A DNA stretch of 43,573 nucleotides. Origin: an uncultured Akkermansia sp. (lineage in GTDB: Bacteria > Verrucomicrobiota > Verrucomicrobiia > Verrucomicrobiales > Akkermansiaceae). Shown here one piece after another: positions 1 to 43,573 of the stretch (the first letter of the stretch is position 1; every line of letters starts with the position of its first letter). The DNA lies in NCBI GenBank assembly GCA_947589295.1, contig CANQBZ010000019.1, positions 1-43,573 on the forward strand, given 5' to 3'. A program made the translations under genes and the position numbers. A model generated the notes under the pieces. That model searched no databases, was not told the DNA's origin, and saw only the letters and a list, made by a program, of their open reading frames with translations.

Positions 1-25
1 TGAAGAAACACCCTTGCAAATTCCT

Positions 26-420
26 CTAATTTGCTAATCTGTCTTGCAATTTGTCAATCCTCCGACCGCGCGTTACATTTGCAAGGTTTTGATCAGTAAC
101 TAAGTCAAAAATTAGGTTCCTTCTTTGTCCTTTCACTTGCCTCATGTATCCATAGAGTTTTCTCAATCCCTCCTCTGCTTTGCGACCATGTTCTATAGGG
201 TTGAATCGAGCGTGTTGCTCCACGAGCTTTTTATATCTTTTTGATTCCACGTTGAGGGTGGCTAGCAGACGCTGGTACGGCGTTTGGGGCTTTTTCGGCT
301 TTTGTAGCCAGCAGATTGCATGATGTAGTCGATGATCCTTGCTTTCTTGTATCGAGCGACCAGCGAGGCATATCTTTCTCTCCATACAGAAAGTAACTCT
401 ATTCTTGCTTGTTTACTCAT
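26..420 (-). pseudogene. Internally deleted insertion-sequence transposase (integrase-core type)
   Basis: Two out-of-phase reading frames on the minus strand look like the two ends of one transposase. The frame from 420 to 262 starts MSKQARIELLSVWRERYA and continues with KKARIIDYIMQSAGY, which resembles the N-terminal 'RYA..KKARILDEF...GYHRK' segment of a family of DDE/integrase-core IS transposases. The overlapping frame ending at 26 carries PQTPYQRLLA and then FNPIEHGRKAEEGLRKL, which resembles the extreme C-terminus of the same family (TPY-RLL ... LNP-L ... L-L). The roughly 250-300 residues that should lie between them, including the DDE catalytic residues, are absent, and the junction near 290-315 is also out of frame. 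It therefore cannot encode an active enzyme. Family assignment is from remembered motifs. The left IS end may lie outside the window. Confidence 0.6.
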
Positions 421-453
421 CTTAAGTAGCATATGTTTGATATTAACCCTTTG

Positions 454-544
454 TTTTTGAGGCATCAAGCTTTCACAAAATTCTCTTTTCCAGTTTTTGA
501 CGACCCTTCGGTGACTTTATTTTTGAGGCAATGCGAGGCAATGC
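454..544. repeat. Short repeats at the presumed right end of the IS remnant
   Basis: TTTTTGAGGCA occurs at 454-464 and again at about 520-530. The second copy runs into a perfect 10-bp tandem duplication of GAGGCAATGC (525-534 and 535-544). The position, upstream of the transposase remnant's N-terminal end, suggests these are terminal or subterminal transposase-binding sites. No matching inverted copy was found at the left edge, so the element boundary is unproven. Confidence 0.4.
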
Positions 545-571
545 GGAAGAGGGGAGGCGGCAAAATTGTGC

Positions 572-599
572 TTGACATATCACGATAATAGGTTACAAT
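572..599 (+). promoter_or_regulatory. Sigma-70 type promoter of rpmH
   Basis: A perfect -35 TTGACA (572-577) lies 16 bp before a -10 TACAAT (594-599). Transcription would start near 606, leaving a leader of about 40 nt before the rpmH start at 647. It drives the rpmH-rnpA-yidD-yidC cluster. Confidence 0.75.
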
Positions 600-646
600 A
601 TGCGCCCGCGCACCGGGCGCGGGAATCCTTATAACACGTAAAAACT

Positions 647-832
647 ATGAGCAAGAGAACATACCAGCCTTCCAAACGCTGTCGCAAGCGCCAGTTCGGG
701 TTCCGTGCACGCATGGCTTCCAAGAACGGACGCGCCTTGCTGGCACGTCGCCGCGCTAAAGGCCGCAAGCGCCTGCTGCCAAAGGGCGCAGAAGTGCACT
801 ACAAACGCCACACAGTTCAACACGGCGTATAA
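647..832 (+). CDS. rpmH: 50S ribosomal protein L34, C-terminally extended
   Basis: Small, very basic 61-residue protein that matches L34 over its first ~45 residues: the KRTYQPSKR start, the [13 protein letters not shown] core and the [17 protein letters not shown] segment. L34 is a late-assembling protein of the large ribosomal subunit and is usually 44-47 residues long. Here about 15 extra residues ([16 protein letters not shown]) follow the normal end. The gene is first in the conserved order rpmH-rnpA-yidD-yidC and has a strong promoter (572-599). The ATG at 647 gives the canonical N-terminus. Confidence 0.95.
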
Positions 833-905
833 TGCCCCGGTGCATGCGGGGGTGACCTGCAGGAAGCCGGGGAGGAAGCCAAGCACCCCTCCACCAGCAT
901 CGGAG

Positions 906-1268
906 ATGCAACTGAGGCGCCAGCATACCATGAAGCGGGCCGGAGAGTTCGCCTATGTGCGCAGACAGGGCAGTTCCAGCGTAGGGCGCCATCTCATCCT
1001 GAGTACGGCGCCTTTGCCGCGGCAGGGGAGACCTCAGTTATCGCGTTTCGGCATCATTGCAACCAAGCGGGTGGGGCATGCTGTGGTGCGCAACAGGCTT
1101 CGCCGACAGGTGCGCGAACTGCTGCGGGAGCAGGGGGACGCCTTGAGGAGGGAGTGCTACGTGGTTGTCGTGGTGCGGCAGAGTGCGCCCGGAGCTGATT
1201 ATGATGCGTTGCGCAGGGAAATGAAGAAGCTGATAGCTCGTCACGAGAAGAAGGAGGAGACATGCTGA
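906..1268 (+). CDS. rnpA: Ribonuclease P protein component
   Basis: Protein subunit of RNase P, which matures the 5' ends of tRNAs together with the catalytic RNA. The family signature [14 protein letters not shown] (RNR helix) is present after [15 protein letters not shown], and the N-terminal [14 protein letters not shown] segment aligns with the usual F-x-x-V-x-x-x-G opening. The frame is open back into rpmH, so the start is a choice. ATG at 906 gives [11 protein letters not shown] and 120 residues, close to family length. ATG at 930 is an alternative, and starts further upstream would lie inside rpmH. The last codons overlap yidD by 7 bp (1262-1268), so translation is probably coupled. 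Confidence 0.92.
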
Positions 1269-1519
1269 AAAAGGTTCTCATACTACCGGTAAGATTTTAC
1301 CAGCGTTGCCTGAGCAAGCCGTTGCACGCGGTGTGCGGGCCGATGTCCGGCTGCCGGTTTAAGCCCAGCTGTTCAGCGTACTTCATTGAAGCAGTGGAGG
1401 TGCATGGAGCGTTCAAGGGCGCAGCGTTGGGGATATGGCGAATTCTGCGATGCAATCCATGGGGAGGCTGCGGGTATGACCCGGTACCTCCGAAAGCTCA
1501 AAAAAACACACTAAAATAA
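1262..1519 (+). CDS. yidD: Membrane protein insertion efficiency factor YidD
   Basis: 85-residue protein with the family's conserved cysteine/proline pattern: [10 protein letters not shown], then [19 protein letters not shown], then [17 protein letters not shown]. YidD is a small, peripherally membrane-associated protein that assists YidC-dependent membrane protein insertion. A strong Shine-Dalgarno sequence AAGGAGG (1251-1257) lies 4 nt before the ATG and fixes the start. The gene overlaps rnpA by 7 bp, and yidC starts 1 bp after its stop, so these genes are translated as a unit. Confidence 0.95.
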
Positions 1520-1520
1520 T

Positions 1521-3419
1521 ATGGACAAAACAGGTTGGTTTGTTGTGACAATTTGCGCAATCCTGCTCGGGATCAACTGGTATTATTCTCCCATGACTCC
1601 CCCGCCTTCTGCGCCGCTGACGGCTCAGCAGGCGAGCCCCGCAGATACAGCCGCATTACCCGCTGCAGAACCGGTTGCAGAGGTGGTGGCACAGGAAACA
1701 GCGCCCGCCCCGGCACAGGTTTCTTCAGCTGCACCTGAGCATCAGGTGGTTGCCACCCTGACTTCCCGCAATGCAGAGGGCCAGGAGCTTGCCAAGTTCG
1801 AATTTCAGAACATCGGAGGCTCTATCCGCAGTGTGGAAATGGCGAGAATGGCCATCAACAGCACCAAGGAGGACTTGCTGGATGCGGTGAAACTCAACTC
1901 ACAGGCGCAGCAGGGCATTGGCACACTTATGTTTAGCTTGAGCACGGAGAAAGCCCCGGTGTTTGACCGCACGGATTATCACGTGGTGCCAGGGGCAACG
2001 AACGACAAACAGGTGACGTTGGAGGGACGGCTCAACGACCTGCGCATTGTGAAAACGTACTCTCTCGTGCCGCAACAGGTGGGTGAGGAGATGGTGGAGG
2101 GCAATGCGTACTGTCTTCAGCTCACTGTGCAAATACAGAACATGGGCGACAAGACGCGCCGTGCCAAAAATTGGGGTGTGTATGCTGGCGGTGCTGGTCC
2201 AATTTCACCCACGGAGTGGACGCAGTTTACCTACTATATTCGCAATGAGGATAAGGCTTTTCGTAAGGAAAACGTGGGTAGTTTTCGCCCATGGTTCGGC
2301 AGTGCGAAAGAACGCGTGGTGGAGATTGGGGAGGACCCCATCGCATGGGTGGGCGTCATGAATCAGTACTACGCCACTTTAGTGCAGCCCAAGGAGACCA
2401 AGGGAGTCAACACCTACTACGCTGCTCCCCTGACTAACATCACTCTTCCTGGTAAGGAGCGTAAGACGGTCGAGGGAGTGGAGAGTGCGGTAGGTGTTCC
2501 TGAATTCACGCTGGCGGCGGCGACTTCGGACGCAGCTGGTGGCGTGCAAACTCTCTCCTACACCATTTTTGCCGGGCCGAAACTCAATCTTATGCTCAGT
2601 GATATGACCAAGGAAATCCCAAAAATTGACCACATCATGGACTATGGGATTTTCCATGTCATCAGCTATCCCATGAATTGGCTCATCAATGTTTTCTACG
2701 GCTGGTTCGGCAACTGGGGCTGGGCTATTGTGGCGATGACTTTTGTGGTGAGATTGCTCATCTGGCCGCTCTACCGCAAGAGCTATATGAGCATGAAGAG
2801 CATGAGCCTGTTGCAGCCTAAGGTCAAGGAAATCCGCGAAAAATATTCCAATGACCAGCAGAAAGCAAGCTTGGAGATGATGAACCTGTACCGCGAATAC
2901 GGTATTTCACCCATGGGAGGATGCTTGCCCATGTTTTTGCAAATCCCCATATTCTTCTCCTTCTTCTATGTGTTGCAGACGGCAGCAGAGTTCCGTGGCG
3001 CTCCCTTCATTGGCTGGGTTCATGATCTCTCGCAGATGGATACCGTGTGCACGCTGCCGATATTCGGGTATAATTTGCCAATCAATGTGCTGCCGGTGGT
3101 GATGGCTATCACCATGCTGTTGCAAATGCGTATGACTCCGCAGGTAGGGGGAGACCCCATGCAGCAACGCGTTATGCGACTCATGCCGCTCTTCTTCTTC
3201 GCATTCTGCTACTACTATCCAAGCGCATTGGCTCTCTATTGGACCACCACGAATATCATCTCTATCATCCAAACGTGGATTATCAGACGCCTCCCCCAAC
3301 CGGAGCTACGTAAGCAGCCCAGGCAGAAGGGCCCCAAGCGCAAGAGCTTTATGGAACGCATGATTGATGCGCAGAAGGCTGCTCTGGCCGAGCAACAAGC
3401 TCGCCAGCGTCTCAGATGA
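1521..3419 (+). CDS. yidC: Membrane protein insertase YidC (Oxa1 family)
   Basis: 632-residue inner-membrane insertase/chaperone. An N-terminal membrane anchor (residues ~5-22) is followed by an Ala/Pro/Gln-rich linker and a large periplasmic P1-type beta domain up to about residue 355, as in Gram-negative YidC. The conserved C-terminal 60KD_IMP/Oxa1 region follows: a membrane segment with the functionally important arginine (VVRLLIWPLYRK), the cytoplasmic coiled-coil loop (QPKVKEIREKYSND), then YGISPMGGCLPMFLQIPIF and further membrane helices ending near LYWTTTNIISIIQTW. The tail is basic and Gln-rich, as expected for ribosome contact. It is last in the rpmH cluster. Confidence 0.96.
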   Translation: MDKTGWFVVTICAILLGINWYYSPMTPPPSAPLTAQQASPADTAALPAAEPVAEVVAQETAPAPAQVSSAAPEHQVVATLTSRNAEGQELAKFEFQNIGGSIRSVEMARMAINSTKEDLLDAVKLNSQAQQGIGTLMFSLSTEKAPVFDRTDYHVVPGATNDKQVTLEGRLNDLRIVKTYSLVPQQVGEEMVEGNAYCLQLTVQIQNMGDKTRRAKNWGVYAGGAGPISPTEWTQFTYYIRNEDKAFRKENVGSFRPWFGSAKERVVEIGEDPIAWVGVMNQYYATLVQPKETKGVNTYYAAPLTNITLPGKERKTVEGVESAVGVPEFTLAAATSDAAGGVQTLSYTIFAGPKLNLMLSDMTKEIPKIDHIMDYGIFHVISYPMNWLINVFYGWFGNWGWAIVAMTFVVRLLIWPLYRKSYMSMKSMSLLQPKVKEIREKYSNDQQKASLEMMNLYREYGISPMGGCLPMFLQIPIFFSFFYVLQTAAEFRGAPFIGWVHDLSQMDTVCTLPIFGYNLPINVLPVVMAITMLLQMRMTPQVGGDPMQQRVMRLMPLFFFAFCYYYPSALALYWTTTNIISIIQTWIIRRLPQPELRKQPRQKGPKRKSFMERMIDAQKAALAEQQARQRLR

Positions 3420-3441
3420 ATGCATGGGTTAGAGAACATCG

Positions 3442-3471
3442 TTGACATCTCAATTGACTTTAGACTAAGAT
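3442..3471 (+). promoter_or_regulatory. Promoter with start-adjacent -10 box
   Basis: TTGACA (3442-3447) and TAAGAT (3466-3471) are separated by 18 bp. The -10 ends 6 nt before the ATG at 3478, so the predicted transcription start falls on or next to the start codon. No Shine-Dalgarno sequence is visible. Confidence 0.6.
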
Positions 3472-3477
3472 ATGCAT

Positions 3478-4509
3478 ATGAAGTATGCTATTTGCGAATT
3501 GTTGGCGCTGGTTCTGACCACGGTGTTGGTCGGGTGTGGTCCCGATGGTCCCAAATGGAGTGAGGATTATGCCGGAGAACTGAAAAAGGCAGCGGAAGAT
3601 CATGGCTTGATGCTCGTGTTGTTGGACGGTCCAGGGTGGAACAAGCCGAGCGACGAATTGCACCGAAATGTGCTCAAGAAGCCCGAGTTTACCGACCTTG
3701 TTAAAAAAAATCAGCTTCGCTTGGTCGAGGTCGTCATACCTGATCCAAGGGGCAAGGGAGTCAAACCTGCTGAGGCTGATCGGCTGCAAGAAATTGTCAT
3801 GCGTTATCATGTGCATGCCTATCCGACATTGGCGCTTGCGGATGGCACTGGTTTCCCCTTTGTTTCCTTCTCGAGTACCGATTTGAAGCAGGTTGTGTCC
3901 ACACTCAACCAGGCTGTGCAGAAGCAAAAGGATTTCTCAGCCAAGATGGCAGAGGCTGAAACCGCGCAGGGGGATAAGCGGTTGGAGCTGCTCATGCAGG
4001 CGCGAGAGGTGTTGCCGGAGGAGCGTCGAGATGCCTATCCTGGACTGATAGATACCATCATTAAGAATGATCCGGAAGATAAGGCGGGATTCCGAAAGAG
4101 AATTGCCGAGACCAAGCAGATTCAGGAGCAGTCGAAACTCTTCAATGAGAAACTCACTGAAAAGTTGGGGGATGTTGCCAAACTGAGCCGCGAGGAGGCG
4201 GTTCAGCGATTGCGTGCAGGGGTACTGGAATTGTTGAAAGATGATTCGTGGCTCCCGGTAATCCGCCAGTATTTTTACCAAGTGATGGTAGTGAGCTACC
4301 TTCAGGAGAACAAGCTGAAGGAGGCTCTTCCCTATTTGCAGCAGGCGGTGGATGCAAACCCGCAATCGCCAGAGGCTGAAATTTTGCGGCGTGAATACAA
4401 GCGACTGTCGGCAGAATCGGCTAAAAAGGAGCAGAAGAGCAAGGGAGGTGCATCTGTGCCAGTCGAGAAAAAGCCTGCTGAGCAGGAGACTGCTCCAGCT
4501 CACCGGTGA
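3478..4509 (+). CDS. Lipoprotein with cysteine-free thioredoxin-like domain
   Basis: 343-residue protein with a lipoprotein signal peptide (MKYAICELLALVLTTVLVGC; lipobox LVGC, lipidated Cys20), so probably anchored in a membrane facing the periplasm. Residues ~30-150 read like a thioredoxin-fold domain: a strand MLVLLDG, then GWNKPSDELHRNVLKK, and further on YHVHAYPTLALADG, where YPT corresponds to the conserved cis-Pro. The redox CXXC site is replaced by residues without cysteine. The rest is helical with a TPR-like stretch (VVSYLQENKLKEALPYLQQAV) and a Lys/Ala/Glu-rich tail. ATG at 3472 is a possible alternative, but 3478 gives a cleaner signal peptide and the expected distance from the -10. 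Its 3' end overlaps the convergent rsmA/Nudix gene by 10 bp. Function unknown; binding or scaffolding is more likely than redox chemistry. Confidence 0.7.
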   Translation: MKYAICELLALVLTTVLVGCGPDGPKWSEDYAGELKKAAEDHGLMLVLLDGPGWNKPSDELHRNVLKKPEFTDLVKKNQLRLVEVVIPDPRGKGVKPAEADRLQEIVMRYHVHAYPTLALADGTGFPFVSFSSTDLKQVVSTLNQAVQKQKDFSAKMAEAETAQGDKRLELLMQAREVLPEERRDAYPGLIDTIIKNDPEDKAGFRKRIAETKQIQEQSKLFNEKLTEKLGDVAKLSREEAVQRLRAGVLELLKDDSWLPVIRQYFYQVMVVSYLQENKLKEALPYLQQAVDANPQSPEAEILRREYKRLSAESAKKEQKSKGGASVPVEKKPAEQETAPAHR

Positions 4510-5864
4510 CGCTGCTGCGGAAGAATTCTAGCTTCTTCAGCCCGCGCCAGGCACGTAGCAAAGGAGTCTGCAAAATCCTGGGGACGTCGCGCCAGCCACG
4601 CTTTCACCAGGCTTATTGGAAAGGGAATGACAGCAGATATTTCCGCTGCGGGAAAGTGGACCTTTCCATCAAATTGAGTGGTGTAGAGCATGACGTGTTC
4701 CATGCCTGTGGAGGGGCAGGGGGTGAGCTTTGCGACAGGGTGCAGGGGAATCGAACAGGAGATGCCAAGCTCCTCGGCCAACTCGCGGCGTGCGGCGTGC
4801 TCGTAGTCCTCCCCGGCGTCCAAATGTCCGGCTGCAGAAGAATCCCATACGCCCGGGTGACGGTCTTTGAGCAGGGATCGCTTTTGCAGCAGCAGGTCCC
4901 CACGCTTGTTGAACACGAGGATATGTACAGCTCGGTGGATGAGCCCCTGCTCATGCACGTCGCTTCGGGTGGCTTGTCGCAGGGTGTGGTCATCCTCATC
5001 AGCCACATCGAAAAGTTCGGAATCTTTTTGGGGTAGCGCGGCCAGGGGATTAGTGTCGTAGGCGCGGGTCAGGTGAATCCATTGCAGCAGGCTCAACTCT
5101 TCCGCTCGCGCGGTTGGAGAAATGCCCAGTTGCTCAGATACGATCGACCACGGAGGCTCTGCGGGCAGTTGTTTGTGCATTTGCTTGCGTCGGCAGGCGA
5201 AACAGCGCCGCATCAGTTCATCCATGAGTCGGCGGTCGTACACCGGCAGGCTTCGTGCATCCCTCGGGGTGAGAAGCATGACGGCAGAGTCAATTTTCGG
5301 CTGCGGACGGAATGCCGTGGGAGGCACGATGCGCATGAGTCGCCCTTCCCAATTCATTTGCATGCGCAGCGACAGCAGGCCGTACGCCTCATCCCCCGGT
5401 TGGGTAAGTATGCGTTCCACTAATTCTTTTTGCAGCATGATGACCGCACGACTGCAGGGGCTTTCCCCGTGCAAAAAATTAGCGAGAATAGCGCCGCCAG
5501 CAGAATAAGGTAAATTGCCCAGCAATTTGACCGGTTGTTCGGCGAATAGACAACGCGGATCCCACTTGGCGGCATCGGCATGATGCACCTCCACATGCGG
5601 GGCGTTTGCCCAACGCGTCTTCTGATACTCGGCCAGGCGGGCATCGAACTCCACGAGGATGAGTTTGCGGCACAGTGGCGCTACATGCTCTGTGAGAGCT
5701 CCTGCGCCTGGACCCACCTCCACCACGCAATCCTGCGGCTCGACCTCAAGCAATTCCACGATGCGCCTGGCGATGTTCTCATCAACTAAAAAATTTTGGC
5801 CGAGAGCTTTGGAGGGGGAGACGCCGTATTGCTCCAGCACGGTGCGAATTTGAGATGCATTCAT
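4500..5864 (-). CDS. rsmA: rRNA dimethyladenosine transferase RsmA/KsgA fused to a Nudix hydrolase
   Basis: 454-residue two-domain protein. Residues ~1-270 are KsgA/RsmA, which dimethylates two adjacent adenines near the 3' end of 16S rRNA: KALGQNFLVDENI, the SAM-binding VVEVGPGAGALTEHV, the LLGNLPYS catalytic motif (N-L-P-Y) and FRPQPKIDSAVM. Residues ~290-454 are a Nudix hydrolase resembling the YfcD/IPP-isomerase-like group (HRAVHILVFNKRGDLLLQKR) with a complete Nudix box: G-x5-E, seven residues, then REL-x-EELGI. RsmA alone is ~270 residues, so this is a true fusion in one frame. ATG at 5864 gives the usual N-terminus and an ATGA overlap with thiL; the frame is open 99 bp further upstream. 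It ends the 12-gene minus-strand run. The Nudix substrate is unknown. Confidence 0.92.
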   Translation of the reverse strand: MNASQIRTVLEQYGVSPSKALGQNFLVDENIARRIVELLEVEPQDCVVEVGPGAGALTEHVAPLCRKLILVEFDARLAEYQKTRWANAPHVEVHHADAAKWDPRCLFAEQPVKLLGNLPYSAGGAILANFLHGESPCSRAVIMLQKELVERILTQPGDEAYGLLSLRMQMNWEGRLMRIVPPTAFRPQPKIDSAVMLLTPRDARSLPVYDRRLMDELMRRCFACRRKQMHKQLPAEPPWSIVSEQLGISPTARAEELSLLQWIHLTRAYDTNPLAALPQKDSELFDVADEDDHTLRQATRSDVHEQGLIHRAVHILVFNKRGDLLLQKRSLLKDRHPGVWDSSAAGHLDAGEDYEHAARRELAEELGISCSIPLHPVAKLTPCPSTGMEHVMLYTTQFDGKVHFPAAEISAVIPFPISLVKAWLARRPQDFADSFATCLARAEEARILPQQRHR

Positions 5865-6763
5865 GCGTGTGGGGAGGAGGTGAAATGTTGCCAACCGCCG
5901 GAGAGCTTGTCCTGCGTTCTTTCCGTCAAACGTCCGATGGGAATGAGTCCGAACTGCGTGCATACCTGAGGAGCCGTTTCTGGCGCCAGGGCGCAGAGGA
6001 GCTCGTAATCTTCGCCATCATTCAACGCATCTGAAATCGTGCACCCCGCATGGAGCGGCAGTTTCGCTTCATCGATGTCGTAGCCGCAATGGCTCGCTTC
6101 AGCCAGCCTCGGCAGGTCCGCTGCCAGTCCATCGGAAAGGTCCATCACGGCGTGCGGGCGCGGCTGCGCTGACTGGAGCGCTCTGCCCAACTCGATGCGC
6201 GGGGAGAATGTGAGATGGCGGCCGCTCGCAAAAGAACCACCCAAGGGTCCGGAGACGCAAAGGATGTCGCCCGGTTTTCCGCCACGGCGCAAAAGAGCCT
6301 GTCCGCGCTCCACCCGGCCGGTGAGGGCTACACTGATAATCAACCCCGGTTGCGGAAGTGATGAGGTTTCTCCGCCAACGATGGACACGCCGTAGTGGGC
6401 TGCCAAGTCAGACAACCCCCGATAAAGTTCTTCCGCAAATTCCACACTGCGCTGCGGGTGTACCAGCAGGGTGATAAGGGCATGTTCCGGGATGCCTCCC
6501 ATGGCTGCTACATCGGAAAGGACCCGCGCCAGAGCTTTGCGACCCATGAGTTGGGGGGCGGTGTCCGCCGTAAAATGGACTCCCTCCACCACAACATCTG
6601 TTTTGAGCAGAGTATCCCATTGGGTATTCCGGCGCGTTACGGCGCAGTCGTCCCCCGGACCGAGAATGAGGTCGGGTTGAGCAGCATTCGGCAGGCAATC
6701 AAGCAGACGGCGCAGCAATGCCTGTTCGCCGAGCGTGCAGATGGGGGTGGAGACCGTGTTCAT
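5861..6763 (-). CDS. thiL: Thiamine-monophosphate kinase
   Basis: 300-residue ThiL, which phosphorylates thiamine monophosphate to thiamine diphosphate with ATP in the cytoplasm. Family motifs are present: GPGDDCAV near the N-terminus, KTDVVVEGVHF, KALARVLSDVAAMG, the glycine-rich VGGETSS, and DLSDGLAADLPRLAE with GEDYELL in the C-terminal half. The ATG at 6763 overlaps the CPBP gene's stop as ATGA, and its own stop overlaps rsmA as ATGA, so translation is coupled at both ends. The open frame extends far upstream (to 7330), but that part is only the shadow of the CPBP gene. Confidence 0.93.
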   Translation of the reverse strand: MNTVSTPICTLGEQALLRRLLDCLPNAAQPDLILGPGDDCAVTRRNTQWDTLLKTDVVVEGVHFTADTAPQLMGRKALARVLSDVAAMGGIPEHALITLLVHPQRSVEFAEELYRGLSDLAAHYGVSIVGGETSSLPQPGLIISVALTGRVERGQALLRRGGKPGDILCVSGPLGGSFASGRHLTFSPRIELGRALQSAQPRPHAVMDLSDGLAADLPRLAEASHCGYDIDEAKLPLHAGCTISDALNDGEDYELLCALAPETAPQVCTQFGLIPIGRLTERTQDKLSGGWQHFTSSPHA

Positions 6764-7608
6764 GCGGGGGGCTGTGTCAGCGAAAGGAGAATGGCCGCCG
6801 TCACAGAAATGGCGTTGAAGATGAAATGCATCAGGATAGGGGCTATGAGTGTGTGTGTCTTCATGTAGAACCTGCACTGCAGCAGCGCAAGAACAAAGAG
6901 CGGGATGAACTGCGGCAGGGAGAAGTGGACTGAGGCGAATGCCAGTGAGGAGATCATTGCGCCGATGATGGCTCCCCATTTGTTGCGGATGATATTGAAG
7001 AGAAATCCTCGGAACAGGCATTCCTCGCCAATAGGCGCAATGAGGAGAGCTTGGATGATGACATAGCTGCGCATTGTCCAATCGCCCTTCATGACCATGT
7101 TCACGGAATCTTGGAGCATGTTGCTGTCGGTTGCTTCGGCAATGGCTTTCAAACACCCGGACTCTACAAAAAATATATTGAAAGCCATAGCCAGTATAAC
7201 CGCGGGTACCACCGGCAGCAACTTGTCGCGCATAGGAAAGGGACGATGGAATCCCATCCCGTCTGTGCATCTGGTCACATTGACCAGTCGCATCATGAAC
7301 GGCAGATACAAAACCAGCATTCCGAGACATGAGATCAGCAGACTGCTCAGGGAGATAGAGGAGGTCTCGTCGCCGCTGTCAGCGAAAATACATGAACACG
7401 CCATGAGGATGAAGACAAAGAGGGCGCCGAGCGTGTCAAATAAATTGGGGAAAGAGGACCCGGGGAGAAGCGGGATGCGCGGCAGCTCCGGCTCAATGTC
7501 CCTTCGACGTTGCAGGATTTGCTTTAGTCCGCTGAGCAACACCGGCAGCCAACAAAGGAGCACGGCTACGGTGATGATCGTAACATTCCAAACGTAGTGC
7601 GTGGGCAT
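6760..7608 (-). CDS. CPBP (CAAX protease/bacteriocin-processing) family membrane protease
   Basis: 282-residue integral membrane protein with about seven or eight hydrophobic segments. The C-terminal half carries the CPBP (Abi) signature: APIGEECLFRGFLF (EE-x3-R motif 1), FASVHFS (motif 2 histidine) and ILMHFIFNAIS (motif 3, H and N). These place it among intramembrane glutamate-type proteases related to eukaryotic Rce1; bacterial members have varied or unknown substrates. ATG at 7608 leaves 19 nt after the upstream gene. The in-frame ATG at 7662 would overlap that gene by 35 bp and adds a tail with no hydrophobic character. The stop overlaps thiL by ATGA. Confidence 0.85.
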   Translation of the reverse strand: MPTHYVWNVTIITVAVLLCWLPVLLSGLKQILQRRRDIEPELPRIPLLPGSSFPNLFDTLGALFVFILMACSCIFADSGDETSSISLSSLLISCLGMLVLYLPFMMRLVNVTRCTDGMGFHRPFPMRDKLLPVVPAVILAMAFNIFFVESGCLKAIAEATDSNMLQDSVNMVMKGDWTMRSYVIIQALLIAPIGEECLFRGFLFNIIRNKWGAIIGAMISSLAFASVHFSLPQFIPLFVLALLQCRFYMKTHTLIAPILMHFIFNAISVTAAILLSLTQPPA

Positions 7609-7627
7609 GGTGAAAAAGGGGAGAGAG

Positions 7628-8374
7628 CTAGGGAAGACGCCAGGGGTTGCGCAGCCGGGCATATTCTGCTCGCGGCAGCAGGATATATACCGGGTTGCGA
7701 GCAGGGTCGAGCCGTGCGATGATGGAACGCAGGTTGGTCTCAGCCATCGATGTGCAGCCTGCTGTGGGCGCAGCGCCGTCGCGCCGCCATATGTGGAAGA
7801 AAATGGAAGACCCCGCGCCTACGACAGGGCGTCCCGGGGTCTCTTGCGTGTTGTGGCAGATAAGCAATTTGATGCTGTGCGCGTAGTCGGTTTGCCGCAT
7901 TTGCTCCTTGAGTTCCCACGGCGTGGAGGCGGGATGGTTCAGACGGATGTGGCGATTATACAGGTGCGGTTGGGACGGGTCAGAGACCCAGAGGTCACGC
8001 GGGCCCACCTTGACTGCAGGGATATTGCGGTGGTGTTTCACCGGGGTTTTATGAGTGGTCCACAGTCCGCCGATGCGGAAGATTCCGGCGGGGGAGCGTC
8101 CATCACCTTCGCGTTTGGTGATGGCTCTGCGGGGATTAGCGTGCAATCCCAGTCCCCATACCAGTCCGGCTCGCCCGAGACGTCCCTGTACAGGCCCGAG
8201 TATGCGTACCCATTGTCCATTTGCTTGCTTCTCCACCAAGGAGAGGGAGACTACTGAGGAATCCCATCCGTCCGCTGTGCCGATGACGGCCTGCGAGCAG
8301 TTGGCGGGCATTTGCGCGAAAGATATGCAGCAGCCCAGCATGAGGACAATGAGAAGGACAAGGGGCATCTTCAT
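7628..8374 (-). CDS. L,D-transpeptidase (YkuD-type) family protein
   Basis: 248-residue protein with an N-terminal signal peptide (MKMPLVLLIVLMLGCCISFA). The C-terminal part has the YkuD catalytic motif: FFHIWRRDGAAPTAGCTSM, with His upstream and the nucleophilic Cys in AGCTSM. Upstream features such as ITKREGDGRSPAGIFRIGG match the YkuD subgroup that cleaves or links peptidoglycan peptides (COG3786-like). It should act in the periplasm. The start is 4 nt from the stop of the upstream MBL gene. Of the two N-terminal ATGs (8374 and 8368) the first gives the better basic N-terminus. Confidence 0.85.
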   Translation of the reverse strand: MKMPLVLLIVLMLGCCISFAQMPANCSQAVIGTADGWDSSVVSLSLVEKQANGQWVRILGPVQGRLGRAGLVWGLGLHANPRRAITKREGDGRSPAGIFRIGGLWTTHKTPVKHHRNIPAVKVGPRDLWVSDPSQPHLYNRHIRLNHPASTPWELKEQMRQTDYAHSIKLLICHNTQETPGRPVVGAGSSIFFHIWRRDGAAPTAGCTSMAETNLRSIIARLDPARNPVYILLPRAEYARLRNPWRLP

Positions 8375-8378
8375 GACT

Positions 8379-9785
8379 TCAGCAGCTCACAATTTCATCT
8401 TTTTGTGCAATGTGCACGCCCCCTGTTTCCCCGTTTTCGAGGGCATTCTGCAGGGCCATGGCGCATTCAGGTTCGCCATGCACAAGGAACACGCTCGACT
8501 TCTTCCCTTGTGTATTGCGGAAATATCGCAGCAGTTCACTGTGGTCGGCATGACCTGAGAAGGAATCCAAACTGCGAATTTGCGCTCGTACCGGGTAATG
8601 ACCGCCCAGGATAGGCACATCCTTCGCGCCGTCCATGATGCGGCGACCTAAAGTATTGGCGGCGCAGAAACCAACAAAGAGGACGGTATTTTTCGGATTG
8701 CCAATGCCGAGCTTGAGGTGGTGCAGAATACGTCCGGCTTCGCACATGCCGGAGGCGGAGATGATGATGAGAGACTTCTTGATATCGTTGAGGGCTTGGG
8801 ATTCCGACACCGTGCGACACATGTGCAGGTTGGCGAAGGAGAATGGGTCTCTGCTGGCAAAGAGAGAGGCATAGACATCCGGGTTCAGACACTCGGAGTG
8901 AGTTCGGAAAAGCTCCGTGGCGCTGATGGCCATCGGACTGTCCACGTACACTTGCGTCTTACCCAGCATCCCTTCTTCAAAGGCGCGGTTGAGCAGGTAG
9001 AGGAGTTGCTGCGTGCGCTCCACTGCAAAGGCGGGGATGTAGATCTTTCCTTCCCGCGCCAAAGCTTCGCGGATTTCGCGGTAAAAACTCTCGTCATCCC
9101 GACTGGGCGCCTCGTGATGTCGCCCGCCGTACGTGCTTTCCATAATCATGATATCCACACCGTCTACCGGTGCGGGGTCACGCAACAGTTCATTGTTTCC
9201 TCGCCCCACATCGCCGGAAAAAAGCAGGCGTTTATGTTGTCCGTCCTCGTGGTCGTCGATGTCCAACACGACTTGAGCCGAGCCGAGGATATGACCGGCA
9301 TCGTAAAATGTGAGGGCGATGCCATCGTCAATGACCATACGGCGTTCGTAGCTGGTGGCCACAAAGGAATCCAGACATTTACGGGCATCTTCCTCGGTGT
9401 AGATGACTTCTGCCACTGTGCCGGTGCCTCCGGCTCGTTTGTGCATCTTGGTGAGGAAAGCGCAGTCGTGTTCCTGAATGCGTGCGGCATCTACCAGCAT
9501 GATGGCGCAGAGCGAGCGCGTGGCGTGCGTGCAATAGACATTGCCCGTAAAGCCTCGTTTCACGAGGTTTGGGATGTTGCCGGAGTGGTCGATGTGCGCA
9601 TGAGAGAGAATGACGTGGTCGATTTCTGCAGGATGAAAGAGGGGGAAGTCGCGGTTGATGCGCAATTCATCTGCCCGGTGTCCTTGGTAGAGCCCACAAT
9701 CCAACAAGATTTTTTTACCGTTGATTTCCAAGAGGTGTTGGGAGCCTGTGGTCGTGCCGGCTGCGCCGCAAAAGTGTATTTTCAT
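8379..9785 (-). CDS. MBL-fold beta-CASP ribonuclease
   Basis: 468-residue metallo-beta-lactamase/beta-CASP protein of the RNA-processing type. Metal-binding motifs in order: LILDCG-type strand (ILLDCGLYQG), HAHIDHSG (motif 2), DAGHILGSAQ (motif 3), FSGDVGR (motif 4); then the beta-CASP insert with IPAFAVERTQQLLY, the ISASGMCEAGRI motif and SFSGHADHSEL. This order matches archaeal/bacterial CPSF-like exo/endonucleases. The closest described relatives are broad 'MBL fold RNA metabolism' proteins, so the exact RNA target is unknown. It overlaps the glycosyltransferase stop-start by ATGA at 9782-9785. Confidence 0.93.
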   Translation of the reverse strand: MKIHFCGAAGTTTGSQHLLEINGKKILLDCGLYQGHRADELRINRDFPLFHPAEIDHVILSHAHIDHSGNIPNLVKRGFTGNVYCTHATRSLCAIMLVDAARIQEHDCAFLTKMHKRAGGTGTVAEVIYTEEDARKCLDSFVATSYERRMVIDDGIALTFYDAGHILGSAQVVLDIDDHEDGQHKRLLFSGDVGRGNNELLRDPAPVDGVDIMIMESTYGGRHHEAPSRDDESFYREIREALAREGKIYIPAFAVERTQQLLYLLNRAFEEGMLGKTQVYVDSPMAISATELFRTHSECLNPDVYASLFASRDPFSFANLHMCRTVSESQALNDIKKSLIIISASGMCEAGRILHHLKLGIGNPKNTVLFVGFCAANTLGRRIMDGAKDVPILGGHYPVRAQIRSLDSFSGHADHSELLRYFRNTQGKKSSVFLVHGEPECAMALQNALENGETGGVHIAQKDEIVSC

Positions 9786-10891
9786 GATGGTTGAGTGAGG
9801 TTGGTGTAGAGTTCGTGGTATTTTTTTGCCGTATCGCTCAGTTTGTACGGGTAAGGGATTTCCTCTGGAGGATCAGGGGGTACGCTGTACCACTGCGAAA
9901 GTATGTCTGCAGCGCTGTCAATGTCCCCCACTGGCAAGACGCCCATTGGTTGCAGGGATCCCAAGTAATCCTTCACTGCTCCGTGTCCATAGCCCGCTGT
10001 GGGGCGCCCGAGCGCTAGCGCTTGTAGAGCAGGGGCGCTGTAGATGGTGGGCTTTGCTGTGAGACATAGCACCGCGTCTGCCGTGCAGAGCAACTCGCGC
10101 AAATCCTCCGGCGGATCCACGCGGGTGATATGCGGCTCCAGCCCGCTGGCACGCACCTCCCGGCGCAGAGATTTGAGGTAGCCCGACTCCGCAAAACGGG
10201 TGGTGCCGACAAGCAGGGCGTGCGCGGGGATGTCTTGGCTGTGCAGGATACTCAAAATGGGTATGATATGCTGCGTGCACCAAGGCTCGCCAATGGGCGC
10301 CGGAAGGCAGATGATAAAGCGTTCCCGCAACTCCGGGTATGCTGCATATGTGCGGATGGCGTCGCTGGCATCGGGTTTGTAGCCAGGGTAGCATTGTAGC
10401 TCATTCACACCATGGGGGACAATCCAGGATTTGATGAGCGTAGGCTGAATATTTTTAAGGTAGTTGCGCAAATCGGTATGGATGATGGTAATGGCATCGC
10501 AGCTCAAAAGCCGTGTACGCTCAAGGAAGTCAGTTCTCTGTGGGTAACTGCTCAACGCGCCGACTAGCCTTGGTCTCGACTTGCTAGATAGCCCGTCACA
10601 GGAGCGCGTGGCGATAGCTACAGCTTCGTATCCGTACGCCTGCACTACATCCGGTTGCTGCGTGCGGATGATGCTGCGCAGACTCAGGGCTTTTCCCCAC
10701 AACCCGGGCAGTTTTTTCCCCGTGTATCGCACAAACTTAAGGCGTTCACTAGTGATGGCGCCGAGCATGCTGTATCTCGGTCCCACCACAACACTGCTCT
10801 CCCCGCAACTCAGCAATGCATACGCCAACTCCACCGCTGCTGCATTTGGGCTGCCGATCGCCAATTCAGGAGCAAAGTGAAGCACTTTCAT
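9782..10891 (-). CDS. Glycosyltransferase family 4-like protein with degenerate active site
   Basis: 369-residue GT-B fold protein, a clear paralogue of the upstream gene: shared blocks include GYKPDA/GYRPDA, the DIPAHALLVG/GIPAHALIVG strand and ADILSQWY/ADLLAQWY. GT4 enzymes transfer sugars from nucleotide-sugar donors. Here the donor-site residues are altered: the Arg/Lys segment seen in the neighbour as RITFWKG reads PIGEPWC, and the E-x7-E motif (neighbour PESFGKTSLEA) reads PTIYSAPALQA, with both glutamates gone. It may be non-catalytic, perhaps a partner of its neighbour, or use another mechanism. It joins the flanking genes by ATGA overlaps on both sides. Confidence 0.8.
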   Translation of the reverse strand: MKVLHFAPELAIGSPNAAAVELAYALLSCGESSVVVGPRYSMLGAITSERLKFVRYTGKKLPGLWGKALSLRSIIRTQQPDVVQAYGYEAVAIATRSCDGLSSKSRPRLVGALSSYPQRTDFLERTRLLSCDAITIIHTDLRNYLKNIQPTLIKSWIVPHGVNELQCYPGYKPDASDAIRTYAAYPELRERFIICLPAPIGEPWCTQHIIPILSILHSQDIPAHALLVGTTRFAESGYLKSLRREVRASGLEPHITRVDPPEDLRELLCTADAVLCLTAKPTIYSAPALQALALGRPTAGYGHGAVKDYLGSLQPMGVLPVGDIDSAADILSQWYSVPPDPPEEIPYPYKLSDTAKKYHELYTNLTQPS

Positions 10892-11991
10892 AGCAGGGAA
10901 CGGTAGAGGTCAAGGTGAGCACGTATCATATCCTCCCGCAGGTAGGGGCTGCCTACAGGTTTGATCGGCTTACAGGGTGTTCTGTACCACTGTGCCAACA
11001 GATCGGCCATTGCAGCCGCATCACCCACGCGGATGCGACCTTCTGGCAAATATTCTTCAAGTTGCTCTCCAACGCCGCCATGATCAAAACCGGCCAACGA
11101 ACACCCCAAAGCCAAGGCCTCAAGAGAGGTTTTACCAAAACTTTCTGGATCGAGGGAGAGGGAGAGTACAACATCGGCAATGCACATGATATCGCGGAGG
11201 TCGTTGCGGTGGCCAAGCCAGGAAACGTGTTGGTCAATACTGGCATCAGCGTACAATTTTTCCAGTTTATGGCGGTATCTTTCTTTGCCTCGTTTCGTTT
11301 CTCCCACGATGAGCGCATGTGCGGGGATACCACGATCACGCAAGTTGCGTATAATGGGAGCAATCATTTCTTGTCCTTTCCAAAAAGTGATGCGTGCTGG
11401 AAGACAGAGGACGAACTTGCCCTCAAGCTCAGGGAAAGCACGCTTCCAACTCTCAATCCATTTGGCATCTGGACGATATCCAAGGTAGTAGGATGATGTG
11501 TCGATTGAGTTTGGTATAACGTGGATGAGAGAAGGATCAGTAGCGGGATAATTGGTGAGAATGTGCTGACGGATAAATCGCGAAACGGCAATAACAGCGG
11601 CCCCCCGCGTCATAATGCGCGAGTATTGATTCACCGAATATACGCCGTGAAAAGAAGAGACAATGACAGGCCGCTGTGTCCGCGGAAGAATTTTCTCTGC
11701 TAAATATGCTACCCAGCCGGGTATGCGGGAGTGGACGTGCACTATATCAGGCTGCTCTGCCCGAAATAGCTTAGCAAGTGAAAAGACTTCTGCCAGAAGG
11801 CGCAATCTTTTTTTCTCCAGTGGGTGTGTGAAGTGGCGGGCGCCCGTTTTTTCAATTTGTGGAACCATACGACCACCGGCTGACACCACCAAACATTCCA
11901 CTCCGTACGAAGAGAGTCCCTCGCACAGCTCAAGTACCACTTGCTCCACCCCGCCGGAGGAAAGCGCTGGTAGGAGATGCATAATTTTCAT
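10888..11991 (-). CDS. Glycosyltransferase family 4
   Basis: 367-residue GT-B glycosyltransferase. The N-terminal domain begins IMHLLPALSSGGVEQVVLEL, with the usual GG-E acceptor-side loop. The middle has DIVHVHSRIPGWVAYLA and the C-terminal donor domain has LPARITFWKGQE (Arg/Lys phosphate contacts) and ESFGKTSLEALALG, the E-x7-E motif intact. The substrate cannot be read from sequence; its place beside an ELM1-like gene and a second GT suggests lipopolysaccharide core or another surface glycan. ATGA overlaps at both ends tie it to its neighbours. Confidence 0.88.
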   Translation of the reverse strand: MKIMHLLPALSSGGVEQVVLELCEGLSSYGVECLVVSAGGRMVPQIEKTGARHFTHPLEKKRLRLLAEVFSLAKLFRAEQPDIVHVHSRIPGWVAYLAEKILPRTQRPVIVSSFHGVYSVNQYSRIMTRGAAVIAVSRFIRQHILTNYPATDPSLIHVIPNSIDTSSYYLGYRPDAKWIESWKRAFPELEGKFVLCLPARITFWKGQEMIAPIIRNLRDRGIPAHALIVGETKRGKERYRHKLEKLYADASIDQHVSWLGHRNDLRDIMCIADVVLSLSLDPESFGKTSLEALALGCSLAGFDHGGVGEQLEEYLPEGRIRVGDAAAMADLLAQWYRTPCKPIKPVGSPYLREDMIRAHLDLYRSLL

Positions 11992-12926
11992 GAGAGGAGA
12001 TGGGGAAAGCGATGAAGAATGTAATCAGCAGCCCGATCTGCTTCGCTCAGGGGAGCGGAGAGTTTGAGTTGGCGCGTGGCGAGCCATTGAGTGAAGGTGG
12101 TCACGCGCTCCTCGTCCACGAGCTGAGCTAGTCCGCGAGTTACACGCCCGGGAGCTTTGCCAGCGCGTTTAGGGTTCACGGGCATTTCCAGAACACCAAC
12201 TGGAGCCCCGCTGGTGAGCGCTTCATAGACCATGGATACGCTATCTTGAGTGACCCACACATCTTTGGCCGTGGACAAATGCTCAGCCACCCAATCTTGG
12301 CTGGTGGTATCCACGGGAACTACACGAATACTCGGACAGGAGGCGTGCAGCATGTCCACAAAATCTCCTGGCGTACGACGCGAAGTTGTAAGGGTGATTT
12401 GCCCGTTGTTGTAACGCACAAGGGTAGAGAGTTGGGTGATAAGGTGGTCCTCATCCCACCCGAAGTCCCTGCTGGGACCGCCGATGAGTACCAATGTATC
12501 GCGCTTTTCGGAATCCGGGGAAGGGACAATGCTATTGACAGCGCCATAGGTGAGCAGCACATTGGGGGGAGTACTGTTTTCACGGGTATAGTCGTGGCGT
12601 GGCGTGATGCAGAGGTCGAACCAAGAGACAGGCAGACTGGGTTTCATGCACACAATGCACAGGCAATGTTTACTATGAGCGAGACTTAGAGCAGCCAGAT
12701 GGGTGCCATGTCCAGCGCAGAGCACCAGGTCCGGCTTCGGTAGTCCCGATCCCTTGGCGGTGTATCGCATTTTTTCAAGCAAACTCAAATGTGTCACGTC
12801 CACCTCGTGCACGCTGTTCATGTTACCGGGGTGCATCTTGTCGACTTGACGTATCAGCGCATTGGCCAGACCTCGTGTTTGCGAGAGGTGCCCTTTCTTG
12901 CCGTCGCTGACGATGCAGATGTCCAT
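11988..12926 (-). CDS. ELM1/GtrOC1-family putative nucleoside-diphosphate-sugar epimerase or glycosyltransferase
   Basis: 312-residue protein resembling the 'mitochondrial fission ELM1-like' family, whose bacterial members lie in lipopolysaccharide core gene clusters. Visible features: DGKKGHLSQTRGLANAL at the N-terminus (family opening 'DGK-GH-NQ--GLA'), PDLVLCAGHGTH, LIGGPSRDFGWDE, TTSRRTP and WVTQDSVSMVYEALTSGAPV, the last two being typical of the C-terminal domain. The overall layout is GT-B-like. Biochemical activity is uncertain for the whole family. It overlaps the next GT by ATGA and starts 9 nt after the pyrC' stop. Confidence 0.8.
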   Translation of the reverse strand: MDICIVSDGKKGHLSQTRGLANALIRQVDKMHPGNMNSVHEVDVTHLSLLEKMRYTAKGSGLPKPDLVLCAGHGTHLAALSLAHSKHCLCIVCMKPSLPVSWFDLCITPRHDYTRENSTPPNVLLTYGAVNSIVPSPDSEKRDTLVLIGGPSRDFGWDEDHLITQLSTLVRYNNGQITLTTSRRTPGDFVDMLHASCPSIRVVPVDTTSQDWVAEHLSTAKDVWVTQDSVSMVYEALTSGAPVGVLEMPVNPKRAGKAPGRVTRGLAQLVDEERVTTFTQWLATRQLKLSAPLSEADRAADYILHRFPHLLS

Positions 12927-12935
12927 GGGAGTGAG

Positions 12936-14234
12936 TTAGCGGAGGGGCAGGGTAACGACACCGTGCAGCTCTTGCCCAAGGAAAGGGGTGTTCAACGTGC
13001 CGCAGGCAAGTGTTTCTTCGGTTACTATATTGCTGACTTGTGGGTCAAAGAGCAGGAGCGGAGCCGTGCGCGGCGTGTCTTCGTCTTGCTCCCTCGGGTT
13101 GGCAATTTCTACCGGTTTCAGGCAGCACGCGCGTATCAGTTCCGTCCAGCTGAGAAGTCCTGGCTTTACCAGTTTGGTGTAGAGCACAGGCAGCATGGTA
13201 TCCAGCATGACCATACCCGCAGGGGCGCTGATGAAATCCTGTTTCTTAGAGAAAGGACTGCACGGTGTATGCGCACTCACAATGCAGTCGACGGTGCCGT
13301 CTTTCACTCCTTCCAGCAGCGCATCGCAGTCGGTTTGATCGCGCAGTGGCGGGGTTGTTTTGAAGACAGTGTTGTAATCGCCAATTTGTGTATGGGTGAA
13401 GAGGAGATGGTGCAGGGCAACTTCGGCTGTGACACGAACCCCTCGTTCCTTTGCCCGGCGAATGATGCGCACAGATTCTGCCGTGCTTACCAGTTGCAAG
13501 TGCAGGCGGGCGCCGGCAGCTTCCGCCAGACGGATGAGCGTTTCTGTACCAATTTCTTCGGCACAGGGCGGACAGGGGTGTAGCCCCAGGTTGTAGGCAG
13601 TGGTACTTGGATGAGCATAAGTGTGCTCGGTGAGTGCCGGCACGTCGGCGCGTACGGCAAAGATGAGATCCAAATCCTCCGCATACTGCATGGCACGGTA
13701 TAGCATGAGAATGTTGGAAGGAAAATTCTCGCCATCGCTTAAGATGCGTACGCCGCGCATGGTGGCCAGCGTGTTGTAGGGGGCTTGGTCCAGCCCCTGC
13801 ATGCCTAGCGATATACAGCCAGCAGGTGTCATATCCGCCACAGATCGCACAGTGGCAGCTTCGCGAAAGCTGTCGAGCGTGGCGCCGTTGTCAAAGCAGA
13901 ACGATGGAGATGGCAACACCAACATACCCCACACACCACCGTGGATGGCGGCTTCACCGGCGCGCATGATGCACTCACGCTTGCTTCGCCCGGGTATTTC
14001 GATGTGTGTGTGCAGGTCATAGAGAGCGGGCATGAGTAATTTGCCAGCGGCATCAATCACGCGGGCTTGCTCCGGTATCTCCATTTGCCCCGCCGGTTCA
14101 ACTTGCTTGATGTCCGGAAGCGGAATTTCGTTGAGGGAGAGGGTGGAAATGTTCTCAGCCGCCGGGCAGAGGCAGAGGTCGATGCGTTGACCGGTGATGG
14201 CCCAAGTGGCGTTGGTGATGTAGGTGTTAGTCAT
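12936..14234 (-). CDS. pyrC': Dihydroorotase homologue, probably inactive (PyrC'/pDHO type)
   Basis: 432-residue amidohydrolase-fold protein clearly homologous to class I dihydroorotase (MPALYDLHTHIEIPG, then VSTAESVRIIRRAKERGVRVTAEVALHHLLFT, then TTPPLRD). Several catalytic or metal-binding residues are missing: REPG reads EIPG, the metal-ligand region VAHCED reads FAVRADV, HICHIST reads HLQLVST, and TDHAPH reads SAHTPC so the catalytic Asp is gone. The substrate Asn in NPPLR is Thr. The first HxH and a nearby Asp survive. In Pseudomonas and others, inactive PyrC' proteins are structural partners of aspartate transcarbamoylase. Here the gene directly follows pyrB with an 8-bp overlap, which fits that role. 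A working dihydroorotase should be encoded elsewhere. Confidence 0.85.
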   Translation of the reverse strand: MTNTYITNATWAITGQRIDLCLCPAAENISTLSLNEIPLPDIKQVEPAGQMEIPEQARVIDAAGKLLMPALYDLHTHIEIPGRSKRECIMRAGEAAIHGGVWGMLVLPSPSFCFDNGATLDSFREAATVRSVADMTPAGCISLGMQGLDQAPYNTLATMRGVRILSDGENFPSNILMLYRAMQYAEDLDLIFAVRADVPALTEHTYAHPSTTAYNLGLHPCPPCAEEIGTETLIRLAEAAGARLHLQLVSTAESVRIIRRAKERGVRVTAEVALHHLLFTHTQIGDYNTVFKTTPPLRDQTDCDALLEGVKDGTVDCIVSAHTPCSPFSKKQDFISAPAGMVMLDTMLPVLYTKLVKPGLLSWTELIRACCLKPVEIANPREQDEDTPRTAPLLLFDPQVSNIVTEETLACGTLNTPFLGQELHGVVTLPLR

Positions 14235-15156
14235 GGGACAAAGTGCCTGGAGTAAGATGGTAAAGGATGCTCATGCGGGCGGCGATGCCGTTCTCGACCT
14301 GGTTGCAGACAAGACAGTTTTCGTAGTCCATGGCGGCATCGCAAAGTTCGACTCCGCGATTCACGGGACCGGGGTGCATGATGCTCATGCCCTGAGCCTC
14401 AATCCGTCGCAACCGCTCCTCCGTGACTCCGAAAGCCTGATGGTAATCCGTCGCTGGGAAAAAGGGACTGTCGATGCGTTCGTTCTGCACGCGCAGCAGG
14501 TAGATGACATCTGGTTTCCATGTGAAGATTTCATCCCAAGTGTGCAGCCTTGCGACGCCAGTGTGTCCCTTGGGAGGAACTAACGAGCCGGGACCCATAA
14601 AGGCAACTTGTGCGCCAAGTCTTCGCAGGATGAGACTGGTAGAGCGTGCCACGCGGCTGTGCCGTATATCACCGACAATGACAATGCGCCGCCCGGCAAT
14701 ATCGCCGTACTTTTCGCGGATGGTAAAGGCGTCCAGAAAAGCCTGGCTGGGGTGGGCATGGGCGCCATCGCCGGCGTTGATGACGGAGGCGTTGCAATGG
14801 CGCGCGATGACGGCGGGGATACCGCTGTTTTTATGCCGCACAATGATGTAGTCCATCTTCATGCTCATGAGCGTGTCGATGGTGTCATGCACGCTTTCAC
14901 CCTTGACCACAGAGGAGGTGGCAAGGGTGAAGGTGGTGACATCTGCCGAGAGTCGGTGGGCTGCAACCTCAAAGGAAGAGCGTGTGCGTGTGCTGGGCTC
15001 ATAGAAGAGGGTGAGCACGGATTTTCCCTTCAGCGCGGGCACTTTTTTCACGCTCTTGGTAAAAATCTCTTTCATCGCCGTGGCGCTGTCCAGGATGGTG
15101 TGAATATCCTCGTCGCTGAGCGATTCAATCGTGATGAGGTCTTTTCTGGGTTTCAT
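14227..15156 (-). CDS. pyrB: Aspartate carbamoyltransferase catalytic subunit
   Basis: 309-residue ATCase, which makes carbamoyl-aspartate in pyrimidine synthesis. Signature motifs: FYEPSTRTRSSFEVAAHRL (carbamoyl-phosphate site), VVKGESVHDT, GDGAHAHPSQAFLDA, and HPGPVNRGVEL near the C-terminus. ATG at 15156 begins MKPRKDLITIE, a normal family start, 19 nt after the pyrR stop. The in-frame upstream ATG at 15192 would overlap pyrR. The stop overlaps the start of the inactive dihydroorotase gene by 8 bp (14227-14234). No regulatory-subunit gene (pyrI) is present. Confidence 0.95.
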   Translation of the reverse strand: MKPRKDLITIESLSDEDIHTILDSATAMKEIFTKSVKKVPALKGKSVLTLFYEPSTRTRSSFEVAAHRLSADVTTFTLATSSVVKGESVHDTIDTLMSMKMDYIIVRHKNSGIPAVIARHCNASVINAGDGAHAHPSQAFLDAFTIREKYGDIAGRRIVIVGDIRHSRVARSTSLILRRLGAQVAFMGPGSLVPPKGHTGVARLHTWDEIFTWKPDVIYLLRVQNERIDSPFFPATDYHQAFGVTEERLRRIEAQGMSIMHPGPVNRGVELCDAAMDYENCLVCNQVENGIAARMSILYHLTPGTLSHD

Positions 15157-15175
15157 GACAGGGGGTAAAGGGAGG

Positions 15176-15679
15176 TCAGTAGAGCACGGCATCTTCGCCG
15201 TCGGTTTCCTTCAGGTGCACGTGCACTTTCTCGGCGCTTTCCAGGGTGAAGGCAGCGTAATCCGCACGAATCGGCAGCTCGTGCCTTCCGCGGTCTACCA
15301 GGCAGTGCAATTCGACGCGCGCCGGTCTACCGTATTCAAAAATGGTCTCCAACGCCGCTCGCGCTGTGCGCCCGCTCTGCAGCACATCATCCACTAATAT
15401 CAGGTGCATGCCGTCCGTGGAGAAGGGCAGGTAAGAACTGCGCAGCGCCGGACGCTCTTTGCGCAGGTCCAGGTCATCGCGGTAGAGGGTGATGTCAATG
15501 GCTCCATATTGGGCTTGCACGCCACGTTTTTGCAGCGCGGTGGTAAGTCGGCGGGCGAGCTCATCGCCGTGGCTGATGAGACCCACCAGTCCGAGCGGCT
15601 CGTCGTCGCTGCGGGCGGCAATGCGATCCGCCCATTGCTCAAGGGCAGCGGAGATATCGGTGGATGTCAGCTGAGGCAT
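15176..15679 (-). CDS. pyrR: PyrR: pyrimidine regulatory protein / uracil phosphoribosyltransferase
   Basis: 167-residue type I phosphoribosyltransferase-fold protein. The PRPP-binding loop reads LVDDVLQSGRTARAAL, preceded by LGLVGLISHGDELARRL and followed by LVDRGRHELPIRADY, the PyrR-specific segment. In Gram-positive bacteria PyrR binds leader RNA of pyr genes and also has weak uracil phosphoribosyltransferase activity. Here it is second in the operon, 12 nt after purE and just before pyrB. There is no long leader in front of purE that could hold a PyrR attenuator, so its regulatory role here is uncertain. Confidence 0.92.
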   Translation of the reverse strand: MPQLTSTDISAALEQWADRIAARSDDEPLGLVGLISHGDELARRLTTALQKRGVQAQYGAIDITLYRDDLDLRKERPALRSSYLPFSTDGMHLILVDDVLQSGRTARAALETIFEYGRPARVELHCLVDRGRHELPIRADYAAFTLESAEKVHVHLKETDGEDAVLY

Positions 15680-15691
15680 GATGGTCTACGT

Positions 15692-16102
15692 CTACATTTG
15701 GGCAAGTTGGAGGATGCGGTGGGCAGCCATGGCGGCGTTTAACGGCGTTTTTTTGTGCAGCCCCACCGTAGTGGCGGGTACTCCGCCGGGCAGTTGGCTG
15801 ATGGCCAACAGAGCATCCATTCCGTTGAGTGGTCCGCATGGCACTGGCACCCCGATGACAGGTAATTTCGTGTTCATCACCACAACGCCTGGGAGAGCCG
15901 CAGAGAGCCCCGCGACGCAGAGCAGCACTGCTTGCGTGCCATAGGTGTCCAGCTTGCGCAAATAATGCAGCAGGGCATCTAAATCCCGATGAGCAGAGTA
16001 GATAACTTCCTCATTTTCGACACCCTGTTCCGCAAAGTACTGACGAGCGGGCTCCATGAAGGGTAGGTCGCTTTTACTGCCGTAAATCGTGATAACTTTC
16101 AT
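15692..16102 (-). CDS. purE: PurE-family N5-CAIR mutase or AIR carboxylase, divergent
   Basis: 136-residue protein of the PurE fold: IYGSKSDLPFMEPA (substrate phosphate loop), SAHRDLDALL with the catalytic His, and LPVIGVPVPCGPLNGMDALLAISQLPGGVPATTV. Class I PurE is ~160 residues and has GAGGAAHLPGM. Here that segment reads VAGLSAALPGVV, without the His, closer to the AGRSNALSG of class II AIR carboxylases; yet it has SAHR (class I) rather than SAHK. It works in purine synthesis either way, but the substrate (N5-CAIR, or AIR plus CO2) is open. ATG at 16102 sits 9 nt from a -10 box. The frame is open upstream to 16378, but that would cover the promoter region and the divergent gene. Confidence 0.85.
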   Translation of the reverse strand: MKVITIYGSKSDLPFMEPARQYFAEQGVENEEVIYSAHRDLDALLHYLRKLDTYGTQAVLLCVAGLSAALPGVVVMNTKLPVIGVPVPCGPLNGMDALLAISQLPGGVPATTVGLHKKTPLNAAMAAHRILQLAQM

Positions 16103-16111
16103 GTGCCCCCC

Positions 16112-16140
16112 ATCATACCACCTCGCGCCCACGCGCGCAA
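16112..16140 (-). promoter_or_regulatory. Promoter of the purE-to-rsmA operon, start-adjacent
   Basis: Reading the minus strand, TTGCGC (16140-16135) and TATGAT (16117-16112) are spaced by 17 bp. The -10 ends 9 nt before the purE ATG at 16102, giving a leader of only about 3 nt. Confidence 0.5.
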
Positions 16141-16220
16141 GGAAAAACAGACAGCTCTGGCAAACTCCAAACTTCGTAAATGGCAACCGCATTTTTTCAT
16201 GCGCTTGCCCTGAATTTGAC

Positions 16221-16249
16221 TGGTCATTTATCGCATCTTCCGGTAAGAT
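16221..16249 (+). promoter_or_regulatory. Promoter of the ankyrin gene, start-adjacent
   Basis: A weak -35 TGGTCA (16221-16226) is 17 bp from TAAGAT (16244-16249). The -10 ends 6 nt before the ATG at 16256, the same -10 hexamer and spacing as at 3466-3478. A better -35 match, TTGACT at 16216, would need a 22-bp spacer. Confidence 0.5.
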
Positions 16250-16255
16250 GGCCGC

Positions 16256-16831
16256 ATGCAAGAAAATGGCTGGAATACGATCGTACTCGGCAAGGAAGAA
16301 CGTCCTCAGGTGAGGCCGCAGGACTTGCTTGCCTTGGTGCAGCAGCTTGATCCCGATGATTACGATGAGGCCGTACAACAGTTTTTGGAGGAGTTTGAGC
16401 GCGGTGAGAGCCCGGAAAACCTGAAACGCGCGGCCACGCTGCTTCTGCAGGATGAAGTGGACTTGGCGCCGGAGCTCAAGGAGATGGATGTGCAGCCAGA
16501 TGAGAAGTTGATCGGGGTGCTACTGGCGATGGGGGCTGATCCGGATGCGCCGAATGCGTACGGTGAGCCGCCTTTGCACTTGGCTGCCAGATACGGGTAC
16601 GTCAACATTGCGCAGATGTTGCTTCTGGCTGGAGCGGATCCCCAGCGCCACAATTCACGCGGGCAACTGGCCATTGAGTTGTCCAACAATGCGGAGTTGA
16701 GGGCACTGCTTTCTCCGCACGCTGAGGAGACGCACGATCAACACTGCCATTGCGATTGCCACGGCGCTGATGGCCATGGTGAGCGCGATCACTGCGATGG
16801 CGATTGCCATTGCGGGCACAAGCACGGTTGA
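16256..16831 (+). CDS. Ankyrin-repeat protein with His/Cys-rich C-terminal tail
   Basis: 191-residue cytosolic-looking protein without signal peptide. Residues ~80-150 contain two ankyrin repeats: a partial one ending MGADPDAPNAYGEPPLHLAARYGYVNIAQMLLLAGADP and a second starting HNSRGQLAIEL. The N-terminal ~75 residues are acidic and helical. The last ~37 residues contain about 10 His and 6 Cys among Asp and Gly (HCHCDCH, HCDGDCHCGHKHG), which looks like a metal-binding tail for zinc, nickel or copper. Ankyrin repeats mediate protein binding, so a metal-responsive adaptor or metallochaperone is conceivable, but this is inference. It is divergent from purE and ends 5 bp from the convergent helicase stop. 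Confidence 0.75.
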   Translation: MQENGWNTIVLGKEERPQVRPQDLLALVQQLDPDDYDEAVQQFLEEFERGESPENLKRAATLLLQDEVDLAPELKEMDVQPDEKLIGVLLAMGADPDAPNAYGEPPLHLAARYGYVNIAQMLLLAGADPQRHNSRGQLAIELSNNAELRALLSPHAEETHDQHCHCDCHGADGHGERDHCDGDCHCGHKHG

Positions 16832-16836
16832 GTTCC

Positions 16837-18825
16837 CTAACCCTGCTCAACTTCATAGAGTTCTGGCGGCAGGGCAGTGAGGAAGCGCGAGGGAGTGCAA
16901 AATTGACCTTCGTAGCTGTGCCCGTTGTAGCGCGGGTAGGAGAGCGAAAGTCTATCCCTTGCGCGGGTGACGGCCACGTAAAAGAGGCGGTTTTCCTCCT
17001 CCATTTCGGCTGGATCGCAGCCGTTGATGGTTCGGTAGTGCGGGAACAGTCCCTCCCCCAGGAAAATGATGAACACGTGATTCCATTCCAATCCCTTGGC
17101 TTGGTGGATGGTGCTCAGGGTTATCTTGTCGTCCTCTTGCGTGGAAGGCTCGCGATCGGCTTCGCTAAGCAGGGCTACTTGGGAGAGGAAGTCATCGAGG
17201 CTTTCCACATCGGAAAGGGATCGCGCGAGCTGTTCGATATCTTCCATGCGTTCCTCGGCGTTCTCGTACTGTGCCCGCAGGAAAGGATCGATGCTTTGCA
17301 GCACGTGCATCACCATTTCTGCCGGAGTGAGCTCGTGGTCTTCGGGATGCAGGCCATCAAGCGTGTCGAGCATGGAGAGCCATTGCGGCTGGGCAGCGGC
17401 GGGCACGTTGACCTTGTTGGCGAGGTCTGCGTGTCGGCGCCGTGAGGTTGGAGGACTTTCATTCACCGGGTCTTGCCAAGCCTTTTGCCAGTTGATCCAC
17501 ATTTTGCCAGCGCTTATTTCACCCACCTTCGGGAAAGTGGAGACGATTCGGCGGAACGCCGTTTCGTCATTTGGGTTGGCGAGCAGACGCAAGTAGGCCA
17601 CCACATCTTTCACATGCGCTTGTTCAAAGAACCGCAGGCCACTGGTGATGCGGTAGGGGATGTGGCGGCGCGTCAGTTCCATTTGAATATCCAGGCTGTG
17701 AAAATGCGCGCGGTAGAGTACGGCGATCTCAGCCGGTTTTTCGCCATAGTCGATGAGCTCTGCGATGCGCTGTGCCACGTACATGGCTTCGGTGCGGTTG
17801 TCGGGCGCGGGATAAATAGTGGGCAACCGACCATCCCCCTGGCGGTTGGGTTGCAACACCTTGTGAAATTGTCGCTCGTTGCCGGCGATGGTCGCGTTGG
17901 CGATCTCTAAAATGGCGGGCAGACTGCGGTAGTTGGTTTCGATTTTGTACACCTCGGCATCCGGATAACGCTCGGTGAACTTGAAGATGTGGTCCACTTG
18001 CGCTCCACGCCAGGAATAGATGCTCTGCGCATCATCGCCCACTACCTCCAGACAGGTGTGTTGCCCGCCGCCCAGCAGGCTGATAATGCGATCCTGCAGC
18101 ACATTCGTGTCCTGGTATTCGTCCACCAGCACGTGCAGAAAACGCCCCTGTAGCATACTGCGTACTTCCTCATGCTGCTTCAACAGCTCAAGAAGGTTGA
18201 CCAGCAAGTCATCGAAGTCCATGGTGTTGGCCTCGCGCTTGCGCTGCGCGTAGTCCGCGTAGATGGCAGCGACGGTCTGGACATGCTTTTTGAGCGAGGG
18301 GTAGTTCATGCCCAGTAGCTCCTCCCAGTCGCGCCCGGTATTGGTAGCCAGGCTCAAGATGTTGAGCAACAGTTCCGGTTTGGGGAAGGGATCATTTTTT
18401 TTTTGTTTGCCAACATGTTGTTTGACGAGCGCGCGCATGAGAGCTTTTTGGTCATCGCTATCGATGATGGTGAAGCCGGGACGATAGCCGAGGCGTTCAG
18501 CGTGGGAGCGCAGGATGCGATTAGCAATGGAATGAAACGTACCGCCCCAGATGGCGCCCGATTGCATGCCTACAAGTTTTTGCACGCGTTCCAGCATTTC
18601 GTGTGCAGCCTTGTTGGTGAAGGTAAGTAGTAAAATTCGCCATCCGGGCACTCCCTGCGAAAGCAGCCAGGCCACTCGGTAGGTGAGCGTGCGTGTCTTA
18701 CCACTCCCTGCGCCAGCGATGACAAGCGCGTGCTGTGCTTGAGTCATGACAGCAGAGAGTTGCTGTGCATTGAGCAGGGACGCAAAGTCGATGGCATTTG
18801 CTGCTCCTGGGAGATCCGTGTGCAC
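16837..18825 (-). CDS. UvrD/PcrA-type superfamily 1 DNA helicase
   Basis: 662-residue ATP-dependent 3'-5' DNA helicase. Motifs in order: LNAQQLSAV (Q motif), AGAGSGKTRTL (Walker A), LTFTNKAAHEML (Ia), GGTFHSIANRIL, VDEYQDTN (Walker B), VGDDAQSIYSWRGA (III), ETNYRS (IV), STIHQAKGLEW (V) and EEENRLFYVAVTRARDRL (VI). Family members act in nucleotide excision and mismatch repair or clear proteins from DNA. It ends shortly after motif VI and so lacks the Tudor-like C-terminal tail of UvrD/PcrA (~720 residues). It is the last gene of the envelope operon, 6 nt after the OmpA gene. PcrA, UvrD and Rep cannot be told apart here with certainty. Confidence 0.92.
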   Translation of the reverse strand: MHTDLPGAANAIDFASLLNAQQLSAVMTQAQHALVIAGAGSGKTRTLTYRVAWLLSQGVPGWRILLLTFTNKAAHEMLERVQKLVGMQSGAIWGGTFHSIANRILRSHAERLGYRPGFTIIDSDDQKALMRALVKQHVGKQKKNDPFPKPELLLNILSLATNTGRDWEELLGMNYPSLKKHVQTVAAIYADYAQRKREANTMDFDDLLVNLLELLKQHEEVRSMLQGRFLHVLVDEYQDTNVLQDRIISLLGGGQHTCLEVVGDDAQSIYSWRGAQVDHIFKFTERYPDAEVYKIETNYRSLPAILEIANATIAGNERQFHKVLQPNRQGDGRLPTIYPAPDNRTEAMYVAQRIAELIDYGEKPAEIAVLYRAHFHSLDIQMELTRRHIPYRITSGLRFFEQAHVKDVVAYLRLLANPNDETAFRRIVSTFPKVGEISAGKMWINWQKAWQDPVNESPPTSRRRHADLANKVNVPAAAQPQWLSMLDTLDGLHPEDHELTPAEMVMHVLQSIDPFLRAQYENAEERMEDIEQLARSLSDVESLDDFLSQVALLSEADREPSTQEDDKITLSTIHQAKGLEWNHVFIIFLGEGLFPHYRTINGCDPAEMEEENRLFYVAVTRARDRLSLSYPRYNGHSYEGQFCTPSRFLTALPPELYEVEQG

Positions 18826-18831
18826 GTGGCG

Positions 18832-20142
18832 TCAGAAGTCGAGGTATATTTCCGCGCGGCGGTTTTCGCTGCGGATCGTGGAGATTGTTTGTCGGGAATC
18901 GCCGACTCTGTAGGAACGTCTCGGTTGGCTTTTCCCCATCCCTCGTGTGGAGATGCGGTTGGCTTCCACTCCATCGGCAATCAGCGCTTGTTTTACTGCT
19001 TCCGCGCGCCGTCGCGAGAGATCCATGTTGTAGACTTCGGTGCCCACATCATCAGTGTGACCGGAGATATTCAGCTCGCCGTTGCTGCGCTTGAGCAGCT
19101 GGGCCACAATACGTAGCTGGCTCACAGAGCGCGGACTGAGCTTATCATCGTCAAAGGCAAAGTAGAGCACCAGCGAATCTCCGCCTTGCGGGCTCTTGAC
19201 GATCGGGAAATACACGCCTCCCTCTTGTTCGGCAGCTTGCTCGTAGTGGGTGAGTAAATTGTCCAGTGACACAGCTTTTACGCGCCATCCGTCCTTTTCG
19301 TCACGCACCAGTTCAATGCCCACGTTGCTGGAATGACGGTTGTTTGCTGCCTTTTCTTTTGGGGAGAGATGGATAAGGTAGCCGGAGTTCTTTTCGTTGT
19401 GGTACATGTTGCGTATGGGGAGCCGTTCGCGCAACTTCAGGTCACCCTCTTCAAACATCATGCACAATCCTGCCAGTGTGGCGTCGGACACTTCACCGCC
19501 TGCGATAAGTCGCCGAGCCGTGTCCATATCTCCGCGCTGGAGAGCCTCTACAAAACCTTCCACCACGCTGAGGGCATCGCTTTCAGGCGTGAGTCGCATT
19601 TTGTCCGCTGGCGCTTTTTCGATGCTTTCCACGCGCGGCTCACCCTTTTCCGGAGTTGCGATGGTAACCAGCAGGTGCTCCTTTCCTCCCTCAGTGGAGA
19701 TACGGTAGCGAGTGATCTTTCCTGGGCCTTCCCTCGGGATGACGGTGCCGACTTCCTCCACGTTCACTTTGCCCTTGCCGGTGGTCTCCCATTCGCTGAG
19801 GGCTTTTTTTGATTCAGGCGAGAGTTGCGAATCATTGGCAATTTTTTCCAACGCAGCTGATCTTTGCTCCGGCGGAAGTTGCAGGGCTTGCGCTATCCGC
19901 ATGGCTGAAGCATGTTCTGCCGAGTGTGGTTGTTCAACTGGGCGCACGGGGATCGTGGTTTGAGGAGCCGGGTGAGGCGGCGGTGGTTGGGGCTGTTCTG
20001 CGGGCGCAGACTGTGGCTTCGTCTGTTCAACGGGCGGTGGAGGCGCGGGCTCTGTTTCCTGACTGCCGCGGTAGATGCCGGTGATACCCGCTGCGATGAG
20101 TAAAATGATGATAAGGATAATGAGGATGGGGTGTTGTTTCAT
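18832..20142 (-). CDS. OmpA-C domain (peptidoglycan-binding) membrane-anchored protein
   Basis: 436-residue protein with an N-terminal membrane anchor (residues ~5-24, no obvious cleavage site), a Pro/Gln-rich linker (~30-75), a middle region (~90-290) with no family I recognise, and a C-terminal OmpA domain (~315-436). The OmpA part shows LYFAFDDDKLS, ISGHTDDVGTEVYNMDLSRRRAEAV with the meso-DAP-contacting Asp and Arg, and SENRRAEIYLDF at the end. It most likely ties the inner membrane to peptidoglycan from the periplasmic side. It overlaps the M23 gene by ATGA, linking it with cell-wall cleavage or shaping. Confidence 0.88.
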   Translation of the reverse strand: MKQHPILIILIIILLIAAGITGIYRGSQETEPAPPPPVEQTKPQSAPAEQPQPPPPHPAPQTTIPVRPVEQPHSAEHASAMRIAQALQLPPEQRSAALEKIANDSQLSPESKKALSEWETTGKGKVNVEEVGTVIPREGPGKITRYRISTEGGKEHLLVTIATPEKGEPRVESIEKAPADKMRLTPESDALSVVEGFVEALQRGDMDTARRLIAGGEVSDATLAGLCMMFEEGDLKLRERLPIRNMYHNEKNSGYLIHLSPKEKAANNRHSSNVGIELVRDEKDGWRVKAVSLDNLLTHYEQAAEQEGGVYFPIVKSPQGGDSLVLYFAFDDDKLSPRSVSQLRIVAQLLKRSNGELNISGHTDDVGTEVYNMDLSRRRAEAVKQALIADGVEANRISTRGMGKSQPRRSYRVGDSRQTISTIRSENRRAEIYLDF

Positions 20143-20996
20143 GGTGTTAAAAATTGTTGGGGTTTCACGGGGATAAAGCCTTCCTTCGCCCCGGGTATGG
20201 GCGTTGGTGCCGCAGAAGTATCCTGCATCAATGCTTCGCGGATACGAATGCGCCGCACCTCCGAGTAGGGGTCCGGCATAGGAGGTGCAGGATACCTGCG
20301 GATAAGCTCGGCAGGGTCTGTGCGGTTCATGGTGCCCGTAGGGTGATACCCGCGCATGCCAGCCTCAGTGCTCAGCGAGCGTACGGCCTCAAAATGCAGG
20401 TGAGCGAAGTATTTCCCATTGGCTGTCCCGATGGTGCCGATACGCTGCCCCCGGCTCACAAATTGGCCAACGCGGGCTTCTCTCGTGTTGAGGTGCGCGT
20501 AGAGGGTCTGCACGATTCCTTTTTCACCCGGAATCCGATGCGCCAGTACCACCACATTGCCCCACTCGTCTGAGGGCACGCCACTGTACACAACCAACCC
20601 ACGCCCGGCAGCGCACACAGGTTCGCCTAAATCAGTGTTTTCTCCTCCGATGCCGTTGAGGTCTTTGCCGGTGTGGTGGCCATGTCGCTTTTGGTTCATG
20701 GCGCCAAAGGGCTGGGCATCGTAGATCATAGCGCCGGTTGGGGCGCCGCATGGCCATTGAAAACCATCGACTTCCGGCGCCGTAACGACCTGCTCCGGGC
20801 TGAGCAAGATGAGGCCGCCGATTAGCTGCGCCACGCTCTGTTTGGAAGGATCGGCAGGAGGTGTTGTTGCTCCTTTCTCCCCGGCGTCGCGCGCGCTAAG
20901 CCACCAGCAGAACCCTACCGCCCCCGCGCACAAGAGCACGATAAAGAGTTTGCGAAAAAAGGGCATTCTGCGCGGAGAGGCGGGCATCCCCTTCAT
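20139..20996 (-). CDS. M23-family metallopeptidase (LytM/peptidoglycan endopeptidase)
   Basis: 285-residue membrane-anchored protein: hydrophobic segment at ~10-30 (KLFIVLLCAGAVGFCWWLSA), then a periplasmic M23 domain. Zinc-ligand motifs are HHTGKDLNG (H-x3-D) and AHLHFEAV (H-x-H), with the conserved glycine-rich barrel GQFVSRGQRIGTIGT between. Both motifs are intact, so it is probably active on peptide cross-links of peptidoglycan rather than an EnvC-like degenerate regulator. ATG at 20996 was chosen; the frame extends to a TTG at 21023. It follows the acyltransferase gene by 77 bp and overlaps the OmpA gene by 4 bp. Confidence 0.88.
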   Translation of the reverse strand: MKGMPASPRRMPFFRKLFIVLLCAGAVGFCWWLSARDAGEKGATTPPADPSKQSVAQLIGGLILLSPEQVVTAPEVDGFQWPCGAPTGAMIYDAQPFGAMNQKRHGHHTGKDLNGIGGENTDLGEPVCAAGRGLVVYSGVPSDEWGNVVVLAHRIPGEKGIVQTLYAHLNTREARVGQFVSRGQRIGTIGTANGKYFAHLHFEAVRSLSTEAGMRGYHPTGTMNRTDPAELIRRYPAPPMPDPYSEVRRIRIREALMQDTSAAPTPIPGAKEGFIPVKPQQFLTP

Positions 20997-21073
20997 GGTA
21001 ACGGAATGGGGCCCTGTTTTCAAGCTTTATTAGTGGCAGAAGGACACAACTTTTTGATGCACATATGCGCAAT

Positions 21074-22492
21074 TCACACATTAATGTTGTGGAACCACTT
21101 GAAGTTGGCCTCATATTCTTCAGTTGTGTGAGGAGAGATGCGGAACGTACAATCAGCACCACGTCTGTAATGCAGGCGAAAACGTTTGGCCAACGGGTGA
21201 TCTTCCCAGCCTATCGTGTAGACTGGGAAGATTCCCTGAAACTGCCGCCACAGCGCCCTGCCGCCACCGAACATGAAGAGTACATCAAAGGGTCCATCAT
21301 TGTAGATGGCGTCTTCCTCCAACTGTTTGCTTACACTCATTTCTGCGTCCGACAAGATCATGCGGTGTACACCGTCTGTCTTACTCCAGAATGTTTCCTG
21401 ATTGCTGAGGCAAGTGACGATGACCTGTGCATCCGGGCGGCAGTTGCTCAGCGCACGCACAACGGGAGCCAATGCGCGTGCTTCCTCAATGTTGTCGGGG
21501 CTTACGACAATCATACGAAATGGCAGGCGAGTGTGCTGGCGCACAATAGCGCGGGTGTTCTCATCCATTTCTGGGGCGATATTTAGGGTCGTTTTCCAAC
21601 GATGGTGCATCCACAACCCGTCTAATATGTGCTCATTTTGGCATTTTTCGAGCGCAAGATTTACCTGCATAGTGATATCCGGCAGGCTCTCGCAGCCTTC
21701 GGGCAGTCGAATCTCGCGTCCCAACACGGTATCCCAGTGCCCCAGGGAGGTGTTGCGTGTGAATACAGAAAACAGATGTCCCTTGCCCTTACAACGCTTG
21801 TAGATAATGGCAGGCAGGGGGGTTACGCCCGTCACCTTTCCAAAATAGGGCAAGTAAATACCCTCTGCCGTAAATTGATCACTCAGCACGCCCAGCAACC
21901 CACCTCCGTGCGCCAGCTTGAGCACTTCCCTCAGTCCGTCCTCCTTGCTGTACATCTCGCAGCCATAACGCGTGCGAGACTTGTAGATGAAGTCTTCCAG
22001 CAGCGGGTTGGAAAGTCGCCGGTACATGGATGCAAAGCGCGGTATGCGGTGGAAGAGCGGGCGGATGCGTGCCAAAGCCTCCCAGTTGCCGGCGTGCGGA
22101 ATACAGGAGACAACGGTATGCCCATTTGAACCACAGCGTTCAAAGATATCGGCCCCCTCCACGTGGATGAAACGCTTGAATTCACGCTCTTTCATGAGCC
22201 CGGTCTTCATGGAGCAGGCAAGGTTCATCGTCGTGCGCACTATATTGCGGCGCACCATTGAGCTGAGCTGACCCGCCCTGAGGGTCGGATCGACCACAAT
22301 GCGCAAATTCCGCGCCACAATGCAGCGTCTTTTCCCCGCAAAAGCCCACACTAGGTACCCCACGATGCGCCCCATGATGGCTACGACGCGCACATCCGTC
22401 ATCTTCATGAAAATGCAGATGAATTTGTAAAAGCAATACGAGAAATAATGTTTGAGGTGCGCTTTTCTGTTCTGGTTGTCTGTGCGGGGCAT
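21074..22492 (-). CDS. LpxL/HtrB-type lipid A acyltransferase fused to a glycosyltransferase-like domain
   Basis: 472-residue protein. Residues ~20-315 are a lysophospholipid/lipid A late acyltransferase domain: CIPHAGNWEALARI gives the H-x4-E catalytic motif, followed by ASMYRRLSNPLLEDFI, LGVLSDQFTAEGIYLPYFG (usual D-Q in this family) and LPAIIYKRCKGKG. It should add an acyl chain to lipid A at the inner membrane. Residues ~325-472 (RMIVVSPDNIEEARALAPVVRAL, VIVTCLSNQETF, DVLFMFGGGRALW) look like the N-terminal Rossmann half of a GT9/heptosyltransferase-type protein, without a complete donor domain. LpxL alone is ~300 residues, so this is an extension I have not seen described. Confidence 0.8.
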   Translation of the reverse strand: MPRTDNQNRKAHLKHYFSYCFYKFICIFMKMTDVRVVAIMGRIVGYLVWAFAGKRRCIVARNLRIVVDPTLRAGQLSSMVRRNIVRTTMNLACSMKTGLMKEREFKRFIHVEGADIFERCGSNGHTVVSCIPHAGNWEALARIRPLFHRIPRFASMYRRLSNPLLEDFIYKSRTRYGCEMYSKEDGLREVLKLAHGGGLLGVLSDQFTAEGIYLPYFGKVTGVTPLPAIIYKRCKGKGHLFSVFTRNTSLGHWDTVLGREIRLPEGCESLPDITMQVNLALEKCQNEHILDGLWMHHRWKTTLNIAPEMDENTRAIVRQHTRLPFRMIVVSPDNIEEARALAPVVRALSNCRPDAQVIVTCLSNQETFWSKTDGVHRMILSDAEMSVSKQLEEDAIYNDGPFDVLFMFGGGRALWRQFQGIFPVYTIGWEDHPLAKRFRLHYRRGADCTFRISPHTTEEYEANFKWFHNINV

Positions 22493-22503
22493 TGATGGCT
22501 TTC

Positions 22504-23322
22504 TTAGTAGGCGGAATCTTGGATAGGAATAAATCTCACGTGACCCTCCGAGCCGTTGCGGCCGCCGGTGAACTCCGGGTAGTAGCCGTGCTGCTGAACG
22601 AGGGATGCAAACTCAGCATAGCTTCCCACAAGCGAGTGTAAGGCGGGACGAAGCATCTCCATGTAGCGTTGCGGCAATCCCACTTGTCCGATCTTCCCTC
22701 CACGAGGGAGAGAATTAAATAGCGGTTCTCCACCGCGAAAATCAACACGAATGCGGGGATGTCCATTCAGATGTTCGCGAGCAAAGCTGAGATTCACGGC
22801 CGTAGTTTGGTGCAAGTGGGTGCTGAGCACGCGGTCAATGATAAGCTCTGCGTAGCCATCGTGCAGGCGTACCGCTAAGCCGTGTTCGTGCGCGATGAGT
22901 GAAAAGATGCCGCCTTGGCGCATGCGGCATGTGTCGCGCAGGTAGCGGTTAATTTCCCCCTCACTAAAGCTGATCTCGGCCCCTCCGGCGTTTTTGAGAG
23001 CGAGTGTCAAATCCCGGGGGTTACCGCGATCGTCATAGCCGGCGATGTCGCTCAAATCTTGAGGCTCCCACATTTGCACCACCACATAAGACAGACCGCC
23101 AGTGAACAGCAAAAACAATAACGTGGACAGGATAGACCACACGCTGAGTCGAGCCAGCACACCCCCCATGTTTTCTTGTTGCGGGGAAGGTTGCTCAGGA
23201 ACATTCTCCGAACTGTAATCATGCATCACCTCCCCCTCCTTGGCAGGGCTCAGTAGGCTGCCCCACGGGGATTCGCGTTGCCTGGCTAGACGCTCTCTGG
23301 TGCGGCGTTTGTTCTCCAGCAT
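22504..23322 (-). CDS. Single-pass membrane protein of unknown function
   Basis: 272-residue protein. The basic N-terminus (NKRRTRERLARQR) is followed by a single membrane helix at ~60-83 (ILSTLLFLLFTGGLSYVVVQMW) and a periplasmic domain of ~190 residues with no family I recognise (ISFSEGEINRYLRDTC, VDFRGGEPLFNSLPRGGKIG). ATG at 23322 was chosen because the first in-frame ATG (23334) lies inside the -10 box TATAAT of its promoter. It heads the envelope operon (acyltransferase, M23, OmpA, helicase), 11 bp before the acyltransferase, so a role in outer-membrane or cell-wall assembly is a reasonable guess only. Confidence 0.7.
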   Translation of the reverse strand: MLENKRRTRERLARQRESPWGSLLSPAKEGEVMHDYSSENVPEQPSPQQENMGGVLARLSVWSILSTLLFLLFTGGLSYVVVQMWEPQDLSDIAGYDDRGNPRDLTLALKNAGGAEISFSEGEINRYLRDTCRMRQGGIFSLIAHEHGLAVRLHDGYAELIIDRVLSTHLHQTTAVNLSFAREHLNGHPRIRVDFRGGEPLFNSLPRGGKIGQVGLPQRYMEMLRPALHSLVGSYAEFASLVQQHGYYPEFTGGRNGSEGHVRFIPIQDSAY

Positions 23323-23332
23323 GACCAAGCCC

Positions 23333-23360
23333 ATTATAACACGTGCCCTTCGGATGAAAA
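23333..23360 (-). promoter_or_regulatory. Promoter of the envelope operon, -10 overlapping an upstream ATG
   Basis: On the minus strand TTTTCA (23360-23355) is 16 bp from a consensus TATAAT (23338-23333). The -10 ends 10 nt before the ATG at 23322, so the leader would be about 4 nt. The ATG at 23334 is part of the -10 itself and cannot be in the transcript. Confidence 0.6.
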
Positions 23361-23439
23361 GCGAAAAAAACTACTGCTTGATTAGACTTAATTTCAAAAT
23401 AGTGTGATAGGTGAGGAACTCTGCTGTAAGAAAAAAGAC

Positions 23440-23467
23440 TTTTCATGCGGGGAGAGCGGAGTATAAT
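23440..23467 (+). promoter_or_regulatory. Promoter of gdhA
   Basis: TTTTCA (23440-23445), 16 bp, then consensus TATAAT (23462-23467): the same -35 hexamer and spacer as the divergent envelope promoter. It leaves a GC-rich leader of about 60 nt before gdhA, unlike most promoters in this window. Confidence 0.6.
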
Positions 23468-23532
23468 CTTGTGCGTCTGACTGCCACGGGCGGTGAGCCA
23501 GTGGTGGGAACCCCAGACCGGCTTTACGAACT

Positions 23533-24891
23533 ATGACAGAATACACCACACGCGTGCTGGATGCAGTACGCAGCAAAAACGCGCATGAGCCTGAATTCTT
23601 GCAGGCTGTGCAGGAAGTCATCTCCACGATTGAGCCGGTTCTCTCCGCCGAGAAAAAATACGAAGAGAACTGCATTTTGGAGAGAATTACGGAACCCGAA
23701 CGCACCATTATCTTCCGTGTGCCGTGGACAGATGATACCGGGCGCATCCACATTAACCGAGGCTTCCGAGTTGAGTTCAACAGCGCTATCGGGCCTTACA
23801 AGGGAGGTTTGCGTTTCCATCCTTCTGTGAACCTCGGCATCCTGAAATTCTTGGGTTTTGAGCAGGTGTTCAAAAACTCTCTCACCACGCTCGCCATGGG
23901 CGGTGGCAAGGGCGGTTCCGACTTTGACCCGAAGGGCAAGAGCGATGCAGAAGTGATGCGCTTCTGCCAGAGCTTCATGACGGAGCTGCAGCGTCACATC
24001 GGCGCAGACACGGATGTGCCCGCTGGCGACATTGGCGTGGGCGGCCGAGAGATTGGCTACCTGTTCGGGCAGTATAAGCGCCTGCGTAATGAGTTCACAG
24101 GCGTGCTCACGGGCAAGGCGCTCAACTGGGGCGGCTCACTCATTCGCCCGGAGGCTACGGGCTACGGCTGCGTCTACTTTGCGCAGAATATGCTTGCCAC
24201 GCGCAATGATGATGTATCGGGCAAGGTGTGTACGGTGTCCGGCTCGGGCAACGTGGCGCAGTACTTGGTGGAGAAGTTGAACGAGCTCGGCGCCAAGGTT
24301 GTCACCATGTCCGATTCCAACGGCACCATCTACGACCCGGCTGGAATTGATGCCGAGAAGCTTGCCTGGGTGATGGAGCTCAAGAATGTGCGCCGTGGTC
24401 GCATCAAAGAGTATGCCGCTAAGTTCTCCGGTTCCAAATACATGGAGGGTCAACGCCCCTGGAGCATCCCCTGCGACTGTGCGTTTCCCTGCGCCACGCA
24501 GAATGAGATCAACGGTGCGGATGCCGCCACGCTCGTGAAGAACGGGTGCAAGCTCGTGGCCGAGGGCGCTAACATGCCTACCGATTTAGATGGCATCAAC
24601 GTGTACCTTGATTCCAAGATTCTCTACGGTCCGGCCAAGGCTGCCAACGCGGGTGGCGTGGCTGTTTCAGGCCTTGAGATGGCTCAGAACAGCCAACGGC
24701 TCAACTGGACCCGCGAACAGGTGGACGCCAAGCTCTTTGATATCATGAAGAATATCCACCAAAACGCGTACGAGCACGCCCGCGAGTACAGCAAGGACTG
24801 CACGGCCGAGTTCACCAACTACGTGGCCGGCGCCAATATCGCCGGTTTTGTGAAGGTCGCGGATGCCATGATTGATCAAGGCCTTGTGTAA
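23533..24891 (+). CDS. gdhA: NADP-type glutamate dehydrogenase
   Basis: 452-residue hexameric-type glutamate dehydrogenase, which fixes ammonia onto 2-oxoglutarate to give glutamate. Signature segments: GPYKGGLRFHPSVNLGILKFLGFEQ, the active-site TTLAMGGGKGGSDFDPKGKSD with catalytic Lys and Asp (ADTDVPAGDIGVGGREIGYL), and the Rossmann motif VSGSGNVAQYLVEKL followed by TMSDSNG. The sequence after the cofactor-binding strand (S-D-S rather than an acidic E) fits NADP preference, as do the ~450-residue length and KLVAEGANMPT. It stands alone with its own promoter and a strong terminator. Confidence 0.96.
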   Translation: MTEYTTRVLDAVRSKNAHEPEFLQAVQEVISTIEPVLSAEKKYEENCILERITEPERTIIFRVPWTDDTGRIHINRGFRVEFNSAIGPYKGGLRFHPSVNLGILKFLGFEQVFKNSLTTLAMGGGKGGSDFDPKGKSDAEVMRFCQSFMTELQRHIGADTDVPAGDIGVGGREIGYLFGQYKRLRNEFTGVLTGKALNWGGSLIRPEATGYGCVYFAQNMLATRNDDVSGKVCTVSGSGNVAQYLVEKLNELGAKVVTMSDSNGTIYDPAGIDAEKLAWVMELKNVRRGRIKEYAAKFSGSKYMEGQRPWSIPCDCAFPCATQNEINGADAATLVKNGCKLVAEGANMPTDLDGINVYLDSKILYGPAKAANAGGVAVSGLEMAQNSQRLNWTREQVDAKLFDIMKNIHQNAYEHAREYSKDCTAEFTNYVAGANIAGFVKVADAMIDQGLV

Positions 24892-24913
24892 GTGCCTCTC
24901 ACATGCTTCCACA

Positions 24914-24947
24914 CTGCCCGGCTTGGCAACAGGCCGGGCAGATTTTT
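24914..24947 (+). terminator. Intrinsic terminator of gdhA
   Basis: A perfect 9-bp GC-rich stem (CTGCCCGGC at 24914-24922 pairing with GCCGGGCAG at 24933-24941) with a 10-nt loop is followed by ATTTTT. It lies 22 bp after the gdhA stop. There is no T-run on the other side, so it serves gdhA rather than the convergent peptidase gene. Confidence 0.9.
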
Positions 24948-24970
24948 ATGGTGGTGTCTTGTCGGAGCGT

Positions 24971-27058
24971 TTATTGAATGCCGCAGCGGTGCAGAAGCGC
25001 TTCAGGGTCGGGATCGCGGTGCATGAAGTCGCGGAAAAGCTCGGCGGCCGGACGCGAATTTCCCTGCGAGAGAATGCAGCGGCGAAAGTCACGCCCCGTC
25101 GCAGGGTTGAAGATGCCCTCTGCTGCGAACCGCGAAAATGCATCCGCTTCCAGCATCTCGGCCCACTTATAGGAGTAGTAGCCGGCCTCGTAGCCGCCAT
25201 CAAAGATGTGGGTGAAAGCGCGCAGCATGGTGTTGCCATCGCTCGAGAGCGGCACGCGGTAGTCTGTCAAAATCTCGCGATCCACTTCTTCAATGGGGCG
25301 GTCGATATATTGGGCCGTGTGGGTGTGCAGCTCCAGGTCGAGCTTAGCAAAGCTCAACTGGCGCATAAAGGCAGAGGCAGCTCCGTAGTTCCGGGCCGCT
25401 ATCATTTTTTTGATGATGTCAAGGGGCAGGGGCGTACCCGTTTCAACGTGGGAAGAGATGCGCTCCAGCGCCTCCGGCTCCCAAGTCCAATTTTCGTTAA
25501 TCTGGCTGGGCAACTCCACGAAGTCCCACGCTACATTGCATCCGGCCAGCGCGCGCACCGGCACATCGCTGAGCGCTTGGTGCAGCAAGTGGCCGAACTC
25601 ATGGAAAATGGTTTCCACCTCATCGTGATTGAGCAAGGAGGGTTTGTCTCCGACAGGCCGGCTCAGATTGCCGCACATGAGCGCCACATGCGGCACGCGA
25701 GATTTGCCATTTGCAGGGGGACAGCCGCAGCTAAGGCATTCCATCCACGCTCCGGCTCGCTTAGTCTCCCGCGGGTACCAGTCGGCGTAGAAAACACAGA
25801 GCAGGTCCTCGCTCTGTGCATCACGTATCTCGAAGTAGAGCACATCTGGATGCCAGACCTCGACCATCCCTGTCGGCACGCTCTCTCCCGTTTGAGGACA
25901 GTAGGTGGAGCGCTCGGAAATACGGATGCCGTAGAGACCTTCGTAGATGGAAAACATGCCGCGTAACACATGCTGCATGGGAAAGTAGGGGCGCAGCTGC
26001 TCGGCGTCGAAATCGTAAAGCTCCCGGCGGCGTTTTTCCTTCCAGTAGCTCACATCCCACGGGTTGAGGGCAGGTATGCTTTGCTGCGTCTGTTGCTCTG
26101 CGTAGCGGCGTAGCGTTTCCATCTCCTCCTCGTAGGCGGGCTTTACTTCATCATGCAAGCGATCGATGAAGGCCAGGGCATTGCTGCCATTGCCGGCCAT
26201 TCGGCGTGCCGTGACGCAATCGGAAAAGGTGGCAAATCCCAGCAATTCGGCCTTTTGCTCGCGAAGGCGCAGGATGTCGTGGATGAGCTTCTCGGTGTCA
26301 AATTTTCCAGTGCCGCGCGTTTGAAGCCCTTCCCAGATGCGGCGGCGCAGTCCCTCATTCTCCGCATAGGCAAGCACCGGTTGCACAGAGGGAAATTGCA
26401 GGGTGAAGCGCCACGCTGGCGCCTGCTCGCTGCCATGGCCCTTGGCACGAGCATCCTGTTGCGCGGATTGCAAGGCGGACTCCGGCAAGCCTGCCACCTC
26501 TGCCGGGTCGCTGGTCACATAATCCCAGGCGTTGGTGGAATCAAGCACACGCTCCCCGAATTCGCGGCAGAGGCGTGCCAATTCGGTGCTCAGTTCACTC
26601 ACCTTTTTCTTGTCCTTGTCATTCAGTTCGGCGCCGTTTTCGCGAAATGTCGTCAGTGTTTCAGAAATAAAACGTTGTTGTACGGGCGAGAGCTGTTGCA
26701 CCCACGTCTGTTCAGCCGCTTCTTTCAGTTTGGCATACAATGTCTCGTTGAGCAGCACACTCATTCCGTAGGCTACCACCTCCGGAGTCAGCTCCGCTAT
26801 GACTTCCCGCAGTTCCGGGCTGTCCATCACGCTTTGCAGGTGGGTGAGTCTCAGCCAGCCGCGATTCAACGCCGCGTCGCTTTGCTCCAGCGCCTCGTAG
26901 GTGTTCTCGTAAGTGGAAGCTTGAACGAGGCATATTTCTTCCACCCTCTCTTTTGCCTTCCCAATGGCTTCTCGTATTTGCTTCCGGGCAGTTTCTGCCG
27001 TCAGCTTGCTCCAAGCAATCTCTTGTGTCTCTTTCAGATATTCTTCTCTGTCTTGCAT
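24971..27058 (-). CDS. prlC: M3-family oligopeptidase (oligopeptidase A type)
   Basis: 695-residue cytosolic zinc metallopeptidase that cleaves short peptides. The active-site HEFGHLLHQAL (H-E-x-x-H) lies at about residue 480, with the third ligand region after it, and the C-terminal FDGGYEAGYYSYKWAEMLEADAFSRF motif is the M3 substrate-binding Tyr/Gly loop. Length is close to E. coli OpdA (~680). The start at 27058 (MQDREEYLKETQ) is preferred: an ATG at 27070 overlaps the -10 box TAGAAT, and the frame's longer extension to 27226 runs across the promoter. It is divergent from the HTH gene at 27189 and convergent with gdhA. Confidence 0.92.
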   Translation of the reverse strand: MQDREEYLKETQEIAWSKLTAETARKQIREAIGKAKERVEEICLVQASTYENTYEALEQSDAALNRGWLRLTHLQSVMDSPELREVIAELTPEVVAYGMSVLLNETLYAKLKEAAEQTWVQQLSPVQQRFISETLTTFRENGAELNDKDKKKVSELSTELARLCREFGERVLDSTNAWDYVTSDPAEVAGLPESALQSAQQDARAKGHGSEQAPAWRFTLQFPSVQPVLAYAENEGLRRRIWEGLQTRGTGKFDTEKLIHDILRLREQKAELLGFATFSDCVTARRMAGNGSNALAFIDRLHDEVKPAYEEEMETLRRYAEQQTQQSIPALNPWDVSYWKEKRRRELYDFDAEQLRPYFPMQHVLRGMFSIYEGLYGIRISERSTYCPQTGESVPTGMVEVWHPDVLYFEIRDAQSEDLLCVFYADWYPRETKRAGAWMECLSCGCPPANGKSRVPHVALMCGNLSRPVGDKPSLLNHDEVETIFHEFGHLLHQALSDVPVRALAGCNVAWDFVELPSQINENWTWEPEALERISSHVETGTPLPLDIIKKMIAARNYGAASAFMRQLSFAKLDLELHTHTAQYIDRPIEEVDREILTDYRVPLSSDGNTMLRAFTHIFDGGYEAGYYSYKWAEMLEADAFSRFAAEGIFNPATGRDFRRCILSQGNSRPAAELFRDFMHRDPDPEALLHRCGIQ

Positions 27059-27068
27059 GGCGTCCGTC

Positions 27069-27098
27069 ATTCTAGCACCTGAGTTTGGGAGCTGTCCA
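27069..27098 (-). promoter_or_regulatory. Promoter of the M3 peptidase gene, -10 overlapping an upstream ATG
   Basis: On the minus strand TGGACA (27098-27093) is 18 bp from TAGAAT (27074-27069). The -10 ends 10 nt before the ATG at 27058 and contains the first bases of the ATG at 27070, the same arrangement as at 23333-23338. Confidence 0.6.
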
Positions 27099-27135
27099 CC
27101 ATGCATTCTGACATTGCTGCCGCCGATTTTTTTTC

Positions 27136-27162
27136 TTGACTGTATCGCCGTAATGATATAAA
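27136..27162 (+). promoter_or_regulatory. Possible promoter of the HTH-kinase genes
   Basis: TTGACT (27136-27141) and TATAAA (27157-27162) with a short 15-bp spacer. Unlike most others here it leaves a ~20-nt leader with a GGGAG ribosome-binding site about 4 nt before the ATG at 27189. Confidence 0.4.
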
Positions 27163-27188
27163 GGAACGGGGAGAAACAGGGAGACTCT

Positions 27189-27527
27189 ATGGAAGACCTG
27201 AAACTTAACATCAAACTATGGCTCAAGGCTAACAGGCATGATTACGCATGGTTGGCAGAGAGGTGTTACGTGACGGAAACGACCGTTCGCAACTGGATGG
27301 CGAAAAAGCCGATACCCAAGGCCAAGGCGCATATCATCCGTGAGCTCATCAATCAGAGCCCGGTAACGATGCCCGTACCCTCGCCGATTGATGTGACTCT
27401 GCAGACGCACGTGACGATACGTATCGATAAGAACGTGACCAAGCGGTTGGAGGATAAGGCGTTCTCACAAGGATTAACGCTTGAGGAATTCCTCTCAAAG
27501 ACGCTGGCGAACCTGAGTGCAGAGTAA
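27189..27527 (+). CDS. Small DNA-binding protein with HTH and ribbon-helix-helix-like parts
   Basis: 112-residue protein. Residues ~5-50 (LNIKLWLKANRHDYAWLAERCYVTETTVRNWMAKK) read as a helix-turn-helix in which WLAERCYVTETTVRNWM supplies the turn and recognition helix. Residues ~73-112 (VTIRIDKNVTKRLEDKAFSQGLTLEEFLSKTL) match the beta-strand plus two helices of an Arc/CopG-type ribbon-helix-helix dimerisation and DNA-binding fold. Having both in so short a protein is unusual. It sits immediately upstream of the kinase gene, whose possible GTG start overlaps its stop, so it likely regulates or belongs to the kinase-GTPase set. Confidence 0.7.
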   Translation: MEDLKLNIKLWLKANRHDYAWLAERCYVTETTVRNWMAKKPIPKAKAHIIRELINQSPVTMPVPSPIDVTLQTHVTIRIDKNVTKRLEDKAFSQGLTLEEFLSKTLANLSAE

Positions 27528-27558
27528 CCAGCGCGCGCGATTCAACCGGTCGCAGGTT

Positions 27559-29118
27559 ATGCAAGCTACGTCGGTGATTGATTTGCCCCCCGGCACGCAT
27601 ATTGGGGAACGCTACAAGCTGCTTAAAGCGATCGGGCAGGGGGGATTCGGCATCACCTACGTCGCGTGGGATGAGGTAGAGCGTTGCCAGGTGGCAGTTA
27701 AGGAGTGCTTCCCGCAAGACATTTGTGTGCGCGATTCCAGTTCCGGGATGGTGGTGCCGGCCCGGGATAGCTTTGAACCGCGCTATATGAAAGCCCTGGA
27801 GGACATGAGGCGCGAGGTTCGCACGCTTGCCGGGCTTGATCATGATGCCATCATACGCATTCGGGACGTTGTTTGGGGAAACGGAAGTGTGTTTTGTGTG
27901 ATGCCTTGGCTGCCCGGAGGCACGCTGAGGGACGCAATTGAGACGAGGCGTGAGAGCATCTCCCCGCAGCAGTCGATAGAATGGTTACACTTGCTGTTGG
28001 AGGCTCTTCGCTACATGCACGGCCGCAGCATCACTCACCGCGATATCAAGCCTGCCAACATTATGTTTGATGCGCAGCAGCGCCCGGTCATCATTGATTT
28101 TGGCGCTGCTCTTAACCGTGCGGAACGTACCTCCAACACGACAACTTCCCAGGGGGCCTTCTCGCGCAATTACGCTGCCCCGGAGCAAATAACGGGAAAA
28201 GGGCGTGTCGGTCCTTGGACAGATTTTTATTCTCTTTCGGCCACATGGTATGAGCTGATTACCGGTATACCGCCGGAGGCTGCCGATGCCCGGCTCGCCC
28301 AAGATGATATGAAAACTCTTGCTAAGCAGGCATCCAGGCTTGGTTACCCGGTGGAAATGTTGGCCCTGTTGGATTGCAACATGGCGTTGCAAGCCAAGTG
28401 GCGTTGTCAGAGTGTCGAGCAGTGGGAGCAATGTTGGGCGGATGGGACCCTGCCGACGCTTGTACACCCCATGCAGCGGCGATGGATGCTTATCCTCGTG
28501 TTGGCGGCCGTTCTTATCGCGGTTGCCCTGGGTATTGTGTGCGCTGTTTACTTCTCAAAGAATGACGAAAATTTTCAGGCAATTCCGACTGTCCAATTGC
28601 CTCCGCAGAATCTCAAGCAGAAGCTCGAGGAATATGTGCAGCGTGAGATTCGTTCCCAAGACTTTTCCAAACTGTGTGAGGATTATGGGACAAAACTTGC
28701 CCAAATCAGGGAAAGACATCATCGCGAGATCGACCAATTCGTTGCGCGATATGTCGCGCTCATCGACCGCGTGGAGAATGAAAAATCGGGTAACGGCATA
28801 TCAGCTGCTCTGCACGATGAGTACTCGAAAATCTCCGCGCGCTTCGGTAAGGAGACCGCTGCCTTGAATGCCGATTACATGAAAGCCAGACGAGAATTTT
28901 GCTTCTCTGCCGAGGATATTCAGAAACATGTCCAGCCACGCAACCGCGCAGAGGAGATTATGATGCCGGCGGTCTGTGGGGAAATTTCTATCAGGCTGTC
29001 CCAGTTGGACGCAAAATTGCTCGCTTTTATGGGTGCCATGCCCGACAGGCAGCAGCTCGATGAGGAATATCTTAAACTCGAAAAAAGAATGGAAGAAAAA
29101 CTAGCTTCCGTTCGCTAG
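27559..29118 (+). CDS. Transmembrane Ser/Thr protein kinase
   Basis: 519-residue kinase with Hanks-type domain at ~19-275: glycine loop AIGQGGFGITY, VAVKE (catalytic Lys48), HRDIKPANIMF (Asp162), DFGAA (Asp180) and YAAPEQ. A membrane helix follows at ~309-332 (WMLILVLAAVLIAVALGIVCAVYF), then ~185 residues predicted outside the cytoplasm that are charged and coiled-coil-like (RERHHREIDQFVARYV). No PASTA or other known sensor domain is seen. ATG at 27559 was chosen; an in-frame GTG at 27517 overlapping the HTH gene's stop is an alternative. The next gene has an FHA-like fold, the usual reader of kinase phospho-threonines, which suggests a signalling pair. Confidence 0.9.
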   Translation: MQATSVIDLPPGTHIGERYKLLKAIGQGGFGITYVAWDEVERCQVAVKECFPQDICVRDSSSGMVVPARDSFEPRYMKALEDMRREVRTLAGLDHDAIIRIRDVVWGNGSVFCVMPWLPGGTLRDAIETRRESISPQQSIEWLHLLLEALRYMHGRSITHRDIKPANIMFDAQQRPVIIDFGAALNRAERTSNTTTSQGAFSRNYAAPEQITGKGRVGPWTDFYSLSATWYELITGIPPEAADARLAQDDMKTLAKQASRLGYPVEMLALLDCNMALQAKWRCQSVEQWEQCWADGTLPTLVHPMQRRWMLILVLAAVLIAVALGIVCAVYFSKNDENFQAIPTVQLPPQNLKQKLEEYVQREIRSQDFSKLCEDYGTKLAQIRERHHREIDQFVARYVALIDRVENEKSGNGISAALHDEYSKISARFGKETAALNADYMKARREFCFSAEDIQKHVQPRNRAEEIMMPAVCGEISIRLSQLDAKLLAFMGAMPDRQQLDEEYLKLEKRMEEKLASVR

Positions 29119-29142
29119 TTGAACGCATCAAGACTCCATTCG

Positions 29143-29157
29143 ATGTGTGGGACACAT
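29143..29157. promoter_or_regulatory. Small inverted repeat between kinase and GTPase genes
   Basis: ATGTGT (29143-29148) and ACACAT (29152-29157) form a 6-bp inverted repeat around GGG, about 50 bp upstream of the GTPase-gene promoter. It could be an operator or a weak hairpin; there is no T-run that would make it a terminator. Confidence 0.25.
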
Positions 29158-29209
29158 TAAAAACGAGCCTCGCCCGGCGCATCAATGTGGAATTGCCCTG
29201 AGAAGCTTC

Positions 29210-29238
29210 TTGACGGACTTGCCCAGTCATGGTATAAC
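29210..29238 (+). promoter_or_regulatory. Internal promoter before the GTPase gene, start-adjacent
   Basis: TTGACG (29210-29215), exactly 17 bp, TATAAC (29233-29238). The -10 ends 12 nt before the ATG at 29251, leaving a leader of about 5 nt and no ribosome-binding site. It would let the GTPase and its followers be expressed apart from the kinase. Confidence 0.65.
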
Positions 29239-29250
29239 ATTTCCGAGCGT

Positions 29251-31017
29251 ATGAGTAGCAGGTTGTACATCTTTGATTGCTTGAGCGGGAAGTTGAGGAT
29301 GGCAGATGCATCATTCATGACGATAGGGCGCGGGGAGGGGAATGTGTTTCGGTGCACGATGAGAGCCCAATCCGGCGGTTCCTTTGCCATGAGGGGAGGG
29401 GTGTGCCGTTTTTTCCCGCACTCGACGATTAGCAGTTATTCGCTGAATGGGCGGCTCTGGCAGCACGAAGCAGAGGTGCAGCCTGGCGTGCTCAATTTGC
29501 TGGTGCTGGCGGGCGGCTGTTTTGTGGTGTGGAGCGGGGATGAGAACGCGCTGCCGGATTTCAGCGCTTTCGACCCGGAGGAGTGGTATGCATACGGCAA
29601 AGATACCGGACGCTGGAGTCAACCCATGCGTCTCTGCGATCTCGTTAAAATACCGGCAGACAGAGTTGACAAAACGCTGGTGCTTTTCAAGGGCATTACA
29701 TCGTGCGCTTTTGAACTGAGGGACATGCTGGACGTTGCGCGATTTGTGCTGGAGGAAAGGGGAGAGATACCCAAGAGCGCCCCGGCGGTGAGCGTGCCTG
29801 CACAGGTAGCATGGGCAGAATCGGAGGTGGATAAAAAAGTATGCTGTCCAAACTGCTGGCAGAGGTTTCCCTTATCTCATGCGTTGGCAGTGTCTGCTCA
29901 CCCGAAGCTCACCGGCGACAACATCTTGGGGAGAGATGCTCCTCAACGGTTTGCACCGGTCAATGTGGACCAGCAGGGGGTGCCGGTGGATGCCATGGGG
30001 GTGAGTGTGCGGGAGTATGCTTGCCCTTGGTGTCACCACAAGTTGCCGCCGTTTTTTGAGCGCACTCGGCAGCTCATCTTTTCCTTGGTGGGGGAGGAGG
30101 CCGCAGGCAAAACCTACTACCTGACCACCATGTTGCATGAACTGGAGTACGCGCTGCCGCGGGAGTTCGGAATAGCGTTTCGCGATGCTGATTCAACGGG
30201 TAATGCTCCGCTCAACGCCCTCCGAGTGCAGTTGTTTAATGCGACCGGGCTTCAAGAGTCGTACCTGAAGCCTACGAAACCCGGTGGCCCGCTTTACCAC
30301 GATGTGTGGATGAAAGAGCAATATGTAAGTGCGCCTCGCCCCTTTATTTACAGCATCAGCCGCGAAAAAAAGACTTACACCATGGTTGTCTATGATACCG
30401 CCGGCGTGAGCTTTAGTCCGCAAAACAGTGCGCACGAGTTGGCGACCGGGCATTTGGAAAGCGCGTCCGCCATTTTATTCCTGTTCGACCCCACGGCGGA
30501 TATAGCGTTTCTCAAGGTGATAAAAAACACGAGTGGCGTCAAGAAGCTTGCAGGTGCGCACAGTCGAGAACGTCAGGCTGTTATGTTGTCGGAAATGGAA
30601 ATGCGCTTGCGCGCAACGCTGCATTTACCGCCGGAGAAGAAGCTGGATGTGCCACTGGCGGTGATGATCGGCAAGAGCGATACATGGCAAGAGCTGCTGG
30701 GTTCGGAGCCCCTGTTGCCGAGTGTGCGCAGCGGGCAGTTCCAGCCAAAGTTTGTGGATGCCAATTCCAAACGCTTGCGCGAATTGCTTTTCAGCATATC
30801 GCCCAATATCTGCATGAATGCAGAGGCTATCTCGTCGAACGTCCGCTACTTCGCCGTAAGTTCTTTCGGGCATGAATCGGAAGCCCTGGTGGATGAAAGC
30901 GGTCAAACGCACCAAGTGCCGGCAGAGGGCACGGTGCGGCCCAGCCGGGTGATTGATCCTGTGCTGTGGGCTTTGCATTGCAAGGACAGTAGCCTGCTGC
31001 GAAAAAATGGCTCCTGA
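29251..31017 (+). CDS. FHA-like / double zinc-ribbon / TRAFAC-like GTPase protein
   Basis: 588-residue soluble protein. Residues ~1-70 resemble an FHA domain in degenerate form (FMTIGRGEGN, later STISSYSLNGRLW). Around residues 200-270 are two CxxC knuckles, CCPNCWQRF and ACPWCHHKLP, separated by ~55 residues and likely binding zinc. The rest is a P-loop domain: GEEAAGKT (Walker A, residues 281-288), YTMVVYDTAGVSF (Walker B/DxxG, DTAG), and MIGKSDTW at the position of the NKxD specificity motif (GKSD). I relate it to the bacterial zinc-ribbon 'double-GTPase' families described in conflict systems, from memory. The frame is open to 29185, but ATG 29251 follows the promoter. The next gene starts 14 bp later. 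Confidence 0.75.
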   Translation: MSSRLYIFDCLSGKLRMADASFMTIGRGEGNVFRCTMRAQSGGSFAMRGGVCRFFPHSTISSYSLNGRLWQHEAEVQPGVLNLLVLAGGCFVVWSGDENALPDFSAFDPEEWYAYGKDTGRWSQPMRLCDLVKIPADRVDKTLVLFKGITSCAFELRDMLDVARFVLEERGEIPKSAPAVSVPAQVAWAESEVDKKVCCPNCWQRFPLSHALAVSAHPKLTGDNILGRDAPQRFAPVNVDQQGVPVDAMGVSVREYACPWCHHKLPPFFERTRQLIFSLVGEEAAGKTYYLTTMLHELEYALPREFGIAFRDADSTGNAPLNALRVQLFNATGLQESYLKPTKPGGPLYHDVWMKEQYVSAPRPFIYSISREKKTYTMVVYDTAGVSFSPQNSAHELATGHLESASAILFLFDPTADIAFLKVIKNTSGVKKLAGAHSRERQAVMLSEMEMRLRATLHLPPEKKLDVPLAVMIGKSDTWQELLGSEPLLPSVRSGQFQPKFVDANSKRLRELLFSISPNICMNAEAISSNVRYFAVSSFGHESEALVDESGQTHQVPAEGTVRPSRVIDPVLWALHCKDSSLLRKNGS

Positions 31018-31031
31018 ACAACGGCTCGGCT

Positions 31032-33554
31032 ATGTCATACCAGCTCATCTATACCATCCGGGGAAAGATAGCAGGCGCAGCGAGTTCGGCACCGCAAGTT
31101 GTGGCGCGTACGCGGCAGATGCCCGAGCGAATGGTGTCGCTGCTCATCGACCGCGGAAATCTGCTTTGCCTTTCCGTTGCAGATGATGCGCTGTTTTTAT
31201 ATGATTTGGCGAAGGTCGAAGAGGAGGTATGCCACGTCCTGACATCCGTGCGCGAGGGCGAAACGAATGGCGAGACAATAGTCCACTACCTGCTCCTGCG
31301 AGGGACGGAGGTTGAACAGATCGCGCAGGCGGATGAGCATGCCACCCCGGCAGGCGTTTTCCTCTTGCTGGAGCAGCAGGGATTTTGGGCCGAGCAATGG
31401 AATAAGGAGCCCGTCCTGCTGGAGGAGTCGGAGGCGCGCTTGGCCGGACGATGTTCATCGGGGGAAAACCTTGCCACCTGGCAGGTGTTCACAGGGGATG
31501 CCTCAGGCGCTCGTTTGTTGCAGGAGGCGCCGTATAATGAGCATTGCTTGGTATGTGTGCCGAGTGGTACGCGTTCGCGGGATGCGCTGCGGCTGTTGCA
31601 CGAGAGCGATGAGTTGAGTCGGCAGCGTGGATGGGGCGCGAGTTTTTGCGTCAATGCGGGTAATCTGCAGGTGTTGCGCAGCTGCCGTCGCGTGGTGTGT
31701 ACGGCGGAGAACAATCAGTTGCTCACGGCGGCTCGGCAGGCTCATGTGCCCATCTTGGAGGTGCGTCCGCGCACGCCAGCCGCTGCAAGTCCGGTTGAGC
31801 CGGGCAAGCCGGTTGAGCAGGGAAATGTCATCATGGCGATCCCCGCCGCCCCGTCGGATGCTTCCTCGACCCCGTTTCCATCCCGCTTGTTCAGTCGCTA
31901 CACGGAAGATGGTATGTTGTCCTTTATGGAGCCGGGCCCGTCGACGCAGAGAAAGTCGTGGGACATGAAGCTTGGGCTGGTCATAGGGCTGAGTGTGCTT
32001 GTGCTGGCGGCGGCATTGGCGCTGCCGGACCTGTTGGAGAAAAGAGAATCGCCGTCGGCGGACCGGACGCTTTCTCATGCAGAGCTTGCGGATGCGCCGT
32101 TGCCGACGCCCTCCTCCCCCGTGCAGACAGATGCCGCTCCTGCGTCAGGGGCGGCGGTGGAGGCTCTTCCTCCGTCACCCGGTTCCGGTTCGCCCTCGGA
32201 ATCTTCTTCCACCGTGCTTCCTGCTGATCAACCCGGACCGAGCGCCCTGCCCGATCCCGAAGAGATCCCGCATGAGGCGGAGGAGGATCAGGAGGAGCCT
32301 GATGCCGATGCTTCGGCAGAGACCGATGAGGGGATGGGCGCTCGCAAAATTGTTGTCATGGGGCAAGCGTTGCCGAGCGGTTTGCTGCCGAAGGATAAAA
32401 GTGTGGTGGAGCGCGGTGTGTTGATTCTGCATGAGGACTTCAACGGGCAACAGCCACAGCGCCGGGTGATCATGTTGCAACCCGGAAAAGTAACCTTGGC
32501 GTTGCGACGCACGGGCGAGCGCAGTATGAGCGTCACCCTGCTGCAGGGTGGAAAGCCCGCGCAGGACCTCCCCCCGGTGAATGTCACGGAAAAGCAAGGA
32601 AAGTTGGCGCAAGTGACGGTTCGAGATAAGCCGGCGGCGCTGCAGCTTCCCTACGTCGATGCGCAGGGAAAGCTGCGTTATGCGATTCTTCTTCCGGAAC
32701 TGGGGGCGCGGCTCAAGGCAACGGGATACAGTAAGCTGCCGGAGCCTGTAAGCAAGCTTGATCTGCCTGATGTCAGCAAATGGTACGCGCCGGAAAATGA
32801 CGCCCGCCACGCCAAGTTGTCGGTCTTGACCATGTTGAGCAAGCAGAGCAGCGAAGTCATACCCGCCGGCAAATTACAGCTTCCGGACTTTGAGGCGCCG
32901 AATGAAGTGCGCATTGTATCGTCTTCCGAGGAGTACAGTGCGCTCGCCTTGCCGGAAGACGGAGAGAAGCGCGGGGTATTCGCCTGGGTTGTAACTGTAA
33001 CCCGTCAATTTGACTTCCGAAAGGAGGTGGCCCTTTCCTTGCGCAAATTTTTTGCCGAACCTGCCAGGCAGCGTGGTAAAAAGAGCCACGCCGACTTTCA
33101 TCATCTCTACATGCTCGTGCAGCGTCTCGCTGAGGAAGAGCACAGTAATCGCCGCGAGGACCTCGTCGACCAGTACTTCAAGTTGTTCCGCGATGAGCCG
33201 TTTGCGCGCTACGCACATGACGAGCTGCTGCGTGAATGCGCGCAATATGTGCCGCTCAATGGTCGCGAGAACGGCAAATTGCGCAGGTATTTAACGGTGC
33301 GTGAAAATGCCCGGCAAATGTTGCTGGTGCTGAAGAGTCGTCTGAATGAACAGGTGCGCGAGGCGTACGAAAATGCACGCCTTCAAATCCTGCCTGAGCG
33401 CCAGCGTCTGGATGAACAGGTGCGCAAGGCATACAAAAAGCGGCATCAGCAGGACACGAAGCGCATGCCGGTGATCGAGCTGCGTCTCACCAAGGTGAAG
33501 CTCAGCAAGCGCAACAAGCTGATCTGGACCTTCACTCTGCAACCCAGGGACTGA
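31032..33554 (+). CDS. Membrane protein with GAP1-like (GTPase-associated protein 1) N-terminus
   Basis: 840-residue protein. The N-terminus (MSYQLIYTIRGKIAGAASS then PQVVARTRQMPERMVSLL) resembles the opening of GTPase-associated protein 1, 'QL-YTSA--GL----F-TVART-GMP--L', known as the partner of zinc-ribbon GTPases; similarity judged from memory. Cytoplasmic part ~1-310, one membrane helix at ~313-334 (LGLVIGLSVLVLAAALALP), then a Pro/Ser/Glu/Asp-rich acidic linker (~340-440), an unrecognised beta-rich region and a helical C-terminus containing a near-exact 22-residue repeat (RLNEQVREAYEN / RLDEQVRKAYKK). It follows the GTPase gene by 14 bp and ends 2 bp before the next gene, so the three are co-expressed. 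Confidence 0.65.
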   Translation: MSYQLIYTIRGKIAGAASSAPQVVARTRQMPERMVSLLIDRGNLLCLSVADDALFLYDLAKVEEEVCHVLTSVREGETNGETIVHYLLLRGTEVEQIAQADEHATPAGVFLLLEQQGFWAEQWNKEPVLLEESEARLAGRCSSGENLATWQVFTGDASGARLLQEAPYNEHCLVCVPSGTRSRDALRLLHESDELSRQRGWGASFCVNAGNLQVLRSCRRVVCTAENNQLLTAARQAHVPILEVRPRTPAAASPVEPGKPVEQGNVIMAIPAAPSDASSTPFPSRLFSRYTEDGMLSFMEPGPSTQRKSWDMKLGLVIGLSVLVLAAALALPDLLEKRESPSADRTLSHAELADAPLPTPSSPVQTDAAPASGAAVEALPPSPGSGSPSESSSTVLPADQPGPSALPDPEEIPHEAEEDQEEPDADASAETDEGMGARKIVVMGQALPSGLLPKDKSVVERGVLILHEDFNGQQPQRRVIMLQPGKVTLALRRTGERSMSVTLLQGGKPAQDLPPVNVTEKQGKLAQVTVRDKPAALQLPYVDAQGKLRYAILLPELGARLKATGYSKLPEPVSKLDLPDVSKWYAPENDARHAKLSVLTMLSKQSSEVIPAGKLQLPDFEAPNEVRIVSSSEEYSALALPEDGEKRGVFAWVVTVTRQFDFRKEVALSLRKFFAEPARQRGKKSHADFHHLYMLVQRLAEEEHSNRREDLVDQYFKLFRDEPFARYAHDELLRECAQYVPLNGRENGKLRRYLTVRENARQMLLVLKSRLNEQVREAYENARLQILPERQRLDEQVRKAYKKRHQQDTKRMPVIELRLTKVKLSKRNKLIWTFTLQPRD
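33339..33437 (+). repeat. 66-bp direct repeat inside the GAP1-like gene
   Basis: The segment starting CGTCTGAATGAACAGGTGCG at 33339 recurs with few changes at 33405, a period of 66 bp (22 codons). It encodes the duplicated coiled-coil stretch near the C-terminus. One full period and about half of a second are seen. Confidence 0.7.
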
Positions 33555-33556
33555 CT

Positions 33557-35707
33557 GTGAGAAAACATCCTGCCCAGAGTGAATGGCGTGCACTACGGAG
33601 GGTTGCTGTCAGCGGCCGGGAAGATGAAGTGCGGCGTGTCCTTCTGCGCCTGCAGCAGGTTTACCCGGAGGATTCCGAGGTGACGGATGAACTCGCGCGC
33701 CTTGAGGCCGGTCGGCCGCTGCGCATCGCCGAGTCCAAACGGCAGCGTGCTGAACGCCTCTCCCAGGAGGCTCAGCGCGGCATCCTCGCCATCCTGGCGC
33801 AGTACGGCAGCGCGCAAGCTGTCTCGTGCGCGCACACGCCCGATTTGCGGAAAGCCCAGCAGCAGTTGAACGCCTACGTGCATACTTTGAAAAGTGGACG
33901 TGAGGCAGCTCCTGCCGGTACGCGTGCTTTCGCGCGTGCGCTGAAGAGCGAGCTCAATAAGCGTAGGAAGAAAAACACACGTGGTCGTTTTATCCGCTTG
34001 GGTATTGTGGCAGCGGTGGTGGCGGCGGTAGCAGCCGTTGGCGTGATTTTGCACGGACGCGCGGGCCGATTGTCCCATCAACTGCTCGATGCGAAGAACG
34101 CGCGGGACTGGAACAAAACGACCGAGCTGCTTCGCGCGGCGGACACAGGCATCAACCGCATGATGCACCGAGAGGTGATTCCGGCGGTCGAGGAGGCGCG
34201 CAAGTGGCAGCAGCGCGTCCAGGTTGATAGCCGTGAACTCACGAGACAAATGCATGTCTACGAGAATCTTGGCGCTGTCTCATCGCTCAGCCTTGAGGAA
34301 CGCGCTGCGTTCCTGCGTCAGATACGAGCGTTGCCCGCTCCCTTTTCCACACACTTGCTGGAGAAATGGCAGGAGTTGTGCCGCCCGGTGCAGCAGGAAC
34401 TCGAGCGTCAGAAACGCGAGGCCGTAGCGCGTTTTTCACAGCCTGCTCCCCTGCCGCAGTTGACGGAGGACCCCGCACAGGATCGGTCTGCGCTCAGCTC
34501 GCTGGAACACAAGCTTTCACGCCTCCTGCACGATTTTCGCGATGCTCAAGAGACCTTTGAACTGGACCCGAAACTGATCGCTGCGCACTGCGATACTTAT
34601 GCCCAAGCGCAGAGGCTCCTCGGCGACATCGATCTGCTGACTCGTGCTGAAAATCTCTTGAGCACGGCGCGCAATTACACCGAGTACCGCAACGCGTTGG
34701 TCGGCTTCCGTCCGGTGAGCTACCAGCCGGCCTTGCGTGCGGCGGAGACGATGAACGCACTGGGCTCCCATGAGGAGACGCTTCTTGCAAAAATTCGCTC
34801 TGTCAAGCACCGCGTGCCCGCTGAATTCCCCGCGCCATACCCTCGCCATGTCATGAATGCCATCACGCAGGCCGGGCCCACCTTCGGCCCGCAATTCCCG
34901 GCTAGTGCGGCGCAGCTGGAAATCATGGAGGACCTGTTTACCAACCGCGCCATGCGCACGAAGCTCTACGAGCTGATCGCCGCGGATGGGCAAGTGCACT
35001 ACACGGAGCAGAACCCGGAAATGGTGGATGGAAACAAACTACGACTTCGCGTGTCGGAATTCGATCCGCTCTACAAGTTGGATGAACGGCAGAAGGAATG
35101 GCTCTATCCGCAGGCGGTAAAAATGAAGCTCGTCGATGTGAGCCCGCTGATGACAGCTTTGCAGATAGATCGTTCCACATTTTTTTCGCAGGCGAATGTC
35201 CCCGACCTCTTGGGACGCATCACCCAAGTGCATGCAGAGGCGTGTCCGGCTCTGGCCAAAGCGTACGTCTACGACACCCTGCTGACCCTGATAGCCGGTC
35301 AGGAGCAAGAGCCGGTTCTCGGGCTGAGATTTTCTCCGGCGTTGCGGGCTGATATGGACTCATTCCGCAAGCTTAAAGCGGAGCTGGGCGTGCGCCCGCG
35401 CATCAATTTGTGGCTCGAGCATACATCGGATCAAGCCAGAGCCGAGAGCGCCTTTGCCCGGTGGTTCAGCCAACACGAAGACCGCCGCTACACGCGCGAA
35501 ATGAGCAGAAACTTGCGTGCAATCCTGGCGGACCGCGCACGTTACGTCGGTTATGCGGATGCATCTTGTCGGGTGCACTACAAGGAATTGCATGCGCCCG
35601 CAAAAGGCCGCGTCTTGTATTATATATCACGGGGAAAGCTCGCTGTTGTGCCGTCAAGTGAGGAACTGCGCGACCCGGACCCTTTTTCACCCATATTAGC
35701 CGATTGA
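33557..35707 (+). CDS. Large single-pass membrane protein of unknown family
   Basis: 716-residue protein that I do not recognise. The GTG at 33557 comes 2 bp after the GAP1-like stop. Residues 1-140 are basic and helical (EVRRVLLRLQQVYPEDSEVTDELARLEAGR resembles a TPR-like start), then RRKKNTRGR and a membrane helix at ~146-166 (IRLGIVAAVVAAVAAVGVIL). The remaining ~550 residues are mostly helical with coiled-coil character (~190-330), then a mixed region with SEFDPLYKLDERQKEW and LYYISRGKLAVVPS near the end. By the positive-inside rule the large part is periplasmic, as in the kinase and GAP1-like proteins. It is likely a structural member of the same system. Confidence 0.7.
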   Translation: MRKHPAQSEWRALRRVAVSGREDEVRRVLLRLQQVYPEDSEVTDELARLEAGRPLRIAESKRQRAERLSQEAQRGILAILAQYGSAQAVSCAHTPDLRKAQQQLNAYVHTLKSGREAAPAGTRAFARALKSELNKRRKKNTRGRFIRLGIVAAVVAAVAAVGVILHGRAGRLSHQLLDAKNARDWNKTTELLRAADTGINRMMHREVIPAVEEARKWQQRVQVDSRELTRQMHVYENLGAVSSLSLEERAAFLRQIRALPAPFSTHLLEKWQELCRPVQQELERQKREAVARFSQPAPLPQLTEDPAQDRSALSSLEHKLSRLLHDFRDAQETFELDPKLIAAHCDTYAQAQRLLGDIDLLTRAENLLSTARNYTEYRNALVGFRPVSYQPALRAAETMNALGSHEETLLAKIRSVKHRVPAEFPAPYPRHVMNAITQAGPTFGPQFPASAAQLEIMEDLFTNRAMRTKLYELIAADGQVHYTEQNPEMVDGNKLRLRVSEFDPLYKLDERQKEWLYPQAVKMKLVDVSPLMTALQIDRSTFFSQANVPDLLGRITQVHAEACPALAKAYVYDTLLTLIAGQEQEPVLGLRFSPALRADMDSFRKLKAELGVRPRINLWLEHTSDQARAESAFARWFSQHEDRRYTREMSRNLRAILADRARYVGYADASCRVHYKELHAPAKGRVLYYISRGKLAVVPSSEELRDPDPFSPILAD

Positions 35708-35710
35708 CGT

Positions 35711-36208
35711 ATGCTTGTAGCGCTCATGTCCGATGCTCACGATGAGCAGCAAAATCTGCTGAAGGCTTTGCGGCGTGCCGAGGCGGATGGCTGTCGGCGC
35801 CTGCTCTACCTCGGGGATTTATGCACGGTCGAGACACTGCGCCTGATGCGCCGGGCGTGGCAGCACGAGCTGGATTTGGTGCCGGGCAACAATGACTACC
35901 CGCGCGCAGCATTTCAGGAATGTGCGCGCGAGTGGGAGAAGACCCGCATGCACGGCGATACGGCGCATTTGGTGATCGATGAGCGCCGCATCATGATGAC
36001 GCATATTCCGGGCTATGCTCTGCAACTGGCGGCGGAATCCGGAAAGTACGACGCCCTCTTTTTCGGGCACACGCACAGGCCGGTCAGTTCCATCGTCGGT
36101 CACACCCTGGTGGCGAATCCGGGGGACCTGCAGGGGCGTTTCGCCGCGCCTTCCTTCGCCACCTACGATACCCAAAGCCATTGCGTGACCATCGTCCCGC
36201 TCGGCTGA
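35711..36208 (+). CDS. YfcE/MJ0936-type metallophosphoesterase
   Basis: 165-residue calcineurin-like phosphoesterase of the small YfcE/Vps29-related group. Metal-binding motifs in order: SDAHDEQQN, YLGDLCTVETL, PGNNDYP, MTHIPGYAL (His) and FFGHTHRP, followed by VANPGD. Members hydrolyse phosphodiesters in vitro; in-cell substrates are mostly unknown. It starts 3 bp after the preceding gene's stop, so it belongs to the same transcript and could work on a nucleotide or phospho-group made or used by the kinase-GTPase set, or may be a housekeeping gene. Confidence 0.88.
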   Translation: MLVALMSDAHDEQQNLLKALRRAEADGCRRLLYLGDLCTVETLRLMRRAWQHELDLVPGNNDYPRAAFQECAREWEKTRMHGDTAHLVIDERRIMMTHIPGYALQLAAESGKYDALFFGHTHRPVSSIVGHTLVANPGDLQGRFAAPSFATYDTQSHCVTIVPLG

Positions 36209-36221
36209 CTCCAACTGGCCT

Positions 36222-36800
36222 ATGCATTACCTCGTTTATCACCTGGAATCCGCGGAGACGCCGCTGCTGCATCCGGAGCAACTGGACCCCGCGGAGAGGG
36301 AGGCGTACGCAGTGCGAGGGGAAAGGTTTTTGAAGGAACGCAGCCTCCTGCGCCGTGCTCTGGAGCGGCTCACCGGCATCCCCGCAGAGCAGATCCGTCT
36401 GCGCTACACCGAGTACGGCAAGCCGATCTGTGAGCAGCAGCCCTTCAACATGAGTCACAGTGGAGATCTGCTCTGCATCGCGTTTCATCACGGCAGCATT
36501 GGGGTCGATATCGAGCGCATTCGCCCACGCAGTCACATGAGCAGGGTTGCCCGGCGCATCATGTGCGCCCGGCAGTGGGAGGCCTGGGAAGCCCGCGGGA
36601 GCGACATCCACGAGTTCTTTGCCTGTTGGTGTGCGGCCGAGGCTCTGGTCAAGTGGTGCGGCAAAAGCATTCTGCACGCGCGCGACATCCCCTTTTTGTA
36701 CGTCGATGGCGGCATCCGGCTGTGTTCGCCGGGCGGGCCGGTAGTGGAGTTGTTTTCCCCGGCTCCGGGTTACGCGGGCGCGCTTGCTTATGAGCCGTGA
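36222..36800 (+). CDS. 4'-phosphopantetheinyl transferase (Sfp/HetI type)
   Basis: 192-residue Sfp-superfamily enzyme, which moves the phosphopantetheine arm of CoA onto carrier proteins. Motifs: TEYGKPICEQQPFNMSHSGD (P1/P2 region), IGVDIERIRP (Mg-binding D-x-E) and WCAAEALVKWCG at the W-x-x-K-E-A-x-x-K position. The usual first Lys of the last motif is Ala here, while the Glu and second Lys remain. It is the last plus-strand gene of the run, 13 bp after the phosphoesterase. No carrier protein or synthase gene is nearby. Confidence 0.85.
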   Translation: MHYLVYHLESAETPLLHPEQLDPAEREAYAVRGERFLKERSLLRRALERLTGIPAEQIRLRYTEYGKPICEQQPFNMSHSGDLLCIAFHHGSIGVDIERIRPRSHMSRVARRIMCARQWEAWEARGSDIHEFFACWCAAEALVKWCGKSILHARDIPFLYVDGGIRLCSPGGPVVELFSPAPGYAGALAYEP

Positions 36801-36814
36801 GAAGCGGCAACGCG

Positions 36815-37942
36815 TCAGCGCGAGAAAAAGCGCGCCCCCACGTCGGTGCCAAACCGGCGGCGCAGCGCATCCGCCCTCGCGTTCCACCCCGCATCCACAG
36901 TCTCACACACGTTGATGAGCCCTTGTTGATTGGTGCGGATGAAGAGCGCTGCCGTTCGTTTGCCGTCCGTGACGGTGAAAAATCGTGTGCGGCTCTCAAA
37001 CATGTCATCGGTGGAAGCCAGCACGAGGTCGGAGTCGTCCAGCAACTGCGCGCGGTAATCCGCCGGCGCACGCTGCACTTGGAGCCAGGCGTGCGCCTGC
37101 GCCGGGGTTGCCCCGGCAAATAACTCGTTGTCTGATATGTGCCGCATCACCCGCAACGCCGCATGCACGGCACGGGTCGTGGCGCGGTAGCTCCCGTCGG
37201 GCATGCGCTTGCATTCGTACATGACGCGCATGTCGCGCTGCAAAGCCCCGCCGGCAGTGGGCTGCGGGTAGAGCAAGAACCACCCCGCAAGAAGCCCGAT
37301 AAGCAGCAGGTACGCCCCACCCCTGCAGCGGCGTAAACGCGTGACTCTGCGCATCAGCTCCAGGAAACGCTCAATGATGGATTGATCGGGATCGCCGAAG
37401 AGAAAACGCACCTTCGGCCGGGCGGGGTTGGCCGCAATTTCGCGCACGGTGAGTGCGTTGGCAGGGTCGAGGATTTGAGCGTCCATCGTGTTGAAATCGC
37501 TCTGCTCATCCCGGCGGGATTCCTGGAAGAGATACACGAAGAGCCCGCAGCGCAGCAGAAAACTCGCAAAGAGGATAAGCGCATAATAGAAGAGCCCCCA
37601 ACTCAGTTTGCCATCCTCGAAGGAAAAGGTGCGCACAACGAACTCCGGCGCCCAGGCCCGCAGCAGCGGAAATGCAATGATGCCGGCGATAAGCGCCGTC
37701 CCCATGGCTGAAAACCAAACTTTGTTGCGCTGCGCGCCGAGGCTGCTCGCCAGCTCCATCCACAAAAGGGGCGCAAGCCAAAGAAGAGGCTTGAGTTGAT
37801 AGATTGTGAACCCCTGCACATAATCCGCATCCGGCGTGGGAGGCAGAATACTGTCCGGGTAGGATAAGGCGTAAAGCAAAGCGAACGCTCCCGCTAAGGT
37901 GAGCAGGTAGCGCACGCACAGACTGACGTGCCCCCAAAACAT
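36815..37942 (-). CDS. Multi-pass membrane protein of unknown function
   Basis: 375-residue protein with about four membrane helices in the first 140 residues (YLLTLAGAFALLYALSYP; PLLWLAPLLWMEL; GTALIAGIIAFPLLRAW; LFYYALILFASFLLRCGLF), a cytoplasmic loop (RRDEQSDFNTMDAQILDP, then RFLELMRRVTRLRRCRGG), a fifth helix at ~207-227 and a ~145-residue soluble C-terminal domain (LLDDSDLVLASTDDMFESRTRFF). I do not recognise a family. It is convergent with the transferase gene (14-bp gap) and has a near-perfect promoter directly at its start codon. Confidence 0.75.
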   Translation of the reverse strand: MFWGHVSLCVRYLLTLAGAFALLYALSYPDSILPPTPDADYVQGFTIYQLKPLLWLAPLLWMELASSLGAQRNKVWFSAMGTALIAGIIAFPLLRAWAPEFVVRTFSFEDGKLSWGLFYYALILFASFLLRCGLFVYLFQESRRDEQSDFNTMDAQILDPANALTVREIAANPARPKVRFLFGDPDQSIIERFLELMRRVTRLRRCRGGAYLLLIGLLAGWFLLYPQPTAGGALQRDMRVMYECKRMPDGSYRATTRAVHAALRVMRHISDNELFAGATPAQAHAWLQVQRAPADYRAQLLDDSDLVLASTDDMFESRTRFFTVTDGKRTAALFIRTNQQGLINVCETVDAGWNARADALRRRFGTDVGARFFSR

Positions 37943-37950
37943 ACCCCTGC

Positions 37951-37979
37951 ATTCTATGCGGCATCGTCCGCTGTGTCAA
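37951..37979 (-). promoter_or_regulatory. Near-consensus promoter of the membrane-protein gene, start-adjacent
   Basis: On the minus strand a perfect TTGACA (37979-37974) is 17 bp from TAGAAT (37956-37951). The -10 ends 8 nt before the ATG at 37942, so transcription should start within 1-2 nt of the start codon. This is the cleanest example of the leaderless arrangement in the window. Confidence 0.75.
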
Positions 37980-38037
37980 GGATGAGCTCACGGCAAACTA
38001 CCTCGCGTTGCCCGCTCGCCTCTCCCTCCAAGGCGCT

Positions 38038-38058
38038 TATCTCTTTTCAAAAACGATG
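38038..38058. repeat. Degenerate copy of the CTCTTTT/AAAAGAG palindrome
   Basis: TATCTCTTTT-C-AAAA is intact on the left, and the right arm has three mismatches to AAAAGAGATA. It is about 60 bp upstream (minus strand) of the 37951-37979 promoter, so one operator set could serve both divergent genes. Confidence 0.45.
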
Positions 38059-38177
38059 TCCAGCTCTTTTTTCATCAGATGGGAAAAATTTTTCAGAGAT
38101 TCTCATCATCGGGCCAGAAGAGAGAGGAGGTCATAGACAGTCTGACACCCAATCTCTTAGCCCGTAAGGAAAGCGTG

Positions 38178-38198
38178 TCTCTCTTTTCAAAAGAGATA
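38178..38198. promoter_or_regulatory. Palindromic site CTCTTTT-C-AAAAGAG
   Basis: A perfect 7-bp-armed palindrome (38181-38195), with arms extending to 9 of 10 matches (TCTCTCTTTT and AAAAGAGATA). It shares its core with the sites at 38038 and 38330, and the spacing is irregular. It looks like a protein-binding site, not a terminator: the arms are AT-rich and no gene ends nearby. Confidence 0.55.
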
Positions 38199-38258
38199 AG
38201 CTGATCGGGGCGCCAGGGACCTTGAAAATGCGTGTATGACATACAGGAAACGCTACTT

Positions 38259-38279
38259 TGCTTCCTTTGAAAAAAGACG
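38259..38279. repeat. Weak fourth copy of the palindrome
   Basis: CTTCCTTT-G-AAAAAAGACG keeps the TTT-G-AAAA centre but matches the full arms at only 6-7 of 10 positions. It may be a decayed or low-affinity site. Confidence 0.25.
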
Positions 38280-38329
38280 CATTGAAAGGAATAAACATTC
38301 TTATCATCAACAATTTAAACACTCATAAC

Positions 38330-38360
38330 ATGTATATCTCTTTTGAAAAGAGATATACAT
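38330..38360. promoter_or_regulatory. Perfect 31-bp palindrome upstream of the beta-repeat gene
   Basis: Arms ATGTATATCTCTTTT (38330-38344) and AAAAGAGATATACAT (38346-38360) are exact reverse complements around a single G (38345). The site ends 10 bp before the -10 box TACACT and covers the -35 position of the 38387 gene, the classic place for a repressor or activator operator. The inner 21 bp match the site at 38178 at nearly all positions. Confidence 0.75.
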
Positions 38361-38369
38361 CTGTTTTGC

Positions 38370-38375
38370 TACACT
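38370..38375 (+). promoter_or_regulatory. Candidate -10 box of the beta-repeat protein gene
   Basis: TACACT ends 11 nt before the ATG at 38387. No good -35 lies at 16-18 bp; that place is inside the 31-bp palindrome (TTGAAA at 38343 would need a 21-bp spacer). The promoter may depend on an activator bound to the palindrome. Confidence 0.4.
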
Positions 38376-38386
38376 GATTGTTCGCT

Positions 38387-41300
38387 ATGAAACTTCATTT
38401 ACCTCTCGGATTACGTCGCGTTTTGATGGCTTGTCTTACGGCCGTTTCCTTGACCGTTGCCTCCTCTTCAGGTTGGGCCTCCTTGTTCTTCCTCTCTGCC
38501 CCCATGGTCGAACTTGCTCAGGCAGACTGGCCTTCTGGGAATTATGGCACCGTTACGGAAGTTGCCGGTGGGAGTTCTTACGCAGTCCAGTCTGGAAATC
38601 ACGCAATTAAACTGACAGGAGTTGCAAGCAACACCGGGGCGAAAACAATTACTCTGACCGGAGGTAGCGAAAGTGCACATCTCAAGGTTGTTGGAGATAA
38701 ATACAGCGTTGGCAACAACAATGAGTCATACAAACTCTCGGCAGCTTCTGCCGTGGAGATTGGTTCTGTGTGGATTGATGCGACTCAGGGAGGGGACTCC
38801 GGTAACCAGGCGTTTCGTCTGGAGTTGGCTCAAAAAGACGAGCAACAAGCCAACAATGTCCATGTAAATGATTTTTACGTAGGCAGTTCAGATGAGACTG
38901 ATCAATACGGGCAGCTGTGGCTTAATGCCTACACAGGTAATGGGGCATGGAACCTGCATCTGGGAGCAACCTCCTATACTGAGGGGGAGTTTACCCATCT
39001 GAAGGATGCTGCGTTGCGTGTGGACGGTTCCGGAACTGCCACGTCCGGGTACCTTGAAACCCTCCAAGACACAAAAATTGTAGGGGCATCAAATGCTGCT
39101 TTCAGCGTGGGAGGACTACGTGGGAGCTTTAAGCTCTCCTTGGACGGCATGGATGTTCTGACGCTCACCATTACGGGGAATAATGAAGCGAACGAAGCCT
39201 TCACGGGAATTCTTGAATTTTTGCAACCAAACAACACTGGCCATGTCACACTCGATGTGCAAGCCAACGCAGTACAAACTGTCGGAGGCCTGAGTAGCGC
39301 AACGGGCGGCACCACGACCAACAACAAAGTCACAGGAAACGGGAAGCTGATCTTAGTGGGGAGTCAGTCTAGCGCTTTCAAGGGAGGTTATGGATCATCC
39401 GGTGCGTATGGTCCGACCTTGGCGACAAGTGAAGATTACACAGGGACGCAGACTTTCGAGGCGGTGGTGTACGCGACGTCGCTTGATATTAAGGGAGGGA
39501 CGATCAATGTGACCGCTACAGCAAGCGGCGGCAGTAGTATCCTCCTTAAGACGCAGGGGGGTGGCAGCATAAGCGGTGGTGAAGTGATCGTGGGGAAGGG
39601 TGGTAATACTGTGCCGAGTGGAAGCAAAATTTCGGACACCTTGCACAGCGAAGGAGACATGACGGTGAGCAACGGTGGTAAGCTGACTGTTTACGGTGCA
39701 TTCGGATTGGGCGATGGTAGTACCAACAAGAAAAATCTCACGGTGAGTGGCGCCGGTACTACTGTGGCTATTGATGGTCGCTTGAGCAGCTACGGCAGTG
39801 GTGGTTTCACCGGGAATGTCACGGTGAATAGTGGCGGCGACCTTGAGGTGGGAAAGAGAGGAACGAGCAGCGGTGCATCTGTCGGCAACAACATGGATGC
39901 TTGGACGAGTGTTGTGACGGTAAGCGGATCAGGCAGCAGCATGAAGGTAGCCGGCAGCTTGGGAACGAACGGCAGTGTTATTACAGTGAGCGAGAGCGGC
40001 ACGTTGGAAATTGGTCATGCGATTTGCAGCGGCGATAATAACAACACCTGCACAGGAGCGCTGACAATTTCGGGAGGGGGCACGGTCACCGTGGGTAAGG
40101 AAGGGATGGTAGGGACGCCCGACCATGCCGGGAATGCCTATGTAGCGAGCCTCACCATGAGCAACGAGGGGAGCGAGTTGACGGTGCACAAGAATCTGTA
40201 TGCCGGGACGGGAACGAACAACTTCAATGGTGCCGTCACCATCAACGGGGGGACGGCTGATGTGAAGGGAGAACTGCATGCGGGAGCCGTGAGTGTGACA
40301 GGCGGCGATCTCACTGTGGGGACGACAGCCGGAGTAAACAGCTTAACCGTGAGCGGGGACGCAACCAATGTGTCCGTCACCGGTTTGACGACCGTAAGTG
40401 GCAATGTCAGTGTAACGAGCGGCACGGTTACCTTGACAGGAGGGCTGACCGCTACGAACCATGCCGTGAGTGTGACAGGCGGCAGTTTCTCCGTTGGAGC
40501 AGCGGCCACGGTAGGCAGTTTGACTGTGAATGGAGGCACAACCTCCGTCACTGGTTTGACGACCGCGAATGGCAATGTCAGTGTAACGAGCGGCACGGTT
40601 ACCTTGAGCAACGGGTTGACTGTCCAGAATGGTGCGGTCACTGTGAACGGAGGTGAAGTCACGGTGTCAGGAACCATCAATGTAACTCCCGGCACAAGTG
40701 GAAAACACGTCACGATTGACAAGGGCGGCACACTCAAGCTGAGCGGCGCCTCCACCGTTCAGAGTGCGCAGAACTGGACCTTGGGGAATGGGGGCACACT
40801 CGATGCCACCGGAGCAAATAGTTTGACTGTGGGAGGTAGCGATAAGCTGACCATTACCGTTTCTGCATCGACTTCGGAGACGGACGGCGTTCACCACGTC
40901 GGCAACTTGAAACTGAAGAACGATTTGCTGACGAGCTTGTCGAAGGACAAATTCGGTTTGACCTTGGGGGGCGTGACGGACGACACATTGTGGGCGGCAG
41001 GGGATGACGGCTGGACTTGCGACTTGCTGGCGGGGAGCCAGGGTCTGGGGGACAACCTCAAAAATTACGAGGATTTCCTGAAAAGGGCTCTGCAGGGCTT
41101 GTCTGACCGCACGGAAGTGACCGTTTCTGCGGATGGCAACGTGACTCTCGCGCTTCATACGAGAAATCTCTCTTGGAACAGCGGGGTGACGAGCGACTGG
41201 AAAGACGATGATGAGAACACCTGGACGTGGAACAACGGAGAGGTACCTGAAACCACGAGTGATTTCAGGAAGGGGGACAGCGTCACGTTCTTAGATGAAA

Positions 41301-43573
41301 CGGCTCCTAAAACGAACCACGACATCCATGTCAGCGGTACGGTGGAGCCGGGTAGTGTTACGGTTAAGAAAGGGACGTGGACCTTCAGCCCGTCAGCGGC
41401 AGCGGGCGGCAGCGCCACGGTGAAAACGGGTGCAATGAGCATCAGCGGCGAGGGGGCGCATTTGACGCTGTCCGACGCGCTGGGTGTGGAAGCGAGCGGT
41501 GGTGTCTCTGTTGAGAAGGGCGGCAAGCTGACCGTGAGTTCCACGGGAACCAAGCAATTCAGCGTGAATGTAGACGCAACCTCCACCATGGAGGTCACCA
41601 CGGATCAGAACTGGGACGGCGCCACCGTGTCCGGCGACGGCACTCTTGTGCTCACGGGCATGAACGATGCGCATACGTGGGGAAAAGGGGATGACAAGAC
41701 GGGCTTCCTGCGCCAGATGCTGGGGGGAGGAAGTACCGGCATCGGGACTCTCAAACTCGGCAGTGGCACCAAGCTGAGCGTGAGCGATGCAGGGGATGCG
41801 ACCGTTTTCGGGAAGGTCAATAAGGAACTGGTTGTCGATAGCGGCGCCACGTTGGCCGTCTCCGTGGACGACTGCTTCACGGACACGACCGGGGGGAAGA
41901 CCCTGCACCTGGCGGGCGCAGGGATCGGTGATTCCGGAGCTGCGCTGGCCCTGTCGAATGGAGCCGGGATCGGCTGGAATGTCGTTCTGGATGGGGACAC
42001 CACCGTCAGCGTCAGCGACACGTCATCCACCCTCACCGGCTCGTTGAGCTTCGGGGAGGATGCCGCGCACACCCTCACCAAGGAGGGCGCCGGAACCTTG
42101 GCGCTTGCCGGCGAGGCATCGGGCGAGGGCACGCTGGACATTCAGGGAGGCGGCGTGACCTTGCAGGCGCAGGGGCTCGACCTAGGAGGGGTTGACGTCA
42201 AGACGGCTCCTTCCACCACCTTAACCGTCGAGACGACCGCCACCATCAAATCGCTGAGCGGTGGCGGGGAAGTCACTGTGAACAATGAGGAACTCATCAT
42301 CGTGGGAGAGGGCGCCCCGGAGGGAGCCGCTTTCACAGGCACGCTCAAGAAGGGGTCAGGTTTTGTGACCGTTGACAGCGGAGCCACCCTGAAACTGGGA
42401 AATGGCGCAAAGCAAGAGGCGGAATCCACCTTGCGCGTGCTCGGCACCCTCGATGTGAACGCTGGAAATAGCGGCAGTGTTACCCTCGAAGGAACTGTCA
42501 CGGGTTCGACCGCTCCCGACGGTGGCGGCGCCCTGAAGGTGACATCGGGCGACCTGACCCTGAGCGGCGCCGTGGACGTCAGCAATATCCAACTGGAGAA
42601 CGGGAGCAAGACCACCATCTCCGGCACGGCTGCCTTGGGAAGCACGGGCACCACCCTGACCCTCAACGGCGGCAGCCTGATCGCTGCTAGCGGCGACGCC
42701 ACGGCCAATGCCGGGACCGTGGTTGTAGACGCCGATACAACCCTCGGCGGGAACCTCACCCTCACCGGGACCGTGTCGGGGAGCAACGCGCTGAACTTGG
42801 ACGATACGAGCGCTGTCACCCTCTCCGGGGATATCGCGAACTACAAGGGCAAGCTGAACACGGGCAGTAGCGCCAACAACAGTTTCACCCTGGCGAGTAA
42901 GGCCTTGGGGACGAGCGCCATCACCAATGCAGTGGCTGGAGACGGCAGCATCAACTTTGCCGGGACCGCTCTTTTCAGCGGGCAAGTGGACGGCAGCGTG
43001 ACGCTGAATGAAACGGCAGAGGGAGAAACGCTGACTGTTACCTCTCAAACCACGTCCGACAGTGCCAAACTGGGGAAAGGTAAGATCACTCTGGGATCAA
43101 TCGATGGACAAGCTCAGTGGAAGGGGGCGCAGCTGGGAGACGGCTCGGAAGGGGCGGAAATCACCCTCGCCAACGTCACCCTGGGAACCGGAGATAGTTA
43201 CACCCCCACCAAGGGCGACAACACTAAGCTGTATGTCGACACCGCCAAGGGAGCGAAGAAAACGAGCCCGGGCGGTATCGTGGACGTCAATGGCATGGCT
43301 GCTGACAAGCTGGATGGCATCACCGTCAACCTCCATGGCAAGCTCACCAACCTCACGGGCATGTACGAGGTTGGGGAGAACAAAGAGCTGGAGCTGCATT
43401 TCAGCGACGACAACTGGAAACAATATTCGGAGTCGGGGCGCTCCATTTCGTTGACGTCCGTTGCGGATGACAAAACCGTCGCCCTGGTTGAGGGGGAAGC
43501 GGGCAGCGATGACACGCTCATCCAGAGAGATACTGATGGAAAGAATACCCACCTGGTCTTCCGGTCAACGGAC
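38387..43573 (+). CDS. Very large secreted autotransporter-type beta-repeat protein, 3' end beyond window
   Basis: The frame stays open for 1,729 codons to the window edge. The N-terminus (MKLHLPLGLRRVLMACLTAV) has a basic start and hydrophobic core of a signal peptide, with cleavage likely near ELAQA-DW (~residue 50). The body is rich in Gly, Ser, Thr, Val, Asn and Asp in short repeating strands such as VTVSGGG, LTVNGG and TVSVTGG, typical of parallel beta-helix passengers. At ~residues 928-952 a Trp-rich segment (LSWNSGVTSDWKDD then TWTWNNGEVP) matches the start of an autotransporter-associated beta-strand unit. The C-terminal translocator or anchor domain is not visible. Expected location is the cell surface. 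No enzymatic motif was seen; adhesion or structural roles are guesses. Confidence 0.85.
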   Translation, partial: MKLHLPLGLRRVLMACLTAVSLTVASSSGWASLFFLSAPMVELAQADWPSGNYGTVTEVAGGSSYAVQSGNHAIKLTGVASNTGAKTITLTGGSESAHLKVVGDKYSVGNNNESYKLSAASAVEIGSVWIDATQGGDSGNQAFRLELAQKDEQQANNVHVNDFYVGSSDETDQYGQLWLNAYTGNGAWNLHLGATSYTEGEFTHLKDAALRVDGSGTATSGYLETLQDTKIVGASNAAFSVGGLRGSFKLSLDGMDVLTLTITGNNEANEAFTGILEFLQPNNTGHVTLDVQANAVQTVGGLSSATGGTTTNNKVTGNGKLILVGSQSSAFKGGYGSSGAYGPTLATSEDYTGTQTFEAVVYATSLDIKGGTINVTATASGGSSILLKTQGGGSISGGEVIVGKGGNTVPSGSKISDTLHSEGDMTVSNGGKLTVYGAFGLGDGSTNKKNLTVSGAGTTVAIDGRLSSYGSGGFTGNVTVNSGGDLEVGKRGTSSGASVGNNMDAWTSVVTVSGSGSSMKVAGSLGTNGSVITVSESGTLEIGHAICSGDNNNTCTGALTISGGGTVTVGKEGMVGTPDHAGNAYVASLTMSNEGSELTVHKNLYAGTGTNNFNGAVTINGGTADVKGELHAGAVSVTGGDLTVGTTAGVNSLTVSGDATNVSVTGLTTVSGNVSVTSGTVTLTGGLTATNHAVSVTGGSFSVGAAATVGSLTVNGGTTSVTGLTTANGNVSVTSGTVTLSNGLTVQNGAVTVNGGEVTVSGTINVTPGTSGKHVTIDKGGTLKLSGASTVQSAQNWTLGNGGTLDATGANSLTVGGSDKLTITVSASTSETDGVHHVGNLKLKNDLLTSLSKDKFGLTLGGVTDDTLWAAGDDGWTCDLLAGSQGLGDNLKNYEDFLKRALQGLSDRTEVTVSADGNVTLALHTRNLSWNSGVTSDWKDDDENTWTWNNGEVPETTSDFRKGDSVTFLDETAPKTNHDIHVSGTVEPGSVTVKKGTWTFSPSAAAGGSATVKTGAMSISGEGAHLTLSDALGVEASGGVSVEKGGKLTVSSTGTKQFSVNVDATSTMEVTTDQNWDGATVSGDGTLVLTGMNDAHTWGKGDDKTGFLRQMLGGGSTGIGTLKLGSGTKLSVSDAGDATVFGKVNKELVVDSGATLAVSVDDCFTDTTGGKTLHLAGAGIGDSGAALALSNGAGIGWNVVLDGDTTVSVSDTSSTLTGSLSFGEDAAHTLTKEGAGTLALAGEASGEGTLDIQGGGVTLQAQGLDLGGVDVKTAPSTTLTVETTATIKSLSGGGEVTVNNEELIIVGEGAPEGAAFTGTLKKGSGFVTVDSGATLKLGNGAKQEAESTLRVLGTLDVNAGNSGSVTLEGTVTGSTAPDGGGALKVTSGDLTLSGAVDVSNIQLENGSKTTISGTAALGSTGTTLTLNGGSLIAASGDATANAGTVVVDADTTLGGNLTLTGTVSGSNALNLDDTSAVTLSGDIANYKGKLNTGSSANNSFTLASKALGTSAITNAVAGDGSINFAGTALFSGQVDGSVTLNETAEGETLTVTSQTTSDSAKLGKGKITLGSIDGQAQWKGAQLGDGSEGAEITLANVTLGTGDSYTPTKGDNTKLYVDTAKGAKKTSPGGIVDVNGMAADKLDGITVNLHGKLTNLTGMYEVGENKELELHFSDDNWKQYSESGRSISLTSVADDKTVALVEGEAGSDDTLIQRDTDGKNTHLVFRSTD
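40286..40620 (+). repeat. Two tandem ~177-bp repeats in the beta-repeat gene
   Basis: The block starting GCCGTGAGTGTGACAGGCGG at 40286 recurs at 40463, and GCAATGTCAGTGTAACGAGC recurs at 40401 and 40572 (171 bp apart, from an in-frame 6-bp difference). Each unit is about 57-59 codons. The high identity in the middle of an otherwise diverged repeat protein points to a recent internal duplication. Confidence 0.75.

Follow-up and report, generated by a model that had tools for sequence, protein, structure and literature searches.

A conserved operon of a zinc-ribbon DO-GTPase, a GAP1-N2-type protein and a third membrane protein in Akkermansia, putatively derived from GAP1-N2 DO-GTPase systems

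Introduction

GAP1-N2 DO-GTPase systems have been predicted by Kaur et al. 2020 to be NTP-dependent conflict systems (PMC7159879). As described in parts of that paper, they combine a DO-GTPase carrying two N-terminal zinc ribbons with a following GAP1 protein that has a GAP1-N2 domain, include partners bearing transmembrane (TM) segments, are present in Verrucomicrobiae and, in planctomycetes, have GYF partners. A DO-GTPase has also been described beside gammaproteobacterial psp operons, where a link to membrane stress was predicted (PMC11237479, in part). No experimental study of DO-GTPase/GAP1 systems was found in the open-licence PMC literature.

Here we analyse a related locus in the window, i.e. 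the whole stretch of 43,573 nucleotides, which is part of a 2.24-Mb draft genome (G000). An earlier note on this DNA had joined five genes into one probable signalling or conflict system and had linked it to predicted NTP-dependent conflict systems. The link is right, in that the locus is related to the systems of Kaur et al. 2020 as outlined above; the five genes are real, but they are not one system. The features discussed below are as follows.

27189..27527, + strand: small HTH/RHH-like protein, neighbour outside the module (weak HTH_17/MobA-like matches)
27517..29118, + strand: Ser/Thr kinase with one TM segment, neighbour outside the module (PF00069, E 6.4e-37)
29119..29200, no strand: breakpoint between two gene units (similarity to the G128 GTPase locus from 29201; kinase similarity ends before)
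29210..29238, + strand: predicted sigma-70-like promoter of the GTPase operon, TTGACG - 17 bp - TATAAC (conserved motif)
29251..31017, + strand: FHA-like domain, two zinc ribbons and DO-type GTPase, 588 aa from the likely start (alignment A1, Pfam on relatives)
30394..30408, + strand: G3 motif, DTAGV in the window (DxAGE in 40/40 distant copies)
31032..33554, + strand: GAP1-N2-type protein, TM residues 314-332, C-terminal part predicted periplasmic (GAP1-N2 of relatives, TM prediction)
33557..35707, + strand: third core protein, 716 aa (family of 81 members; model pLDDT 85.7; second-look match)
35711..36208, + strand: YfcE-like phosphoesterase, 3 bp downstream of the 716-aa gene, conserved neighbour (PF12850, 2.7e-25)
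36222..36800, + strand: 4'-phosphopantetheinyl transferase (PPTase), conserved neighbour (PF01648, 1.9e-12)

Results

Two gene units in one row

All five ORFs are open in the window at the positions given for them and adjoin each other, as had been noted: the HTH-like and kinase genes overlap by 11 bp, the kinase is separated by 66 bp from the annotated GTPase start, and the next two gaps measure 14 and 2 bp. The unity read into this row did not hold, the HTH-kinase pair and the GTPase operon being separate conserved units in relatives. The kinase itself was described accurately; it is complete (PF00069, E 6.4e-37), with its catalytic motifs and one strong hydrophobic segment, and has orthologues of up to 69% identity over nearly the full length. 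In the stretches fetched around it from seven relatives (G119, G122, G123, G124, G125, G126 and G128), a 79-93% identical copy of the small HTH-like gene stands directly before the kinase in 7/7, and no GTPase of the module kind lies within the fetched stretch in any. Kinase and HTH-like gene thus make up a pair of their own rather than parts of the proposed system. The small protein, labelled an HTH-RHH regulator before, is only weakly HTH- or RHH-like, every profile match lying under its cut-off.

The window's left flank further contains genes for an acyltransferase (named by profile PF03279), a 276-aa protein, and a glutamate-dehydrogenase-like and an M3-peptidase-like protein (both named by reading of the sequences). 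These genes also accompany the kinase in three of the seven relatives (G123, G126, G128) and were not seen in the stretches fetched from the other four. Following the kinase of G128, a 212-aa ORF takes the place of the GTPase (locus L176). Full-length kinase orthologue and GTPase are on different contigs in G119, G121, G123, G125, G126 and G128, an observation that is weak by itself, these genomes being drafts, and the kinase orthologue is present in G002, G120, G122 and G127, all of which are without a GTPase match. Among 54 same-genus GTPase loci there is no other kinase of the window type adjoining the GTPase; L070 has a different kinase, of 845 aa, some genes upstream. Identification of the window kinase as the MADS kinase MAD6 was rejected, the NCBIfam equivalog score being 131 bits where the cut-off is 460. 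Three small genomes (G081, G086, G088) have expanded kinase families, with 13, 12 and 19 kinase-domain matches, respectively, at E 1e-40.

Because the similarity of the window to the GTPase locus of G128 (L047) begins at 29201, the breakpoint can be placed between the kinase stop and this position. The junction at 29119-29200 may be a real rearrangement or may reflect a chimeric contig. Comparison with G128, the nearest relative, gives a mosaic: the left flank is mostly 72-90% identical, window positions 29201-31300 are 76-89%, 31301-34600 91-97%, 34601-35800 70-81% and 35801-37600 96-98% identical. The divergent parts are thus the GTPase and the third protein's distal half, which forms a single divergent block, whereas identity stays at 91-98% in GAP1 and the downstream genes. 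This pattern suggests that the operon was touched either by recombination between relatives or by assembly mixing. Farther downstream (37950-43573) G+C drops to 0.47 at 38-39 kb, and beyond the dip the minus strand bears long Val/Thr/Pro-rich ORFs, which give the impression of a repetitive protein's shadow or of another unit.

The GTPase operon has a predicted promoter, whose best score reaches at least 9/12 in 50/54 same-genus loci versus 3.4% of shuffled upstream sequences. The start that agrees with relatives is the ATG at 29251, which is probably the true one, and not the annotated ORF start at 29185. By these signals, the operon begins with the GTPase, behind its own predicted promoter.

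The DO-type GTPase and its G3 motif

The window GTPase holds a P-loop, two CxxC pairs and GKxD, in agreement with its earlier description as a zinc-ribbon double-GTPase, and its DO-GTPase domain is assigned by homology via relatives. On the DO-GTPase2 profile (PF19993) it scores 13.3 bits, under the cut-off of 27; that cut-off is passed by three of the six relatives that were scanned one by one, and the profile matches 26/28 aligned sequences at E <=0.1 (best 1.2e-8). The zinc-ribbon Cys, the P-loop Gly-Lys, the G3 Asp/Ala/Gly and the G4 Lys and Asp are invariant in the 28-sequence alignment. Across the 54 same-genus and 40 distant copies, the G4 (GKxD) Lys and Asp are kept in 54/54 and 40/40 and the P-loop Lys in 52/54 and 40/40; all four zinc-ribbon Cys, before the P-loop, are present in 54/54 same-genus copies. 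The G3 Asp is found in 43/54 (missing in 11) and 40/40, and the G3 Glu, absent from the window, in 33/54 (missing in 21) and 40/40. G3-less copies align well on either side of the motif. These counts point to decay of the G3 motif within Akkermansia, window included, a feature that is new here. Lacking the G3 glutamate, the window GTPase would likely hydrolyse GTP slowly or be held in a bound state. The GTPase is under purifying selection, with dN/dS of 0.03-0.12 in 10/12 pairs (0.06 in the G3-less pair L077-L079); the values are rough, several pairs having dS >1.5, and dS was not computable in two pairs.

FHA domains bind phosphothreonine through the arginine of the GR motif, a Ser and a His, and an Asn. 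In the present family the FHA fold label comes from profile matches in 2/28 aligned relatives. The GR Arg is found in 9/54 same-genus copies and the Asn in 52/54; the stretch corresponding to Ser-x-x-His reads GGSFA-like, with the second Gly in 54/54 and no Ser-x-x-His pattern. Since the phosphothreonine-binding residues are not conserved, the suggested route, in which the FHA-like domain reads phosphothreonine made by the kinase, is unlikely. Where Akkermansia has the FHA-like domain, the distant GTPase of L141 has an N-terminal GYF_2 domain, and GYF-like proteins (cluster c30, recognized by reading) lie upstream of the GTPase in some loci among L081, L082, L118, L147 and L141.

The GAP1-like protein and the third core protein

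The guess that the gene at 31032 encodes a GAP1-like protein is borne out by its relatives only: 20/35 aligned sequences match GAP1-N2 (PF20013; best 1.9e-18), the 35 comprising the window protein, five database proteins and 29 of 50 other same-genus ORFs of the cluster, and the window protein itself has no match to PF20013 or GAP1-M. GAP1-M is found in only 1/35 of these sequences, and GAP1-C is absent among the matches listed. The GAP1-like protein changes faster than its neighbours; among L002-L005 its identity falls from 84% to 39%, compared with 85% to 76% for the GTPase, and dN/dS is 0.79 for the window-G128 pair, at a dS of only 0.08. Its structure model is poor (pLDDT 40.9). One strong hydrophobic segment each was found in the kinase, the GAP1-like and the 716-aa protein. 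The N-in orientation that these three had been proposed to share is borne out by a clear charge bias for the 716-aa protein only (8 K/R before the segment, 3 after); the bias is weak for the kinase (2/1) and neutral for the GAP1-like protein (3/3).

The 716-aa protein consists of a helical N-domain, a TM segment (148-166), a long helical part, an SH3-like small beta domain (468-530) and a C-terminal beta part. Its relatives have one TM, with K/R more numerous ahead of it than behind in 44/47 and 32/34 sequences, and make up a family that spans the phylum and has no Pfam name, described here for the first time. Other same-genus genomes carry an unlinked relative of 877-909 aa, without GTPase or GAP1. 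Of the ten loci of this relative that were fetched, L161 and L164 (with one small ORF between) as well as L166 and L173 have a membrane kinase gene upstream; the upstream kinase of L162 is cut off and that of L165 degenerate (those of L162, L165 and L166 being called by motifs or reading). No kinase is found upstream in L167, L168 and L174, and the L163 stretch begins with the gene itself. These kinases are distant from that of the window (E about 1e-11). Their position beside a third-protein relative is the strongest point still left in favour of a kinase link.

Conservation and inheritance of the module

Downstream of the GTPase in the 54 same-genus loci, GAP1 is found in 52, the third protein in 47 and both in order in 46, and phosphoesterase and PPTase in 46 each. 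Around 40 distant GTPases (39 genomes), the corresponding numbers are 37, 34 and 34 for the first three, and 0/40 each for phosphoesterase and PPTase. Some missing neighbours are due to contig ends (e.g. L032). GAP1 directly precedes the phosphoesterase in L051, L053 and L054, and L062 is also without the third protein. The co-occurrence of GTPase, GAP1-like and 716-residue protein is thus that of a conserved module (46/54 and 34/40 in order), made up, by gene order and homology, of a zinc-ribbon DO-GTPase, a GAP1-N2-type membrane protein and the 716-residue protein, to which Akkermansia adds phosphoesterase and PPTase.

At E 1e-20 the GTPase is found in 76/387 genomes of a phylum sample, nine of them same-genus. 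Within 76 same-genus genomes, it is present in 52 and the third protein in 55; both occur in 49, the GTPase alone in 3, the third protein alone in 6 and neither in 18 (Fisher p 1e-9, relatedness uncorrected). The six genomes with the third protein alone include two that keep GAP1 (L155, L156); GAP1 was not seen in L157-L160, and L157 has an 83-aa GTPase-like remnant. In L155-L160 the site of the third protein is unchanged, with phosphoesterase, PPTase or both following it wherever the contig extends far enough. Such loci, in which the GTPase is lost and the third protein kept, are also new here. Module inheritance appears to be mostly vertical, because GTPase and third-protein distances follow those of YidC (Mantel r 0.64 for the GTPase in 30 genomes and 0.81 for the third protein in 28). 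Usually there is one module copy per genome.

Motor-like genes in distant loci

Genes for MotA/ExbB-family proteins lie downstream in 14/40 distant loci and ExbD-like genes in 11/40 (15/40 and 12/40 without the downstream rule); both are 0/54 downstream in same-genus loci. Both MotA/ExbB proteins that were scanned pass the Pfam cut-off. The ExbD-like proteins have no match to the corresponding Pfam family and are so named as products of the adjacent gene that have a coiled coil and one N-terminal TM, with an Asp where the TM begins (16/16 sequences inspected). Based on these assignments, MotA/ExbB and an ExbD-like partner are predicted in about a third of distant loci and are absent from the Akkermansia operon, which is new here; in their main text, Kaur et al. 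2020 (PMC7159879) do not use the words MotA, MotB, ExbB, ExbD and TolQ. The frequent presence of the two motor-like genes after the distant trio makes it probable that the ancestral device was controlled by the GTPase and driven by protons. An unlinked MotA/ExbB relative, followed by large TM proteins, occurs in 4/76 same-genus genomes (L169-L172), and G000 has no such MotA/ExbB-type gene.

Comparison with described systems

The layout set out in the introduction (two N-terminal zinc ribbons on a DO-GTPase, then GAP1 with GAP1-N2; TM-bearing partners; presence in Verrucomicrobiae) is shared by the module, and GYF partners also occur in distant loci here. Unlike the systems described in PMC7159879, the module has an FHA-like N-terminus instead of GYF and a fixed third core family, the window lacks the G3 glutamate and GAP1-M (found in 1/35 relatives), and distant loci contain MotA/ExbB and ExbD-like genes. 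FNIII had no match in the window proteins scanned, in the listed families of alignment A2 (GAP1-like) or in the best 25 of 34 for A3, and fast-changing variable domains can escape such searches. Alike in layout, the module is best described as a derived form of the GAP1-N2 DO-GTPase systems, a variant and not a plain member, because the window lacks the G3 Glu and has no match to GAP1-M/C.

The distant loci resemble Zorya, which combines a ZorA/ZorB motor with effectors, in having a MotA/ExbB-family membrane protein and a single-TM partner. They differ in having GTPase and GAP1 instead of Zorya effectors; neither the window nor the Akkermansia operons have ZorA/ZorB, and ZorA profile matches of the distant MotA/ExbB proteins are weak (best 3.6e-6). 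The psp-linked system (PMC11237479, in part) has the DO-GTPase family in common with the module, but no Psp protein was recognized among the window genes scanned.

Tol and Ton are trans-envelope machines built from an inner-membrane motor pair and a long periplasmic arm. The module is like them by analogy, through motor pair and long arm, the Akkermansia operon being without the motor; no sequence relation of the third protein to Tol/Ton was found.

Discussion

With confidence that reaches about halfway, we favour the reading in which GTPase, GAP1-N2-type protein and 716-residue protein form one envelope complex or switch, whose ancestor was probably proton-driven and which is motorless in the window lineage. 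In the predicted topology and direction of signalling, the cytosolic GTPase and the GAP1 domain would set the state of the 716-residue protein, which would be anchored in the inner membrane and reach into the periplasm as an arm; the window lineage would have kept switch and arm and dropped the motor. Counted against this reading are the window GTPase and GAP1-like protein scoring under Pfam cut-offs, the GAP1-like model (pLDDT 40.9), the six genomes with the third protein without the GTPase and the three with the reverse, the G3 Glu missing in 21/54 copies, the mosaic relative to G128 together with the GAP1 dN/dS of 0.79 for this pair (at a dS of only 0.08), and motor genes in only about a third of distant loci. 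A bolder version, which we put forward tentatively, would see in Verrucomicrobiota a GTPase-gated, proton-powered trans-envelope machine, in which the DO-GTPase/GAP1 switch drives a Tol/Ton-like arm (the 716 to 1000-residue family) via a MotA/ExbB and ExbD-like motor. Akkermansia would have a motorless form with an eroding GTPase, and the arm could be wired either to GTPase/GAP1 or to a membrane kinase.

A defence role for the module is possible. An anti-phage system of the conflict type predicted by Kaur et al. 2020, whose GTPase/GAP1 switch would flip when an invader is sensed, with an effector acting on the cell, would fit the relation to GAP1-N2 DO-GTPase systems, the fast-changing GAP1-like protein, the mosaic divergence with its distal block in the third protein, and the Zorya-like MotA/ExbB genes of distant loci with their weak ZorA matches. 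We nevertheless consider it doubtful: PADLOC gave no match for the GTPase and chance-level matches only for the GAP1-like and third proteins, there is no recognizable effector domain, the module is mostly vertically inherited, usually in one copy per genome, and the role of the parent family is itself a prediction in the papers found. Standing envelope surveillance is favoured over a mobile defence cassette.

It is improbable that Akkermansia keeps the GTPase branch as a mere relic in decay, with the third protein working alone in the envelope. Such decay would account for the missing G3 Glu (21/54) and G3 Asp (11/54), for the six genomes that have the third protein at the same site without a GTPase match (two with GAP1 left) and for the operon without motor genes, but it is at odds with purifying selection on the GTPase even in the G3-less pair L077-L079 (dN/dS 0.06), with retention of the P-loop Lys (52/54), the GKxD Lys and Asp (54/54) and the zinc-ribbon Cys (54/54), and with the three genomes that have the GTPase without the third protein.

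Least of all do we expect a single signalling or conflict system in which the FHA domain recognizes what the TM kinase has phosphorylated and to which the kinase, the GTPase, the GAP1-like protein and the 716-aa protein all belong: adjacency in the window and the kinases upstream of the unlinked third-protein relative (877-898 aa in L161, L164, L166, L173; kinase cut off in L162, degenerate in L165; ten loci fetched) speak for it, but kinase orthologues belong to another unit in 7/7 relatives fetched, the GTPase operon has its own predicted promoter, none of the 54 same-genus loci has another such kinase beside the GTPase, the FHA phospho-binding residues are not conserved, and the kinases beside the third-protein paralogue are only distantly related to that of the window.

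DO-GTPase/GAP1 systems have so far been proposed from sequence analysis. The operon that includes the 716-residue protein is a compact, seemingly mostly vertically inherited version with a clear predicted promoter and a fixed third component of an unnamed family, and relatives provide a natural deletion series (GTPase gone; GTPase and GAP1 gone) together with natural G3 losses, so that the target switched by the GTPase becomes directly testable. If functional, the MotA/ExbB and ExbD-like genes of distant loci would tie the GTPase switch to a proton-driven envelope machine.
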